Shown one piece after another: positions 1 through 64,000 of a stretch of 64,000 nt of DNA (position 1 is its first letter; every line of letters begins with the position of its first letter). Source of the DNA: Gemmata massiliana. Lineage in GTDB: Bacteria; Planctomycetota; Planctomycetia; Gemmatales; Gemmataceae. Location of the stretch: assembly GCF_901538265.1 (NCBI RefSeq), contig NZ_LR593886.1, positions 3,394,843-3,458,842 of the forward strand, given 5' to 3'. A program made the translations under genes and the position numbers. The notes under the pieces are model-generated. The model had not been told where the DNA came from. It searched no databases and worked only from the letters and a program-made list of their open reading frames with translations.

Positions 1-81
1 TGCGTGGCACAAGGGCGCTTTGCTCTGTGCCACGAACTCAACCGAATCTTCAACAAAATACAGCGATTCACGAGGTTCACG

Positions 82-1080
82 ATGCTCCTCGATCCCGGCA
101 TGAGCCTGACCCTGCGGCCGATGCGTTACCCGGACTACTTCGAGATGTACAAGGACGCGATCAAGAACACCTGGACGGTGGACGAGGTGGACTTCTCCAC
201 CGATCTCACCGACCTGCGGTCGCGCGTCACCCCGGCCGAGCGCCACCTGATTCACCGGCTGGTCGCGTTCTTCGCCACCGGCGATTCGATCGTCGGCAAC
301 AACCTCGTGTTGAACCTCTACAAGCACGTGAACGCGCCGGAGGCGCGCATGTACTTGTCGCGGCAACTCTACGAAGAGGCGCTGCACGTCCAGTTCTATC
401 TCACGCTGCTCGACAACTACCTGCCGGAGATGGCCGAACGGGAAGCCGCGTTCGCCGCCGTGGACAACATCCCGTCGATAAAACTGAAGGCCGATTTCTG
501 CTTCAAGTGGATCGATTCGATCGAGGGGTTGGACAAGCTCGAAACGCGGGCACACCGCCGGGCGTTCCTGCTGAACCTGATCTGCTTCGCCGCGTGCATC
601 GAGGGCTTGTTCTTCTTCGCGGCGTTCGCTTACGTTTACTTCTTGCGCTCGAAGGGGTTGCTGCACGGCTTGGCGACGGGCACGAACTGGGTGTTTCGCG
701 ACGAGAGCGCGCACATGGCGTTTGCGTTCCGGGTGATCGACACTGTGCGTCGCGAAGAGCCGGACCTGTTCGACGCGGAACTGGACGCGCAAATCGTCGC
801 GATGCTGCGAGAGGCTGTCGAGTGCGAAACCACGTTCGCCCGCGACGTGCTGGGGATGGGCGTTGCCGGGCTGTCGCTCGCCGACCTGCGGAGCTACCTG
901 GAGTATGTCGCCGACCGGCGTCTGGAAGCTCTCGGTGTCGCCTCCGTATTCGGCGCGAAAAACCCGTTCGACTTCATGGACCTGCAAGACGTTCAGGAGT
1001 TGACCAACTTCTTCGAGCGCCGCGTATCGGCGTACCAACTCGGTGTTACCGGGGCGGTGGCGTTCGGCGAAGATTTCTGA
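82..1080 (+). CDS. nrdB: Ribonucleotide reductase class I, small (R2/beta) subunit
   Basis: The R2 subunit houses the diiron-tyrosyl radical cofactor that lets the large subunit NrdA reduce ribonucleoside diphosphates for DNA synthesis in the cytoplasm. Family metal ligands are visible: Asp68 (ATGDSIVG), Glu99 and His102 (EEALH), Glu174 (CIEGLFFF), Glu208 and His211 (RDESAH). Tyr106, four residues after His102, sits where the radical tyrosine lies in E. coli R2, so this looks like a tyrosyl-radical enzyme. The product is 332 aa, a normal length. I chose ATG 82 because the upstream in-frame GTG at 4 would add 26 residues unlike the family. nrdA is not in the window; it may lie just upstream. 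A class II reductase is encoded at 26.5 kb, so the genome has two reductase types. Confidence 0.93.
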   Translation: MLLDPGMSLTLRPMRYPDYFEMYKDAIKNTWTVDEVDFSTDLTDLRSRVTPAERHLIHRLVAFFATGDSIVGNNLVLNLYKHVNAPEARMYLSRQLYEEALHVQFYLTLLDNYLPEMAEREAAFAAVDNIPSIKLKADFCFKWIDSIEGLDKLETRAHRRAFLLNLICFAACIEGLFFFAAFAYVYFLRSKGLLHGLATGTNWVFRDESAHMAFAFRVIDTVRREEPDLFDAELDAQIVAMLREAVECETTFARDVLGMGVAGLSLADLRSYLEYVADRRLEALGVASVFGAKNPFDFMDLQDVQELTNFFERRVSAYQLGVTGAVAFGEDF

Positions 1081-1096
1081 CGATTTGAACGCAACA

Positions 1097-1131
1097 CGGC
1101 TCTGGGCGAACGTTTCACCCAGGGCCGTTTC
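1097..1131 (+). terminator. Rho-independent terminator after nrdB
   Basis: CGGCTCTGGG (1097-1106) pairs with CCCAGGGCCG (1118-1127) across an 11-nt loop, with one G-T wobble, and is followed by TTT. It lies 17 bases after the nrdB stop, between convergent genes. Confidence 0.55.
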
Positions 1132-1138
1132 GAGCGCT

Positions 1139-1354
1139 TTACGCGGTCTTTTCACGACCAAATTCATCAAGCCCGTACCGCGCGAAGATTTCCGCGGGCG
1201 TAACAGTCACGACCTTTCCATCGCGCCATTCCGATACGGTGCGCCCCATCCGCGCGTGCTCCAAGAGCGCTTCCTTGTTGGCCGCGGCATGTGCCCGGTC
1301 GATCGCGGCGAGGTCAATTAGGTCAGCCGTCGGTAGGGCTGTTTGTTCCGCCAT
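1139..1354 (-). CDS. Small protein overlapping the zeta-like kinase gene
   Basis: A 71-residue soluble, charged protein of unknown family, starting MAEQTALPTADLIDL. The ATG at 1354 has a good Shine-Dalgarno (AGGAGT, about 8 nt upstream). It overlaps the last 32 bases of the zeta-like kinase gene in another frame, so the two are almost certainly co-transcribed and translationally coupled. By position it could be the partner or antitoxin of the kinase, but classical epsilon antitoxins precede zeta and look different; this role is inference. The sequence contains TVSEWRDGKVVTVTPAEIF, which resembles short accessory proteins often found beside zeta-like kinases, but I cannot name a family. Confidence 0.6.
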   Translation of the reverse strand: MAEQTALPTADLIDLAAIDRAHAAANKEALLEHARMGRTVSEWRDGKVVTVTPAEIFARYGLDEFGREKTA

Positions 1355-1943
1355 CGTCCGCACTCCTGTTGAACACGTCCCACAAATCCGGGTCGAGAAC
1401 CGTATCGAAGAAGCTGTTGTTGAAAGCGATGAGCTGCCGCTGACCGTTGCTATTATCATACACCTGCCACGTCGTCACGATTGGTCGATATAGTTCGAGA
1501 AAATTACGCACACTGCGCGCGTATCGTCTGCGAACCGTGTCGTCGGGTACGTGGTGACCACCAGCTCGAACTCGATCGGTCACTCTCCGAATTGCCAAAT
1601 CGGGGCTTCGCAACCAGTAGTAAAGCAGGTGGATCGCGTATCCATCGCGGGCCAGTTCGCCGAGCCACCGCGCGTAGGCTCGGCCCGATAGCGTCGTCTC
1701 GAACGCGAAACTTTGGCGCGCGGCGGCGAGTCCGTGAAGGTGGTCGAGCATCACCCGCCCGGCCTTCGCCGCGACTGATTCCACGTCGAAAGCGTTCAGC
1801 CCGCGGGCAATCGTGTCCGCGTTCGTGAACGAAGGGATTCGCATGGCGTCGCGCAAAATGTGCTGGGACGCCGTCGTTTTCCCGGCACCGTTGATGCCCG
1901 CGAGAACCGCAACTTGTGGGCGCGAAACGGAGGGCGTAGTCAC
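1323..1943 (-). CDS. Zeta-toxin-like P-loop kinase
   Basis: A 206-residue P-loop protein of the zeta toxin / AAA-kinase group. Zeta toxins phosphorylate UDP-N-acetylglucosamine and block peptidoglycan synthesis; chromosomal homologues may have other substrates. Walker A is GINGAGKT (residues 16-23). An Asp in FTNADTIARG matches the catalytic Asp region of zeta, and the basic RVRAGGHHVP...RRRYARS stretch fits the lid/ATP-contact region of zeta-like kinases. The GTG at 1943 was chosen because AAAGGAG sits 7 nt upstream; an in-frame GTG at 2000 would add an unlikely tail and almost touch dacB. It lies 61 bp downstream of dacB on the same strand, next to another peptidoglycan gene. Whether it is toxic is not shown by sequence. 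Confidence 0.75.
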   Translation of the reverse strand: MTTPSVSRPQVAVLAGINGAGKTTASQHILRDAMRIPSFTNADTIARGLNAFDVESVAAKAGRVMLDHLHGLAAARQSFAFETTLSGRAYARWLGELARDGYAIHLLYYWLRSPDLAIRRVTDRVRAGGHHVPDDTVRRRYARSVRNFLELYRPIVTTWQVYDNSNGQRQLIAFNNSFFDTVLDPDLWDVFNRSADDGGTNSPTDG

Positions 1944-2004
1944 GGGCGACTCCTTTGCTGTGCGAGAGCGGTCGACACTGAGTGAACCGACGCGCCTCAC
2001 CGAA

Positions 2005-3612
2005 TCACGGACCGTGTTCGTAGAGCACTTCGCACAGCTTGCCGAGCACCTTCCCCTCGCGCGATGAGGTGACGCCTTCTGGGAGTGGCACGTTGTTTAC
2101 GATGATGCAGAAATAGAGTTCGGTTCCGCTCTTCGTGGTCATCGTGCCGGCCAGTGCCTTGCTCTTGAGTAGGAACCGCTCGTTCGCGTTGTCGTACCAA
2201 ATGAGCGTGCCGGTTTTCGCGGACGCTTTTCCGCGCGCCGGGCTGTCTTCCTTCACCGATTCGCTGAGCGTGCCGTCCACGCCGAGTACAGGTAGCGCGG
2301 CCTTGTATGCGTCCCACTCCGGGCGCTTCGCCATGCCCTGAATCACTTGCACTGTCGCTCGGGCGCTCGCGTGGTCCGCAGGTGACCCACCCGCACCGCC
2401 ACCGAACGAAACCGCGCTCGTATCTACCCCCAGTTCCTTCAGGATTTTGGCCTGCTCCTTGAGGCCCGATTCCACCGTGCTTTGCCCCTTCGATGCGGCA
2501 AGCAGCGCGGGCAACGTGCTCGCGTACAAGTTGTGGCTCACCTTCAGCGTGACGCGGAGCGTGTCTTTGAGCGGCGCGGAGGTGAACGTCGCGACCTTGC
2601 GGAGCTTCTCGTATTCGCTTTTCGCGGGAAGGGAGTTGGAGGCGGGGCGGAGAACCGCGCACTGGACCTGTACCCCGTTGCGCCGAAGCGCTTCGATGAA
2701 AAGCGCCCGGGCGAAAAGGGTCGGTTCGTCCACGTTGTAGATTCGGACGTGGGGCTTGCTCCCGACGGGTACTTTCCCGCGAACGGCGAACTGCGTCGGC
2801 CCAACGGCGAGCAGGTGGAGGTTCGCCGACGATTTTTCCGAACCCGTGCCGACACTCGCGTCGAGCGTGTAGAAGGACGTTTCGGGCCGCATCACCACCT
2901 TCGCCGGATCACCTTCTTTTTCGCCCGGCGTCACGATCACGTCGATCGCGTTGTCGTTCACGACAATCGGCGAGATCGAGTCCGGTCCGCTGCCGGTGCC
3001 ACGTGAGCGTGCGAACAGCCGGTCGTCGATGAGCACTTCGCCGTCGATCTGCGTGATGCCCGCGGCTTTCACCTGTTTGGCAAGGTCGTTCAGCCCCGCG
3101 AGCGGGTCCGTGTCGGTCACTTCGCAGTCGCCGAACCCGCCGTTCGCGTAGGTGTGGTCTTTGTCCTTGAAAACGATCTTCCCGTCTTTCGTGGTGCGCC
3201 CGCCGAACATGAGATCCCCGGACGCGACCAGAATCAGATCCCCGCGAAGTGTCCCTTTGAGCGCAAGTCCGCGCTGGTACACGTGGGTTTCCTGCTTCTG
3301 ATCCGGCCCCAGGGCGACCAGTGCAGCCGCGCTCGAAAAGAGCTTCGTGACGGACGCGGGCGCGAGCGTCGCGTCGGGGTTGCGCGAGTAAACGGTCGCG
3401 CCGGTCTTCGCGTCGGCGACCAGAATGCCCCAGGAGGCATGCTTGTAGTCGGGGGCTTCGATGACGGCTTCCAACTTCTCTGAAAGTGCGGCAGGAGGGG
3501 CAGCCGCGGCGGGTACGATCCAGACGAGTGCGAGCAATACGAGCGCGAGCGGGGAACGGGCACGGACCACGGCGACCGCCTTTCCGGTTGGGGAACGTGA
3601 CGCGAAGATCAT
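2005..3612 (-). CDS. dacB: D-alanyl-D-alanine carboxypeptidase / endopeptidase (PBP4, peptidase S13)
   Basis: A periplasmic class C penicillin-binding protein that trims or cleaves D-Ala cross-links in peptidoglycan. An N-terminal hydrophobic signal (LALVLLALVWIVPAAAA, about residues 22-38) precedes the mature enzyme. The three serine-peptidase motifs are visible: SVTK (Ser87, Lys90), SHN near residue 357 and KTG near residue 466. At 535 aa it has the long S13 layout, with an insert domain between SxxK and SxN. The ATG at 3612 is the natural start before the signal peptide. It is divergent from purA, with about 120 bp of shared promoter region. The presence of a PBP-type enzyme fits peptidoglycan in planctomycetes. 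Confidence 0.9.
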   Translation of the reverse strand: MIFASRSPTGKAVAVVRARSPLALVLLALVWIVPAAAAPPAALSEKLEAVIEAPDYKHASWGILVADAKTGATVYSRNPDATLAPASVTKLFSSAAALVALGPDQKQETHVYQRGLALKGTLRGDLILVASGDLMFGGRTTKDGKIVFKDKDHTYANGGFGDCEVTDTDPLAGLNDLAKQVKAAGITQIDGEVLIDDRLFARSRGTGSGPDSISPIVVNDNAIDVIVTPGEKEGDPAKVVMRPETSFYTLDASVGTGSEKSSANLHLLAVGPTQFAVRGKVPVGSKPHVRIYNVDEPTLFARALFIEALRRNGVQVQCAVLRPASNSLPAKSEYEKLRKVATFTSAPLKDTLRVTLKVSHNLYASTLPALLAASKGQSTVESGLKEQAKILKELGVDTSAVSFGGGAGGSPADHASARATVQVIQGMAKRPEWDAYKAALPVLGVDGTLSESVKEDSPARGKASAKTGTLIWYDNANERFLLKSKALAGTMTTKSGTELYFCIIVNNVPLPEGVTSSREGKVLGKLCEVLYEHGP

Positions 3613-3734
3613 GGTACACGCCTCGCGGCGCGCGTGCGAGCGCCCCGCTCACCCTTGACGCACTACGCCGCGCGGACTAGCGTGAGACGGGTTGATTAAC
3701 ACCAATGAAGTTCGCAACGCGGCGGTTTCACACA

Positions 3735-5021
3735 ATGCCCGGTACGTGCGTGGTCGGTTTGCAGTGGGGGGACGAGGCGAAGGGTAAGATCGTCGATCTC
3801 CTCGGCGATGGCTTCGATATCGTGGTGCGGTACAACGGCGGCGCCAACGCCGGGCACACGGTCGTGGTCAACGGAAAGAGTTTCAAACTCTCCCTTCTCC
3901 CGACCGGGGTGATCCGGTCGAACGTCCAGTCCGTCATCGGGAACGGGGTCGTCGTATACCCGCCCCGGTTCATCGAAGAAATCGAATCGCTCGTGAAGCA
4001 GGGCGGTCTCGACGTGTCCGGGTCGCTGTTCGTGAGCGATCACGCGCACGTCATCTTCCCGTACCACATGGAAGAAGAGCGGTTGCTCGAGAGCGGCGCC
4101 GAGGGGAAAATCGGCACCACCGGGCGCGGGATCGGGCCGTGCTACCAGGACAAAGTCGGCCGGCGGTTCGCCATCCGCGTCGGTGAGTTGCTCCAGCCGG
4201 ATCACCTGCGCGAGCGACTGCGGTTCGTGGTGCCGTTCAAGAACAAACTCATGAGCGCGCTCGCGGGCGGTACGGCGCCGAAGGTCTTCGACCCCGAAGC
4301 GGTCGCGACCGAGTACCTGACCTACGCGGAACGCCTCCGGCCGTTCGTGCGGGACACCACGCGGTTCCTGCACGACGCGATCGCGGCCAACAAGCGAATC
4401 ATTTTCGAGGCCGCGCAGGGCAGCTTGCTCGACGTGGACCACGGCACGTTCCCCTACGTCACCAGTTCGAGCAGCCTTCCGTCCGGCATTTGGGGCGGGT
4501 CCGGCGTGCCCGCAAAGCACTTGAAACGGATCATCGGCGTGGTGAAGGCGTACACGAGCCGCGTGGGGCAGGGGCCATTCCCGACGGAACTGAACGACGG
4601 TCTGGGCGAGCAAATTCGGACTGTTGGGCGCGAGTACGGCACCGTGACGGGGCGCCCGCGGCGCGTCGGCTGGCTCGATTCGGTGGCCGTGCGCTACACC
4701 GCGGCGCTCGCCGGCGCGGACGAGATCACGCTGATGCTGCTCGACGTGCTGAGCGGTATCCCGGAACTGAAGATCTGCACCGCCTACGAACTCGACGGCT
4801 CGCGCATCACGCACTTCCCGAGCGACGCGCACCTGCTGGCGCGGTGCAAGCCGGTGTACGAGACGCTGCCGGGCTGGACCGAAGACCTGACCGCGGTGCG
4901 CTCGATCTCGGACCTGCCGAGCGCGGCCCGGCGCTACATCGACCGCGTCGCCGAGCTGATCGGGCTGAAGGTGTCCGTGGTGTCTGTTGGACCCGGGCGC
5001 GAGCAGACGATCATGGTGTAG
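3735..5021 (+). CDS. purA: Adenylosuccinate synthetase
   Basis: Catalyses GTP-dependent condensation of IMP with aspartate to adenylosuccinate, the first committed step to AMP. The product is 428 aa, the usual length. Visible signatures are the N-terminal GTP-binding loop WGDEAKGK (the common form is GDEGKGK; the Ala is a conservative change), NAGHT with the catalytic His, GTTGRGIGPCY, GQGPFPTE and GRPRRVGWLD. I chose ATG 3735 (MPGTCVVG) because the family begins just before the first beta strand; an ATG at 3705 would add ten residues. No strong Shine-Dalgarno precedes either. It stands alone, divergent from dacB. Confidence 0.96.
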   Translation: MPGTCVVGLQWGDEAKGKIVDLLGDGFDIVVRYNGGANAGHTVVVNGKSFKLSLLPTGVIRSNVQSVIGNGVVVYPPRFIEEIESLVKQGGLDVSGSLFVSDHAHVIFPYHMEEERLLESGAEGKIGTTGRGIGPCYQDKVGRRFAIRVGELLQPDHLRERLRFVVPFKNKLMSALAGGTAPKVFDPEAVATEYLTYAERLRPFVRDTTRFLHDAIAANKRIIFEAAQGSLLDVDHGTFPYVTSSSSLPSGIWGGSGVPAKHLKRIIGVVKAYTSRVGQGPFPTELNDGLGEQIRTVGREYGTVTGRPRRVGWLDSVAVRYTAALAGADEITLMLLDVLSGIPELKICTAYELDGSRITHFPSDAHLLARCKPVYETLPGWTEDLTAVRSISDLPSAARRYIDRVAELIGLKVSVVSVGPGREQTIMV

Positions 5022-5456
5022 GCACGATACTTGGACTGATGCTGGCGCTAATGAACGCACCGTGGGCTGAAACGCCCGGTTCACCCGGCTCGCGGTGTCA
5101 TCAGTTGAGTGCGTCGTGTCATTGTCTAGGCGGCATTCATCGGGTGTAATGAACGATGCGCGAATATCAGATGGCAGACGTGGCTAACGGGGTGCTTTTT
5201 TCGGGTACGCGATCGGTGAATCGAGCCGGAAATGTTAGCATTTGTTAGCCGTCGAAAGAACCGCTGAGAGCGTTCGGTCGTATCGAAGTAGTGAACGTGT
5301 CAGTATTTGGGGCGATTCTCGCTGGGGATGGTGCGGGTGTCGCCCGGAATTGTTAGCAGTTGTGAGTCGTGCCTTGCTCCCGCGGGGTCTTTGGCCCGGG
5401 GCAAGTAGACAATCGTGGTGGGAGCCGGTGTTTCGCCCTCGATCCCCGAATTGCAC
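5022..5456. other. 435-bp intergenic stretch with a degenerate 27-bp direct repeat
   Basis: No convincing gene. It contains two similar 27-bp segments (5226-5252 and 5344-5370, 23 of 27 positions equal) sharing CCGGAA.TGTTAGCA. Their spacing of 118 bp could mark regulator sites upstream of the zinc-ribbon gene, or may be chance. Confidence 0.35.
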
Positions 5457-6008
5457 ATGGCGCAACTGGTTGGAACGAAGTGCGTGATCTGTCAGGAAAA
5501 GATCACGAACGAACTGGACTCGCGCTACTGCCGCGATTGCGGAAAGCCGCGTCACACGGCCTGCGTTCGGCTCCCGGATCGCCCGACGGACGAACTGTGT
5601 TACGAGTGCGGCGTTCCGGTTGGCACACTCGACAAACCCGTTGAGCCGAAAGAATCGCCTGATTTTTTGCAATACGGCACGTTCCCGGTCTCGCGCACGT
5701 GCCCGAAGTGCCGTGGTGAGAAATACAAGCGAGTGAAGCCTTTGGGGTGGATCGCGTTCAAGTGGGACCGGGTGTGTAAGGACTGCGCGACACGATACAC
5801 TCCCCCAACGCCGTGGTGGGCCGCGCTGACCTTTGTCGGGGTCGGGCTCCTTTTGGCTGGGTTCGGGGGGATCAGCGTGCTCTTGGGCATGTTGAAGGGT
5901 GACCCTCTCAGGTTGCCTGCGATCGCTTGTGAGGGGTTTCTGGGGATAATTGGTTGTCTTTCGATCTACCACGGTCTTCGTAGTCTCTTCAATCCAGGAG
6001 ACGTGTGA
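5457..6008 (+). CDS. Zinc-ribbon membrane protein of unknown function
   Basis: A 183-residue protein with many paired cysteines: CVICQEK...CRDC and CYECG in the first 55 residues, then CPKCRGEKY and CKDC around residues 82-110. These look like two zinc-binding modules. Two hydrophobic segments follow (about 120-145, ALTFVGVGLLLAGFGGISV, and about 153-175), so the cysteine-rich part is probably cytoplasmic and tethered to the membrane. I chose ATG 5457 (MAQLVGTKC), which starts right before the first Cys pair. It ends 22 bp before uppS and may be co-transcribed with it. I do not recognise a named family. Confidence 0.7.
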   Translation: MAQLVGTKCVICQEKITNELDSRYCRDCGKPRHTACVRLPDRPTDELCYECGVPVGTLDKPVEPKESPDFLQYGTFPVSRTCPKCRGEKYKRVKPLGWIAFKWDRVCKDCATRYTPPTPWWAALTFVGVGLLLAGFGGISVLLGMLKGDPLRLPAIACEGFLGIIGCLSIYHGLRSLFNPGDV

Positions 6009-6030
6009 GGGAACACCGCACCGGGTATCT

Positions 6031-6804
6031 ATGATCTCCACGACGCACGAACCCCGCGAATACGCCCGCTCGGTCGGACTCGATCCGGCCCGGTTGCCGC
6101 GTCACATCGCCATCATCATGGACGGCAACGGGCGGTGGGCACAGCGCCAGGGCAAGGAACGCGCCGAGGGGCACGAGCGCGGCGCGCACTCCGTCGACGT
6201 GATTACCGAAGAGTGCTGCCGACTCGGGATCGGGCAACTCACGCTATACTGCCTCAGTTCCGAGAATTGGAAGCGCCCGAAGCCGGAAATCGACTTCCTG
6301 ATGGCGCTCCTCAAGCAGTACCTGCTCGCGGAACGGGAGAAGATCCAGGAGCAGAACATCCGGTTCACGGTGATCGGTCGGCGCTCAGGGCTGCCCGATG
6401 AAGTGCTCGCCGAGATCGACGAGAACGTTCGCCTCACGCAGCACAACACCGGGCTGACGCTGTGTCTCGCGATCAACTACGGCAGCCGCGCCGAGATCGT
6501 GGACGCAGTGCAGACGCTCGCGGGGCGCGTGAGTCGCGGGGAACTGCAGCCGGAAGAGATCGACGAAGCGGCCATCTCGGGGGCGCTGTACACGGGCGGG
6601 ATGCCGGACCCGGACCTGCTCGTTCGTACCGCGGGCGAGATGCGCGTGAGCAACTACCTTCTCTGGCAGATCTCCTACGCGGAACTTTGGGTCACGCCGA
6701 AGTTCTGGCCCGAATTCGATGCCAGTTTGTTGCACGACGCGCTCCGCGACTTCGCCCGGCGCGAACGGCGCTTCGGCGGGCTGACCACGGACACCACCAC
6801 ATGA
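6031..6804 (+). CDS. uppS: Isoprenyl transferase / undecaprenyl diphosphate synthase
   Basis: A cis-prenyltransferase that adds isopentenyl units to farnesyl diphosphate to make the lipid carrier for peptidoglycan and polysaccharide synthesis. At 257 aa it has family length. Signatures: IIMDGNGRWA with the catalytic Asp, LTLYCLSSENWKRP, and the C-terminal PDLLVRTAGEMRVSNYLLWQ region that binds the homoallylic substrate. The start at 6031 gives MISTTHEPREY before the conserved core. It ends 22 bp before cdsA; the uppS-cdsA order is common in bacteria. Confidence 0.95.
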   Translation: MISTTHEPREYARSVGLDPARLPRHIAIIMDGNGRWAQRQGKERAEGHERGAHSVDVITEECCRLGIGQLTLYCLSSENWKRPKPEIDFLMALLKQYLLAEREKIQEQNIRFTVIGRRSGLPDEVLAEIDENVRLTQHNTGLTLCLAINYGSRAEIVDAVQTLAGRVSRGELQPEEIDEAAISGALYTGGMPDPDLLVRTAGEMRVSNYLLWQISYAELWVTPKFWPEFDASLLHDALRDFARRERRFGGLTTDTTT

Positions 6805-6826
6805 CCGACCCACGAGCGCATTCGTA

Positions 6827-7699
6827 ATGATCCGAACGCGGCTGGTAGTCGGATCGCTCCTCGCGCTGGGAGCTTGTGGCGTGCTGTTCGGCGACTCGTG
6901 GCTCGCGCGCAGCGGGTTCGCGTGGTTCCCGTTCCTGTTCGCGTTTCTGATGTTCGCGGGGCTCGTTGGCTCGCGCGAACTCGTTCGACTCATCCCCGCC
7001 GTACACCGCCCGTCCGAAGGGCTCGTCACCTGCGGTGTACTGCTCGCACTGCTCGCGAACTGGTACCCCGCTATCCATCAGCAGTTCAGCCTCGTGCTCG
7101 CATCAGTGTGGGCGCTGGTCGCGTGGATTCTCGCGGCTGTGTTGATTGCGTCATTCCTGCTGGAAATGCGGCGGTACACCGGCGAACCGGGCATCGCAGT
7201 TCCGCGCCTCGCACTGACACTCTTTGCGGTCGCGTACCTGGGCCTCCTGGCGTGCTTCTTCGCGCAAATCCGCTGGCTCGTACCCGATGTCGACACGAGC
7301 GCGATCATGCTCGCGCTGGTCGTGTTCGTGCCGAAGGGGAACGACATCGGGGCGTTCTTCACGGGCACGTTCCTCGGTCGGCACAAGATGACGCCCGTAC
7401 TCAGCCCCAAGAAGACGTGGGAGGGGTTCGCGGGCGGAATGACGGCCGGCGCCGCGGTCGCAGTGGGCTTCTCGTTCATGGGCGACGTGTTCCGGCACGG
7501 TGTCCCGGAAGCCGTTGCGTTCGGGCTGGTGGTGGGGCTGGCGGGGGTACTCGGCGATCTGGCCGAATCGCTCATCAAGCGTGACGGCCAGATGAAGGAC
7601 GCTTCCAAGAGCATCCCCGGGTTCGGCGGCGTGCTCGACGTGATCGATTCCGTACTTTTTGCGGCTCCCGTCGCGTATCTGTGGTTCAGTTGGCACTAA
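6827..7699 (+). CDS. cdsA: Phosphatidate cytidylyltransferase
   Basis: An integral membrane enzyme making CDP-diacylglycerol from phosphatidic acid and CTP, the branch point of phospholipid synthesis. The 290-aa product has about eight hydrophobic segments from the N-terminus (VGSLLALGACGVLFG, FPFLFAFLMFAGLVG and so on). The C-terminal signature is recognisable but altered: SLIKRDGQMKDASKSIPGFGG followed by DVIDS, where the usual motif is PGHGG...DRxDS. His and Arg of the standard signature are therefore replaced. This may be a lineage-specific form; the rest (KKTWEG, GDLAESLIKR) is standard. It follows uppS and precedes phoH. Confidence 0.9.
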   Translation: MIRTRLVVGSLLALGACGVLFGDSWLARSGFAWFPFLFAFLMFAGLVGSRELVRLIPAVHRPSEGLVTCGVLLALLANWYPAIHQQFSLVLASVWALVAWILAAVLIASFLLEMRRYTGEPGIAVPRLALTLFAVAYLGLLACFFAQIRWLVPDVDTSAIMLALVVFVPKGNDIGAFFTGTFLGRHKMTPVLSPKKTWEGFAGGMTAGAAVAVGFSFMGDVFRHGVPEAVAFGLVVGLAGVLGDLAESLIKRDGQMKDASKSIPGFGGVLDVIDSVLFAAPVAYLWFSWH

Positions 7700-7808
7700 A
7701 AGCCGATCTACTGTCTGAGGGACGTGTGCGAAGGAAACGAACTCGCCGCCGACTTCGTGTGTCCCTGTGCGAACTTCTACTTTTGCGTCGCAAGATTGGA
7801 ACTTCAAC

Positions 7809-8777
7809 ATGGCCGATTCGCTGGTGACGCGCACGCTGACGATCGAGGACCGCGACGAGGCGGTGATCCTCTTCGGCCCGCGCGATCAGCACTTGCGCGC
7901 CCTCCGCGATGCGTTCGCGGTGAAGGCCGTGTACCGCAGCGGGGAACTGCGGATCGAGGGCACGGCCGAGGCCGCGGAGCAGTTCGAGCGCGCACTTCAA
8001 CAGGTGCGCCAGGTCGCGCGCAAACAGGGGAAGCTCGACACGAAGGACGTGACCGGCGTGATCGAAGTGATCCGCGGCGGCACGAATCGCGGAACGGGAT
8101 CGGTGGTCGCGACGGAAGGCGGTCGCAACCTGCGCACGCGAACCGACGGCCAGGGCCGGTACGTGCAGGCGCTCCAGTCGCACGACGTGGTGCTGTGCGT
8201 CGGCCCGGCGGGTAGCGGTAAGACGTACCTCGCGGTCGCGTGGGCGGTGTCGCTCTTGCGCAGCAAACAGGTGCGGAAGATCGTGCTCGTGCGGCCCGCG
8301 GTCGAGGCGGGCGAGCGGCTCGGGTTCCTGCCCGGCGACCTCGTCGCGAAGATCAGCCCGTACCTCCGGCCCCTCTACGACGCGCTCGCGGACATGATGG
8401 AGCCGGAGACGGTGAAGAAGCACATGGAGAGCGAGGTCATCGAGATCCTGCCGTTGGGCTACATGCGCGGCCGGACGCTGTCGCATGCCTGCATCATTCT
8501 GGACGAAGGGCAGAACGCGACCGTCGAGCAGATGAAGATGTTCCTGACCCGGATGGGAACGAACTCGAAGGTCATTGTGACCGGCGACATGACGCAGACC
8601 GACCTCCCCCGCACCGTGCGCAGCGGTCTGGCCGACGCCGTTCACCGGCTGCGCGACGTCGAGGGACTGTCGATCGTGTACCTCGACCAGACGGACATCG
8701 TGCGGAACCCGCTCGTGACGCGGATCGTGAAGGCTTACGAGGACGATTCGCACCGCGGCCGGAAGCCGTCAGCGTAA
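7809..8777 (+). CDS. PhoH-family P-loop ATPase
   Basis: A 322-aa PhoH/YbeZ-type ATPase linked in other bacteria to RNA metabolism and rRNA maturation. An N-terminal KH-like segment (about residues 1-90) precedes the ATPase domain, with Walker A GPAGSGKTYLA (near residue 135), Walker B-like IILDEGQNAT and VTGDMTQTDLP with the sensor Asp. I chose ATG 7809 (MADSLVTRTL), which starts at the family N-terminus. It lies 109 bp after cdsA on the same strand. The usual partners ybeY and the HD-domain 7TM protein are not seen next to it. Confidence 0.9.
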   Translation: MADSLVTRTLTIEDRDEAVILFGPRDQHLRALRDAFAVKAVYRSGELRIEGTAEAAEQFERALQQVRQVARKQGKLDTKDVTGVIEVIRGGTNRGTGSVVATEGGRNLRTRTDGQGRYVQALQSHDVVLCVGPAGSGKTYLAVAWAVSLLRSKQVRKIVLVRPAVEAGERLGFLPGDLVAKISPYLRPLYDALADMMEPETVKKHMESEVIEILPLGYMRGRTLSHACIILDEGQNATVEQMKMFLTRMGTNSKVIVTGDMTQTDLPRTVRSGLADAVHRLRDVEGLSIVYLDQTDIVRNPLVTRIVKAYEDDSHRGRKPSA

Positions 8778-8808
8778 CGGTAGGTATCTGAACAGACGAG
8801 AAGCCGCT

Positions 8809-8833
8809 CGCGGCCCGTTGAGGCCGCGCTTTT
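8809..8833 (+). terminator. Possible weak terminator after phoH
   Basis: CGCGGCC (8809-8815) pairs with GGCCGCG (8822-8828) across a 6-nt loop, followed by CTTTTC. The stem is short, so this is tentative. Confidence 0.35.
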
Positions 8834-8968
8834 CACCTGTATTATCACACCGCGCTTCGCGTGACGCGCCACGCCTTTCGACGCGATCCAGGATTAGTGC
8901 TGGTTGCCCGTGGCGGCTCGATCCCACCTGCCCGTCCGCCTGGAACAATTGACCCACGGAGGTCCGCT

Positions 8969-10153
8969 GTGATTTCCTTCACAAGTGCCAGGATGTTCGT
9001 GAGCTTGCTCGTGTTGTCGAGTTGTGCGCTCGCACGCGGGGCGGAGCCGGTGGTTCCTCTCATCGGGTACACGGAGCTGAAGACGAATCTCCCCGGTGGC
9101 CGGCACGCGAACGTCCGCACGATGCGGGCCGCGGTTGTGAAAGCCGACGGTACGGGTCGGCGCCTTGTCGCCGAAGAACTGGCGAAGGAACCCGACACCT
9201 GGACCCAGTTCGCGGGCTGGGCGCCGGACGGAAAGTCGGCGATTATTGGTGCCGGCTGGCAGTCGCCCGAGAACGCGAAGTGGGAAGAAGCAAACAAGCA
9301 GTTCCGGATGGAAGAGGGCAAGTGGAAGCTCGATTCGTGCTTGCTCGATTTCGCGTCGGGCAAGGTCACGAACGTGACGGGCGTGGACCGCGTCAGCCAC
9401 TACAACGGCGGGTTGTTCTTCCTCCCGGAGGGGCGCGGGCTGGGGTTCACGCCGCTGATTAAGGGTGTCTCGAAACCTTACCTCATGGACCTGGACGGGC
9501 GCAACAAGCGTGACGTATCGGGGAAAGGGGGCGGGTTCGCCTACGGGTACAGCGCCTCGCCGGACGGGAAGTTCATCTGCTATCACGAGAACTACCAGCT
9601 CCACGTTTCCGACGCGGACGGCGCGAACAAGAAGCACATCAAAACCGGTCACTCGTTCGATTTCGCCCCGAAGTGGGCGCCGGACGGGAAGTGGCTCCTC
9701 TTCGTGAGCGGCGAGCACTACAACTGTCACCCGCACATCGTTCGCCCGGACGGAACCGGGTTGAAGAAGCTCGCCGATCGCGGCGGGTACCGAGGGGTGA
9801 TCGAGTTCCTGGACGTGTTCGATTTCCACGGCGGGAGCAGTGACACTCCGGTGTGGTCCGTCGACGGTGCGTTGGTTTACTTCACCGCGAAGGTCGGCAA
9901 GAGCGTGGAACTGTTCCAGACGACACCCGACGGCCGGTCCACTCAACTCACCAAATCCGCGGACGGCTCTTTACACTACCACCCGCAGCCCTCGCCGGAC
10001 GGGAAGTGGATCGCTTACGGCTCGATGCGTGACGGCGTTCGCAACATTTACGTCATGAACCTTTCCGATCGAACTGAAAAGCGGATCACAGATTTGAAGG
10101 CCGGGACGGGCGCGATGTGGCCCCACTGGCAACCGATCGGCGCCGGGCGGTAA
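8969..10153 (+). CDS. Exported PD40/TolB-like beta-propeller protein
   Basis: A 394-aa secreted or periplasmic protein built of WD40-like PD40 repeats. Typical blades read SPDGKFICYH, APDGKWLLFVSG, SVDGALVYFT and SPDGKWIAYGS. Such propellers bind proteins or ligands; TolB and oligogalacturonate-lyase-like proteins share this fold, and no catalytic residues can be assigned here. I chose the GTG start at 8969 because a GGAGG (8958-8962) sits 6 nt upstream; it yields a signal peptide (MISFTSARMFVSLLVLSS, cleavage near ALARGAEP). The ATG at 8993 would shorten the signal. It lies 20 bp before the Ldh-family gene, probably one transcript. Confidence 0.82.
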   Translation: MISFTSARMFVSLLVLSSCALARGAEPVVPLIGYTELKTNLPGGRHANVRTMRAAVVKADGTGRRLVAEELAKEPDTWTQFAGWAPDGKSAIIGAGWQSPENAKWEEANKQFRMEEGKWKLDSCLLDFASGKVTNVTGVDRVSHYNGGLFFLPEGRGLGFTPLIKGVSKPYLMDLDGRNKRDVSGKGGGFAYGYSASPDGKFICYHENYQLHVSDADGANKKHIKTGHSFDFAPKWAPDGKWLLFVSGEHYNCHPHIVRPDGTGLKKLADRGGYRGVIEFLDVFDFHGGSSDTPVWSVDGALVYFTAKVGKSVELFQTTPDGRSTQLTKSADGSLHYHPQPSPDGKWIAYGSMRDGVRNIYVMNLSDRTEKRITDLKAGTGAMWPHWQPIGAGR

Positions 10154-10173
10154 GTGCTCTCCCAGGTGAAACG

Positions 10174-11247
10174 ATGTCGAATACCAGTTCCGAGATTCGC
10201 TACCGGGTAGGTGATCTGATCGAGTACGCCACCGCGCTGTTTACCGCAGCCGGAACCGACGGCGACAAACCAGCGACGATCGCTGCGGGGCTGGTCGAAG
10301 CGGACTTGCTCGGTCACACCACGCACGGCTTACAACTGGCCTCGACCTACCTCGGAGAACTGGAATCAGGAGGGATGACTTCGCGGGGCGAGCCAGAGGT
10401 TGTGGTGGATCGCGGCGCGACGGTGACCTGGGGCGGGCGCCGGCTCCCCGGCGTGTGGCTCGCAACGAAGGCAGTGGACCTCGCGGTTGAGCGTGCCTCA
10501 ACTTACGGCGTCGCAACGGTCGTTATTCGGCAGAGCCACCACATCGCGTGCTTGGCGGCGTTCCTCCAGCGCGCGACCGATCGCGGGCTGATGATTACGA
10601 TCGCCAGTTCGGACCCGGCCGTGGCCAGTGTCGCGCCGTTCGGGGGACGAAAGGCGGTGTTCACCCCGGACCCGTTCGCGGTCGGCATCCCGACCGACGG
10701 CGACCCGATCCTGATCGACATCAGCGCTTCGATTACGACGAACGGAATGGCGGGCCGACTCCGGCGCGGGGGGAAGAAGTTCCCGGGGGAGTGGGCGCTC
10801 GATGCTTCTGGCACACCGACGGATGACCCGAACGCGCTGTTCACCAATCCGCCGGGGTCGCTCCTTCCGCTCGGGGGGGCCGAATACGGGCACAAGGGCT
10901 TCGGGCTGGCACTGATGGTCGAAGCGCTGACACAGGGGTTGAGCGGATTCGGGCGTGCCGAAGCCCCGACTCAGTGGGGCGCGTCGGTATTCATCCAGGT
11001 GACCGACCCGGCCGCGTTTGGTGGACTCGATGCGTTTCGGCGCGAAACGGGATGGCTCGCGAATGCCTGTCGCGATAACCCGCCGGTTCCCGGTGTCGAG
11101 GCAGTCCGCGTGCCGGGTCAGCGCGGGTTGGCGAATAAGAAACGCGCACTGGCAGAAGGCGTCGCGCTATATCCGGGCATCATCGACGCATTGGAACCGC
11201 ACGCGACGCGGCTCCGCGTGACGCCCCCGCGCCCGATAGGGGGGTGA
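10174..11247 (+). CDS. Ldh-family (malate/L-lactate type 2) oxidoreductase
   Basis: A 357-aa NAD(P)-dependent oxidoreductase of the malate/L-lactate/L-sulfolactate dehydrogenase family, unrelated to classical Rossmann LDHs. The N-terminal LVEADLLGHTTHGLQL carries the conserved Asp and His of the family, followed by glycine-rich stretches and GGAEYGHKGFGLALMVE, a family signature. Substrate is not predictable from sequence; ureidoglycolate, malate and sulfolactate are all known for relatives. I chose ATG 10174 (MSNTSSEIRY). It is directly downstream of the PD40 gene and convergent with the DUF3634-like gene. Confidence 0.85.
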   Translation: MSNTSSEIRYRVGDLIEYATALFTAAGTDGDKPATIAAGLVEADLLGHTTHGLQLASTYLGELESGGMTSRGEPEVVVDRGATVTWGGRRLPGVWLATKAVDLAVERASTYGVATVVIRQSHHIACLAAFLQRATDRGLMITIASSDPAVASVAPFGGRKAVFTPDPFAVGIPTDGDPILIDISASITTNGMAGRLRRGGKKFPGEWALDASGTPTDDPNALFTNPPGSLLPLGGAEYGHKGFGLALMVEALTQGLSGFGRAEAPTQWGASVFIQVTDPAAFGGLDAFRRETGWLANACRDNPPVPGVEAVRVPGQRGLANKKRALAEGVALYPGIIDALEPHATRLRVTPPRPIGG

Positions 11248-11251
11248 ACCG

Positions 11252-11599
11252 TTACCGTCGCGGGCACTTGTTGCGGTTCATGCTTGCGGCCCAGCCCGAA
11301 GCGCCCCACCAGTTCCGGAGTTGTTGGCGCGCGGGCGGAGGAAAGTGGCGAGAGAAGTTCAGGCTGATGCGCCCGCCCTGGCGCACCACGCCCCACACTC
11401 GACCGGTGGCGATGCGGTGTTCGGTTGCGACTTCGTGGACCCGTTGCAAGAACGGCGAGGTTACGGTTCCCGCGGTAGAACGCACTTCTCCGCGAACGAC
11501 CGCGACCACGAAGTACGGTTCCGGCTGGGCCGCGCGCCACAACCCCCACGCGACGGCCACCGCGATTGCGAGGGCAAGCCCCTGGGCGAACAACTCCAT
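11252..11599 (-). CDS. DUF3634-like small membrane-anchored protein
   Basis: A 115-aa protein with one N-terminal membrane helix (about residues 5-22, GLALAIAVAVAWGLW) followed by a small soluble domain: VVRGEVRSTAGTVTSPFLQ, GRVWGVVRQGGRISLNFSR and PPPARQQLRNWW. This order resembles DUF3634 proteins of proteobacteria. Function unknown. It lies 76 bp downstream of dnaB on the same strand and ends four bases from the convergent Ldh-family gene. Confidence 0.6.
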   Translation of the reverse strand: MELFAQGLALAIAVAVAWGLWRAAQPEPYFVVAVVRGEVRSTAGTVTSPFLQRVHEVATEHRIATGRVWGVVRQGGRISLNFSRHFPPPARQQLRNWWGASGWAASMNRNKCPRR

Positions 11600-11675
11600 T
11601 CGTGCATCCTCTGAGCACGGGTGTGAACTGAACTCAAGAGGATGCTAAATCGAACGCACTGGGAATGCAACCGGC

Positions 11676-13058
11676 TCACAGCCCGTCGCTCATATTCACG
11701 TCGGCGATGTAGTTCTCGTAGCGGTTGTAATCCTTTCGCCACGTGAGGGTGATTTCACCTGTCGGACCGTTACGCTGTTTCGCGATGATGACTTCGAGGA
11801 CGTTGTCCTCCTGGCCGTCGAACTTGCCCGGGCGGTGCAGCATCATACAGGTGTCGGCGTCCTGTTCGATTGACCCCGATTCGCGAAGGTCGGAGAGCCG
11901 CGGTTTGTGGTCCTGGCGGTCTTCGGAGGCTCGGTTCACCTGGGCCAGTGCGATCACCGGGATGTGTAGCTCGCGCGCGAGGAACTTTAACCGGCGGCTG
12001 ATCTGCGCGACCTGCTCCTGGCGCGGGTCGCGGCGGTTCTCCGGCTCGATGAGCTGGAGGTAGTCGATGACGATGAGCTTCAGCCCACCGTCCCGTTCGT
12101 GCTTCTTCTGGAGGCGCCGGGCGCTGGCCGCGATCTGGATCATAGTGCGGCTCGGGGTGTCGTCGATGTAGAGCCTACACCGGCGCAGGATGTCGCCAGC
12201 GTCCATCAGCTTCTGGAGGTCGTCCGAGTTGAGGTGCCCCTTGCGCACGTTGTGGCTGGGCACCCGCGACTGGCAGCACAGGAGGCGCTCGGCCAGTTCG
12301 ATGCGAGCCATTTCGAGGCTGAAGAACATCACGACCGGCGATTGGCCCGTCATGGCTCCTTCCGTGATGATGTTTCGGACCATATTGAGCGCGAATGCCG
12401 TTTTTCCGACGGATGGTCGTGCGGCAATAATAACAAGCTCGGTGTTGTGCAGGCCCGCGGTCATGTTGTCGAGGTCGACGTAGCCGCTGGGCAACCCGCT
12501 GATCGCGAGGTTGTCCTGACCGATGCGCGAATCGAGCCGGTCGAACGCTTCCTTGACCACGGTCGAGAGGACGGCCGTTTCACCCACCATCCCCTGCTTC
12601 GCGACCTCCATGATCTTGCGCTCGGCCTGCGCGACCAGTTCGTCGCCCGACTGCGTGCGGTCGTAGGCGTCGCGGAGGATCTCGTTGCTGGCGTGGATCA
12701 GCCCGCGCACCATCGCCGTGTCTTTGACGAGCTTCGCGTGGTATTCGGCGTTGGCCCCGGTCGGGACCGCTTCCCACAACTCAACGAGGTACGCTTGCCC
12801 GCCCACATCTTCGAGCTGCTTGTTCTTGCGCAGTCGCTCGTACAGCAGCACGAGGTCGATGGGCTGGGCGTCGGTCGCGAGGTCGCAGAGCGCCTGATAG
12901 ATCTTCTGGTGCGCGTCGAAGTAAAAGTTGTCCGTGATGATGTGCTGCTGCACCGTCGGCAGCGTGTCCGGGTCGCGCAGGATACCACCGAGTACGCCGC
13001 GCTCGGCTTCGCGGTTCTGGGGCGGCAGACGGTCGGTTAGTTGGCTGTCGTTGGACAT
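11676..13058 (-). CDS. dnaB: Replicative DNA helicase
   Basis: A hexameric helicase that unwinds DNA at the replication fork. It is 460 aa, normal for the family. The N-terminal domain starts PPQNREAERGVLGGIL; the RecA-like domain has Walker A ARPSVGKTAFALN, MFFSLEM (H1a region), Walker B LIVIDYLQL, and the C-terminal SDLRESGSIEQDAD with an arginine-finger region. I chose ATG 13058 (MSNDSQLTDR) because upstream in-frame sequence is low-complexity and unlike DnaB. No intein is seen. The neighbour downstream is the DUF3634-like gene. Confidence 0.96.
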   Translation of the reverse strand: MSNDSQLTDRLPPQNREAERGVLGGILRDPDTLPTVQQHIITDNFYFDAHQKIYQALCDLATDAQPIDLVLLYERLRKNKQLEDVGGQAYLVELWEAVPTGANAEYHAKLVKDTAMVRGLIHASNEILRDAYDRTQSGDELVAQAERKIMEVAKQGMVGETAVLSTVVKEAFDRLDSRIGQDNLAISGLPSGYVDLDNMTAGLHNTELVIIAARPSVGKTAFALNMVRNIITEGAMTGQSPVVMFFSLEMARIELAERLLCCQSRVPSHNVRKGHLNSDDLQKLMDAGDILRRCRLYIDDTPSRTMIQIAASARRLQKKHERDGGLKLIVIDYLQLIEPENRRDPRQEQVAQISRRLKFLARELHIPVIALAQVNRASEDRQDHKPRLSDLRESGSIEQDADTCMMLHRPGKFDGQEDNVLEVIIAKQRNGPTGEITLTWRKDYNRYENYIADVNMSDGL

Positions 13059-13258
13059 TGCGAGTAGCTCACGGCTTACGGCGAATCGGGTGTGCGCGAT
13101 CGGGAACACGCACACAGGGGACAGCGCGATTGATAACGGGCGGCGCGGAAAAATGGAAGGCCGCCGCCGCGGAGTAGAGAAGGGGGTGTGACCGTGGGCG
13201 AATGGGTCGTCGGGGCGGGATCGGAAAGGACGGGATGAGCGCTTCCGCGGGCGCGCCG

Positions 13259-13666
13259 TTATTCGGCACCGAGCGCTTCGATCCGCGCCCACAGATCATC
13301 CGGAACGGGCATCACGGAAAGGCGCGCCTGTTTTACCAGTTCCCATGATGCGAACGCTTTGTCGGCTTTGATCGTGGTCAGCGACACGGGCGCCGCGAGT
13401 TGGCGGAGCGGCTTGACCGTGACCGCGACGCACTTGCCTGATGTGTCCGTGGGGTCCGGGGTCGGGTCAGCCGCCACTTCCATCACGCCCACAACGGACT
13501 TCAGTTTGCCGGTGGCGTAGAAGAAGACGAGGTCGCCCTTTTTCACTGTGCGCAGGTGCTTTTGTGCGAGCGCGTTGGTCACTCCGGTCCAGGTGGTGGA
13601 GCCGTCGTGTTCGAGGTCTGCGAAACTGTACGTTTCGGGTTCTTCTTTGAACAGCCAGCGTGCCAT
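13259..13666 (-). CDS. EVE-domain protein
   Basis: A 135-aa single-domain EVE protein (PUA-like fold, thymocyte nuclear protein 1 / YTH-related). It starts MARWLFKEEPETYSFADLE, then VTNALAQKHLRTVKKGDLVFF and YATGKLKSVVGVMEVAADP. EVE domains bind modified bases in DNA or RNA and are often fused to or near restriction systems; no restriction gene is next to this one. ATG 13666 matches the family start. It is upstream of dnaB on the same strand, 200 bp apart. Confidence 0.85.
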   Translation of the reverse strand: MARWLFKEEPETYSFADLEHDGSTTWTGVTNALAQKHLRTVKKGDLVFFYATGKLKSVVGVMEVAADPTPDPTDTSGKCVAVTVKPLRQLAAPVSLTTIKADKAFASWELVKQARLSVMPVPDDLWARIEALGAE

Positions 13667-14179
13667 GAAACGAGCGCCTCGGCGAACAAAACAGGTGTCT
13701 GAGTGCGTAGAATGGGGCGGCGTGGCCCCGGCTGTTTGCTTCTCTGTTTTGCACCACGAGTGCCGGGGCCACGTCACTTAGTTTATGAAGCGTAAAAACC
13801 TCCAGAGCCTCGTGAACGTAGGGTTTACAGGACTTCGAGAGCTGTTGCAAGGATTTGTTCTTCACGCATTCGTGTGAGGAAAACGGGAATGGCAGTGGTG
13901 GACTTCTCCCGTGGCCCAGCGTTTCCAAACAGTTTCGTCATTAGCGGCCGATTGTTAGGAATGCGATCGGCTCTTTTCGCGGTCGTGAATGGGTCGTCCG
14001 TTCTCTACCTCATCTTGCACAAAATGCCTTCGCGAGTCCGTAGGTGATCGACTCCCGTTCCACTCCACGTCTTCGGTCGAACTTGTGCGATCTTGGAACG
14101 CTCGCAAAGCACTGCGTGGGGCTGGGATATATTGCTGGTGATGGGAGCTATGTTTCTCGCACGTTCGCGAGTGCGACCT
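13667..14179. other. 513-bp divergent intergenic region with a 12-bp palindrome
   Basis: No supported gene. Close to the EVE gene, CGTGGCCCCGGC (13721-13732) and GCCGGGGCCACG (13762-13773) form a perfect 12-bp inverted repeat with a 29-nt loop. It lacks a T-tract on either side, so it is more like a REP or mRNA hairpin than a terminator. The rest holds the promoter region of the histidine kinase operon. Confidence 0.5.
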
Positions 14180-15571
14180 ATGCCGCTGCACAATTACCCC
14201 GGGCGCCTGCTCCTCGCAACGAGTGTCTCCAGCGCGCTTCTTTTGGCTACGTCCGTGGCGGTTGCCGTTTATCTCAATGCCCAACAGCTCCGAACAGCCG
14301 AGGTGCTGAACGAGAACATCGGGAGCCGGCGCGCGGCCGCCAACCTGCACGAGACGCTCGTCGATCTCGCCGCGCTCCACGAGCGGAAGGTGACGAACCT
14401 GGAGCCGCTCTTTGAACGGGTGCGGCTTCACCTCTCGGAAATCGATCGCTTGGCCGACAAAGGTGGCGAACAGGAACTCGCGCAACAGGTGACCGATAGC
14501 TTTGCCCGATACCTGTTGTTGTGCGCGCTGACTGATAGTTCTGTGGCGGCCGAGTACCTCACGACGCGCATGATTCCGGAGTGCGACCGGTTGCGCGACT
14601 TCAACGCCCTAGAGATCGAGAAATCGGAGCTCGACCACCGGACGACCCTGCGCCGGCTGACGTGGGGGTTCGTGGCGGTCGGGGTGCTCGGCTCGGCTGC
14701 CGGTCTGTTACTCGGGTACGGGTTGGCGCGCGGGTTGCGCCGGGCGATGGATTCGTTGCTGATCCGGCTTCAGGACGCTTCGGGCATGCAGGAGGTCGCG
14801 ACCGTTGAGTGGCAGCGCGACGGGCGATCCGTCCTTGACGGACCGGAGGGGCTCGCGAACCGGGTCGAACAGATCGTGCGCCAGCTCCAACAGCGGGAGC
14901 AGGACGTGCGCCGGGCGGAGCGCCTGGCCGCGGTAGGGCAACTCGCGGCCGGGGTCGCGCACGAGATCCGGAATCCGCTTACGTCTGTATTATTATTAAT
15001 TCAAATGGCGCGGTTGGACCCGGCCGCCGGCGCGCTCACGGACGCGGACTTGGCCCTCATCGACAGCGAATTGGGCCGCATCGAACAGTCCCTGAGAACG
15101 CTACTCGACTACGCGCGCCCGCCGAAACTGGAGCGCGTGAAGTGCGATCTGACCGCGGTCGCCGAGAGTGCCGTGCAGCTCGTCCGCGGGCGCGCGGGGC
15201 AGCAGGGTGTGACGGTCCGGTTCATTCCACCAGAGGCCATCACACTCGACGCGGACCCCGGCCAATTGCGCCAGGTGGTGGTTAACCTGATGCTCAACGC
15301 ACTGGACGCGATGCCGACGGGCGGTAATCTCGAACTGAACGTCGGGCGCGACGGTACCGACGCCACTCTGACCGTAACCGATACCGGGCCGGGCATCACC
15401 CCGGCCATGCTCCCCCGATTGTTCGAGCCGTTCGCGACGGGCAAGGAAACCGGGGTCGGTCTTGGGCTGGTGGTGTCGCGGCGAATTGTAGAAGATCACG
15501 GAGGGGTTCTGCACGGGTTCAATCGGCCGGTCGGTGGCGCCACGTTCGTGATGCGCTTGCCCATCGGGTAA
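14180..15571 (+). CDS. Membrane sensor histidine kinase
   Basis: Sensor kinase of an NtrB/AtoS-like two-component pair. Two membrane helices (about residues 10-32, LLLATSVSSALLLATSVAV, and about 160-187, FVAVGVLGSAAGLLLGYGL) frame a roughly 130-residue, largely helical periplasmic sensor region rich in Leu and Glu, like four-helix-bundle sensors. A HAMP-like linker leads to the H-box GVAHEIRNPL (phosphoaccepting His near residue 260), N-box NLMLNALDAMP, G1 VTDTGPGI and G2 GVGLGLVVSRR. Start is uncertain: ATGs at 14141, 14150 and 14180 are in frame; I chose 14180, just before the first helix. The regulator gene follows after 24 bp. Confidence 0.88.
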   Translation: MPLHNYPGRLLLATSVSSALLLATSVAVAVYLNAQQLRTAEVLNENIGSRRAAANLHETLVDLAALHERKVTNLEPLFERVRLHLSEIDRLADKGGEQELAQQVTDSFARYLLLCALTDSSVAAEYLTTRMIPECDRLRDFNALEIEKSELDHRTTLRRLTWGFVAVGVLGSAAGLLLGYGLARGLRRAMDSLLIRLQDASGMQEVATVEWQRDGRSVLDGPEGLANRVEQIVRQLQQREQDVRRAERLAAVGQLAAGVAHEIRNPLTSVLLLIQMARLDPAAGALTDADLALIDSELGRIEQSLRTLLDYARPPKLERVKCDLTAVAESAVQLVRGRAGQQGVTVRFIPPEAITLDADPGQLRQVVVNLMLNALDAMPTGGNLELNVGRDGTDATLTVTDTGPGITPAMLPRLFEPFATGKETGVGLGLVVSRRIVEDHGGVLHGFNRPVGGATFVMRLPIG

Positions 15572-15595
15572 GGAAACTCGTGCGGGGGACACGCG

Positions 15596-17083
15596 ATGCC
15601 ACTGCTGTTACTGATCGACGACGAACCGGCCATCCAGCACGCCTTCAAGAAGGCGTTTTATCCGCCCAACTACGAAACGCTCGCGGCTCGGACTGCGAGC
15701 GAGGGCGTGGCGCTGTTCGCGGAACGGAAGCCGGACGTGGTGGTCCTCGATGTGAACCTGCCCGATTCGTCCGGGCTGCAGACGTTCGACCGCATCAAGC
15801 AGATTGATGCCCGCACGCCGGTTATTCTGATTACCGGTCACGGGACGACCGACTTGGCGATCCAGGCCATGAAGCGCGGGGCGTTCGACTACCTGCCGAA
15901 ACCCCTCCCATTTGAACAATTGCGGGAACTGATCGGGCGCGCGGCCGAGGTGAGCCGGCTCATGAACGTCCCGGCGGTGGTGGCCGAGACCACACCGGCT
16001 CCTGCCGACGCTGACGCGCTCGTCGGTCGGTGCCCGGCGATGCACGAGGTGTACAAGGCCATCGGGCGCGTCGCGGGGACCGACGCCACGGTCCTCATCC
16101 TGGGCGACACCGGTACGGGCAAGGAACTCGTTGCTCGGGCCATCTACCAGCACGGAAATCGAGCCGATAAGCCGTTCCTGGCTGTGAACTGTGGCGCTAT
16201 CCCTGAACCGCTCCTGGAGAGCGAACTGTTCGGGCACGAAAAGGGGGCGTTTACAGGCGCGGACCGCAAGCGCATCGGTAAGTTCGAGCAGTGTACAGGT
16301 GGCACTCTGTTTCTTGATGAATTGGGCGAACTTCCGCTGCTCTCTCAGGTCAAATTACTCCGGGCCATTCAGGAGCAGCGGTTCGAGCGCGTGGGAGGAA
16401 CCGAAACCCTCCAAACCGATGTCCGCGTGATCGCGGCTACGAACGCCGATCTGGAGAAACTCGTCGCGCAGGGGCGGTTCCGCTCCGACCTGTACTTCCG
16501 GCTCAATGTGTTCACCATCGAACTCCCTTCGCTGCGGCAGCGAGGCGACGACATCGATCTCCTGACCGATTACTACCTGAACCGCTTCGCTTCGGAATTC
16601 GGCCGCCCGGTACCGATCGTGTCGCCGGAGTTCCGGGACGCGCTTCGCCGGTATCGGTGGCCTGGTAACATTCGCGAACTCCAGAGCGTCCTGAAACAGG
16701 GAATGCTCAAGATGAGCGGGGGCATCCTTCTGCCGGACGTTCTTGCGTCTTTGCAGAAAGAGGTCGCCGTTCAGCCCACGGAAACGCCCGCCGGTAACGG
16801 CTCTGCTCCGGTTCCGGTGCCCGCAGTTCCCAATCGGCCGGCGCTCGACTGGGACCAGTTTATTGCCGAGCGGTTGGATGCCGGTTCGCGGGAGTTGTAC
16901 TCGGAGTGCCTCACGGTACTCGAACGCCAACTCCTCACGCGAGTTCTGGAACGCACGGGCGGGAACCAACTGCGCGCTGCGGAGCTACTCGGCATCACAC
17001 GCGGGAGCCTGCGCCACAAGCTCCGTGCATTGGGCTTGACAATCGAGCGGAGCCTGAGCGCGGACGACGACCACGCCGATTAA
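15596..17083 (+). CDS. Sigma-54-dependent response regulator (NtrC family)
   Basis: A 495-aa transcription activator with three domains: receiver (about 1-120, phosphoacceptor Asp52 in [10 protein letters not shown]), AAA+ sigma-54 interaction domain (about 142-375, Walker [15 protein letters not shown] loop near residue 217, Walker [18 protein letters not shown]), and a C-terminal Fis-type helix-turn-helix ([21 protein letters not shown]). A Pro/Ala-rich linker separates the AAA+ domain from the HTH. It is in an operon with the histidine kinase. The RND efflux set starts 198 bp downstream and is a plausible target, by position only. Confidence 0.95.
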
Positions 17084-17167
17084 GACACGCTCGTTTTTCC
17101 GGTCGTCGGTCGCTCACGCCCGGCGCGCTGCTCCTTCTTGAACAAAGTCGTTCAATTCACGCATCTC

Positions 17168-17231
17168 GTTACTGAACAGTAACTTCCGTCTTTTCTGTGC
17201 CGCGGCTTCTCGTGCGGCATGGAAATTGACT
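17168..17231 (+). promoter_or_regulatory. Palindrome and sigma-54-like box upstream of the RND genes
   Basis: GTTACTGAACAGTAAC (17168-17183) is a perfect 7-bp inverted repeat with a 2-nt centre, typical of a dimer-bound operator. Downstream, CGGCAT-N5-TTGACT (17215-17231) resembles the sigma-54 consensus TGGCAC-N5-TTGCA but has GA instead of the usual GC at -12. Together with the adjacent sigma-54 activator this suggests local control of the efflux operon. Inference only. Confidence 0.35.
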
Positions 17232-17281
17232 TAATCACTTCCACGTGATCGTGCGCATCGCTGCCGGACGGTTCACCTGGG

Positions 17282-18661
17282 ATGATCATGCTTAAGTTGT
17301 CCGCCCTCACCGATCGACTCGGTCTCGCCGGTCGTGCCTTGGCAGTTGGCGGCGTGGTACTCGTTGCCGGCGTCGCGGCGGCTTGGCTGGCGGCTGGCAC
17401 TGTGCGGTCCGCGCACGGCGGCGGAACGGTCGAGAAAAAGGAACCGGACACCGTCGCCAAGATCCGACGCGACGGAACCGATCAGATCGTCGTCCCGGCA
17501 GATGTGTGCGCGTCCCTCGGGCTGAAAACGGTGCCCGCGACGCTTCCGCCGGCCACTCGGAACCTGCCGTCGTTCCAGGGTGTTCTCAATTTCGACAACG
17601 GTCGGTTGGTTCGCGTTCAGTCGCCGTTCGCCGGGCAGGTCATCGAAGCGGGTGTGGCAACTGGTCAGGAACCGAACTCCCACGTGCCGTCCGCGTTTCC
17701 GTCGAGCAACGCGGGTCTGCGTGTCGGGGACAAAGTGACCCGGGGTGATGTGCTGGCTGTGGTGTGGAGTGCTGACCTCGGCGCGAAGAAGAGCGAGTTT
17801 GTGGACGCTGTTTCCAAACTCAAAACGGACGAGAAGACGTACCGCCGGTTGGACGAACTTTATCAGATCAACGGGACCGCGGAGCGCACGGTCCGCGAGG
17901 CCGAACGGACGGTTCAAGCCGATCGCGTGGCCGTCGAGCGGGCCGAAGCGACGCTTCGCGCCTGGCGCGTGCCGGCGGACGAGATCGCCGCGCTCCGAGA
18001 AAGTGCCGACCAGTTGTCCGCTCCCGACGCGAAGCGGACCGACCCGGCGAAGTGGGCGCGCGTTGAAGTCAAGGCCCCGATCAGCGGCGTCATTCTCGAA
18101 AAGAACGTGGCCGCGGGGCAGGTGGTGGACACGACCTCCGACCTGTTCCGCATCGGGGACGTGTCGACGCTCGCGGTTTGGGTTCACCTATACGAGGAAG
18201 ACCTTCCACTGATCTGCAAACTCTCGCTGCCGCGCGAGTGGGCCATTAGTGCGGTCGCGTCTCCTGGCACAGCGCACACCGGGAAATTGGAACGGATCGG
18301 GATGGCGATCGACCCCGCGCAGCACACGGCCCTCGTTACGGGGACCGTCGAGAACGAAAAAGGCGATCTGCGTGCGGGGATGGCCGTGACCGTGACTGTG
18401 AAGATCCCGACTTCGAGTGACGAAATCGAAGTCCCCGCTGAGGCGGTTGTCGAGGACGGGCGCGAGAGCTCGGTATTCGTCCGGGCGGACTCGTCCGGCG
18501 ACCGGTACGTTCGGCGCCCGGTGACGGTCGTGCGCCGCTCCCGCGACACGATCGCCATCGCCGCACGGTCCGGGGGACTGAAGCCGGGCGACGCGGTCGT
18601 CACTTCCGGCTCGCTCCTGCTGGGCAGCGCGTTCACCGACCTCCCCCAGCCGAAGCCGTAA
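17282..18661 (+). CDS. RND efflux periplasmic adaptor (CzcB/CusB-like)
   Basis: A membrane-fusion protein linking an RND pump to its outer-membrane channel. An N-terminal membrane anchor or signal (about residues 18-40, ALAVGGVVLVAGVAAAWLA) is followed by a barrel-sandwich half (GRLVRVQSPFAGQVIEAGV), an alpha-helical hairpin (about 150-230, KLKTDEKTYRRLDELYQ...VERAEATLRAWRV), the second half (VEVKAPISGVILEKNVA) and beta-barrel parts. The 459 aa are typical. ATGs at 17282 and 17288 are both possible. No His-rich metal-binding N-terminal region is seen. It is first in the adaptor-permease-channel operon, 26 bp before the permease. Confidence 0.9.
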   Translation: MIMLKLSALTDRLGLAGRALAVGGVVLVAGVAAAWLAAGTVRSAHGGGTVEKKEPDTVAKIRRDGTDQIVVPADVCASLGLKTVPATLPPATRNLPSFQGVLNFDNGRLVRVQSPFAGQVIEAGVATGQEPNSHVPSAFPSSNAGLRVGDKVTRGDVLAVVWSADLGAKKSEFVDAVSKLKTDEKTYRRLDELYQINGTAERTVREAERTVQADRVAVERAEATLRAWRVPADEIAALRESADQLSAPDAKRTDPAKWARVEVKAPISGVILEKNVAAGQVVDTTSDLFRIGDVSTLAVWVHLYEEDLPLICKLSLPREWAISAVASPGTAHTGKLERIGMAIDPAQHTALVTGTVENEKGDLRAGMAVTVTVKIPTSSDEIEVPAEAVVEDGRESSVFVRADSSGDRYVRRPVTVVRRSRDTIAIAARSGGLKPGDAVVTSGSLLLGSAFTDLPQPKP

Positions 18662-18687
18662 CCGCCCGACCACGGGGTTTTCGCCCG

Positions 18688-21600
18688 ATGATTCAGAAGT
18701 TGATTGGTTGGGCGGTCGCGAATCCGCTCGTGGTCATGATCCTCGTGACCACCCTCGCCGTGACCGGCGGTTACGCATTCGCACACGTCAACATCGAAGC
18801 GTACCCCGACCCGGCCCCGGCCATCATCGAAGTGGTGGCCCAGTACCCGGGCGCGAGCGCCGAAGAAGTCGAGCGCCAGGTCACCGTTCCCCTCGAAGTC
18901 GCCCTGGCCGGTATGCCGGGGCTCGAAACGACCCGGAGCAAATCCCTTTTTGGTTTGGCCCACGTTCGTAACCAGTTCGATTACTCGCGCGACTACGACC
19001 AAGCTAAACAGGACGTGCTCAACCGGCTCGCGTCGGTGAACCTGCCGCCCGGAGTCACGCCCCAAATTTCTCCCGCCTCGCCGGTCGGCGAGATCCTCCG
19101 CTTCACCATTTACAACCCGAAGGACGCGACCGGGCGCCCGGTGTACGCCCTGAGCGACCTGAAGGCCATCGAAGATTACGTGATTCAGCGCGAGCTGCTG
19201 CGTGTCCCTCGAATCGCGGGTGTGACCGGCATCGGCGGGACGGTAAAACGCTATGAGGTTCAGCCCGATCCGGACCGGTTGCGACAGTACGGCATCACTC
19301 TGGCTCAGTTACAGTCCGCGCTGGGGGCCGCGAACGCCAACGGGAGCGGCGACAATCTGACGCAAGGCGTTCAGCGCACCGTTGTGGTGCGGTCTCTGGG
19401 CCTCATTGGTCAGGGACAAGACCCTTATCTCCCGACTCTGGCGACGCGAGACCCGGTTCGGGCCGCGGCCCACTTGCGGATCGAGGAAGCGCGCCGGTGC
19501 CGCGAGATACGGCAAGTCGTTGTCGCAGCGGTGAACAGCGTTCCGGTTCGCGTGGACAACCTCGTGGACGGCGGGCCGGTTCTGAACGCGGACGGCTCGG
19601 TGAGCCCGTCCAAGCTGTTCCAGAAGCCGGACGGCACCACCGAGTGGGACGTCGCCGGGCGCTGGGACGACGGCCCGGTGCTGAACACCGACGGTACCTC
19701 GCGCGACGACGACGCGACGACCACAATGAAATTGGCGTGGAGCAAGGCGCTTACTGCGCGGGGGGTGGTGGTGGGGAACCAAACGCGGCAGGGGCGCGTG
19801 GGGATCAGCCGCCCGTTGCGTGCCCGCGAGTGGGTTGCACTCTCAGATCGTGAAAAGCGACAGGCGCGCCAGCAGCGCAACTGGCCCGAACCCCCGCCCC
19901 CGAGTTTCGGCGAGGAGTTGCGGAGCTTGTTCGTTGGCCCCACACCGGAACCCGGCGACCCGACACAGGCCGTGTGGTGGCGTGACGAGAATATGCGCTG
20001 GCAGGACCGCCCGGCCGACGCGCGATCGTGGGAAACCCTATCCGACACCGAACGCGCGGTGGTGCGGGCGGAGTTGCGCGAGCGTCTGCCCGATAACCCG
20101 GTCGGCTGGCGGTTCTACACGGCGGGTGGCCGGTGGGACGGGTGGGACGACAACCGGTGGAGCGACGAGGACGACGTGGTGCAGGGGATCGTGCTGCTCC
20201 GCAAGGGGCAGGAGTCGCTCCCCGCGTTGACGGCCGTACTCGCTCGGATCGACGAACTGAACCAGCCCGGCAAGCTCCCCGCGGGGATGCGGATCGTCCC
20301 GTTCTACAACCGCACCGAACTCATCAACCGAACGACCGAGACAGTTAACGAGAACCTGTTGGTCGGCATGGCGCTGGTGACGGCCATTCTCCTGATGTTC
20401 CTCGGGAACGTCCGCGCCGCGGTGATTGTTGCGATCAACATCCCGTTGGCGCTGTTGTTCGCGTTCGGCGTGCTCTACGCGCGGGGGAAGTCGGCCAATT
20501 TACTGTCCATCGGTGCGGTGGACTTCGGCATCATCGTGGACTCGTCCGTTATCATCGTGGAGAGCATTTACCGGCACCTGAACTCGGACGAGTACGCGGA
20601 CGTGCCGCTGGCCGATCGTATCGCGTCCGCGTGCGGCGCGGTCACCAAGAGCCTGTTCTTCGCGACCGTCGTGATGGTGTGCGCGCTGCTCCCGCTCTTC
20701 ACGATGAAGGGACCAGAGGGGCAGATTTTCGGACCGATGGCCGACACGTATGCGTTCGCGCTGGCCGGGGCGCTGGTTCTGGCTCTGACCGTGTCGCCGG
20801 TGTTGTGCCTGCTGCTCTTGAGGAATTTGGGGAAGCCGCCGGGAACGGGCTTCTGGGCGCGCCTGGGCCGGACCGTGTCGTGGGCGTTTTTGCTCCCGGT
20901 GATTCTTGCCCCGTTGAAGTTCCTATTCGTTCCGCGACACGGTGATCCCGAGAACCGTCTCGTTCGCGCCCTGAACTGGGTCTTTCTCACGCAGCTCCGC
21001 GTCACTCTTCGGCTGCGCTGGGTCGCGCTCGCGGTGTTCGTCGGCGGCCTGTGTTACACCGGGGTGATCGCGGCGAACATGGGGCGCGAGTTCATGCCGG
21101 AACTCGAAGAAGGGAACCTGATGGTTCGAGGTACGTTTCCCGTGAACGTGTCGCTGGAGGAATCCGGAACTCGGGCGCGGCAATTACGCGAACTGTTGCA
21201 CGATTTCCCGGAGTTCGCGGTGGTCGTTCCGGCGATCGGCCGGCCGGACGACGGGACCGACCCCACCGGCTACTACAACGTCGAAACGTTTTGCCCGCTC
21301 CGCCCCGAACCGCTGTGGCCGGCACACCCGAAATACGGTCGCCCGCGGAAGAAAGCGGAAATGGTGAGCGACCTGAACGAGGCGCTTGCCCAGCGGTTCC
21401 CGGGGGTGGACTGGGACATCTCGCAGATCATCCGCGACAACGTGATGGAAGCGCTATCGGGGGTGAAGGGCGAGAACTCGATCAAGGTGATCGGGCCGGA
21501 ACTGGATTCGCTCGAACGGATCGCCGGGCAGATCAAGGACAAGTTGGACTCGGTTCCGGGGGTCGAGAACCCGGGAGTATTCCGCATTCAGGGGCAAACG

Positions 21601-22728
21601 AGCCTGGAGTTCCCGATCGACCGCAGGAAGTGCGCCTTTTGGAACGTGTCGGCCGCGGACGTGCAAGCGGTGATCGGATCGGCCGTGGGCGGGAAGGCCG
21701 CGACGCAAATCCAGGAGGGTGAGAAACAGGCCGACCTGACGGTTCGGTGGCCGCTGCGGTTGCGCGCGGACGAGGCCGCGATCCGTTCGATCCCGGTGCC
21801 GGTCGGCAACACGGTTACGGCCGGCGGACCTCCCAGCGCCCCGAGCTCCCAAATTAGTGGCACTGGGGTGGGCACTTCACCTACCGGTTCCGCAGTAGCG
21901 CCGCCCGTCTCGACCGGGAACCCGTACAACGCGGCACCCGTGTGGACAACGACCCCGACTCGGCGCCTCGACGATCTGGTGACGCCGATCAACACGAGCG
22001 GCCAACCCGATCCCGGTGGGTCGTTCCTGCGACCCGGCGCTTCGACGATCTATCGCGAACAGGGGCAGCGGCTCATCGCGATCAAGTTCGAGGTCCGCGG
22101 GCGCGACCTGGCGAGCACGGTGAGTGAGGCCCGCGCTGCGGTGGAGCCGCTCCTGAAGCCCCCGTACCGGGCGGAGTGGAGCGGGGAGTTCAAGCAGATG
22201 GAAGAGGCCGAGAAGCGGATGGCCCGGATGTTCGCGCTGTCTTTGGCGCTCATCGCGCTCCTCTTATACCTCGCGTTCCGGTCGTTTTTGGACGCGGCCG
22301 TGGTGTTCGCCAACGTGCTGGCGATGGGCGTCGGCGGGGTGTGGGCACTCAAGCTCGCGAGCCTGAATTTCAACATCTCCGCGGCGGTCGGGTTCATCTC
22401 CATTCTCGGTGTCGCGGTGATGAACGGGTTGCTGTTCGTTTCGGCCTTTAACGGGTTACGCGCTCGAGGGGTGGAGCTGAACGAAGCCCTCTCGCGCGGC
22501 ACGCGGCAACTCGTTCGGCCGGTGGTTATGACTGCACTGGCCGCCATTCTCGGGCTGTTACCGGCTGCGTTCTCGACCAAGATGGGGTCCGAATCGCAGC
22601 GCCCGCTCGCGGTGGTGGTGGTGGGCGGGATGCTGTTCACCATCCTGACGCTCGTTCTAGTTCCGGTGCTCTACAGCTTCTACGGCGATCGCACCCCTCC
22701 CGAAGGCGCGGGCGACTTCTCCCACTAA
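18688..22728 (+). CDS. RND efflux permease, heavy-metal type (CzcA/CusA-like) with large insertions
   Basis: Inner-membrane proton-driven pump of the HME-RND group. The TM4 signature GAVDFGIIVDSSVIIVES (about residues 607-624) carries the proton-relay Asp of CzcA/CusA-type pumps. The N-terminal helix (ANPLVVMILVTTLAV), the porter repeats and the second set of six helices near the C-terminus are present. At 1346 aa it is about 300 residues longer than usual. One insertion of roughly 220 residues (about 275-495), Trp- and Asp-rich (RWDDGPVLNTDGT, AGGRWDGWDDNRWSDEDD), interrupts the first porter half. A Gly/Ser/Pro/Thr-rich insertion of about 80 residues lies near 1040-1115. Both should face the periplasm. 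Substrate is not known. Confidence 0.92.
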   Translation: MIQKLIGWAVANPLVVMILVTTLAVTGGYAFAHVNIEAYPDPAPAIIEVVAQYPGASAEEVERQVTVPLEVALAGMPGLETTRSKSLFGLAHVRNQFDYSRDYDQAKQDVLNRLASVNLPPGVTPQISPASPVGEILRFTIYNPKDATGRPVYALSDLKAIEDYVIQRELLRVPRIAGVTGIGGTVKRYEVQPDPDRLRQYGITLAQLQSALGAANANGSGDNLTQGVQRTVVVRSLGLIGQGQDPYLPTLATRDPVRAAAHLRIEEARRCREIRQVVVAAVNSVPVRVDNLVDGGPVLNADGSVSPSKLFQKPDGTTEWDVAGRWDDGPVLNTDGTSRDDDATTTMKLAWSKALTARGVVVGNQTRQGRVGISRPLRAREWVALSDREKRQARQQRNWPEPPPPSFGEELRSLFVGPTPEPGDPTQAVWWRDENMRWQDRPADARSWETLSDTERAVVRAELRERLPDNPVGWRFYTAGGRWDGWDDNRWSDEDDVVQGIVLLRKGQESLPALTAVLARIDELNQPGKLPAGMRIVPFYNRTELINRTTETVNENLLVGMALVTAILLMFLGNVRAAVIVAINIPLALLFAFGVLYARGKSANLLSIGAVDFGIIVDSSVIIVESIYRHLNSDEYADVPLADRIASACGAVTKSLFFATVVMVCALLPLFTMKGPEGQIFGPMADTYAFALAGALVLALTVSPVLCLLLLRNLGKPPGTGFWARLGRTVSWAFLLPVILAPLKFLFVPRHGDPENRLVRALNWVFLTQLRVTLRLRWVALAVFVGGLCYTGVIAANMGREFMPELEEGNLMVRGTFPVNVSLEESGTRARQLRELLHDFPEFAVVVPAIGRPDDGTDPTGYYNVETFCPLRPEPLWPAHPKYGRPRKKAEMVSDLNEALAQRFPGVDWDISQIIRDNVMEALSGVKGENSIKVIGPELDSLERIAGQIKDKLDSVPGVENPGVFRIQGQTSLEFPIDRRKCAFWNVSAADVQAVIGSAVGGKAATQIQEGEKQADLTVRWPLRLRADEAAIRSIPVPVGNTVTAGGPPSAPSSQISGTGVGTSPTGSAVAPPVSTGNPYNAAPVWTTTPTRRLDDLVTPINTSGQPDPGGSFLRPGASTIYREQGQRLIAIKFEVRGRDLASTVSEARAAVEPLLKPPYRAEWSGEFKQMEEAEKRMARMFALSLALIALLLYLAFRSFLDAAVVFANVLAMGVGGVWALKLASLNFNISAAVGFISILGVAVMNGLLFVSAFNGLRARGVELNEALSRGTRQLVRPVVMTALAAILGLLPAAFSTKMGSESQRPLAVVVVGGMLFTILTLVLVPVLYSFYGDRTPPEGAGDFSH

Positions 22729-22894
22729 ACGCCTCACGAATTTGCAACGGGCTCCGAACTTCGGGGCCTGTTGTCGCGCGCATCAAACTTGCCTGTTTGA
22801 TACATCTTTTGAAATTGACACATTCGGCATAAAGGGGCTGATCGGCTCAATCCGATTAATTCCTAACACGTGGTTTTGCGCGGTTGGAGAACCG
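22729..22894. other. Spacer between permease and channel genes with a small hairpin
   Basis: The 166-bp AT-richer gap holds ATCAAAC (22782-22788) and GTTTGAT (22795-22801), a 7-bp inverted repeat followed by ACATCTTTT. It could be an attenuator or an operator for separate control of the channel gene. Confidence 0.35.
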
Positions 22895-22897
22895 ATG

Positions 22898-24508
22898 ATG
22901 GTGAACCGGAAGTGGTCGCTGCGGGCCGCTCGATTGGCCGGGGCCGCGGCCCTGACTGCGACCGGCTGCGTGTACCGCACGCCGCCGGCCGGGTACCTGC
23001 CGGAACCGAGCGCCGGGTTCGATGCGCGAACGACCGCGCTGCTCGCACCGCCCCCGGCACCGAAGATGGCGCCGCCCACCCCACCGGCCGGGGAGCCGGG
23101 CAAGGGGCCGCGTGCGTTCGAGCTGCCGCCCGGGTTTCCCGGTACCGAAATGCCGCCGGTGCGCCCGCCGCGTTTGACAAAAGACACGCCGCCCGCGGAC
23201 CGGCTGAAATTGGTCCGCGAGGCGTACCCGGAAGCTGTCCCTGTCGGGGCCGTGGAAGCCCCCGCCGGCGCGCCACTGACCTTGGCCGATCTTCAGCAAA
23301 CGGCGCGGACGAACAGCCCAGTGCTGAGGCGCGCGACTGCCGACGTCGGGGTCGCTTACGGCCAGATGATTCAGGCCGGACTGCACCCGAACCCGACTCT
23401 TGGCTACGAGGCGGACCAAGTCACACCCGGTCCGCACCCGCCGGCGAACAACGCGGGGCAACAGGGCGGGTTCGTCAACCAGCTCATCAAGTTTCCCGGC
23501 AAACTGAGCCTGGCGCAAGCCGTGGCCCGGTTCGATTACATCAACGCCTACGTCGCCGTCCGCAAGTCCGAAATGGACGTGTCCACGGCCGTCCGGTCGA
23601 ATTACTTCCAGGTGCAGTTGGCCCAAAAGGGCATCGAGGTGAACACGGCGCTGGTCACGATGGCCGACGAGGTGTACCAGCTCCAGTTGCGCCAAGTGGC
23701 GGCCGGCGAAGCGGCCGGGTACGAGCCGCTCCAGTTGTACGCACAAGCGGTCCAGGCGCGGAACGCGCTCGCGCTGGCCAAAGCGAACTACCGCTCGAAC
23801 TGGCGCCAGTTGGCCGCGGCTTTGGGGCAACCCGATATGACGCCGGTCGCGCTGGGTGGATCGGTTGACCTGGCGCCGCCAGCGGTCGACGCGGCGGCTG
23901 CCCGAATCCGGGTCGCGGAGGCGCACACGGACATTCTGACCGCGCGCAACCGCCTGCTCCAGGCTCAAACGAACCTCCGGCTCCAACGGCTCAACCGGGT
24001 GCCGGACATCGCGACCAACCTCGTCGTCCAGTACGACAACCTCGCGCGGCTAAACCAGTTCAACCTCCAGGTCGGGTTGCCGATGCCGGTGTTCGACCGG
24101 AACCAGGGGAACATCCGGTCGGCCGAGGCACAGATCGCCTCGAACACCGCGGCGCTCACGGCCACCGAAAACGACCTCGTGAGCCGGTTGGCCGACGCCC
24201 TGGGGCGCTACGAGTCGAACCGGATCGCCGCGACGAACTACCGCGAGAAGGTGCTCCCGGCTCTCACGCAGGTGTACCAGGGTGTGATCCGCCGGTACCA
24301 GCAGGAACCGGGCGACGTGCCCGGGGGCAAGGTGTCGTTCAACGACATCGTGGTGGCGCAGCAGAACCTCGTTCAAGCGCTCCAGAACTATCTCACCGCG
24401 CTGACTGCTCAGTGGCAGGCCGTGGTGGACGTGGGGAACTTGCTCCAAACGGACGAGCTGTACTTTACGCCCCCGGCCCCGCGCCCGGAGGGGAACGAGA
24501 AGAAGTGA
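22898..24508 (+). CDS. TolC-family outer-membrane lipoprotein (CzcC/NodT-like)
   Basis: Outer-membrane channel of the tripartite efflux pump. Residues 1-20 form a lipoprotein signal (RAARLAGAAALTATGC), with the Cys as lipidation site. A Pro/Ala-rich linker (about 22-110, APPPAPKMAPPTPPAG) precedes two outer-membrane efflux repeats: LTLADLQQTARTNSPVLRRA, helices to about residue 310, then a second repeat with LQVGLPMPVFDRNQGN, the typical TolC motif. Start: tandem ATGs at 22895 and 22898; GGAGA (22886-22890) is 7 nt before the second. Third gene of the RND operon. Confidence 0.9.
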   Translation: MVNRKWSLRAARLAGAAALTATGCVYRTPPAGYLPEPSAGFDARTTALLAPPPAPKMAPPTPPAGEPGKGPRAFELPPGFPGTEMPPVRPPRLTKDTPPADRLKLVREAYPEAVPVGAVEAPAGAPLTLADLQQTARTNSPVLRRATADVGVAYGQMIQAGLHPNPTLGYEADQVTPGPHPPANNAGQQGGFVNQLIKFPGKLSLAQAVARFDYINAYVAVRKSEMDVSTAVRSNYFQVQLAQKGIEVNTALVTMADEVYQLQLRQVAAGEAAGYEPLQLYAQAVQARNALALAKANYRSNWRQLAAALGQPDMTPVALGGSVDLAPPAVDAAAARIRVAEAHTDILTARNRLLQAQTNLRLQRLNRVPDIATNLVVQYDNLARLNQFNLQVGLPMPVFDRNQGNIRSAEAQIASNTAALTATENDLVSRLADALGRYESNRIAATNYREKVLPALTQVYQGVIRRYQQEPGDVPGGKVSFNDIVVAQQNLVQALQNYLTALTAQWQAVVDVGNLLQTDELYFTPPAPRPEGNEKK

Positions 24509-24528
24509 ACACGTCCTCACTTGAGGGC

Positions 24529-24538
24529 GGGGGGGGGG
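24529..24538 (+). repeat. G10 homopolymer
   Basis: A run of ten G between the convergent channel and hydrolase genes. Such runs are slippage-prone, but this one lies outside coding sequence. Confidence 0.9.
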
Positions 24539-24582
24539 CCGAATTGAGGTTCGTTGCTGCGTCGTGCGAACTACGCCGCTTG

Positions 24583-25473
24583 TTATTTCGCCTGGCGCCG
24601 GAGGAAATTCGAGCGGGCGGGTTCCCCGAACAGGATCTGGCGCGCGGTATCCACTTCTTCGGTTGACCAGCGAGTGAGCTTCCCCTTCGCGAGTTCGAGA
24701 ATCGTTTTCGCGGTCGCGGCGTTATCCATCGCGTCGAAGTGACTAACCGGCGCAATCACGGCCGGGATGCCGAGCTGTTGGAGGTCTTCGGGCCACTGGC
24801 TGCGCACGACAACCACACCGTCATTGTCTTTGCGCTTGAGTCGGCACACCACACACGCGAACTCGGTGTCCGGGTTGAGGGCGAACTTGTTTCCCCGCAT
24901 GGCTTCTTTCCGCGCTTCGGGCGCGAGCGACTTCACGAACGGTGCCTGAACTTTCGGGTAGCCAACGTTTAAGGTCGCGGCCTCAGCACCCGCAAATGGT
25001 GCGGCGATCGCGATCAGTCGCGTTACGCCCGCGTCGGGGTTCTGTTCGACGAAGTGGCGCCCGATGACGCCGCCGGCCGAGTGCCCGACGAGAACGATTT
25101 CGGTGTACCCAGATTTGCGCAGGTTCGCGACCGTGTCGCGCAGTCCGGGGCCTTGAGCCACTTCGTCTGCACTGATCGTTTGAGAGTAGCCGAAGGCGAA
25201 GACGTCGAAGTCTTTTGCCAGCGCCTTCACGAGTTCGCTTTTGGGTTGCTGCCAGTCGCGGAGTTCCGGCTTGGTGGCTTTGGCCGGGCGCAGCGGGTGA
25301 AGGTGAAGCCCCGGGATCAATACCAGCGCCCGTTTCTTCTCGCTTGGTTTGTCGGTCGCGGTCCACGCTTTCGCGCTCGTACCTGGCGCGACCTGCCAGA
25401 GTTCGGTGGACGGCTCAGGAACAGGAACGGGTGCGGACGTGATTAAAGCAATCGCGAACAGGGTGGACGTCAT
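24583..25473 (-). CDS. Exported alpha/beta hydrolase (lipase/PGAP1-like)
   Basis: A 296-aa alpha/beta-hydrolase. A short hydrophobic N-terminus (TSTLFAIALITSAPVPVPEP) suggests export. The oxyanion strand motif is LVLIPGLHLHP, and the nucleophile elbow GHSAGG gives Ser near residue 131; an Asp in the RKDNDGVVVVRS region and the His in PVSHFDAMDN complete a plausible triad. The pattern resembles triacylglycerol lipases or GPI-inositol-deacylase-like esterases. ATG 25473 is the only reasonable start. It is convergent with the RND operon and divergent from dcd. Confidence 0.78.
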   Translation of the reverse strand: MTSTLFAIALITSAPVPVPEPSTELWQVAPGTSAKAWTATDKPSEKKRALVLIPGLHLHPLRPAKATKPELRDWQQPKSELVKALAKDFDVFAFGYSQTISADEVAQGPGLRDTVANLRKSGYTEIVLVGHSAGGVIGRHFVEQNPDAGVTRLIAIAAPFAGAEAATLNVGYPKVQAPFVKSLAPEARKEAMRGNKFALNPDTEFACVVCRLKRKDNDGVVVVRSQWPEDLQQLGIPAVIAPVSHFDAMDNAATAKTILELAKGKLTRWSTEEVDTARQILFGEPARSNFLRRQAK

Positions 25474-25647
25474 CGCCGGTCCTCGCTGTCAACGGTCGTG
25501 TGTGCGTGTCTGTTGTATCGGCTCGGCCATCGACACCGCTACCGCAGTTTTGACTGGATCGGATTCCGTGCGCGGTTCTTGCGCGTTTGCTTGTATCCCG
25601 ACCGCGAAAGTAGCCGATAATCGACTGGAACCGTTGTGGAGGAAGGG

Positions 25648-26205
25648 ATGGGCGTGCTACCCGATTGGATGATCGAGCGCGACGTGAAGATCGTGCCCTT
25701 CGCTCCGCAACAACACCGACCTGGCATCATCTCTTACGGCGTAACGAGTTACGGTTACGACGTGAGAGTGGACCGGCGGTTTAAAGTCTTCACCAACGTG
25801 TGGGGCAGCACGGTCGATCCCAAGAACTTCGACCCGAAATCGTTCGTCGATGTCGATGCGGACTACTGCATCATCCCGCCGAACAGTTTCGCGCTCGCGG
25901 AAACGGTCGAGTACCTCGAAATCCCGCGCGACATCCTCTGTGTGTGTTTGGGGAAAAGCACTTACGCGCGGTGCGGGATCATCGTGAACGTCACGCCGCT
26001 GGAACCCGAGTGGCGCGGCCGGATCACGATCGAGATCAGCAACACAACTCCGCTCCCCGCCAAGATCTACGCGAACGAGGGCATCGCGCAGATCCTCTTC
26101 TACAAGGGCGAGGCGGTCTGCCACACGAGTTACGCGGATAAGAAGGGTAAGTATCAGGACCAAGCCGGTTTAACGCTTCCCTTTGTGCCCGGCACGGGCA
26201 ACTGA
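25648..26205 (+). CDS. dcd: dCTP deaminase
   Basis: Converts dCTP to dUTP, feeding dTMP synthesis. The trimeric dUTPase-like fold is seen in [29 protein letters not shown] and [13 protein letters not shown] (catalytic Glu and Arg positions), then [13 protein letters not shown]. The product is 185 aa, the usual size. I chose ATG 25648 because GGAGG (25638-25642) lies 5 nt upstream; an in-frame GTG at 25636 overlaps that Shine-Dalgarno. A strong terminator follows, so it is probably monocistronic. Nearby nrdJ makes deoxynucleotides too. Confidence 0.95.
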
Positions 26206-26221
26206 GGTCGCGAAATACCAC

Positions 26222-26265
26222 GAGCGCGGCGAGTATCCGTTTTGGGTGCTCGCCGCGCTCTTTTT
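26222..26265 (+). terminator. Strong rho-independent terminator after dcd
   Basis: GAGCGCGGCGAG (26222-26233) pairs perfectly with CTCGCCGCGCTC (26249-26260), a 12-bp stem with a 15-nt loop, followed directly by TTTTT. Confidence 0.9.
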
Positions 26266-26423
26266 ATGGCCAGTTCGGAATGCGCCAGTTTTGACCGCGT
26301 AGCGGATAGTGGAATAGTGTTCACAATTGCTGTAGGATGGTTTTGGGGGTTTGTAGCGGTTGTTCCGGAGGCGCATTGGGCGCCCTGGGCCGCGCGACAA
26401 ATCTTGGCCGTGCCTCGGTGACT

Positions 26424-26448
26424 TCGCCTGCCGATCAAGTGCAGGCGA
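26424..26448 (+). promoter_or_regulatory. Leader hairpin upstream of nrdJ
   Basis: TCGCCTGC (26424-26431) and GCAGGCGA (26441-26448) form a perfect 8-bp stem with a 9-nt loop, 68 bp before the nrdJ start. I looked for a cobalamin riboswitch core and for NrdR-type boxes in 26266-26516 and saw neither; the rest of this 250-bp leader shows nothing I can name. Confidence 0.4.
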
Positions 26449-26516
26449 CGCGATCATGAAGACCGGTTCACGGACGGGCCGATCTTCTTCGCTCAATAAT
26501 CTTGCCGGACCCAGCT

Positions 26517-29500
26517 ATGCAGATCACCCGCAAATTCACCCGTGAGGGGCAGGACCCGTTCGCCGGCATCGAGTTCGCACCCCGGAGCTCCACGATCCGC
26601 AACCCCAACGGGTCGGTCGTGTTCGAGATGAACGACGTGATGGTGCCCGCGAAATGGTCGCAAGTCGCGGTCGACATCCTCGCGCAAAAATACTTCCGCC
26701 GGGCCGGGGTGCCAATGCACCTCACGCACGTTGTCGAAGAGAACGTGCCTTCGTGGATTCAGCGTAGCGCGCCCGAATCGCCGAGCACCCCGACCGGTGG
26801 GGAATCGGACTCGCGGCAAGTTTTCCACCGGCTCGCAGGGTGCTGGACGTATTGGGGCTGGAAGGGCGGGTACTTCACCTCTGAACGCGATGCGCGGGCG
26901 TTCTACGATGAAACCTGCTACATGCTCGCGATGCAGATGGCGGCCCCGAACAGCCCGCAGTGGTTCAACACCGGGCTGCACTGGGCCTACGGCATCGAAG
27001 GCCCGCCCCAGGGCCACCACTTCGTCAACCCGCTCACGGGGCAACTCGAACGGTCCACTAGCGCTTACGAGCGGCCCGCGCCGCACGCGTGCTTCATCCA
27101 GCACGTTTCGGATGATCTCGTGAACGACGGCGGCATCATGGACCTATGGGTCCGTGAGGCGCGCATCTTCAAGTACGGCAGCGGCACCGGGTCGAATTTC
27201 TCGTCGCTGCGTGGTGAGGGCGAGCCGCTTTCCGGTGGCGGTAAATCGTCCGGTCTGATGAGCTTCCTCAAAATCGGGGACCGCGCGGCCGGTGCGATCA
27301 AGAGTGGTGGAACCACGCGCCGGGCGGCGAAGATGGTCGTGCTCGACCTCGACCACCCGGACATCGAAGAATTCGTCAACTGGAAGGTGACCGAGGAACT
27401 GAAGGTCGCGGACCTCGTGACCGGCTCGAAGCTGCTGAACAAGCACCTGAACGCGGTGATGAAGGCCATTCACGGCCACGCCGTCGCAGAGGAACGGTAC
27501 GACCCGTCGAAGAACGCGGGGCTTCGCAAATCGGTGCTCGATGCGCGGGCGGCTCTCGTGCCCGAGAACTACATCGCCCGCGTGCTGCAACTCGCACGTC
27601 AGGGGTGGAAGAGCATCGAGGTAGACGAGTACGACACCGACTGGACGTCGAAGGCGTACTACACCGTTTCGGGACAGAACAGCAACAACTCGGTGCGCAT
27701 TCCCAACGAGTTCATGAAGGCCGTGGAGACGAACGGCCCGTGGCACCTGTACTGGCGCACGGAACTGGAGAAGGCCAAGAAGGAGAACCGCGCGCCGAAG
27801 GCCAAGCGGACGATTCCCGCACGCGACTTGTGGGAGCAGATCTCCTACGCCGCGTGGAGCTGCGCCGACCCCGGCGTGCAGTTCCACACCACCATCAACG
27901 AGTGGCACACGTGCCCCCTCGACGGGGACATCCGGGCGAGTAACCCGTGCAGCGAGTACCTGTTCCTCGACGACACGGCGTGCAACCTCGCGTCGCTGAA
28001 CCTCACGACGTTCTTCGACGTGAAGACGAACAAGTTTGACATCGAGGCGTACCGGCACGCGGTCCGCATCTGGACGATGATCCTGGAAATCAGCGTGTAC
28101 ATGGCTCAGTTCCCGAGCCAGTCCGTCGCGCAGAAGTCTTACGACTTCCGCACGCTTGGGCTGGGCTACGCGAACCTGGGCGCGCTGCTGATGGTGCAGG
28201 GCATCCCCTACGACTCACCCGAGGGCCGCGCCCAGTGCGGCGCGCTCACCGCGATCATGCACGCGGGCGCCTACGCCGCCAGCGCGGAAATGGCCGCGGA
28301 GGTCGGGCCGTTCGTGCGGTTCGCGGACAACCGCGACCACATGCTGCGGGTGATCCGCAACCACCGCCGGGCCACGTACAACGCCGCCCCCGCGGAGTAC
28401 GAGGGGCTGACCGTGTTCCCGGTCGGTATCGACGCCCGGTACTGCCCGGCCGACATGCTCGCGACCGCGAGACGTGAGTCCGACCGGATGCTCGAACTCG
28501 GCGAACGCCACGGGTACCGGAACGCTCAAGTCACGGTCATCGCCCCGACCGGGACCATCGGTCTGGTCATGGACTGCGACACCACGGGCATCGAGCCGGA
28601 CTTCGCGCTGGTGAAGTTCAAGAAGCTCGCGGGCGGCGGGTACTTCAAGATCATCAACCAGTCGGTGCCGCCCGCGCTCGCGAAGCTCGGCTACGCCCCG
28701 TGGCAGGTCGAGGACATCGTGCGGTACAGCCGCGGGGCGGCCACGCTCAACGGGTGCCCGCACATCAACCCCTCAGTTCTCAAGGCGAAGGGGTTCACGG
28801 ACGAGGTGCTCAAGAAGATCGAAGCACAACTTCCCGGCACATTCGAGCTGCCGTTCGTGTTCAACTTGTGGACGCTGGGCGAAGACTTCGTCAAGAACAC
28901 GCTGAAGGTGTCGGCTGAGGCGCTCGCGAACCCGACGTTCGATCTGCTCTCGCACCTGGGCTTCAGCAAGCAACAGGTCACGGAAGCGAACGCCTACGTC
29001 TGTGGCACGATGACCATCGAGGGCGCGCCGCACCTGAAGGCCGAGCACTACCCGGTGTTCGATTGTGCCAACAAGTGCGGTAAGATCGGAAAGCGGTTCC
29101 TGTCGTGGGAGGCGCACATCCGCATGATGGCCGCGGCGCAGCCGTACATCAGCGGCGCGATCTCGAAGACCATCAACATGCCCCACGACGCAACCGTCGA
29201 GGACGTGAAGAAGGCGTACCTGCTCTCGTGGCAACTGATGACTAAGGCCAACGCGCTCTACCGCGACGGCTCGAAGCTCAGCCAGCCGCTCAACTCGGTG
29301 GCCGATTCGCCCGAGGCCGCGCTGCTCGCGTCCGTAACGCCGGAAGCGGAGAAGGCCGAGCCGAAGGCACCGCAGGTGCAGGTCGCGGAGCGGATCACGG
29401 AGCGGATCGTTCACCGGTACATCGCGAAACGGCGCCGGCTCCCGGACCGCCGCGCGGGGTACACGCAGAAGGCCCGCATCGGCAGTCACAAGATGTACAT

Positions 29501-30260
29501 CCGCACGGGCGAGTACGAGGACGGGACGCTCGGCGAGATCTTCATCGATATGCACAAAGAGGGCGCCGCGTTCCGCAGCATGACGAACTGCTTCGCCATC
29601 GCGGTGTCGCTCGGGCTCCAGCACGGGGTGCCGCTCGAAGAGTACATTGATGCGTTCCTGTTCACGCGCTTCGAGCCGAACGGGGTGGTGCAGGGCAACC
29701 CGTACATCAAGATGTCCACGTCGATCATCGACTACATCTTCCGGGAACTGGCCATCACGTACCTCGACCGCAAGGATCTGGCCCACGTGCTGCCGGAAGA
29801 CCTCCGCGGGGACTCGCTGCACGACGAGGACGACGACTTCGAGGGCGACGAAGAGGTCGTGAGCACGCGGACGGTCGATCCGAAGGCCCCGTCGAAGTCC
29901 GGTATCGCCCACCCGCGCTCGGCGCACCTGAAGCCGAACGGCAACGGGGGCAACAAGTCGGGTAGCGACGTGGTGCAATCGCCCCCACCGCGTGACACGA
30001 ATGGGAACGGCAACGGGCACGCGAATGGCAACGGCAATGGTAATGGGAACGGCCACTCGAAGGCGTCCAACGGAGCCGCGGTGCTGCCGCCGCGGAACAG
30101 CTACACGCCGGTGGCCGGGTCGCAATCGGAGCGGATTCGGGCCGCGCGCCTGAAAGGGTACGAGGGCGACCCGTGCTCGAACTGTCAGCAGATGACGCTC
30201 GTTCGCAGCGGCGCCTGCATGAAGTGCGATACTTGCGGTGAAACCACCGGCTGCGGGTAA
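26517..30260 (+). CDS. nrdJ: Vitamin B12-dependent ribonucleotide reductase (class II)
   Basis: Adenosylcobalamin-dependent reductase that works with or without oxygen. The 1247-aa product has the long NrdJ layout: N-terminal domain, ten-stranded barrel with [19 protein letters not shown] (active-site Cys and Glu loop), [19 protein letters not shown], and a C-terminal zinc-ribbon-like CSNCQQ...[14 protein letters not shown] Gly/Asn/His-rich linker (about residues 1165-1188, made of [11 protein letters not shown] units) separates the barrel region from the Cys-rich tail. I chose ATG 26517 ([11 protein letters not shown]); upstream in-frame TTG at 26502 is less likely. It stands alone between two terminators. 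The Cys-rich tail probably shuttles reducing equivalents. Confidence 0.95.
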
Positions 30261-30288
30261 TTGCGACAGGCAGAGTGAAGAAACCAGC

Positions 30289-30320
30289 CGAGCCGCAGAG
30301 AAATCTCTGCGGCTCGTTTA
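30289..30320 (+). terminator. Rho-independent terminator after nrdJ
   Basis: CGAGCCGCAGAG (30289-30300) pairs perfectly with CTCTGCGGCTCG (30305-30316) around an AAAT tetraloop, followed by TTTAGTT. It sits between convergent genes and may serve both. Confidence 0.85.
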
Positions 30321-30351
30321 GTTAGAGATCCCAGCGAGATCGGGTTCGATT

Positions 30352-31473
30352 TCACGCCGGCAGTGCCGAGCCGAAGAACCGGAGCCAATTGCCGTAGAAG
30401 ATACCGTCGATGTCGGCCGAACTGTACCCGCGGCGCGCGAGGATGTCTTCCAACTTGTGAACGTCGGTGATCGTGTCGAGGTCGCGTGGAGTTTGTTCGG
30501 TGCCGAACCCGCCGTCGAGGTCGGTGCCGAGCGCGATGTGGCGCGCGTTGCCCGCGAACTGACAGATCCGGTCCATGTGATCGACGATCGCTTCCAGCCC
30601 CACCACTGCGGGCTGCGTTTCTCCTCGCACCCAACCCGGGTACATCATCCACGCATCAAAGGCCGAACCGATCACCGCGTTCCGCTTGATGAGTTCCTTC
30701 ACCTGCTCGTCGGTCAGTTGCCGGTCGCCGGGAACGAGCGCCCGCAAGTTGTGGTGGCTCGCGAGCATCGGGCCGTCGTACACGTCCATCGCGGTCCAGA
30801 ACGATTGGTCCGAGAGGTGCGTGACGTCCAGAATCATCCCGACCTTCATGAACTCCTTCAGGAGTTTCACGCCCGCGGGTGTCATCGGCCCATCGGTGGC
30901 CGTGCCGAAGGCGTACTGCCCCAACCCGTAGTGCGCCGGGCCGACCGCACGCAGGCCCAGCCCGAACCAGTGCGCCACTTGCTCCGGCGTCACGATCGGG
31001 TCCGCGCCTTCCATGCTCAGGATGATCCCGAGCGGCGTGTTGTTCGGGTCCGCTTCCCACGCCTTCCAGTGTGCGGTTAACTCGCTCCGGGTGTGAATGA
31101 ACTTCAGGTGCCCTTGTGCTTCCAGGAGCCGGTAGTAACCGAGTGAGCCGAAGGCGTGGGAGTACGCGATGTGCTGCGTGGCGTAGTCGATGTCGCCGCG
31201 CTTGAAGCCCCAGCGGGTCGCCGCGTCCGGGCCGCTGCGGGCCAACAGCGTTGCGACGCAAACGGGCACGCGGCACCGCTTGAGTTCGGGGAACGTGACC
31301 GTTCCCTGCCCGCGCCCCTTGATGTCGGTGAAGCCTTTTTCGACCTCACGCAGCTTCGGGACGCTCAGGAACAGGTCGCGGTTGTAGTTGAGGGCGTTGA
31401 GGGCGAGGTCGAGGTGGGCGTCGATCATCGGGCGCATGTGCGGGACTCGCGAGGGTCGGTGGTGGGGTGTCAT
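30352..31473 (-). CDS. Membrane dipeptidase (peptidase M19 family)
   Basis: A zinc-dependent dipeptidase of the renal dipeptidase family. Metal and active-site motifs in order: DAHLDLA near the N-terminus, SMEGAD (bridging Glu), DVTHLSD, SHHNLRAL and GTDLDGGFG. It lacks a signal peptide, so a cytoplasmic role in degrading dipeptides is likely. The start ATG 31473 is preceded by GGGGGA and lies one base past the FHA gene stop, which suggests translational coupling; ATG 31437 and 31428 are alternatives closer to the family start. The 373 aa are typical. Confidence 0.88.
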   Translation of the reverse strand: MTPHHRPSRVPHMRPMIDAHLDLALNALNYNRDLFLSVPKLREVEKGFTDIKGRGQGTVTFPELKRCRVPVCVATLLARSGPDAATRWGFKRGDIDYATQHIAYSHAFGSLGYYRLLEAQGHLKFIHTRSELTAHWKAWEADPNNTPLGIILSMEGADPIVTPEQVAHWFGLGLRAVGPAHYGLGQYAFGTATDGPMTPAGVKLLKEFMKVGMILDVTHLSDQSFWTAMDVYDGPMLASHHNLRALVPGDRQLTDEQVKELIKRNAVIGSAFDAWMMYPGWVRGETQPAVVGLEAIVDHMDRICQFAGNARHIALGTDLDGGFGTEQTPRDLDTITDVHKLEDILARRGYSSADIDGIFYGNWLRFFGSALPA

Positions 31474-31474
31474 T

Positions 31475-32764
31475 CTATCCCCCGCCCGCGTAGCCGCCCT
31501 CGTGAAGTGCGCGCCGGGCCATCACATCGTTCTTTTGGCGGGCGTAACTCAGGCCGGTCGCGGATTCGAGCTTGTTCCAGTACGCAATGGCCCGTTCGTA
31601 CATTTCGGGGCGCTCGGGGCCGAGGCGCTCGCACAATTTGGCCAGCGTCTCGAACACCCACGGGTCCGTTGTTCCGCGTGCTTGTGCCAACTTCTCGATC
31701 TGGCGCAACGGGCGGTAACACAGGTCCGTGAGCGCGACCGATTCGTAGAGCCGGTAGAGTTCGCGGAGCAGTTCGGGACCGTCCGTCCGGACGCGAATCG
31801 CGCGGTCGAGGACCGTGAACGCTTCGTCGATGCGGCCCGCGGTCCGCAAACTTCGTGCGCTCGTCGTTTCGGGCGTGTCGAGCCAGAAGCGGCGGAGTCG
31901 GTCGCGTTGCGCGCCGAGCCACGCCCCCAGGCCACTCTTCGGCTCTTGTACCGGCAGCGGTTGCTTCTTCAGCCAGTTTTCGAGTTGCTGGCCGCGTGCG
32001 TGGAGCGCGAGGATATCGAGGCTGGAACCCGGATCGGGCGTTCCCCCGAACCCGTCGGTCGACGCGGGTAGGTCCGTGAGGATGGACGATTCGCTCAGCG
32101 GCGGACGCTCACGCGAACCAGTAAGAGCCGGAAGCGCGGCACGTTCGGCCGTCGAGGGCCGGATCTCGATTCGTACTACGAGCGGCCCGATGAGCAACTC
32201 GTCACCGTCCGCGATTCGGGCGATGTAGTTAACGGCTTTTCGGTTCCGGCCCAGCGGCTTTTTCGAGAGCGTGTGAATGTACCAGGTACCGGCGTGCGAA
32301 GCGAGAAGGGCGCTCAATCGCGAGAGCCGCGTATCGGCCAACTGAACGTGGCAAACCGAGAGTCGACCGAACAGCAGATCGTGGTCGACTGCCCGGCACT
32401 CTTCCATGCCGTCTGGGTTCGTGATGTACGCGAAGCAATCGGGTGGGACGTCTTCTTCGGCCTCGGATTCGTCGTCGGTGTTGTTTGGTGCAATAAACGT
32501 GAACTTGTTCTCGCCGATCGCGAGCACGTCTCCCTTTCGGGGCGTCACGCGCTGAGCCGCACGCAGTGGGCGGCGGTTGAACCGGACGCCGTCATCGGAC
32601 AGCCCGAACAGTGCCCAGCCGGTCAGGTATCGTACCGCGAGCGCGGCTAGGTACGGGCTGTCGTCCGTCAAAACGTCGGCGTGTTCGGCCGCGCCAATAA
32701 GGGCACGTTCCGGGGGTAACTTGATGATTTCCCCTGTGTGCACGTTTTGTAGATGAAAGTCCAT
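31475..32764 (-). CDS. Protein with two FHA-like domains
   Basis: A 429-aa cytoplasmic protein. Two FHA-like modules are visible: residues about 1-95 (LIGAAEHADVLTDDSPYLAALAVRYL, KGDVLAIGENKFTF) and about 110-205 (DHDLLFGRLSVCHVQL, RLSALLASHAGTWYIHTL, DGDELLIGPLVVRIEI). The first lacks the classical GRxxxxDI core and may not bind phosphothreonine; the second keeps FGR and SR-like residues. The C-terminal half (about 290-429) is helical and TPR-like. It lies 119 bp downstream of a Ser/Thr kinase gene on the same strand, so it may read that kinase's phosphorylation, by inference. Confidence 0.75.
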   Translation of the reverse strand: MDFHLQNVHTGEIIKLPPERALIGAAEHADVLTDDSPYLAALAVRYLTGWALFGLSDDGVRFNRRPLRAAQRVTPRKGDVLAIGENKFTFIAPNNTDDESEAEEDVPPDCFAYITNPDGMEECRAVDHDLLFGRLSVCHVQLADTRLSRLSALLASHAGTWYIHTLSKKPLGRNRKAVNYIARIADGDELLIGPLVVRIEIRPSTAERAALPALTGSRERPPLSESSILTDLPASTDGFGGTPDPGSSLDILALHARGQQLENWLKKQPLPVQEPKSGLGAWLGAQRDRLRRFWLDTPETTSARSLRTAGRIDEAFTVLDRAIRVRTDGPELLRELYRLYESVALTDLCYRPLRQIEKLAQARGTTDPWVFETLAKLCERLGPERPEMYERAIAYWNKLESATGLSYARQKNDVMARRALHEGGYAGGG

Positions 32765-32883
32765 CTCGGCAGTCCGGTCGGGCGAAATGGAGGGTTGACG
32801 CGGTCGTCGGGAGTTAGTCGGGGCGAAATGAGACGACTCGGATTAGTATACCTCACATCCGGCCGCGCTTGCAAAATTCACTC

Positions 32884-34287
32884 CTACCACACAATCCAGA
32901 ACACGAACAAGGCCGCAAGAAGCACAAAAACAAGCAAAACGGACGGTTGGCGGAGCAGCGACGCCACGCGCTCACCGAACGGGTGGGCCGTTCCCGGCAC
33001 CGGTCGCAGACGCGCGGGGAGAAACACACGCTCAAAAATCGTAAGAACTGGCCCGAACACACGATCCAACGCGCCTTGCGTCTCCGTTTCAGGTGGCGCC
33101 AAAGGGCGCCGAGCCGGAATCGGAGCGGGTTGGGCCGATTTCGACTTGCGCACCGGTTTAACCGATTTTGCGGGCGCATCATCTGTCGGGAGAAGTTCTC
33201 GGAATTCCTCAATCAACTCGACTGCTGTTCCGCGATCGTCCGCGCGCTTCGCCAGCATTCTCTGAAGGAGCCAACTCAGTTTCTGGGGCATGTTCGAGTT
33301 AAAATCGGTCGCCAACGGAATCGGAGCGTGGGAGTGTGCCTTCATAAACGCGACCGCGTCCCGCCCCTCGACTTCATAAGGGGGGCGACCCGTCAGCGCG
33401 TAAAACAAGGTGCCCCCGAGTGCGTAAAGATCGGACGCGGGGACGACACGCTCCGCCCACTGCTCCGGCGGGGCGTATTCCCGGGTGCCGACGAACACGC
33501 GCCGGCCGCTTCTGGACACCGCCGCACTCTCAACTGTACCGACCGCGCCGAAGTCGAGCAGCTTGGCCGCGGTTTCGTTCGGGCGCGTGCCGGCTTCCGG
33601 GGGCGGACCGAGGGGGATCACGTTCGCGGGCTTCACGTCGCGGTGAATGAACCCATTTTGGTGAATGACCGCCAGTCCGCCGAGCAGGTCGATGCCCCAT
33701 TTCACCGCGAACTGCCAGGGGATGGGGCCGGACCACCGGACCATTCGGTGGAGGTCGTTCCCGTCCACGAGTTCCATCGCGATCAGGTATTCGTTGGTCG
33801 GCTTGTTGTCCTCGTCGCGGACGCGCTCGTACAGGTAAAACCGCGCGACGCTCGGGTGCTGGATCTTCATCATCGTGCGGGCTTCCTGCTCGAACCGCGC
33901 CCGGCTGGTTTCGGTGTCGCGCGTGAGCGTTTTGATCGCGACGAACCGGGGTGGGTTCAGTTGGCGCCCGCGGTAGACCTCACCCTGACCACCCTCCCCA
34001 AGTTTCTCCAGGAGTAGGAACTGATTCACTGTCAGTTGCCGCTCGATCGGTGTTTGATCGCCTTCGAGCCACAAATCAATGACACCTCGCTGGTACTCGC
34101 TCAGTCCCGCTGGGGCTTCGGCCGTGTCTCCGGGCGTCGCGGTGTACCAGTCGGGCGGGTGTGCGGTGAGAGCATCAAGAGTCGCGCCCGGATCGCCCCC
34201 GCCGGCGCGAGCGGCGCGCTCCCAGCGCGTTCGGCTGACGATCCGACAGCCGATCAATACGTTCGCGAGGTCCGAGAGCGTTCGCAT
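32884..34287 (-). CDS. Hanks-type Ser/Thr protein kinase, tail-anchored
   Basis: A 467-aa kinase. About 90 N-terminal residues of unknown fold precede the kinase domain (about 92-365): glycine loop LGEGGQGEVYRG, VAIKTL (Lys), the catalytic loop HRDVKPANV, LLDFGAVG and GTREYAPPEQW. After a Pro/Lys-rich linker the last 20 residues (SVLLVFVLLAALFVFWIVW) form a single membrane helix, so the enzyme is tail-anchored with no extracellular sensor. I chose ATG 34287 (MRTLSDLANV). It heads the kinase-FHA-dipeptidase cluster. Confidence 0.92.
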   Translation of the reverse strand: MRTLSDLANVLIGCRIVSRTRWERAARAGGGDPGATLDALTAHPPDWYTATPGDTAEAPAGLSEYQRGVIDLWLEGDQTPIERQLTVNQFLLLEKLGEGGQGEVYRGRQLNPPRFVAIKTLTRDTETSRARFEQEARTMMKIQHPSVARFYLYERVRDEDNKPTNEYLIAMELVDGNDLHRMVRWSGPIPWQFAVKWGIDLLGGLAVIHQNGFIHRDVKPANVIPLGPPPEAGTRPNETAAKLLDFGAVGTVESAAVSRSGRRVFVGTREYAPPEQWAERVVPASDLYALGGTLFYALTGRPPYEVEGRDAVAFMKAHSHAPIPLATDFNSNMPQKLSWLLQRMLAKRADDRGTAVELIEEFRELLPTDDAPAKSVKPVRKSKSAQPAPIPARRPLAPPETETQGALDRVFGPVLTIFERVFLPARLRPVPGTAHPFGERVASLLRQPSVLLVFVLLAALFVFWIVW

Positions 34288-34380
34288 TCTTCGACCGATC
34301 GAGAGGGCGCAAATGATTGGGGCGGCGGGTGTTATTTTGGCACGGGGGCGCCGAAATTCCAAATCACCTCGCGGGCGCTG

Positions 34381-35682
34381 TTACTTCTTGATCCCGGTCG
34401 CGTCCACAATGGTCATGGAACCGTAACCCTCTGCCCAGCGCCCCTGGAATTCGGCCGCTCCAACGAACTCTTCCGTACCGATCCGCGCCGTCCAATCTTT
34501 CTGTGCTTTGTTCGCGGAGTCGACGAAAACCTTTACCAGATATTTCCCCGCCGGGAGGGAAGGCTTACCCTTCGCCCACGATTTTGCTCGGTCGGAACCC
34601 AGTGCGGCGAGCAGCGTAACCGTGTGCTGCCAGCCTTTGTCACCACACGCCCGGTCCGAAGTGGCGATCGGGTCTTTTTCCCAGGCGCCGGTCTTCGCGT
34701 CCCAAGCGTACACATCGACTTGGAGTAGTTTCCCGTTCCAGGCCGCGGGTGTGTTGTTCAGTCGGAACCACGCCTCGGTGCCGAAGTGTTTGGGTGCTAC
34801 GTCCTTTGGGGGCAGGTCGGCTGCAGCGGCGTACTTGCCCTTCTTGATTGCGGCCACGTCTTCGGCCCATGCACGGATCGCCTTGTAGCCCTGATCTCCG
34901 ACGACGATTTTCACCCCACCTCCGTGCTTCACCTCGTTGAGCGGTTTCGTGAGGAGAAGGCTCTTTTCCGGTTTGTCGAGATCGAGCAATTTGCTTGTAA
35001 ACAGGTAATCCATTGTGGCTTCGGGGCCAGCTTTCCGGAACCACGCGACGCGCTCGCCGTACTCCTTCACGAGCTTGTCGTTCTGCGGTGTGCCCTCGGT
35101 GTGGCAGTTCATGCAGCGGAACCGCAGCGACCAGATGTTTGTCTCGAACGACGCCAATATGCGGTCCTTGCGCGCGTGCCGGATCACTTCGACTGGTTTC
35201 GTTGCGAGCGCGGGGATTTTTTCGGGCTTGGGAACGTTGCGCAACGTGGGATCGCTCGCGCATGCCTTGATCCACGCCGCGAACGCTTCGTATTCGGCTT
35301 TCTGGCGCTTCGCCGAGATCAACCCCGCGGCTTTCGGATCGTCCGCGCCGCGATTAATGAGCGCGAGGATCTTTGAGTTCTCGGGCTTGTCGAGATCAAT
35401 TAATCCCTGCTCACGCAGTGCGAGGAACGTATCCGTCGCGGACGGCAGGATGTACTGCTTGATGTCCACCGTCGCGAGGTGACACCGCGTGCAACTGGAT
35501 GGGTCCGGGGACTTGAAGATAGGCGCGATACGCTCCTCGAACACTTTCGCTGCCGTACTTTCGGCTGCGGTTGTAGCAGGGGAGACATCGGTCGGTGTGG
35601 GTGCTGATGGTTCGTGGCAGCCGAACATCGCCGCGGCACCAACTGTAATTGCGAGCGTTGTGGAGAGGTAGGTGGGAGACAT
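34381..35682 (-). CDS. Lipoprotein with two CxxCH haem-binding motifs
   Basis: A 433-aa exported lipoprotein: signal AITVGAAAMFGC with Cys22 as lipid site, Ser/Thr/Pro-rich linker, then two c-type haem motifs, CTRCH (near residue 64) and CMNCH (near residue 194). Around them are helices like those of planctomycete cytochrome-like domains. The C-terminal third (about 290-433) is a beta-rich domain without recognised motifs. It may carry electrons in the periplasm; no partner oxidase is adjacent. ATG 35682 has AGGAG about 7 nt upstream. Confidence 0.75.
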   Translation of the reverse strand: MSPTYLSTTLAITVGAAAMFGCHEPSAPTPTDVSPATTAAESTAAKVFEERIAPIFKSPDPSSCTRCHLATVDIKQYILPSATDTFLALREQGLIDLDKPENSKILALINRGADDPKAAGLISAKRQKAEYEAFAAWIKACASDPTLRNVPKPEKIPALATKPVEVIRHARKDRILASFETNIWSLRFRCMNCHTEGTPQNDKLVKEYGERVAWFRKAGPEATMDYLFTSKLLDLDKPEKSLLLTKPLNEVKHGGGVKIVVGDQGYKAIRAWAEDVAAIKKGKYAAAADLPPKDVAPKHFGTEAWFRLNNTPAAWNGKLLQVDVYAWDAKTGAWEKDPIATSDRACGDKGWQHTVTLLAALGSDRAKSWAKGKPSLPAGKYLVKVFVDSANKAQKDWTARIGTEEFVGAAEFQGRWAEGYGSMTIVDATGIKK

Positions 35683-36209
35683 CGGGCGCTCCTGAACTCG
35701 GAGTTACCGGTTCACTTCCGGTGGGCGCATTGTTGTTGAGTCAGGGTACTCGATTTTGAAGCCGCGTGCTTGTGGCTCGGGTGAATCAGAATTGGTGATC
35801 GGGACGACCGAAGTGTTATTGGGGAATTCGCTGCTATCAAAACGCACTCGGCGGATTTGCAGCAGCCTCTCCATCTGCTACAAATCCGCCGAGTATTTTG
35901 CTTCAGATAGCAGCTCACCGTGCAGAATGCCTCTCCCCTCACTCTGCACGATGAGCCACTTCTTTAGTAGCCATCAGTAGAGCACGTGCCGCGCCAAAAT
36001 CGGGCATGGTCCGATAAAAAACTCGAAGTGCTAGAATTTCAGGCGAATTGAACTCGCGGGTTTTTCGAATATCCTTTTCGCGCTTCTGTTTTGTGCTGTG
36101 TTCATGCGCAAAGTGTGCGACGGACGTGTGCAATCGCGTCACGGGTTGAGAGCCGGCTCCTGCTGCGGTATACTCGGCCACACACCAGGGTGAGTTGACG
36201 GAGGTGCCC
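35683..36209. other. 527-bp intergenic region with a long hairpin element
   Basis: AT-richer than its surroundings and without a supported gene. The main structure is the palindromic element at 35831-35913, described separately. The last part is the promoter region of the response regulator. Confidence 0.5.
35831..35913. repeat. 83-bp imperfect palindrome (MITE-like or REP-like hairpin)
   Basis: CTGCTATC (35831-35838) matches GATAGCAG (35906-35913). Inside, ACTCGGCGGATTTG (35846-35859) pairs perfectly with CAAATCCGCCGAGT (35881-35894), and after one mismatch AGCAG pairs with CTGCT around a 9-nt loop. No T-tract follows, so it is not a simple terminator. Confidence 0.7.
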
Positions 36210-36626
36210 ATGACTGCGACGGATCTCGTTCACCGTCCGCTCGGAGGGGCGCGTGTGCTGGTCGCGGAGGGCGACGCGGACGATTCGGTGGTTCTTACCG
36301 CCGTCTTGCGCCTCAATGGTTTCGATGCGTGCGAAGCTCGAACGGCCGAGGACGCGCTGAAAGCCGCGTCCGATACGCGCCCGGCCGTTCTGATGGTTGA
36401 TTTGGACCTGCCCGACTTGGATGGCTGCGCGCTCATTCGTCGGGTGCGGCGCTTGCCCGATCCCCCGGCGGTCGTTGTGGTAACCGGCCACACGGCCGAG
36501 AGCGTGCGTCGGGCGGCGCTGGCGGCCGGGGCATCGGCGTTCCTCCTGAAGCCGGCCGATCCGATCGAACTGACGAAGTTGGTCGGGCAGTTGAGCGAGG
36601 AGCAGTTGGGGCGGAAAACGGGCTGA
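36210..36626 (+). CDS. Single-domain response regulator (CheY-like)
   Basis: A 138-aa receiver domain with no output domain. Acidic pocket VLVAEGDADD, phosphoacceptor Asp in LMVDLDLPD (near residue 62), the conserved Thr in VVVTGHT and Lys in FLLKPAD are all present. I chose ATG 36210, with GGAGG (36200-36204) 5 nt upstream. No kinase gene is adjacent, so the partner is unknown. It is convergent with the cotH-like gene. Confidence 0.9.
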   Translation: MTATDLVHRPLGGARVLVAEGDADDSVVLTAVLRLNGFDACEARTAEDALKAASDTRPAVLMVDLDLPDLDGCALIRRVRRLPDPPAVVVVTGHTAESVRRAALAAGASAFLLKPADPIELTKLVGQLSEEQLGRKTG

Positions 36627-36636
36627 GCGATGTCCG

Positions 36637-36670
36637 CTCACGTGCTCGGGACCGGTTCCGAGCACATGAG
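36637..36670. terminator. Hairpin between convergent genes
   Basis: CTCACGTGCTCGG (36637-36649) pairs with CCGAGCACATGAG (36658-36670) with one mismatch and an 8-nt loop. It lies between the stops of the regulator and the cotH-like gene; no T-tract on the plus side, so a bidirectional transcription barrier is possible but unproven. Confidence 0.45.
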
Positions 36671-36679
36671 TATCCAGTA

Positions 36680-38557
36680 TCACGGCTTCTTGCCGTCTTT
36701 AGTTGGTGGACCGGGTGGCGGCCCGAATTTGGGCGCGGGGAACAGATCCGAGAGCATTTCTGAGAACGCCGATTCTTCAAGCTTCCCAGCCTTTTTCTTG
36801 TCAAAGGCGTCGAACAGCTTGCTCGCGGCGCCGATCAGTTCTTCGGACGTCAACTTACCGTCCTTGTTCGCGTCCGCGCGGGACAGGATCGGGCCGGCCA
36901 TAAAGTTGCCGAGCGAGAAGCCGCCCGGAGGGGGCGGAGAACCTTCGGGCGGCTTCGGGAACATCCCGTTGAGTCCCACCGTGAGCGCCTTCTGATCGAC
37001 CAACCCGTCCTTGTCTTTCTCGCTCGCGTCGAACACTTTCTTCGCGATCCCGATCCACTCGTCGCGCGACAACTGACCGTCCTCGTTGGTATCGAGCGCG
37101 CCCATGAGCGGGCCGGCCATGATGTCGCCGATCTTCGGGGGCGGACCGCCGAACCCGCCGTTCGTTGGGACGTGCCCCTTGGACGTGCCCGCGACCTGCG
37201 CCGCGACCGACGTGGTGCGCTTCTCGATGAACGTCTTGAGTGCGGGCGGCTTGCCGAAGCCGAACCCGTTGGGTGCTCCGTCTTTCCGAACTTGCGCGGC
37301 TTTGGCGTCGCGTGCGATCAGTTCCTTCGTCGCCGTTTCCGTCGCTTCCAGTTCCTTCAACAGCCGTTCCTTATCGAAGCACTTGGCGGACAGTTCTTTA
37401 AGCAACTTCTGGTACTTCTCGGCCATTCCCGGGACCGCGAGCACGCGCTCGGTCAGTCGGTGGGTGCCCGCATACGGGTGCGCCATGCTCAGGTTCATCT
37501 GCTGGTCCGCGGTGCCGAGGATCATGAAGTTGGCGAACGCGCGGTCGAGATCCCAGGGGAAGAAGTGGAGCCGGCCGCTTTTCGGGTGCAGGTAGATGTA
37601 GTAGTTGTGCCCGAGCGTGAAGAACCCGTCCGAGTTCGCCACGAACGCGGTCGCGGCCAGGAATCGCAGGTACGCATCGGTGTCGAGGTACGAATCGATC
37701 TCCTTGCTGAACGTGGCGTCGTCGGCTTTCCGCACCAGTTGGGCGAACGCGACCACGCGCTTGGCCTCGTCCGGTGTCGCGTCCCGTTTCGGGGCGAACT
37801 GCTTCTTGTACTGGTTCCAGTCCTCGCCCATTTCCGCGAAGTCACGTACCCCTTCCGGTTTCAGCAAGAGGCCCGCGTCGGTTCCAAAATTGTTCCGCAG
37901 GAACTGTTTGTCGACCGCCTCCGTCGCGGTGTAGAACCCGAGCAACTCCTTGTCGTACTTGCCCGGAACCGTGAGTCGCACTTCTGCGAACGCGGTGCGT
38001 GGGGCGGGCACCCCGGCCGTGCGGTAGAGCGAGTAGCCGAGCGATTCCCGGAGCTTGGACGGGTCCGCGACCCCGCAGTGCAGATTAATCGTCTTCGACC
38101 CACTGAACCGCCCGGTCCCGCCGAAGTGGTCGAGGTCGATCTTGAACGACTTCTTGATGGTACGCGATGCGTCCCCGATGGTGCCGTTGCCCTTGTACCG
38201 GATGCCGATGTCTTTGAACGTCTCGTTACCGATCGTGACCGTTCCCGTAGCCCACGGCAAATCGGCTCCGAAGTTGTTCCGGTGGACCTCTCGGTTCGGG
38301 TCAACTGGTTTCTCCGGGGCTTTGGGGGCCGCACCGGGACCGAAACCCGGGAACCCGCGCCCCGTGCGGGGTTGCATCGCGGCGAACTCTTCGGCCGAAA
38401 TGGTGATATGGACGTCCCACACCTGGCCCGGTTCAAACGCTCCCGGTTTGTTATCCGGCTTGGCAACGGCGGTTGGTGCGCTGATTGGGGTGAGGGCCAA
38501 ACCCATTGCGCCAACGAACCACAACGAATGAAGACGGAACCGAGAACCGTTACCCAT
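36680..38557 (-). CDS. Exported CotH-like kinase protein with EF hands
   Basis: A 625-aa secreted protein. A signal peptide (about 10-32, LWFVGAMGLALTPISAPTAVA) precedes a CotH domain (about 45-420): IRYKGNGTIGDASRTIKKSFKI, NLHCGVADPSKLRESLGYSLYR and the catalytic-like FFPWDLDRAF. CotH proteins are atypical protein kinases; those exported in planctomycetes have unknown targets. The C-terminal part has EF-hand-like calcium loops DTNEDGQLSRDE (about 488) and DANKDGKLTSEE (about 558), with two degenerate ones, plus Gly/Pro-rich linkers. ATG 38557 is the natural start. Confidence 0.85.
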   Translation of the reverse strand: MGNGSRFRLHSLWFVGAMGLALTPISAPTAVAKPDNKPGAFEPGQVWDVHITISAEEFAAMQPRTGRGFPGFGPGAAPKAPEKPVDPNREVHRNNFGADLPWATGTVTIGNETFKDIGIRYKGNGTIGDASRTIKKSFKIDLDHFGGTGRFSGSKTINLHCGVADPSKLRESLGYSLYRTAGVPAPRTAFAEVRLTVPGKYDKELLGFYTATEAVDKQFLRNNFGTDAGLLLKPEGVRDFAEMGEDWNQYKKQFAPKRDATPDEAKRVVAFAQLVRKADDATFSKEIDSYLDTDAYLRFLAATAFVANSDGFFTLGHNYYIYLHPKSGRLHFFPWDLDRAFANFMILGTADQQMNLSMAHPYAGTHRLTERVLAVPGMAEKYQKLLKELSAKCFDKERLLKELEATETATKELIARDAKAAQVRKDGAPNGFGFGKPPALKTFIEKRTTSVAAQVAGTSKGHVPTNGGFGGPPPKIGDIMAGPLMGALDTNEDGQLSRDEWIGIAKKVFDASEKDKDGLVDQKALTVGLNGMFPKPPEGSPPPPGGFSLGNFMAGPILSRADANKDGKLTSEELIGAASKLFDAFDKKKAGKLEESAFSEMLSDLFPAPKFGPPPGPPTKDGKKP

Positions 38558-38719
38558 CGCTTCTCCCGTTGTCGGACGGATAGGGGCCGCGTTCGAGTTG
38601 GTGGATTCACTTGATGATAACGGAAAATACTCTCAATTTTCACTAAATTGTGTGGGTAAGCAGGTGTTCTGGATGAGGGAATCCCTTTCAGCGTTCACAA
38701 CGGAAGGGCTTCCACGCGA

Positions 38720-39552
38720 TTTCGGACGCGGCCGGGGATCGGTTCCAGGATTTGCTCCCCGGTCATCGGGCAACCGAGTTAGCTCGCAGCCGACAACCGC
38801 CTGCTCATCGACGCGGTGCTCTGGATCGCCGGGTTGGGTTTCCTGGCGCGATTTGCCCGAGCGGTTCGGCAAGTGGAACTCGGCTTGGCGCCGGTTCGAC
38901 TGTTGGGCTCGTAAGGGCACATGGGCAGCGGTGTTTGAGGTACTGCAAGACCCGGACCTGGAGTGGCAGCCCTCAACTTGACTGTGATCCGGGTTCACCA
39001 GCACGCCGCGGGAGCCCCAAAAAAGCCGACGGCACCGGGGCCAGGAAAATCAAGCGTTGAGCCGAAATCAGGGTGGATTCGGAACCAAGATCCACACCAC
39101 GGTGAACGGGTTGGGCTCCCGGTCCGCTTGATCCGGGGCCAGGATCAAGCAGCCGACGTGTCGCAAGCGCGAACTCTGATCGAGGGGATCCCGTTCGAGA
39201 GTCGTGGTCGGGGACAAGGGATACGGCTCGAAGGATGTTGTGGCCGCGGTCGAGGATCGCGGCGGTGAGTCCGTGATCCCGAGTCGAGCGAACGGGACCG
39301 CGCCGCATGAAACCGATTGGTCGCGATACAAGGGCCGGAACTTGGTCGAGTGGTTTTGGTCGAAGGCTTTGTGGTACGCGCCCGGTCGATCACGTAGTTT
39401 TGCGATCAGTGGGTTATGCCCGTTCCATCCCGAGCCACGTGATCGACCGGGCGCGTACCGCGAAGCCGTACCGCTGAGTTGCGACCCGGTTCGAGAAGAA
39501 GGCCCAGAATCTCCTGGCGTTCGTTTACGCGGCCTCGATCACGCTAAAGTAG
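38720..39552 (+). pseudogene. Decayed IS5-family transposase
   Basis: Pieces of one IS5-type transposase lie in order but in different frames: WRDLPERFGKWNSAWRRFD, then VIRVHQHAAGAPKK, GLPVRLI, SQARTLIEGIPFE, VGDKGYGSKDVVAAVE, VIPSRANGTAPHETDW and finally VATRFEKKAQNLLAFVY ending at TAG 39550-39552. Several frameshifts, an internal stop and an 87-bp palindromic insertion make it non-functional. The left limit is approximate. It marks the left edge of the mobile-element-rich island. Confidence 0.8.
39373..39459. repeat. Palindromic insertion inside the IS5 remnant
   Basis: A perfect 23-bp inverted repeat (39373-39395 and 39437-39459, beginning GGTACGCGCCCGG) flanks a 41-bp loop. It interrupts the transposase between WSKA and AKPYR-like codons, so it was inserted into the gene. 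It looks like a short mobile hairpin element; CGAAG occurs on both sides near the junctions. Confidence 0.7.
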
Positions 39553-39590
39553 CCCAAAGGCCCAACGTTTCCTGGGCCTTGTCCACGCGC

Positions 39591-40708
39591 CCTTATCTCG
39601 ACTGGTGCCGATTCGGGGTAGCCGCCCGCGGCGGGGTAGCATGAGTGTTACTGAGGTCTCGTGCCCCTCGCCCACGGACGGTCGCCGTGATTCCACCACC
39701 CGAGGCGCGGCCCCGGGTCGCCGCGCTCGGGTTCTCATTCACGGGACCGACGTACCCGCGGTTCTCGGCGCCCCTGGTCGGTGCGGACCACCGGTCGGCG
39801 CACCGTGGCCAACTCGTTGCGCGCGCCCCGTCGTCGGGCACCGGGGCACCGACTACCCGCGCGTCCGGTCTCGCGCCCGTGGTCGGGACGGGCGCGCGGG
39901 TGCGCCCTGATGCGGCTCGTGCTCGGCCGCCTCGTCACCGACGGGCCGGTGTACCCGGTCGGTGGCGCTACGGCACCCACGAGCCGGGCGCGGTTCGGGC
40001 ACCGGCACCGGACCCGGCTCGTGTTGGTGAGCACGTTGCACCCGGACGCCAACCTGTTCGACCCGCCCCCCGCCGTACAACGGGCCCGGGTGCCCACGGG
40101 TTAAGGGCACGCGCCGGGCGAAGCCCCGAGGGGGCGTTGCCGCCGCCGCGGCCTTCGCCCGGTTGGAAGTCGGGTGGTACGGGGCGGGAAGCGGCGTGTC
40201 GCGGCCCTCGACGGGACCGGTCACGGGTACAAGGCCGGTGAGGGGCTGGTCCCATTGCGCGCGGGGTTCGTCAAGGACACCACGGCACGCACCGGGAGGG
40301 CAAGCCGACGCCTTCGACCGTGATCGGTCACTACTGCGGGCGCCGGAGCATCGAAACCACGTTCCAGGAAGCCCGGTCGGGACTCGGATTGGAGACCACG
40401 CGCGGGTGGCGCGAGAACACGGCCCTCCGCGCCGGCCCGTGCCTGTTGGGGTTGCACTCGGTGGTCGCGTTCCTGTTCCCCGCGCCCCGGAGCCGAAGCG
40501 GGTCGGTGCCGTGTCGTGGCCCGGCAAGGCGACCGCCACGTTCGCCGGCGCCCGGAGCGCCGTCCGCCGGTGGCTCTGGGCCGCAGCTCTTCTTCCGCGG
40601 GCCGGTGCGGACGCGGTCCTCGATAAACGGCCCACCGCCGTGCGGGAAGTACGGCTTACTACGCTCGCGCCGGCGGCCCGAGCACCCGGAATCGGCTCCA
40701 GTCGAGCT
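39591..40708 (+). mobile_element. Dead IS4/IS701-like element, copy A
   Basis: A 1118-bp element present again in inverted orientation at 51691-52808 with at least one base difference (C at 40306 versus T at 52093). Ends are 18-bp inverted repeats: CTCGACTGGTGCCGATTC (39597-39614) and GAATCGGCTCCAGTCGAG (40689-40706), one mismatch. Transposase pieces in several frames include TRLVLVSTLHPDANLFDPPP and GRRSIETTFQEARSGLGLET, the region with the last catalytic Glu of DDE enzymes of this superfamily. No open frame spans the element. No clear target duplication flanks either copy. Confidence 0.85.
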
Positions 40709-40710
40709 CC

Positions 40711-41182
40711 TGACCGCTGCGCAAAGGCGGTCGAACTTCTTGGCCCCTAAAATGGGGTATGGAGTCTTTGGACTTCGCCCCTGGTGATTGGCGCGAGTGG
40801 CGGAGGTTTCGAGCCTTGCAACTCAGGGAGCAGGGCGGGTTTCAGCGGCGCAGCGCCACGGCCTTGGGAGTCATCGAGGACGCCGTCAGCTGTTGGCTCG
40901 TGCGGACCCGCAACAGTGGTCCCGAAACGACGAATCGGGTTCTATCTGTTACCAGAGTTGGGGCGTAAGTGCGGACCAAGGGCCCAGGCCCGGTGATCCG
41001 CGAGAAGCAAACGCGGGACCACCTGTCGGTCATGGGCGGGATGACCCGGAGGGCCAGGTCTATACCTTGGCGAGACGAGCTCGCCATCGGTCGGCTGCGC
41101 CAGAAACCTCGCCTGGTCCAAGCCTTCTTTGTCCAGGCCGGATTGGGGCTATGAAAGTTCGACCGCCTTTGCGCAGCGGTCA
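40711..41182 (+). mobile_element. IS630-derived deletion element (MITE-like) with perfect 28-bp ends
   Basis: Bases 40711-40738 (TGACCGCTGCGCAAAGG...) and 41155-41182 are perfect inverted repeats. Inside are an IS630 N-terminal helix-turn-helix piece (WREWRRFRALQLREQGGFQ...ALGVIEDAVSCWL, from 40759) and a short C-terminal piece (HLSVMGGMTRRAR, from about 41010); the middle with most of the catalytic core is missing. At 472 bp it cannot encode a transposase but could be moved in trans. It abuts copy A of the IS4/IS701-like element by two bases. Confidence 0.8.
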
Positions 41183-41241
41183 GTAACACTACTCCGTTAG
41201 AAGCCCGCACCCGACAGTCGGGTTCGGGTCTCTAACCGGTC

Positions 41242-41417
41242 ATGAAGACATACACTCCGAACCTCGACCTGGCCGTTCTCGACCGCCTGCGCGAGTGCGC
41301 GGCCCTATTTGCCCCGGACTTCCCCCCGGCCAAGCCCGCGCGCTGGGCCGGGGGGTACCTGCACGGCCTCCTGACCGACAGCGAGCGCAGGAGGCTGGGC
41401 GTGCGCCCGGACACCTT
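41242..41417 (+). pseudogene. IS701-like transposase N-terminal fragment
   Basis: LDRLRECAALFAPDFPPAKPARW and YLHGLLTDSERRRL match the N-terminus of IS701-type transposases. The similarity stops near 41417, where an oppositely oriented IS5 piece begins. Only about 55 codons remain. Confidence 0.65.
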
Positions 41418-41429
41418 CTGGCCCGCCTC

Positions 41430-41766
41430 GATGGTCTTCACCGACGGGCGGTCGATGATTCCCGCGCGCGGGGTCGGTTCCCTCGTCGCGTGCCCGGATC
41501 TCGGATCGGAGGGCGTTATGTACCGGCTCCCAAACCCCGGCCTCGTGCCACGTGTAGAAGCCGTACGAGACCGTCTCCCGGGGTGGGACGTCGTGCGGCA
41601 ACATGCGCCACGTGCGTCCGCCCCAGACCAAGTCGAGGGCGGCGTTGACCACCTCCCGCAGGGGTACGTGCGGGAGGTGGTCCGGCCATCGCCCTGCGGG
41701 AATAGGTGCCCGATGTTGTCCCGCGGGATCCGTCAGGTCGCTCGGGTGGCGCTCACAGGTGCTCAT
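41430..41766 (-). pseudogene. IS5-family transposase N-terminal fragment
   Basis: Read from ATG 41766: HPSDLTDPAGQHRAPIPAG, LREVVNAALDLVWGGRTWRML, PHDVPPRETVSYGFYTWHE and HNALRSEIRARDEGTDP, the N-terminal DUF4096-like part of IS5 transposases; SVKTIEAG follows in a shifted frame. It is truncated where it meets the IS701-like fragment. Confidence 0.65.
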
Positions 41767-41814
41767 ACCCGAATGGTAGAGACCGCTCCAAACGGCCCTC
41801 GGGGCCGCTTCCTA

Positions 41815-42724
41815 GGGCGTGTTGACATTCCTCATCTTTCCTACACAACGAGTCGGAGTGTTTTACGTGTCGATGGATGTGGGTGGGCGATGCGTTACGT
41901 GCTCACGGACGACCTGTGGACGACACTGGAGCCCCTGGCCCGGCAGGCCAAGTGGTACAAGGGCGGGCAGAAGCCCGTGTTGTTGGATTGGGGCTTCTTC
42001 GAGGCGCTCTTGTACCTGGCCCGTACCGGTATCCCGTGGCGCGACTTGCCCCCGGAGTTCGGGCGCTGGGACGCGGTGTACAACCGGTTCCGCCGGTGGG
42101 TCGCATCCGGTGGGCTCCGGGTTCTGTTCGAGGGGACGACCACCGATCCCCGGTTCGGGGCTGTTCGCCGAGTGTTCATCGATTCGACTATCGTGCGCGC
42201 CCACCAGCATGCGGCCGGGCGCGGCGCAAGCATAAAAGATCGGGGCCACGCGCGTGGCCCAGGCTCAAGCCCTCGGGCGCGGTCGGGGCGGGCTGAGCGG
42301 GCTGAGCACCAAGATCATCGCGACCATCGCCGACGAGGACACGGTGCTCACGGTGGACGTGGTCCCCAGACAAGCGGGCGATGCGCCGCTGCTGGTTCCA
42401 GTGCCGGACCGCACCTTGGCGCGCGGCCCGGTGGACGAGATCGTCGGGGACAAGGCCTTTGACGGTGACCAGTTGCGATGCGACTGCTTAAACCGGGAGG
42501 TGAACCCGAACATCCCACTCAAGTCCAACCGAGATCCGGATCAGTGGGTATTCGATACCGACAGCTACAAGGAGCGGAACCGGGTCGAGCGCCTGTTCGG
42601 CAAAGCCAAACCGTTCCGCCGCATCGCCACCCGGTACGAGAAGCTCAAGGTCACCCACTTCGGGCTGTTACACGTGGTTCTCGGCTTCATACGCCTGCGC
42701 AAACTGAGGAACGTCAACACGCCC
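41815..42724 (+). mobile_element. IS5-family insertion sequence (IS427-like), nearly intact
   Basis: A 910-bp element with 20-bp terminal inverted repeats, GGGCGTGTTGACATTCCTCA at 41815-41834 and its complement at 42705-42724 with one mismatch, flanked by TA on both sides (41813-41814, 42725-42726), the expected short target duplication. The stop codon of the second frame (TAG 42725) is formed with the target base pair, a feature of compact IS5 elements. This is the youngest-looking element in the left half of the island. Confidence 0.85.
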
Positions 42725-42727
42725 TAG
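41890..42727 (+). CDS. IS5-family transposase in two overlapping frames
   Basis: The first frame (from ATG 41890) encodes MRYVLTDDLWTTLEPLARQ, GIPWRDLPPEFGRWDAVYNRF and FIDSTIVRAHQHAAG, including the first catalytic Asp. The second frame (open from 42236 to the stop at 42725-42727) encodes LSTKIIATIADEDTV, DEIVGDKAFDGDQL (second Asp) and RNRVERLFGKAKPFRRIATRYEKLK (catalytic Glu). The change needed is +1 (or -2), near CATAAAAG at 42231-42238. IS427-type elements often use programmed frameshifting; here it may be that or a disabling mutation. Confidence 0.75.
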
Positions 42728-43071
42728 ACGGCCATTTAGAGCCGCGTATTATTACCTCGGTCGGTAACAATCGCACATATTATGCGGTTGCAGCGTAGAG
42801 CATACCGGGTGCGGGAAGTGGTTTCGAACGTATCCGGGGCGTTTGTGCAGTCGGTTCACGAACCCTTGCACGCGGGACCGTAACTCGCCCTTGTTGTTCG
42901 GCACCCCCGCCGCGTTCACCGCCCCTCCAAGTCGTTGTTCCGGTACTCCGTCACGGGCGTCGGGTAGGAGGATCCCCTCCCGACGGATGGGAGGTGTCAG
43001 CGTGGTATGCGTGAGCAACTTATAAGCCGGGGTAATAGTGCTACAAATCAATCACTCTCGTAAATGCGATT
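42728..43071. other. Unassigned 344-bp segment
   Basis: Between the IS5 element and the long hairpin. A 99-codon minus-strand frame (42752-43051) has no recognisable family and no Shine-Dalgarno; I do not call it a gene. Probably debris of older insertions. Confidence 0.4.
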
Positions 43072-43233
43072 TACGACCTCGAGCAGCTTGGAAGTAACAT
43101 CGTCTGGCGCAGCGCTTGGAAGCCCTGACACAACCTTGAAAATGCCTTGGAAATCCGTGATTTGAGGAGGTTGTGTCAGGGCTTCTTAGAACTCCAGGCG
43201 ATCTCTATCACTTCCAAGCCGCTCAAAGTCGTA
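43072..43233. repeat. 162-bp long imperfect hairpin, MITE-like
   Basis: The two halves are complementary along their length: TACGAC (43072-43077 / 43228-43233), GAGCAGCTTGGAAGT (43081-43095, 14 of 15 with 43210-43224), ATCG.CTGG in the middle, and a perfect 18-bp core GAAGCCCTGACACAACCT (43119-43136 / 43168-43185) around a 31-nt loop. It ends 14 bp after the stop of the surface-protein gene, so it also forms its transcript's 3' end. Confidence 0.75.
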
Positions 43234-43247
43234 GCTCACTACAATAA

Positions 43248-46200
43248 TTAACCCACCCACATCTTGCCCTTGGAGTCTGAGAAAGGATCAGAGACTCGAA
43301 TAACGGAGGGCGAAGCACCAATCGTAGGTAAACCTCCACCCGCAAAAGCAATTAGCGAATCCCAAGATGCAGCCAGAACGTCAGATTTACCGTCACCATT
43401 CAAATCCCGCGCGGCCACGCGAACTCCGGTCACAAAATCGACGTTTGGCGGCAGGAACTGGGCAAGGAGAACTTGGGCATTAGATTGAACAAGCGATTTA
43501 CCAGAATACGCGACCACTCTACCGTTACCCCACTCGCCTGCGCCCAGAATCAGATCGCCATATCCGTCAGAATTCATATCTCCAATCGCAAGAGATACAC
43601 CCTTACCAGTCACAACCGAACCGGGAGAAAAAGAGTTAAACATTGCAATCGGAGTACCGCCGACTCGCAGCGAAGAACCATCGAAACCAAATACAGCTGT
43701 ACCAGTCGTATATAAACCAGCAACTGCAAGATCGGCTTTTCCGTCAGCATTGAGATCGCCAAGAGCCAATCGCGTTTGCCCCCAGTACCCAATCACAGGA
43801 CCAGCCAGAAACTCAGTCAATTTTGCATAATTCCCGCCGCGATACACCCGCACACGCGCCCCGCCTTCGTCAGTACCTAGCGCAATGTCAGCGATGCCGT
43901 CTCCTGTTACATCTCCAACGGCAACCGACACCTGACCGTAGTAATAGTTCGCTCCGAGTAGCTGCTCCGAACGCACTTTTCCAGTTGCCCCATCAATAAT
44001 AACTGCCTGCGAAAACATACCCCCCTTCGACCCGACGACCACATCGGGGATACCGTCACCAGTCACATCACCAGTGGCTACGCTCGCCCCACCTGTATAG
44101 CTATCACCAAAGGGGCGAACTCGGAAGCGAACCGAGCCGTCCGAATTAAAGAGTGCAACTGTCGTTACAGGCCCCGCATCGGTTCCCACTGCATACGGCT
44201 GCCCAGTCGCGTTGACCGTGAGTGTGGCACTACCAACCACCGAGGACGTGGCTTTATCGGCCAAGTTAATCGAGCGAGTACCCGAGGTCCGGAGCGTGAT
44301 AGTAAACGTGTGGACTCCGGCATCAGCAGCGGTGAACGTGTAATCAGACGGGAGCCCTGCCAACACGTCACTACTCGTGAACCGAACCGTACCACGGTAC
44401 CCGGTTGCAATGTTACCGTATGCGTCTTTTGCAGTTGCAGTGACGCTAAACGATGATCCTGAGGCCGCAACCGTCGGAGCCGACAATTGGATTACACTCA
44501 CCGTCGCCGCGTTGACCGTGAGTGTGGCACTACCAACCACCGAGGACGTGGCTTTATCGGCCAAGTTAATCGAGCGAGTACCCGAGGTCCGGAGCGTGAT
44601 AGTAAACGTGTGGACTCCGGCATCAGCAGCGGTGAACGTGTAATCAGACGGGAGCCCTGCCAACACGTCACTACTCGTGAACCGAACCGTACCACGGTAC
44701 CCGGTTGCAATGGCCCCAGAGTTGGCAATAGCGGTCACTGTGATTGTGAATGATGAGCCCGCAGCTGTTATTGACGGAGCCGACATTCCGAACTTTGCAA
44801 CTACTACTGCACTCTCAACAACCGCGCCTCCCGACCCGCCACCAGTGTACTCAAAGGCACCTAGATCCAAAGCCCTTCCAGCAACTAATCTGGGACGACT
44901 CGTCCGAGGATCGAGGTACTCGCGATCGACTGGGTGGGCTGAGAGCGTCCCCGCTATTTGGCCCGATGCGTCAATTGCAGCTGAAGTCGCCTTGAGGTGG
45001 TAATCCCCATTTGTCGGAGACACAAAGCCGGGCTCGACAGACGATCCAATAATCAGATTTTTGGTTCCACCAGCATGTCCAGTAAAGGCTCCGAATGAGA
45101 TCGCATAATTTGAAGGCACCCAATTTTGCCCAAAGTATGCATTATTATTATCAGCTACCAAATTGAATACTGGCGATCTAGCACCAGCAGTATTAGGGAC
45201 CGCAGCAAAAATATTATTCCTCGCGTCTACTGTTTCGCCACTCGTAGCCAGCTTGACACCAGTTATCTTGTATACCTGGCTGGCATCCGATCTGGTAATC
45301 ATCGTATTATTATAGAGCGAGAGGATGCCCTTGCGATATTTCACATCTTGCCCACCATCTCCGCCATAAAACACAATCGACGAAGCGCTGCCGGATGGAG
45401 CAACAAGAGTGTTACCGTATACAAACACTTGATGATAGCTTTCAAGGGTGACGGCCAAGTCAGATTGATTCTCAGCCTCCGGGAGTTGAAGCTGGTGCGC
45501 GCCGCCCTCAATGTAATTATTCCTAATGATAAGTCCGACCGAACGATCTTTCAGACCTGCACCGAGGGCGCCCGACCTGAGTGAGCCATAACGATTATTC
45601 TGATACAGTGTATCAATTCCTTCGATATAAGTATTATGCTGGCGATCGCTACCTATGTTCCCGTTCCCGTAGATGTAATTTCCGTCGAGAGTGACGCCCA
45701 TCAGCAGGCGATCAAACCCGGATTGTCCAGCGCCGAACACCCCTTGCCCATTGCCATTAATCGTGCAGCCCTTAATTGTGACATTCTCGGCACGCTCTAG
45801 ATAAATACCGGCGCCGACTAACCCATATGCCTTTTTCAGACCATTGTAATCGGTAAATGTATTATTCGAATTTCCCTGATATGCGTTTTGCACCTGAAGA
45901 TTCTGTATTGTAATATAGCCCGGCTTGTAGCCAACCGCGTAATTCGGTCGGACGCCAATAACTACGGCTCCGGAACCACTGAGCGCGGCGTAACTGTTGA
46001 CAAATTGTGGCGCAAGAACGGCTTGGTATCCGTCGATTACAGGCAAGGCACCGGTAACCGGATCGGGAATTCCGTTAATAGTGATCCTTGCGGTCGCCGT
46101 CCCTCGCGTTGAGATCTGAAACAGTTCGTGGTAGCCGCCCGGCTTATAGTGAATGTTGACCGTATCACCTGGCCCGAGCTTGCTCCAATCCAGATCGGCG

Positions 46201-47219
46201 ATATTCTGATATTTCTGGCCCGGCCCGATATCGTACACGCGGGGCACACCGGTCCCCGCACTCGGGGTAACCACACCAAATCCCGTCCCGAAAAGCGAGT
46301 ACATTACATCGCTTGATGGTACGGCGTAACCCGAATCACCAGCGCCATTCGTTGCTCTGACTCTGTACACATATGCGCTTTCAGCAGCCGTTCCGGTGTC
46401 AGTAAACGACGTAGCCCCCGGCGTGGTCAGGCCAATTTGAGTCCACGCCATCGTCTTCCACGGGTTGTATACTGCGCGCTCAACCCTAAATCGGGTACTC
46501 GCTGTGTCATTGTTTGTCCAAGAAATCGTAACGGAGGTTGCCGCATTCGCGACAGCCTGAAGGGCAGTCGGCTCGTGTGGGATTCCGGCCGCACGGGAAG
46601 GAAGGGCGACCGCTGCGGGGGCCGAATAGTCGGAAGTCGGCGCATTCCAAGAATAACCGCGAACCCGGTAAGAATATGCCCCCCCCGGCGCGAGCCCTGT
46701 ATCCACCCACGTCGTCGAAGTGCCAAGCGATTTAATAATCTGATACGAGACACCATCAGCCGACCTCTCGAGCATGTATCCGCGTAGGGCGTCGCCGGGG
46801 TTTGGATCCGTAAACGAGATCGTTGCGGTAGTCGGAGAAGTAGCCTGGGCAAGCAGATTTGTGACGCGAACGAGCGCACCAGAGGCGACCGATTTGGTAG
46901 CCGCTACTGATACCGCGCTGTAGGGCGTCGGACCGGTTGCGGTAAGAGTGCGCACACGATAATTGTAGGCCGTTCCGGCCCAGCCGCTGGTGTCGGTAAA
47001 TGTGTTCTCGTTAGACGGGAGAACAGTTAAAGTTTGGAATGCGCCCGTTGAGCCCACAGAACGCTCGACCACCACTGCCGTGTCAGCAGTGCCCGTGAGA
47101 TCCCAAGTCAGATTGACCTCAGATTGAGACAGAGCCAAACTTGTGAGGTTTACAGCGTTAAGCAAATCTCGGGATTCCAGCGATTCGAGCCGCGGGCCAA
47201 TCGACGAATTCCGTCTCAT
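43248..47219 (-). CDS. Giant surface protein: FnIII-like, beta-helix, repeat and FG-GAP domains
   Basis: A 1323-aa exported protein. The N-terminus (RRNSSIGPRLESLESRDLL) is the planctomycete leader seen on large surface proteins; no classical signal peptide. About 20-320 hold three fibronectin-III-like repeats (YNYRVRTLTATGPTPYS, YSYRVRGYSWNAPTSDYS, YVYRVRATNGAGDSGY). About 325-790 is a right-handed beta-helix (IYLERAENVTIKGCTINGNG), as in pectate-lyase-like proteins. About 800-1010 has two near-identical 100-aa repeats (YRGTVRFTSSDVLAGLPSD). The end has FG-GAP/VCBS repeats (VATGDVTGDGIPDVVVGS) with calcium-binding Asp clusters. The gene is less GC-rich than the backbone. ATG 47219 precedes the leader motif; an upstream start at 47336 is possible. 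Role in adhesion or glycan binding is inference. Confidence 0.88.
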   Translation of the reverse strand: MRRNSSIGPRLESLESRDLLNAVNLTSLALSQSEVNLTWDLTGTADTAVVVERSVGSTGAFQTLTVLPSNENTFTDTSGWAGTAYNYRVRTLTATGPTPYSAVSVAATKSVASGALVRVTNLLAQATSPTTATISFTDPNPGDALRGYMLERSADGVSYQIIKSLGTSTTWVDTGLAPGGAYSYRVRGYSWNAPTSDYSAPAAVALPSRAAGIPHEPTALQAVANAATSVTISWTNNDTASTRFRVERAVYNPWKTMAWTQIGLTTPGATSFTDTGTAAESAYVYRVRATNGAGDSGYAVPSSDVMYSLFGTGFGVVTPSAGTGVPRVYDIGPGQKYQNIADLDWSKLGPGDTVNIHYKPGGYHELFQISTRGTATARITINGIPDPVTGALPVIDGYQAVLAPQFVNSYAALSGSGAVVIGVRPNYAVGYKPGYITIQNLQVQNAYQGNSNNTFTDYNGLKKAYGLVGAGIYLERAENVTIKGCTINGNGQGVFGAGQSGFDRLLMGVTLDGNYIYGNGNIGSDRQHNTYIEGIDTLYQNNRYGSLRSGALGAGLKDRSVGLIIRNNYIEGGAHQLQLPEAENQSDLAVTLESYHQVFVYGNTLVAPSGSASSIVFYGGDGGQDVKYRKGILSLYNNTMITRSDASQVYKITGVKLATSGETVDARNNIFAAVPNTAGARSPVFNLVADNNNAYFGQNWVPSNYAISFGAFTGHAGGTKNLIIGSSVEPGFVSPTNGDYHLKATSAAIDASGQIAGTLSAHPVDREYLDPRTSRPRLVAGRALDLGAFEYTGGGSGGAVVESAVVVAKFGMSAPSITAAGSSFTITVTAIANSGAIATGYRGTVRFTSSDVLAGLPSDYTFTAADAGVHTFTITLRTSGTRSINLADKATSSVVGSATLTVNAATVSVIQLSAPTVAASGSSFSVTATAKDAYGNIATGYRGTVRFTSSDVLAGLPSDYTFTAADAGVHTFTITLRTSGTRSINLADKATSSVVGSATLTVNATGQPYAVGTDAGPVTTVALFNSDGSVRFRVRPFGDSYTGGASVATGDVTGDGIPDVVVGSKGGMFSQAVIIDGATGKVRSEQLLGANYYYGQVSVAVGDVTGDGIADIALGTDEGGARVRVYRGGNYAKLTEFLAGPVIGYWGQTRLALGDLNADGKADLAVAGLYTTGTAVFGFDGSSLRVGGTPIAMFNSFSPGSVVTGKGVSLAIGDMNSDGYGDLILGAGEWGNGRVVAYSGKSLVQSNAQVLLAQFLPPNVDFVTGVRVAARDLNGDGKSDVLAASWDSLIAFAGGGLPTIGASPSVIRVSDPFSDSKGKMWVG
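44208..44412 (-). repeat. 205-bp exact repeat, copy 1, inside the surface-protein gene
   Basis: Identical at every base to 44508-44712; the period is exactly 300 bp. Encodes most of one 100-aa Ig-like repeat. Confidence 0.95.
44508..44712 (-). repeat. 205-bp exact repeat, copy 2, inside the surface-protein gene
   Basis: Second copy of the repeat at 44208-44412. Perfect nucleotide identity points to recent duplication or gene conversion and makes the locus prone to expansion or loss by recombination. Confidence 0.95.
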
Positions 47220-47715
47220 AAAAATGCGTACCTGGGTTATTGTCGGCTTCCCCAACAGGAGGCGCGAGTTAGGATGTTGTGCGGGTGCGAGTTCCCGCAG
47301 CCACGCGCCGAACACCCTTAAGAGTTGGGCGGCCATTCACGTGATTACTGGGGTATAGTTTGAGGAACCGACAATGCAAACGTGATGAATCAACTTAGCG
47401 TCGGGGTATAGTTTTCTCGTCTAACGGGCCACCACCTTCCGCTAAAGGCTCTAAAAATTAACTATTTTCAGAACCACAGAGGTACTGGGAACTGGTGTCG
47501 TAAAGAATCTGAGTATCCAAAAAGGCCGACAGTAACAATCAGACAATGGACCCAGGAAAAGGCCGGTTTTTAAGCCCCCGTCATAAAACCGAGATGTCCT
47601 CTCAATTCCTAGTGGCAGCGAGCAGGAGTGGCACCTGGATTTTGCCGCAATTGAGCTTAAAATCGCTAAACTTACCCACTGGAGCTCGCTGTCCACTGTA
47701 AGGAATGTGATTGGA
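47220..47715. other. Divergent promoter region with a repeated 12-mer
   Basis: No supported gene. GGGGTATAGTTT occurs at 47350-47361 and 47403-47414, 53 bp apart (about five helical turns), between the divergent surface-protein and glycosyltransferase genes. This would suit a regulator controlling one or both. The remainder is AT-rich. Confidence 0.45.
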
Positions 47716-48786
47716 ATGCCGCAACCAATGCTACATGTCGTCCACGTCGTCGGTCAATTTGAAATGGGCGGGATGGAAAAGCTGCTCGTCGAGTTCGCAC
47801 GGCACTGCGATCGAGACCGATTTAAACTCTCATTCCTCGCTCTTGGAAAACGTGGGATTGTCGCAGATGAGATTGAATCTCTCGGTTGGCCAGTTGAATC
47901 ACTTGGATTAGCACCCGGGTTGGATCCGTGGCTCATTATTCGACTCGGCCTGCTCTTCCGCAGATTGGGAGTGGACGTTGTTCATACGCACAACACGCGC
48001 CCACTACTTTATGCAGGACCAGCGGCAAGTTTGGCACGAGTCAAACGCGTAATTCACACCCGCCACGGACAGAGGTTCAAAGCGCCTCGCCACGAGAATG
48101 CTATGTTCCGACTCGCAGCTTTGACTGCGAATCGCGTCGTTTGCGTCTCACACGACAGCGCCCGGCTGACTCGAGCGGAAGGTGTCGCCCCCCGACGAAT
48201 CCGAACGATTCTCAACGGCATAGACACCACGCGATTTCAACCCGCTACCCCAGAGCACGTTAACCCGGCACTTGCGGTAGGGCGTTTCAGCCCCGAAAAG
48301 GATTTTGCGAATCTAATTCACGCGGCTGCAATTGCCGTTCGATCGGACCCGACGTTTCGGCTTGACATTGCAGGAGATGGTAAATGTATGCCCGAAATCC
48401 GCCAGCAAGTTGCTGACTTAAATCTGGGCCGCACAGTCCAACTCCTCGGTCAGATCAGCGACATCCCAACCCTATTAACGCAAGCAAGTTGCTTCACGCT
48501 GGCGTCTTTGACTGAGGGTATTTCACTCACCATTCTTGAAGCAATGGCAGCAGGTCTACCAGTAATCGCGACCCGAGTTGGCGGAAATCCCGAAATCATT
48601 GCAGAGGGTGAGACTGGCCTTCTAGTGCCCGCCTCAAACCCAGAAGCACTTGCCAAAACGCTACTGACGCTTTGGCAAGATTCGACTCGCCGCCGAAAAA
48701 TGGGCGACGCTGGGCGCGCTCGCATTCAGAAAGAATTCGACGTTCGTAAGATGGTAATTGAATATGAAAGGCTATATCTTGAGTAG
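47716..48786 (+). CDS. Glycosyltransferase family 4 (GT-B)
   Basis: A 356-aa retaining glycosyltransferase. The N-terminal acceptor domain starts HVVHVVGQFEMGGMEKLL with the glycine-rich loop; the C-terminal donor domain has AVGRFSPEKDFANLI and the E-x7-E motif in EGISLTILEAMAAGLPVIA. It probably adds a sugar to a lipid-linked or exopolysaccharide intermediate at the inner membrane face. Start: ATG 47716 chosen over a GTG at 47707; AAGGA lies upstream. First gene of a three-gene plus-strand set with the CapK-like enzyme and a second GT4. Confidence 0.9.
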   Translation: MPQPMLHVVHVVGQFEMGGMEKLLVEFARHCDRDRFKLSFLALGKRGIVADEIESLGWPVESLGLAPGLDPWLIIRLGLLFRRLGVDVVHTHNTRPLLYAGPAASLARVKRVIHTRHGQRFKAPRHENAMFRLAALTANRVVCVSHDSARLTRAEGVAPRRIRTILNGIDTTRFQPATPEHVNPALAVGRFSPEKDFANLIHAAAIAVRSDPTFRLDIAGDGKCMPEIRQQVADLNLGRTVQLLGQISDIPTLLTQASCFTLASLTEGISLTILEAMAAGLPVIATRVGGNPEIIAEGETGLLVPASNPEALAKTLLTLWQDSTRRRKMGDAGRARIQKEFDVRKMVIEYERLYLE

Positions 48787-48872
48787 CGAGGCGGAATCCC
48801 GCGCTGCACGGGCTCCATCGCAAAGTGTTAACAGGAAACAACAAAAATATACCGCATTATGGAAATCTGACG

Positions 48873-50261
48873 ATGCTGACTTGGCTCCATCGCAACTTTG
48901 TCCTTCGCCCTTTTGAAGGAATGGTTAAGGGGCGAAACACGTTTCGCTACTGGGGCGAACTGGAGCGAACGCAGTGGCTCTCTCGCACTGAGCTAGAATA
49001 CCGGCAACTCGAATCTCTACGCCGCTTACTCAGCCACAGTTACCAGAATTGCCCATACTATCGGTGCGAGTGGGACCGACTCGGGCTAAAGCCAAACACA
49101 GTTCACACCCTCGCCGACTTCCACGATTGGCCCATCCTTACAAAAGAAGCGATCCGCATCAACCGTGCCCAGATGCGATCATCTGTTCCAGGCCAACAGA
49201 TGATCGCCAAAGCCACGGGTGGCTCAAGTGGGGCTCCGCTCCAGTTCGACCTCAACTTGGAGAGCCACGAGCGCCGGGTCGCGGCCACATATCGTGGTTA
49301 CAATTGGGCCGGCGCCGGACCTGGCACCAAACAATTCTTCCTTTGGGGTGCAGCTCTCGGAGATCGGACCTGGAAACAGTATGCGAAAGATCGCCTCTAC
49401 GACTGGCTCAATCGCCGCATTACTATCAATTCGTTTGAATTCAGTCGCGCGAAGGTACCCGAGTTCAACAACAGGTTAAACCGATTCCGCCCGGATGTTA
49501 TCGTCGCTTACACCAACCCACTCTACGCGTTCGCCCAAAGCCTCGAAGAACTAAAACAGATCCCGTACTCGCCACGCTCGATCGTCGTCGGTGCCGAGAA
49601 AATCTACCCGTTCCAACGTGAGCTAATCGAGCGAGTATTCCGTGCACCTATATTCGAGACCTACGGCGCGCGAGAGTTCATGATAATCGGTGGCGAATGT
49701 GACCGACACGCAGGTCTGCACCTTACCACGGAAAACCTAATCGTCGAGGTTGTGGATGATCAGGGACATCCGACCCCAGATGGGGAAGAAGGAAATGTCG
49801 TCATCACTGACCTGACGAACTACGGCATGCCGTTCGTGCGATACATCAACGGAGACCGCGCAGTCGCCGGATTCACAGAGTGTCCGTGCGGGCGCGGGCT
49901 CCCGCTTTTGCGAAAGGTTGTCGGCCGGCAACTTGACATGATTGATACCCCGGACGGCCGGAGGGTGCCAGGTGAGTTCTTTCCTCACCTCCTGAAAGAT
50001 TTCCCAGCGGTTGAGCGATTTCAGGTAGTCCAGGAGTCAAACTCGCGGGTAGAAATTCGATTGGTGCTTCGCCCCGGATGGGATGACACAAGTCGTATTC
50101 GACTTGATGCTGAATTGCGTAAAGTGCTTGGCTCCACAATTGCCATCGACGTGACACCGGTCGCAAGCATCCCGTTAACAGCCGCGGGGAAACTCCGGGT
50201 TGTAGTGCGCACATCCGGCAGCGCATCAGAACTCACACCAAGCGCGAATCGGACCAAGTAA
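48873..50261 (+). CDS. CapK-like adenylate-forming enzyme (phenylacetate-CoA ligase-like)
   Basis: A 462-aa protein of the CapK / PaaK-like adenylate-forming group. Motifs: ATGGSSGAPLQF (P-loop-like ATP motif), ETYGAREFMIIGGEC, VVITDLTNYGMPFVRYINGD and a Cys cluster TECPCGRGLPLL. CapK-like proteins occur in capsule and exopolysaccharide loci, where their substrate is mostly unknown. ATG 48873 (MLTWLHRNFVLRP) is the likely start; a GTG at 48825 is in frame. It lies between two glycosyltransferase genes, 86 bp after the first. Confidence 0.85.
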   Translation: MLTWLHRNFVLRPFEGMVKGRNTFRYWGELERTQWLSRTELEYRQLESLRRLLSHSYQNCPYYRCEWDRLGLKPNTVHTLADFHDWPILTKEAIRINRAQMRSSVPGQQMIAKATGGSSGAPLQFDLNLESHERRVAATYRGYNWAGAGPGTKQFFLWGAALGDRTWKQYAKDRLYDWLNRRITINSFEFSRAKVPEFNNRLNRFRPDVIVAYTNPLYAFAQSLEELKQIPYSPRSIVVGAEKIYPFQRELIERVFRAPIFETYGAREFMIIGGECDRHAGLHLTTENLIVEVVDDQGHPTPDGEEGNVVITDLTNYGMPFVRYINGDRAVAGFTECPCGRGLPLLRKVVGRQLDMIDTPDGRRVPGEFFPHLLKDFPAVERFQVVQESNSRVEIRLVLRPGWDDTSRIRLDAELRKVLGSTIAIDVTPVASIPLTAAGKLRVVVRTSGSASELTPSANRTK

Positions 50262-50442
50262 CTAAGACAAACGAAACAATCCCGAAGTACGGGAGAGATT
50301 CAGGCACAAGTATGAATAACCACACGCACGCACACACGGTGTGTGTCAATGCAAAATCATCGTTTTCAACAATTTCGCCCCAAACTAACGCACCGCCAGC
50401 ATACTCAAACGACATGCCAAAAAAGCCCTAAATGGGAATGTA

Positions 50443-51645
50443 ATGAGAATTCTAACAGTCACGAACCTCTACCCAAACCCCTTCCAACCACAGCGAGCCA
50501 CATTCAACCGTGAGCAAATCCGCGCGCTGGCATGCGAACATCAAGTCATCGTCATCTCGCCGATTGCTTGGACTGACGAACTTACAGCCCGACGCACGGG
50601 AAGCCCACCTCTACCTCATGGTCGGCGCATGTATTGGGATGATGTAGCCGTCGAGTATCCGCGATCGTGGTTTATTCCCCGCGTGTTCCGAGGCTCTTAC
50701 GGCAAATTATTCCAGTGGTCTCTTGCAAATACATTCTACCGCGTTGCGCGCGAATTCCGACCAGATATAGTGTTCGCAACGTGGGCCTATCCGGACGGCT
50801 GGGCTGCGATTCGTCTGGCACACAAAACCGATTTACCCATAGTTTTGAAGGTTCATGGATCGGACGTGCTCGAACTCGACAAGCACCCTTCCCGCCGAAA
50901 AGGGACCATCGAAGCACTCCAGCAAGCAGACCGCGTCGTGGCCGTAAGTCGTGATCTCGCCACCAAGGTACTCGAACTCGGTGCTACCCCCGAGCGCATA
51001 CACCTCATTTACAACGGAGTCGATCAACGTATCTTCTTTCCCGGTGATCGAATTGAAGCACGTCAAAGGCTGGGATTGGACCAAAAACGCCCGGCGATCC
51101 TCTATGTGGGCAACCTCGTCCAAATTAAAGGGCCAGATATCCTTGTAGATGCGTGCGGACGGCTCGCAAAACAGGGCATCGAGTTCGACCTGCACATAGT
51201 GGGCAAAGGTCCGATGCGTCAAAACCTCGAGCGACAAGCTGCAATCTGCGGGATTGCCGGTCGAACCCGTTTTTACGGAACAATCCCACACAACCATTTG
51301 CCTGACTGGTTCCGGGCCGCGACAATGCTCGTGCTACCCAGTCGATCTGAAGGAGTGCCCAACGTCCTATTGGAGGCGTCGGCGTGCGGCACACAGTTTG
51401 TCGCCAGTTGCGTTGGCGGTGTGCCCGAAATCGCTCACCTTGGTGCGAGCCGGCTGTTCAAGCCGGGAGATCCGAACCAACTCGCGAACGCAATCGCTGA
51501 AACACTCGACAATCCACCAGATCAACCGATCAGCCTAACACGCCGAACACAAGCTGTCGTCGCTCAAGAACTCGGCTCGGTATTTCAATCTGCCATTCGG
51601 AAAGATCCATTGATAGCGAGTGGAACAATATTCTGGCCAAAATAA
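50443..51645 (+). CDS. Glycosyltransferase family 4 (GT-B)
   Basis: A 400-aa GT4 enzyme with an N-terminal domain MRILTVTNLYPNPFQP, VLKVHGSDVLELD, a donor domain starting ILYVGNLVQIKGPDILVDA, and E-x7-E in EGVPNVLLEASACGTQFVA. It resembles exopolysaccharide transferases of the EpsF/PimB type; the donor sugar is not predictable. The gene ends 45 bp before copy B of the inverted IS element and appears complete. Further biosynthesis genes (polymerase, flippase) are absent here. Confidence 0.9.
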   Translation: MRILTVTNLYPNPFQPQRATFNREQIRALACEHQVIVISPIAWTDELTARRTGSPPLPHGRRMYWDDVAVEYPRSWFIPRVFRGSYGKLFQWSLANTFYRVAREFRPDIVFATWAYPDGWAAIRLAHKTDLPIVLKVHGSDVLELDKHPSRRKGTIEALQQADRVVAVSRDLATKVLELGATPERIHLIYNGVDQRIFFPGDRIEARQRLGLDQKRPAILYVGNLVQIKGPDILVDACGRLAKQGIEFDLHIVGKGPMRQNLERQAAICGIAGRTRFYGTIPHNHLPDWFRAATMLVLPSRSEGVPNVLLEASACGTQFVASCVGGVPEIAHLGASRLFKPGDPNQLANAIAETLDNPPDQPISLTRRTQAVVAQELGSVFQSAIRKDPLIASGTIFWPK

Positions 51646-51690
51646 ATTTGTCATCGTGGCCATTTTATGGCCTGCATTTTCCGCGAGCTT

Positions 51691-52808
51691 AGCTCGACTG
51701 GAGCCGATTCCGGGTGCTCGGGCCGCCGGCGCGAGCGTAGTAAGCCGTACTTCCCGCACGGCGGTGGGCCGTTTATCGAGGACCGCGTCCGCACCGGCCC
51801 GCGGAAGAAGAGCTGCGGCCCAGAGCCACCGGCGGACGGCGCTCCGGGCGCCGGCGAACGTGGCGGTCGCCTTGCCGGGCCACGACACGGCACCGACCCG
51901 CTTCGGCTCCGGGGCGCGGGGAACAGGAACGCGACCACCGAGTGCAACCCCAACAGGCACGGGCCGGCGCGGAGGGCCGTGTTCTCGCGCCACCCGCGCG
52001 TGGTCTCCAATCCGAGTCCCGACCGGGCTTCCTGGAACGTGGTTTCGATGCTCCGGCGCCCGCAGTAGTGACCGATCACGGTCGAAGGCGTCTGCTTGCC
52101 CTCCCGGTGCGTGCCGTGGTGTCCTTGACGAACCCCGCGCGCAATGGGACCAGCCCCTCACCGGCCTTGTACCCGTGACCGGTCCCGTCGAGGGCCGCGA
52201 CACGCCGCTTCCCGCCCCGTACCACCCGACTTCCAACCGGGCGAAGGCCGCGGCGGCGGCAACGCCCCCTCGGGGCTTCGCCCGGCGCGTGCCCTTAACC
52301 CGTGGGCACCCGGGCCCGTTGTACGGCGGGGGGCGGGTCGAACAGGTTGGCGTCCGGGTGCAACGTGCTCACCAACACGAGCCGGGTCCGGTGCCGGTGC
52401 CCGAACCGCGCCCGGCTCGTGGGTGCCGTAGCGCCACCGACCGGGTACACCGGCCCGTCGGTGACGAGGCGGCCGAGCACGAGCCGCATCAGGGCGCACC
52501 CGCGCGCCCGTCCCGACCACGGGCGCGAGACCGGACGCGCGGGTAGTCGGTGCCCCGGTGCCCGACGACGGGGCGCGCGCAACGAGTTGGCCACGGTGCG
52601 CCGACCGGTGGTCCGCACCGACCAGGGGCGCCGAGAACCGCGGGTACGTCGGTCCCGTGAATGAGAACCCGAGCGCGGCGACCCGGGGCCGCGCCTCGGG
52701 TGGTGGAATCACGGCGACCGTCCGTGGGCGAGGGGCACGAGACCTCAGTAACACTCATGCTACCCCGCCGCGGGCGGCTACCCCGAATCGGCACCAGTCG
52801 AGATAAGG
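51691..52808 (-). mobile_element. Dead IS4/IS701-like element, copy B (inverted)
   Basis: Inverted copy of the element at 39591-40708, same length. The ends are CTCGACTGGAGCCGATTC (51693-51710) and the matching GAATCGGCACCAGTCGAG (52785-52802). The same frame breaks as in copy A are present, so the copies were made from an already dead element, or one has been converted by the other. The only base difference I noticed is T at 52093. Confidence 0.85.
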
Positions 52809-52904
52809 CGACGCGCGAGCGAATGATCAAGGGCGTGCGCCAGGTGGACGCGATGTACAGGATCGCCAGTCCCTCGGCGAAGCGGAGCCGCGCGGCGATG
52901 TGCT

Positions 52905-53110
52905 GAGCCTGCTGGGCGCATTGGCGGATTGAGAGCCAGTTGCATTACGTCCGGGACGTGACGCTGGGGAGGGAGGGGGTGTGCTGTGTGCGCCGCCTCC
53001 AAGTCTTGGCCGCTCTACACAACGCCGTGGTTCACTTGTTGGCGGGAACCGGAAACGGTGTCGAAGCCATTTTGACCTCCGCGGCACCGATCCGACTCCG
53101 CGCCGCCTCA
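52905..53110 (+). pseudogene. ISAs1-family transposase C-terminal fragment
   Basis: ESQLHYVRDVTLG and QVLAALHNAVVHLLAG match the conserved C-terminus of ISAs1 transposases. Only this end remains, with at least one frame break. Limits are approximate. Confidence 0.65.
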
Positions 53111-53154
53111 AGGAGCGTGTCGCGTAACAGTTCGCGGTCTCGGTCCGTGACTTG

Positions 53155-53280
53155 TTACTCGCATTGGTCAAGCACCTGACCTGCCGGTGCCAGGTCGTGC
53201 ATCTGGGCCACGAACGCAATGGCACGTTCGACGGCCTGACGCTCTACTTTCGTTTGGTATTCAGACGTTCCTGTTGGCAT
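53155..53280 (-). pseudogene. Truncated N-terminal fragment, possible mobile-element ORF
   Basis: ATG 53280, with GGAGG just upstream, starts MPTGTSEYQTKVERQAVERA; an in-frame stop comes after 41 codons. The similar composition past the stop in another frame (TDRDRELLRDTLLEAA) suggests a longer ancestor. I cannot name the family. Confidence 0.45.
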
Positions 53281-53369
53281 AAACCACCTCCGGCCACGTG
53301 AGGTCGGAGCGTAACACAATCTACCTACTTCGAGAAGCATACAGGGTCGTTGCGTTATTCGCGCTGGGG

Positions 53370-54255
53370 ATGCCGATAAGCTTCTGGGTGTGTTGGGTGG
53401 GAGCGGTGGCGAGTCGGTGGAGCCGGGCGTTGCGCGAGGCCGCGAGCACCTGTGGAGCGGCCCCGGCGCACGCGGCATGCATCCTCGCGTAGGGTCACAT
53501 CGCGCACGTAATGCGGTTGGTTCTCGATGCGCCAGTAGGACCGAACCCATCCCAGAAGGGCTCGCGCGTCGGCCCGCGGGTGACAGGCTGGTGATCCCAT
53601 ACACGACCTCGAGCGTCGTCGCACCGCCCCCGGTCCGCGTGCGGGGCATCCGGAACCCCTGCTTCAACCCCTTCCACCGGTCGTGGGCGGTCAGGATCGG
53701 GTTGGTCCGCAGGGTTCGCGGCTCGAGGCGCCGTGCCCCTTGTCGACCGTCGTGGCCTGGCGCCCAGTTGCTCGGGCGCGGGGACCGGCTCAGGGGGAAG
53801 TGGCCGCACTGATCCCGCGGGCAGCGTCCTCGAACCCCAACCCGGCTTCGATGTCGGTCACCAACCCGGGTCGGTTGCCCTTGGCGACCAGCACATAGTC
53901 CGCGCCCCCGTCGCGGCGACATCCCGCTGACAGAACATGGCATCCCCGGTGAGTACCGACCCGGCCACTTGCTTGGGCCGAACCGGGACCGGGTGGACGC
54001 GGCCGGTGTCTGACCGCGCCGGAACCCGAGCGCGCGGGCCAACGGGTGCCCGTGTTGGCGCCCGAACCGGGCGATTCCCCGGAGGCTCGTGCGCCCCATC
54101 CGCACCACCAACGTGACCAACCCGAGCACCGCCGGGAGCGGGTGGATCGGACCTTGCAACCCACGCGGGTCGGGAACCGGTCGCCAATTCGTCGTACAAG
54201 GAACGCGCGGGCATTGGGCACCTCCACCCGGAAGACGGCCCCATCTACCCAACCC
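53370..54255 (-). pseudogene. Decayed ISAs1-family transposase
   Basis: Ordered pieces in different frames: VPDPRGLQGPIHPLPAVLGL, GIARFGRQHGHPLARALGF, LTGDAMFCQRDV, DYVLVAKGNRPGLVTDIEAG, then HDRWKGLKQGF, VVYGITSLSP and YWRIENQPHYVRDVTLREDA. A deletion has removed the part between the N-terminal region and the first catalytic motif. Limits approximate. Confidence 0.75.
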
Positions 54256-54300
54256 ACACACACCGAGGTGAGATCGGGAACGGTCCTGGAGAAGGATACC

Positions 54301-55705
54301 CGTTTGCGAGGTGCAGTAATTGATTCTGGCAGTTTGGTGCGTTCGTGTGTAGCGTGCGGGAACCCGGAGGTATCCCGATGCCACGCCGCACGTTCCACAC
54401 GGAGACGCCGCTCGAAGCGCTACTTGTCGAGCACGCCTTGCTCCTCGCTCGCCAACTCCAGAAGACCGCCGACGCGCCCGACGGGACGGTTCTATCTGCG
54501 GTCGAATCCGCCGCCGTGCCCGGAGCACGGGAGCTGGCACGCCGAGACGTCGAAGCCGCGCTCCAACAACAGGCCCGCGCGGTCGAAAACGGGGGGCCGC
54601 GAACCGCGCGGGCCCCGACTGCGACCAACCATCCCGCAACAAGGCGCGCCCAACGAACCGTCCTGACCGCCGGGACCGTGCGCCTGACGCGCCTGTATCC
54701 GGTGTGCCCGGCGTGCCGCGCGTCCCACTACCCACTCGACGTGCGCCTCGGGACCGATGGGTTCGTCAGCCCACAGGCCCAGCGCCTGTTGTGCCTGGCC
54801 GGGGCAGTTGGTCGTTCGACCGGGCCAGCTCCAACCTCAAGGAGTTCTGCGGGCTGTCGGCCTACGACAACACCGTCCGCGCGGTCTGCCATGCGCACGG
54901 CGGGGCCATGCGGGACGGGCAACGGGACGCCCCGGATGCGCACACGACGTTCCGTGCGGCCGAGGGCGACGCCGAGTTCCAGACCGACGGGACGATGGTC
55001 CACACGACGAGTGGCTGGCGGAAGATGCGGCTTTCGATCTTCGCCAAGCGCAACCGGGGCGGCCGAGCGGTGGGACCAAGCGGTGGCAGCAACGCGACCT
55101 GCCCAAGCCGCACGTGGTCCAGGCGGCGAGCCGAACGGGCGAGCCGTTGGGCCCGGGTTGGTGGCGCATGGCCGTGCGGCTGGGGCTGAGCGACACCAGC
55201 GCGGTCACGGCCCTGGCCGACGGTGTGCGGTGGATCTGGAGCCCGTTGGCCGAGCACCTGCCGGGTTGTGTGGACGTTCTGGACATCTACCACGCCAGCG
55301 AGCACCTGTGGGGGCCGCGCACGCGCACTTCGGCGAAGGTCATTCCGAGGCCCGGGCGTGGGTGGCGCGAACACGTGAGGCACTATTGCGCGGTGGCGCA
55401 TCGGCCCTGTTGTCGGAGTTGGCCGGAGCGGAGTTGGCCGGGTTGCGCGGGTACTTCGAGCCACACGTGGCTCGCACGGGTTACGCCAGTCGGTTGCGGC
55501 TCGGCCAGTCGATCGGCAGTGGCCTGGTGGAGGGCGCGTGCAAGCAGGTGATCGGGCGCCGGTTGAAACAGACCGGGGCGCGGTGGAAGGTGCGACGCGC
55601 CGAGCGAATGGCGGCCCTGTGTGCCATCCAAGCCGGCGGTCAGTGGGACACCTACTGGCTGCACGCCGCGTAAACGCCAGATTCCATTACTGCACCCGTT
55701 TGCGA
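54301..55705 (+). mobile_element. ISKra4-family insertion sequence with 9-bp target duplication
   Basis: The element proper is 54310-55696 (1387 bp). Inverted ends GGTGCAGTAATTGATTCTGGC and, at the right, the complement of GGTGCAGTAATGGAATCTGGC agree at 19 of 21. CGTTTGCGA is repeated directly outside (54301-54309 and 55697-55705), a 9-bp target duplication, as known for this IS group. The intact duplication shows a relatively recent insertion, between a decayed ISAs1 and an older transposase remnant. Confidence 0.85.
54378..55673 (+). pseudogene. ISKra4-family transposase, frameshifted
   Basis: ATG 54378 has GGAGG (54366-54370) 7 nt upstream. Frame 1 gives TETPLEALLVEHALLLARQL and CPACRASHYPLDVRLG; a frame change near 54805 leads to SFDRASSNLKEFCGLSAYDN and FQTDGTMVHTTSGWRKMRLS; another near 55065-55090 to DVLDIYHASEHLW; and one near 55315 (in a GTGGGGGCC run) returns to the first frame for GQSIGSGLVEGACKQVIGRR. 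All breaks fit one-base losses in G-rich runs, so either very recent decay or sequencing error. Confidence 0.8.
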
Positions 55706-55709
55706 GAGG

Positions 55710-57340
55710 TCACGCCGCGGTTTGTGGCAATGGATTCTCGGCATCCTGGACGATCGTGGGCCTTTTGCGGAAGGACCATCCGCCGCGTTGCGCGAAGAAC
55801 CGGTTCATGCGCTCGTCTTGGCTGAGCACCGCGGCCCGCAGTTGGAGGATCGATTCGGCTCCGGCGGGCCGGTTCCAATGTTTCTGTTTGCTCTTCACCA
55901 GCGCATTGATTTCGCCCACCAGCGACTCGACCAGGCCGCTGGTCGTCGGTAGCCCGTCTCGTCGGTACCGTGGGTACGCCATGCGATCCCGATTGTTCCC
56001 CAAGTAGGTCCGCGCCTGGGCCACCACCCGGCGCGGATCCCGGCGCTCCTCGGGTGTCGCCGCCTCGCCCGGCGGTGGCTCACCCAGGCGCGTCTGCCAC
56101 GGCTCAGTTCGGCCCGAACGTCCCCCACTCGGCCTTGCCAGCACGCGCGTATCCAGGCCAGGTACCGGGGCCAACCGGTGGCCTCATCGGGGCTCACGGC
56201 TGCGACCGAGGAGAACACGTAACACACCGCGTGCAGGAAGTCGGTGATCGGCTCGAAGGTGCCGAAGTACCCACGGTGGACGGACCAGTTGTACGCACTC
56301 CCGTCGGCCACGAACGCGCGCCGCGGGGCCGCATAGAAGTTCCGCTCCTGGGCTTCGGCGGCCATCATCGGACCGAACGAGGCACTCGCCTGCAGGCTCG
56401 CCACACAGGTCCCCACCAACCGCCTCGGGGATCAGCGCGGGCGCTCCACGGCGTCGTCGCCCGGACCCGCGGAGGGCGTCGATTGGTCCGAGATTTCGTG
56501 GCCCGTGGTCTCACCCGCCGCGCCCTTCATTTGTTGCACCAAGCGGCGCACCCGGCGCGGGCATTGGAACCCGTCGGGCGGCTCGGGGCACGGGTCCGTG
56601 GGGAACGTGGGGCCACTCAACGTGACTAGGCAGGCGATCTTGTCCTCCTTGTTCTGGGCCTCGTGAGCGCCGGGGCCGGAGCCCGTTGCGCGGGTGCGAA
56701 TCCGGCCCCATCGACCTCCACCACCACCGCCGCCGGAAGCACCTCGGTGCGCGGTGCCAGTTGTCGGCGACGGTGCTCGACCACGTTCCGGTCCCGCGCG
56801 GCAATCAACTCCCGACCGATCTGGTGGGCTAGGCGCCGCACCTGGCTCTCGCTGACCTCGATCCCGGCCATGCGAACCGCGTCTGTGGCGTCGCGGAACG
56901 AAGAGAACCGGGCGGTCGCGGTGACGATGCGCTCGACCACCGAGGAGCTGTACCCGTGCTCATCCAGCCCCAGCGCCGCCCGCAGGGGGGAAAAAGTCCC
57001 GCCGACGGGCGGGGCCGTGGGCGATCCGCTCGGCCTGTTGGACTGTGGCCCCTTGGGCCGCCAGGGTGCGTGTGTGCGGGCAGGTGGGGCACGGCTCGCC
57101 ACACACCGGGCACGGGGCCTGTTCGGGCACCTTCTGGGCCTGCGGTTGGAGCATCTGTTGGAGTGCCCCTTCGGTCAGCCCTTGTGCCGCCGCGGTGGCG
57201 ATCGGCTCCATCGTGCGGAAGTCCACGTCCAACCCCGGCCCGTCGTCACCGAATGCCCGCCTGGAAACGATCTTACCCCACTCTGCCGCCAGCACCCGCA
57301 ACCGTTCCAGTTCCTCGGCCGTGAAACGTGGTGTGCTCAT
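55710..57340 (-). pseudogene. Decayed large transposase-like gene with zinc-ribbon N-terminus
   Basis: From ATG 57340: FTAEELERLRVLAAEWG, GDDGPGLDVDFRTME, then CPVCGEPCPTCPH. In other frames follow ALDEHGYSSSVVERIVTATA, VSESQVRRLAHQIGRELIA, VVVEVDGAGF, NKEDK-like residues, AEAQERNFYAAPRRAFVADG, YLGNNRDRMAYPRYRRDGLP and ALVKSKQKHWNRPAGAE. At least four frame changes are needed. The order matches a family of DDE-type transposases common in planctomycetes, related to ISKra4-like enzymes; exact family uncertain. It forms the right edge of the island. Confidence 0.65.
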
Positions 57341-57525
57341 GACTCGCTCCGCACGAGAGTTGCGGCGAAATCCACCCGCCCTCTTCCTAATCCCGCGCCC
57401 CGAGAATCACAAGACCTACCGCAAACCGTGGCGTGACCTCCGTTTGCGATGTTCGGAGCGATTCGACTGGCTCATTTGGCTGGCACTCATATAATTTCTC
57501 GTTGTCACATTATCCGGGAGGCAGA

Positions 57526-57744
57526 ATGGGATTGCGCATGCGGGTTCACGACCGGGAGCCGATTGGGGCAGCCCTTCGGCGGTTTAAGAAGTTGGTCGAG
57601 CGGAGCGGGCTAAAGCGCGAACTGCGCGCTCACGAGTATTACGAGAAACCGTGCGAAGCCCGGAGCCGTAAAGAGGCCAAGCGGCGCAGCGCGATCAAGA
57701 AGGCCGCCCTCGGGAAGCCACCGACCAAAGAACGGTCGTACTAA
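57526..57744 (+). CDS. rpsU: 30S ribosomal protein S21
   Basis: A 72-aa basic protein of the bS21 family, part of the 30S platform near the 16S rRNA 3' end. Recognisable MRVHDREPIGAALRRFKKL, GLKRELRAHEYYEKP and a Lys/Arg-rich tail. ATG 57526 has GGAGG (57517-57521) 4 nt upstream; ATG 57538 is a possible alternative. Stands alone with its own terminator. Confidence 0.95.
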   Translation: MGLRMRVHDREPIGAALRRFKKLVERSGLKRELRAHEYYEKPCEARSRKEAKRRSAIKKAALGKPPTKERSY

Positions 57745-57765
57745 ACGCGACCGAGATCAGTGAAC

Positions 57766-57810
57766 GAACACGGCCCGCTCCAAATTTTGGAGCGGGCCGT
57801 GTTCGTTTTG
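57766..57810 (+). terminator. Strong terminator after rpsU
   Basis: GAACACGGCCCGCTCC (57766-57781) pairs perfectly with GGAGCGGGCCGTGTTC (57789-57804), loop AAATTTT, followed by GTTTTG. Confidence 0.85.
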
Positions 57811-57857
57811 GAGCAAGAATTGGACAGTTTCTGGTCTGCTGGCCGGGAAAAAGTTGA

Positions 57858-57881
57858 AGCCGGCGACTGAGGTCGCCGGCT
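57858..57881. repeat. Small perfect palindrome (REP-like)
   Basis: AGCCGGCGAC (57858-57867) and GTCGCCGGCT (57872-57881) form a 10-bp stem with a TGAG loop. No T-tract follows. It has the form of a REP element. Confidence 0.6.
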
Positions 57882-57896
57882 CTCGTGGATAGGGTT

Positions 57897-57920
57897 GGGG
57901 ACGGGGAGTGGGGTAGGGGG
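57897..57920 (+). other. Putative G-quadruplex
   Basis: Four runs of at least four G with loops AC, AGT and TA (57897-57900, 57903-57906, 57910-57913, 57916-57920), then further G runs to 57933. This fits the canonical four-layer quadruplex pattern on the plus strand. Confidence 0.75.
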
Positions 57921-58255
57921 AGCGGGCCGGGGGAACTGGCCCAACTTGTTGTTCGACGAATCAAAGTACAGCAGACCGTGTGCCAATACCCGAATTGTGG
58001 TGACCGGGAGTGACAATACGCGATTTCCCAGTTTTTGTGGCCGGAACAGTCACGGGAAGTATTCGAGCCGGTTGTAACACTTACTGTGATGTGTAGGAGA
58101 GGTGATCGAACCGGAACCTTTTGCCGCAATTCCGCACCGAATGTGCCGCCGCGCCAACCCGTCTTCCCCTTCTTCGCGCGCTTCGCTATGAACCCCCGAA
58201 CGGATCGGACCGATGAGATCCGTAAGACCGCCTACTCCTGTGCGAAAGCCCCAAA

Positions 58256-58744
58256 ATGCCGCAGATGAGCGAGAGCGCCGCTGAGAAGCTCACTTCGCAA
58301 CAAGCAACAGCCCTGGTCCGGGTTCTCGACCTCCAGGCCCGGTGGGAGAACCACCGCGACGATCCCGCGAAGAGCGCCGCGTCCGCAGCCGAACTTCAGG
58401 TGCGCCAGAAGTCGTTCGAGGCGTTCCGGGCTGCGTTGCGCGAATTTACCGCCGAGTACCGTAACGCTCAATTACCCGAGCCGACGCAGAACGTCCCCGA
58501 CCGGCTGGCGATCTGGTGTCGCACCCTCCGAGCCGTGTTACGTCGCGCGGAGAGTGGGAACCCGTCCGCGCTGCTGCTCAAAGTTTACCGGCTCGCGGAT
58601 CGAATCGCGATCCGCGTGGGGAAGGAACAGGTGACGCGGATGCCGGTGGCAGATTTGTCGGACGGCATTCGGGAATTGGATGCCGTTATTTCGTGGTGCG
58701 AAGCGCCCGTCACACTTCCCGCGCGGAAAGACGAAGCGGCATGA
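58256..58744 (+). CDS. Hypothetical protein
   Basis: A 162-aa soluble, largely helical, charged protein, probably cytoplasmic. It begins MPQMSESAAEKLTSQQATAL and contains QARWENHRDDPAKSA and ELQVRQKSFEAFRAALREF. I do not recognise a family. ATG 58256 and 58265 are both possible; neither has a clear Shine-Dalgarno. It converges on the kinase-TPR gene with a 23-bp gap. Codon use is like the backbone, so it is probably a real gene. Confidence 0.6.
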   Translation: MPQMSESAAEKLTSQQATALVRVLDLQARWENHRDDPAKSAASAAELQVRQKSFEAFRAALREFTAEYRNAQLPEPTQNVPDRLAIWCRTLRAVLRRAESGNPSALLLKVYRLADRIAIRVGKEQVTRMPVADLSDGIRELDAVISWCEAPVTLPARKDEAA

Positions 58745-58767
58745 CCGAGTCGAGTTTGTTGTGGCTG

Positions 58768-61545
58768 TCAATCGCGCTTGGTCGCGAGGCTCGCTCGGGC
58801 GGCGGCGACCATTTTCGTGAACTCGGGGTCTTTTCGAATCGGGTCGAGGTCCGTGTCTGTACCGACCATATCGAGGCCGAACCCGGTCTTGAGCGCGGAC
58901 CAGAGCAGGTGAAGGGCCTCTTTCTTGTCCTCGTGGTGCGACTTCGCGGTGAGCGCGTAGATGCACCCGACCTGATACAGGTTCGCCGGGCGCGTGTCGC
59001 GGAGCAGCGCTTCGCGCGCGTCTTTTAGAGCTTCGTCGCGCTTCCCCCGCCGGGCGAGTTCAACCCCGCGCCCGGCCCGCGTCGGGACGTGGTCCGGGTG
59101 CAGCTCGACCGCGCGGTTGAGCACCGCCATCGCCTCGTCTGGCTTGTTCAGGCGCTCGCCGAGAATGTGCGCCTTCAACTGAAGTGCGGTCATCGAGAAC
59201 GGGTTGATCTTCAGTGCTTCCTCGGCATCCGCGAGTGCGCCCTTCACATCGTCGGCGAGTCGTTCCGTTCCGCGTGCGACCCAACTGAGTTCGTCGGCAG
59301 GCGTGAGCCGTAGCCCCTCTTCGCGGTCCGTTTGGGCACCTGCGGGGTTGTTCCGGCGCTGGCGAATGGATGACCGCAGGAGTCGGATTTGGACCGGCGC
59401 TCCGCCCCCATCTAAGGCCCGAGTGAGATCAGTTTCGGCCGCTTCGAGATCGCCTTCCAGGTCACAAACCGTTGCCCGCTGGACGTAAACCTCGGCCGGG
59501 AGCGGGTCGAGCGCGATGGCGCGCGTAAAGTCGTCGCGTGCGTCCTTGAACGCCCGGGCCCGAGCCAGCGCCAGCCCGCGATTGCGCCAGGCGGGTGCGA
59601 AGTCGTCACGCAGTGCGAGGCACGCGGTGAAGCACGCGACCGCGTCGGCGTCGTGGTCGAGCGCCAGGTGAACCGTCCCGCGCACGAACCACGCGGAGAA
59701 GTTCTTCGGGTCGAGGTGGGTCGATTTCCGCAAGTGCGGTAGTGCTTCGCGGTGCCGGCCCTGTTGCGTGAGCACCGCCCCCAATAGGTAGAGGTCGCGT
59801 GCCGATTCCAGCGACGCTTTAAGTGCTTCGGCGCGGAATGCTTCGGCTTCTGCGCGACTACCGCGTAAGTCCGTAATTGCCGCGCGCTGTTCTCGGACGG
59901 CGTGGGGCAACCGGTCGCCAGCGAATCGGGCCGCGGACTCGTTCCACTTCGCGGCCCGGTCCAGGTTTTCGGTTCGCGCCGGCGGATCGTCCGATCCCAT
60001 TGCCCGGAGGTACGCGACCTGGGCCATGAGGTAAAACGTTTCTCCGACGTCGCCCGTCAGCCGCACGCGATCCGCTTCGGACAATCGCTGTACACTCGCT
60101 CTCGTGGCCCAAGTTTCCGTATCTTCGGGCACTTCGTATCGCGCGAGAACCGCTTGAAGCCTGGCGTCGGCTTCGTCCAATCGCGGGCGCGACTGGTTCC
60201 GGTCATCGAGGAACAATTGGGCATTCGCGAAATCGGTACGGTGGTCCGCGAAGAGTGCCCGCGCGCGGGCGTTCTGACTCTGGTCCCACGAGTAGGCGAA
60301 GCTCGCTCCGAGGCACGCGAGCAGCACTGCGGCACCGGCTCCGACCGTGCCGGACGACGCGAGCTGCGGATTCCGTCGTACCCACTTCTGTGCGCGCTCG
60401 CGCACGGATGTGTTCGGGGCGAAGCGCAGCGGGCGGTTGCTCAGGTGCCGCTCGATGTCTTCCCGCAAATCTTCCGCACGCTGGTAGCGATCGTCGGCGT
60501 CCGGCGCGAGACACTTTCGCACAATCGCGTCAACGGCCGGGGGCACGGAATGATTGATCGCGCGGGGTGAGGGCGGGGTCTTCTCGCGGTCGGCGAGCAT
60601 CGGAGCCACCACGGACCGCCCGAGGGTGCGCCGAACCGGGAACGGGTGCTGACCGGTGAGCAGCTCGAACAGGATGACGCCGAGCGCGTAGATGTCGCAC
60701 CGGCCGTCGAGCGCGCCGGCCTTGTCGCGGAACGCTCGCATCTGCTCGGGCGCCATGTAGGGGAGCGTACCCCCGACTGCGGCGCGCTCGGCCCCGTCGC
60801 GGGTCTTGGTGTCTTCGGCGAGGTTGAAGTCGAGGAGCATCGGGCGCCCCTCGTCGGTGAGCAGCACGTTTGCCGGCTTCAGGTCGCGGTGCAGGATTCC
60901 CCGATTGTGAGCGTGCGCAAGTCCGTCGGCCAGTTGCTCAGCGAGGCAGAGAACCGCTTCAACGAATGACAGCCCTTCGAGCCGTGCCCAGCCGTCGGAA
61001 CTGTGTTCGAGGGGCACCGCCGGGGCGGGTGGTAAGGAGGGGAGCACACCCGGCGTAAGAGTGGAATCGATTCGAGAGGACGCGGACCCGGCTGACGGTG
61101 TGGTGAGTTCGCCGCGCTGGGCTAGCGTGCTCCGGAGCTCGCGCCCGGAACTCGGGAGGCTCTCGCGCCCACGAAGGCTACCGATGACAACGGCTAAAGT
61201 GGTACAGCCGTAGTACGGCATGCACGCGGCCTGGAGCGATCCGTCCCGGTGAAATGAGTACACCGGGACGATGTTCGTGTGCTGCATCTGGGCCAGCGTG
61301 CGCGACTCGCCCCCAACGTCGCACGCGACTTTGAGCGCGACCGGGCGCCCGGCCAGATCTCCCTGGCGCGCCAAATACACCCGACCGAACGCGCCGCGCC
61401 CCAACTCTTTTTCGATGCTGAACCCGAGGTACTCGTCCCCGGGTTTCGGGAACCGGGCCTCGGACTGGACCCACGCGGACAAGCTCTCCGCGCTCACGCG
61501 GTCGTTCAAATCGAGAGTCGGTATGGCGGAAGGTGAAGTGGACAT
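58768..61545 (-). CDS. Hanks-type Ser/Thr kinase with TPR repeats
   Basis: A 925-aa membrane kinase. The kinase domain (about 40-375) has glycine loop LGRGAFGRVYLARQG, VALKVACDVGGESRTL (Lys and helix-C Glu), HRDLKPANVLL and LLDFNLAEDTK. The metal-binding motif reads DFN instead of DFG; the Asp is kept, so activity is plausible. A membrane helix (about 407-428, GTVGAGAAVLLACLGASFAYS) follows, then a long extracytoplasmic part with about ten TPR-like repeats to the C-terminus. Such kinase-TPR fusions are abundant in planctomycetes. I chose ATG 61545 (MSTSPSAIPTLD). Targets unknown. Confidence 0.9.
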   Translation of the reverse strand: MSTSPSAIPTLDLNDRVSAESLSAWVQSEARFPKPGDEYLGFSIEKELGRGAFGRVYLARQGDLAGRPVALKVACDVGGESRTLAQMQHTNIVPVYSFHRDGSLQAACMPYYGCTTLAVVIGSLRGRESLPSSGRELRSTLAQRGELTTPSAGSASSRIDSTLTPGVLPSLPPAPAVPLEHSSDGWARLEGLSFVEAVLCLAEQLADGLAHAHNRGILHRDLKPANVLLTDEGRPMLLDFNLAEDTKTRDGAERAAVGGTLPYMAPEQMRAFRDKAGALDGRCDIYALGVILFELLTGQHPFPVRRTLGRSVVAPMLADREKTPPSPRAINHSVPPAVDAIVRKCLAPDADDRYQRAEDLREDIERHLSNRPLRFAPNTSVRERAQKWVRRNPQLASSGTVGAGAAVLLACLGASFAYSWDQSQNARARALFADHRTDFANAQLFLDDRNQSRPRLDEADARLQAVLARYEVPEDTETWATRASVQRLSEADRVRLTGDVGETFYLMAQVAYLRAMGSDDPPARTENLDRAAKWNESAARFAGDRLPHAVREQRAAITDLRGSRAEAEAFRAEALKASLESARDLYLLGAVLTQQGRHREALPHLRKSTHLDPKNFSAWFVRGTVHLALDHDADAVACFTACLALRDDFAPAWRNRGLALARARAFKDARDDFTRAIALDPLPAEVYVQRATVCDLEGDLEAAETDLTRALDGGGAPVQIRLLRSSIRQRRNNPAGAQTDREEGLRLTPADELSWVARGTERLADDVKGALADAEEALKINPFSMTALQLKAHILGERLNKPDEAMAVLNRAVELHPDHVPTRAGRGVELARRGKRDEALKDAREALLRDTRPANLYQVGCIYALTAKSHHEDKKEALHLLWSALKTGFGLDMVGTDTDLDPIRKDPEFTKMVAAARASLATKRD

Positions 61546-61639
61546 TGTGGTTCGGGGAGGGGATATGGGGTTCTCTCGTCCGCTCAATCCGAGCACGCTC
61601 CGGGCCGCACGTTTGCGCCCGGAGCACCTTCATTATGGT

Positions 61640-63535
61640 TTAAAAGAAGTACCAGAGGCCCATCGGGGTCGGCAGCGACGGCGCGACGTAGATCGTTGGA
61701 CTGTACGTCGGTGCGGGCGGGGGGGGCGGGGCGATCAGCGGCGGCGCGTATGTGCCGACCCCCTCCGTTAATTCCAACAGTGCCAGGTGGTACCGGATCG
61801 GGGCGGCCGTTTTCCCGGTGACCGAGTGGTACACGTACTTGAACGTGTAGGTTCCGATCGCGAGGTATTGGACCGCAGTGACTGCGGGCTGACCGGATTC
61901 GGCGTCGAGAACGAAGACCACTCTCCCAACAGCGTCGGTCACGGTCAACTTCGCGCCGCCCGCGCCCGCGGCAAGCGTCTCGGAAAACAGCGCGAACTGG
62001 AAGATGCCACCGTCCGTCACGACGAGTGTGGCGGTGTTCGTGGTCGCGGACGAACTGAGCGTGCCTCCGCCGATTTCTTGCGCGGTTGCGGTTACCGATT
62101 GGTTGAAATCGGCACCGAAGTAGTAACCGCCGGTGCTGTTCGCACCACCCGGGGTGCGAGCCGATATCTGAACGATGTATTTCGCATCCGCGGGGGCGTT
62201 CGGGATCGCGATGCTCATGATGCCCGCACTGTTTGCGAGCACCTGGAATGCGATCGCATTCCCCTGTGCGTCGAACACCCGCATGCGCGGGTTCAGTGCC
62301 CCGTCCGTGGACCAGACAACTACGTTTAAGGTCGCGGTTCCGCTTGCCGTTGCGGGAGAGTAGATCTTGTAGAAATCGGAGTCGGTCGCGTCCTCGATCG
62401 ACCCGCGATACTGAACGTCGAACTGCCCAGTGCCCACAATCTCGAGGCGCCGGGCCGTCGTGAGGTTGAGCGCCGTTGCAAGGGTGTCGTTCGTGTGAGC
62501 GTCCAGAACCGGCGGGGTCCGGAGCGGCTTGGCGGCCCGGTTGTTGGGGTCCGCGGTCAACCGATAGCCGCCGATCCCGAACACGTCGGAGGTCGCGCTT
62601 TCGACCTTGATGAAGTACGTCGCGCCATCCGTGAGAGCGAGATTGAGAGTGATGTCGTTGTTAAACGAGTCCTGGGCCGCTGCGCTTGCGACGAGCTTCC
62701 CGGTGGAGTCGTACACGCTCACCCGGGCCTGGAGGAGACTAAGCCCCTTGGCCTGGAGGGTGATCGTCGTCAGCGCCCCGGCCTTGAACTTGTAGCCGTC
62801 CACGTCGCCGAGCGTGGTCAGGTCGCCGTCGGCGACGTAGGCCCCGATGGTCGCGTCCTTCAGCATCGCACTCGCGGTGGCGCGCGTGTCGTTCGGACCC
62901 ACGAGGTCGAACTCATCGGGCAACCGGGCGCCGTACAGCGTCTGGAGCGCGGCAATATCGCTCGCGGTCAATTGGGTGTGGTAGGCGTACATCGCATTCG
63001 TGGCAGATCCCGGAGCGGTCGAGTGGTCCAGCCCGAGCGAGTGCCCCGCTTCGTGCAATGCGACTGAGAAGATGTCGTAGGCGCGGGCGACGTTGCCGAT
63101 CCGGTACGGGACCGCGCTACTGAACGTCACATCCCCTGCGAACGTAGTGCCGGTCCAACTGAACGGGGACGCGGCTGCGGCTTCGTCGGCCGAGATCGGG
63201 GCCGCGGCAATTCGGATGTCACCGAACCGGGCGTCGCCCTGGACCGCACCGACCGTGCCGAGCGCCTGGCCCCCGTCCGCGACGAGTCCGATGTTGATGT
63301 TGGCGTTCACGGCCCAGGTTTGGAACGCGCGGAGGATCTCGCGCTCCCAGGCGGTGGTCGTACCGGCCGCGGCGAGCGACGCGAACAGGCTACTCGGTCC
63401 GGTGGGTGTGGCCGTGCCGTCGGGCACGAAGCTCAGTGTCATGTGGCCGGGATCGGCCCAGGCAACACCGAACGAGCTGGGGAGTGAACGGTCTTCGAGT
63501 TGCTCAAACGCGCCGAAGCGGCGGGGCGAACGCAT
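61640..63535 (-). CDS. Exported matrixin-type metalloprotease with PPC-like domains
   Basis: A 631-aa secreted protease. The N-terminus (MRSPRRFGAFEQLEDRSLPS) has the planctomycete QLEDR leader. The protease domain (about 20-210) contains the zinc motif HEAGHSLGLDH (residues 161-171), with a Met in SATNAMYAYH as the expected Met-turn. Then come two beta-rich modules like bacterial pre-peptidase C-terminal domains (NDTRATASAMLKDATIGAYV...DVDGYKFKA, and YRGSIEDATDSDFYKIYSP). The C-terminus is Pro-rich. ATG 63535 precedes the leader. It is 94 bp upstream of the kinase-TPR gene on the same strand. Confidence 0.88.
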   Translation of the reverse strand: MRSPRRFGAFEQLEDRSLPSSFGVAWADPGHMTLSFVPDGTATPTGPSSLFASLAAAGTTTAWEREILRAFQTWAVNANINIGLVADGGQALGTVGAVQGDARFGDIRIAAAPISADEAAAASPFSWTGTTFAGDVTFSSAVPYRIGNVARAYDIFSVALHEAGHSLGLDHSTAPGSATNAMYAYHTQLTASDIAALQTLYGARLPDEFDLVGPNDTRATASAMLKDATIGAYVADGDLTTLGDVDGYKFKAGALTTITLQAKGLSLLQARVSVYDSTGKLVASAAAQDSFNNDITLNLALTDGATYFIKVESATSDVFGIGGYRLTADPNNRAAKPLRTPPVLDAHTNDTLATALNLTTARRLEIVGTGQFDVQYRGSIEDATDSDFYKIYSPATASGTATLNVVVWSTDGALNPRMRVFDAQGNAIAFQVLANSAGIMSIAIPNAPADAKYIVQISARTPGGANSTGGYYFGADFNQSVTATAQEIGGGTLSSSATTNTATLVVTDGGIFQFALFSETLAAGAGGAKLTVTDAVGRVVFVLDAESGQPAVTAVQYLAIGTYTFKYVYHSVTGKTAAPIRYHLALLELTEGVGTYAPPLIAPPPPPAPTYSPTIYVAPSLPTPMGLWYFF

Positions 63536-63928
63536 CTTTGGTCTCGCTGACAGGGCGAACGATTCGTTGGAGAAACGAACCAAACAGCGGAGTCACACGA
63601 ATTGAGGATAGACCGGTCCAGTGGAAGAAGTGTGCAAGATCGTAAGAATTCTCCGAAGTGCTGTCCGCGTACAAAATATTGTCTCCGCGTGAGACGAACC
63701 GTCGCGCACGGGAATAGAAATCGCGCCCCGTCGAACGGACCCTTCGAGCGAGGTACGGGTGACGCACAGGAGTGAGCGCGGAATTTATTCAACGTTCATT
63801 TTTCGTTTTCGCGCGGGCGGCGCGGAACGGGCGCGTGAGCTAAGAATAGGGTGATTCTCTCCGCGTGCTCGCCCGCACCTCTACAGTTCGGGAACGCGCT
63901 ACGCCCGCCGCGCCCACGAGTTCCCGCG
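63536..63928. other. 393-bp divergent intergenic region
   Basis: No gene or repeat recognised. It should hold divergent promoters for the matrixin-type protease and the partial gene at the window end. Confidence 0.4.
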
Positions 63929-64000
63929 ATGCCCAGCGCCCTAACGTCACTTACCACAATCGTTCCCGTCACTGATGGTCTGCTCGCCCTGGCCGCTCTC
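63929..64000 (+). CDS. Start of an unidentified gene, cut by the window end
   Basis: ATG 63929 opens a frame to the end of the window (24 codons, MPSALTSLTTIVPVTDGLLA), hydrophobic and possibly the first membrane helix or a signal peptide. Too short to identify. Confidence 0.4.
   Translation, partial: MPSALTSLTTIVPVTDGLLALAAL

What the first reader, a model, noticed from the sequence alone, without database searches (positions are those of the whole stretch)
43248..51645. Lower-GC exopolysaccharide/surface module looks horizontally acquired
Sampled lines within 43.2-51.6 kb are about 33-53% GC against about 65% in the backbone. The genes form a functional theme (giant beta-helix/FG-GAP surface protein, two GT4s, CapK-like ligase), and IS remnants lie on both sides. 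The CapK-like enzyme between two GT4s suggests an unusual modification step of a secreted glycan.
Basis: partly seen in the sequence, partly recalled or inferred. Interest (0 to 1): 0.55.

Follow-up and report, generated by a model that had tools for sequence, protein, structure and literature searches.

The report
Displaced piece of polysaccharide gene cluster
The low-GC stretch is most likely one piece of the bacterium's own sugar-coat (exopolysaccharide) gene cluster, separated from the other pieces by jumping genes, rather than a freshly imported foreign island.

Summary
43248-51645 is 53.7% GC against 64.4% (not 33-53%). Four intact genes (beta-helix/FG-GAP protein BH, glycosyltransferases GT_A and GT_B, CapK-like ligase) lie between two inverted IS copies: a 1,118-bp repeat with one mismatch. 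"Horizontally acquired" is weakly supported. In congener G012 the same four genes, in the same order, sit inside an exopolysaccharide (EPS) locus at 78-84% identity over aligned residues, like four flanking backbone genes (82-85%). The CapK tree follows taxonomy. Other parts of such a locus lie in this same chromosome at 5.95 Mb (exosortase, Wzc-, EpsI-, Wzy- and Wzx-like) and 6.72-6.73 Mb (glycosyltransferases, sugar dehydrogenase, TPR), while sister species G009 has them in one locus. The IS compound left of the module also follows the 5.95-Mb piece. Reduced GC3 extends to most other EPS genes examined here, and the middle of G009's locus is low-GC too. CapK beside GT4s is ordinary in exosortase-type EPS loci. 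Best reading: an IS-dispersed part of a resident EPS locus. Exchange with an AT-richer relative is not excluded: synonymous divergence of the module is about twice the backbone's. Function is inferred only. Interest is modest.

The parts
43248..47219 (-). BH: secreted-type protein with fn3, beta-helix, a 300-base tandem repeat and FG-GAP repeats. Start placed at the internal ATG (MRRNSS...); the listed ORF runs to 47336
   Evidence: Pfam; repeat D1; G012 orthologue 80.7% over aligned codons, 63.7% by tblastn with gaps; the G012 match extends upstream but holds two stops and its ORF starts near the same internal Met
47707..48786 (+). GT_A, GT4 glycosyltransferase, nearest NCBIfam model TIGR03088 (PEP-CTERM/XrtA GT), below that model's cut-off
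   Evidence: Pfam 134.6 bits; TIGR03088 257 bits, cut-off 409; G012 82.7%
48825..50261 (+). CapK/PaaK-like adenylate-forming ligase
   Evidence: PDB 2y27 E 2.6e-25; motif residues conserved in 9 of 9 aligned homologues; G012 83-84%
50443..51645 (+). GT_B, GT4 glycosyltransferase
   Evidence: Pfam 118.9 bits; G012 78.3%
39591..40708 (+). Left arm of the inverted repeat: decayed IS (DDE_5-type relatives), IS proper about 39597-40706
   Evidence: relatives in the genome
51691..52808 (-). Right arm of the inverted repeat, same IS, inverted; IS proper about 51693-52802
40714..41404 (+). Fragment next to the left IS; the pair recurs at G000:C1:5968200-5969889 (99.3-99.4%), after the 5.95-Mb EPS piece
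41812..42727 (+). IS5-type insertion sequence (DUF4096 and DDE domains, in two frames); ends read by eye
   Evidence: Pfam PF13340 and PF01609; sequence
38643..57438 (.). Stretch between the points where synteny with G012 ends and resumes; the two flanks are 2.2 Mb apart in G012

Best explanation
The stretch is the middle part (glycosyltransferases, an acyl-activating ligase and a secreted beta-helix protein) of this bacterium's exosortase-type EPS locus, separated from the rest by IS-associated rearrangement. SHOWN: the same four-gene order in congener G012 inside an EPS locus; other locus genes at two further places of the same chromosome; these blocks within one locus in sister species G009; one IS compound next to both this piece and the 5.95-Mb piece. 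INFERRED: an ancestor had the parts together, and IS transposition or recombination separated them. Proposed working, untested: GT_A and GT_B add sugars to a lipid-linked repeat unit; CapK adenylates a carboxylic acid that a partner acyltransferase puts on the glycan; BH acts on or binds the polymer outside; flipping, polymerisation and export depend on the Wzx-, Wzy- and Wzc-like genes at 5.95 Mb.
For: G012 synteny. G000:C1:6721453-6733055 matches G012:C2:137030-150649, the block just downstream, with a 25-residue remnant of a 230-residue deacetylase at its edge. Exosortase over cut-off at G000:C1:5952978-5953676, followed by ORFs matching G009's locus. In G009 exosortase, Wzc, Wzy-like, GT_B homologue, UGD, GT2, TPR and Wza lie within about 28 kb. 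IS compound shared by both pieces. Protein divergence from G012: dN 0.093-0.129 in the module, 0.076-0.109 in 4 backbone genes; dN/dS 0.07-0.12. CapK tree congruent with taxonomy. Lower GC3 than the G009 or G012 orthologue in most other EPS genes of G000.
Against: Module dS (0.99-1.46) is about twice that of 4 backbone genes (0.52-0.78), and GC>AT changes are strongest in the module, as an AT-rich donor would also give. The sister species G009 has no CapK orthologue. G012's own export block (C2:416-424 kb) is about 250 kb from its main block, so the ancestral order is uncertain. Both EPS pieces adjoin the same side of the IS compound, which one simple recombination does not explain. I did not look for an IS scar at 6.733 Mb. 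The shared 6 bases outside the IS pair are inverted, not a direct target duplication.
Confidence: 0.7

Rival explanations
1. Allelic exchange: G000 received this cassette from an unsampled AT-richer relative in its own genus or family, at an IS-rich site, and lost its native counterpart.
For: GC3 0.50-0.60 against 0.80; at fourfold sites of GT_A, CapK and GT_B, 95 GC>AT to 6 AT>GC unique to G000 against 18 to 16 unique to G012, of 321; dS twice the backbone's; patchy: 4 of 95 family genomes have CapK at E<=1e-90. The Wzy-like gene shows mosaicism in the locus: G000 is 82.6% to G012 but 64.5% to its sister G009.
Against: Protein divergence from G012 equals that of backbone genes, so exchange would need a donor as far from G012 as G000 itself is. 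Low GC also marks G000's other EPS pieces and the middle of G009's locus.
Confidence: 0.22
2. Import from a distant lineage as a composite transposon or island.
For: Low GC, sharp edges, inverted IS pair.
Against: CapK tree congruent with genus, family and class; no integrase seen by me and no tRNA in the window; no phage match in near mode; plasmid matches all under 60% identity, the 8 listed 27-32%; IS copies lack an intact transposase frame and direct target duplication.
Confidence: 0.04
3. Not exclusive with the above: the module is a silent relic of a decaying EPS system.
For: Deacetylase cut to 25 residues, TPR gene in two frames, no Wza within the 40 kb examined around the 6.72-Mb block.
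Against: All four module frames are open; dN/dS 0.07-0.12, though this averages over time before any break.
Confidence: 0.25

Closest known systems
Exosortase/PEP-CTERM (EpsH)-associated EPS loci (PMC1569441, passages seen)
   Same: GT4s, a CapK-named protein in the phylogenetic-profile table, TPR protein and export genes near an exosortase
   Different: Here the parts lie at three places; no PEP-CTERM target was confirmed by a model
psc1 cluster of Rubrivivax gelatinosus (PMC3684757, section 16 read)
   Same: capK next to group 1 glycosyltransferases and wzy, with deacetylase and FemAB-type genes; capK among the genes hit in a screen for lost aggregation
   Different: One 75-kb cluster; that CapK was not aligned to ours here
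Scattered sanxan pathway of Sphingomonas sanxanigenens (PMC5399355, abstract and passages seen)
   Same: A polysaccharide pathway dispersed in an IS-rich genome
   Different: [quoted passage not shown] here three blocks, production unknown
PaaK-type phenylacetate-CoA ligases (PDB 2y27, 2y4o, 4r1l)
   Same: Homology over 46-461 and adenylation motifs
   Different: Low similarity; below the cut-off of every NCBIfam model matched; substrate unknown

Membership tests
Exosortase-associated EPS locus | Exosortase gene in the genome, linked to the EPS genes | tested here: inconclusive
   Exosortase over cut-off in G000 at 5.95 Mb (149.5 bits) with Wzc-, EpsI- and Wzy-like ORFs, but 2.5 Mb from the window module; linked in G009 and G035
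Exosortase-associated EPS locus | Family-specific glycosyltransferase (TIGR03088) | tested here: not met
   Best model for GT_A but 257 bits against a cut-off of 409
Exosortase-associated EPS locus | PEP-CTERM target protein | tested here: inconclusive
   The PEP-CTERM-like G012 protein gave no NCBIfam match at 1e-5; the likeness is by eye
PaaK/CapK-like adenylate-forming ligase | Fold-family homology and adenylation motifs, including the late catalytic lysine | tested here: met
   PDB PaaK E 2.6e-25; TGGSSG-type motif, YGxRE, D344 and K456 conserved in 9 of 9 rows, with S135 as T in three; motif roles recalled
PaaK/CapK-like adenylate-forming ligase | Curated model over cut-off | tested here: not met
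   AMP-binding 23.3 bits against 29.9; none of 7 NCBIfam matches over cut-off
PaaK/CapK-like adenylate-forming ligase | Substrate and activity | not testable with these tools
   Needs an enzyme assay
GT4 glycosyltransferases | Glycos_transf_1 over cut-off | tested here: met
   134.6 and 118.9 bits against 26.4
Composite transposon | Two copies of one IS framing the cargo | tested here: met
   1,118-base inverted arms, one mismatch
Composite transposon | Direct target duplication outside the pair | tested here: not met
   Outer six bases match as an inverted, not direct, repeat
Composite transposon | Intact transposase in the flanking IS | tested here: not met
   Only broken frames in the two copies; related intact 443-aa frames elsewhere in the genome
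Horizontally acquired island | Anomalous composition | tested here: met
Horizontally acquired island | Gene tree at odds with taxonomy | tested here: not met
   CapK tree. GT_A and GT_B trees are poorly resolved; no BH tree was made

The most novel reading that the evidence does not exclude
The cell still makes one polysaccharide from a locus split into three blocks over 3.3 Mb, and the glycosyltransferase/CapK/BH block between inverted IS copies can invert or move as a unit, acting as an exchangeable glycan-specificity block.
Probability: 0.08. Interest if true: 0.5.

Novelty: new member of a known kind. Interest (0 to 1): 0.3.

Why it matters
It shows that a low-GC, IS-flanked surface module can be a displaced part of a resident locus rather than an import, which is a caution for calling islands from composition. 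It is also a case of an EPS locus lying in pieces in one species and together in its sister, and the conserved neighbours of CapK (acyltransferases, deacetylase) suggest a testable role in glycan acylation.

Tried and rejected
The single-sequence fold of the beta-helix part failed (mean pLDDT 29.9), so no fold search was run; its PDB sequence search gave nothing at E 0.1. No tRNA in the window. The phage search (near mode) found nothing and plasmids held only distant CapK relatives. The genome-contig scan with CapK gave one distant relative (Sutcliffiella, 31%). The GT_B phylum search found only G000 itself at E 1e-95; that limit hides the 36-45% homologues seen. One search joined pieces in the wrong order (L119 taken first, and L122 with L123); one search is the corrected run, and only it is used. 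In one search one CapK row (G028) was very probably translated from the wrong strand (branch length about 10); it was dropped. The GT_A and GT_B trees were not rebuilt; both keep G000+G012 together (100/100 and 100/99), but deeper forks are weak or have long branches. One search was an empty script. Six literature searches were made; of three papers I saw passages (PMC1569441), passages and one section (PMC3684757), abstract and passages (PMC5399355). I make no claim that the finding is absent from print.

Full report
What is there. The window is G000:C1:3394843-3458842 of a 10.1-Mb single-contig genome. I take the organism for a planctomycete near Gemmata from recalled features; no call names it. 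Between about 43.0 and 51.7 kb GC falls to 53.7% against 64.4% elsewhere. Four open frames fill it: BH on the minus strand, then GT_A, CapK and GT_B on the plus strand. BH carries a 300-base tandem repeat (44208-44485 and 44508-44785, 89% alike); the ORF found in G012 has 1,233 residues against 1,362 listed here, part of that difference being the upstream extension.

The borders. A 1,118-base inverted repeat with one mismatch (39591-40708 and 51691-52808) frames the stretch. It is a decayed IS; relatives with an intact 443-aa frame (DDE_5, PF13546) are in the same genome. A further IS (about 41.8-42.7 kb) lies inside the left border. Synteny with G012 ends at 38642 on the left and starts at 57439 on the right, and the two matching places are 2.2 Mb apart in G012. 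The module therefore sits in an 18.8-kb IS-rich stretch at a rearrangement point.

Relatives. CapK at E<=1e-90 occurs in 4 of 95 family genomes: G000, G012 84%, G035 58%, G451 60% over part. At E<=1e-100 it occurs in 5 of 392 sampled phylum genomes, G000 included: G267 53%, G334 51%, G372 50%, G126 44%. In G012 the four genes keep order and orientation in an EPS locus. GT_A, CapK and GT_B homologues cluster in G035, G334, G372 and G126; in G267 CapK and GT_B cluster and the GT_A homologue (30%) is 6 kb off. The CapK tree joins G000+G012 (100/100), G035+G451 (90/90), these four (82/90), then G267+G334+G372 (100/99), with G126 outside; this follows the kinship the tool reports. BH has matches in 14 of 95 family genomes at 1e-60, most of them to the C-terminal part; outside the genus long matches are in G496 (52%) and G494 (57%). 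The G496 contig with BH also holds exosortase-, Wzc- and Wzx-like ORFs and partial GT_A and GT_B homologues (only the Wzx-like ORF was checked by Pfam).

The rest of the locus in this genome. G012's downstream block (C2:137030-150649) matches G000:C1:6733055-6721453, with the deacetylase cut to 25 of 230 residues and the TPR gene in two frames. An export block (exosortase over the TIGR02602 cut-off, ORFs matching G009's Wzc, EpsI and Wzy-like genes, and a Wzx-like ORF) is at 5952876-5960510. G009 has exosortase to Wza within about 28 kb, with a GT_B homologue (54.7%) in the middle and no CapK orthologue. G012 is itself in two parts, its export block about 250 kb from the main one, so dispersal may be common in this genus and the ancestral order is not certain. 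The IS compound to the left of the window module recurs at 99.3-99.4% at 5968200-5969889, about 4 kb after the last glycosyltransferase-like ORF of the 5.95-Mb piece. I infer that the window stretch is the missing middle of this locus.

Composition and age. GC3 is 0.50-0.60 against a mean of 0.80 in 26 backbone genes; the G012 orthologues are 0.64, 0.64, 0.85 and 0.79. Fourfold changes unique to G000: 95 GC>AT to 6 AT>GC of 321 sites in GT_A, CapK and GT_B (outgroup G035); 223 to 50 of 1,516 in nine other EPS gene rows, where the Wzy-like gene goes the other way (11 to 15); 67 to 13 of 732 in two backbone genes. The middle of G009's locus is 49-54% GC. So low GC marks EPS genes here in general and this module most. 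Protein divergence from G012 is backbone-like, but dS is about twice as high. Drift and an old AT-rich donor cannot be told apart with these data; the polarising itself assumes a GC-rich ancestor.

Function. CapK aligns with solved PaaK ligases (E 2.6e-25) and keeps the adenylation motifs. In G267 and G372 a GNAT-domain protein lies between CapK and GT_B, with a deacetylase-like ORF after GT_B (by eye); in G035 GT_B is fused to a deacetylase domain; G012 has Acyl_transf_3 and NodB-like genes after GT_B. I propose acyl activation for glycan acylation, substrate unknown. In Rubrivivax a gene named capK in an EPS cluster with PEP-CTERM-type genes was among those hit in a screen for reduced aggregation (PMC3684757, section 16), and a CapK-named protein appears in the PEP-CTERM profile table of PMC1569441 (passage); neither was aligned to ours.

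Verdict. A real, well-bounded low-GC module, best read as a dispersed part of a resident EPS locus. Exchange within the genus or family is possible; import from afar is not supported.

Noticed in passing
39591-39596 and 52803-52808: The inverted repeat runs six bases (CCTTAT) past the IS end on both outer sides; the third copy in the genome has other bases there. Unexplained.
   Followed up: partly
L005 and L006 (G000:C1 about 1.58 and 1.67 Mb): Two copies of a related IS with identical intact 443-aa transposase frames, a possible helper for the decayed copies in the window.
   Followed up: partly
G000:C1:5957496-5958818: The Wzy-like gene is 82.6% to G012 but 64.5% to the sister G009, while exosortase, Wzc and EpsI are closer to G009: the EPS locus is a mosaic.
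   Followed up: partly
G000:C1:6721455-6725806: The TPR gene of the 6.72-Mb EPS piece lies in two overlapping frames, a frameshift or a sequencing error.
   Followed up: no
44208-44785: Tandem 300-base repeat inside BH, copies 89% alike.
   Followed up: no
L056:4658-6487: In G035 the GT_B homologue is fused to a polysaccharide deacetylase domain, supporting a functional link between the two.
   Followed up: partly
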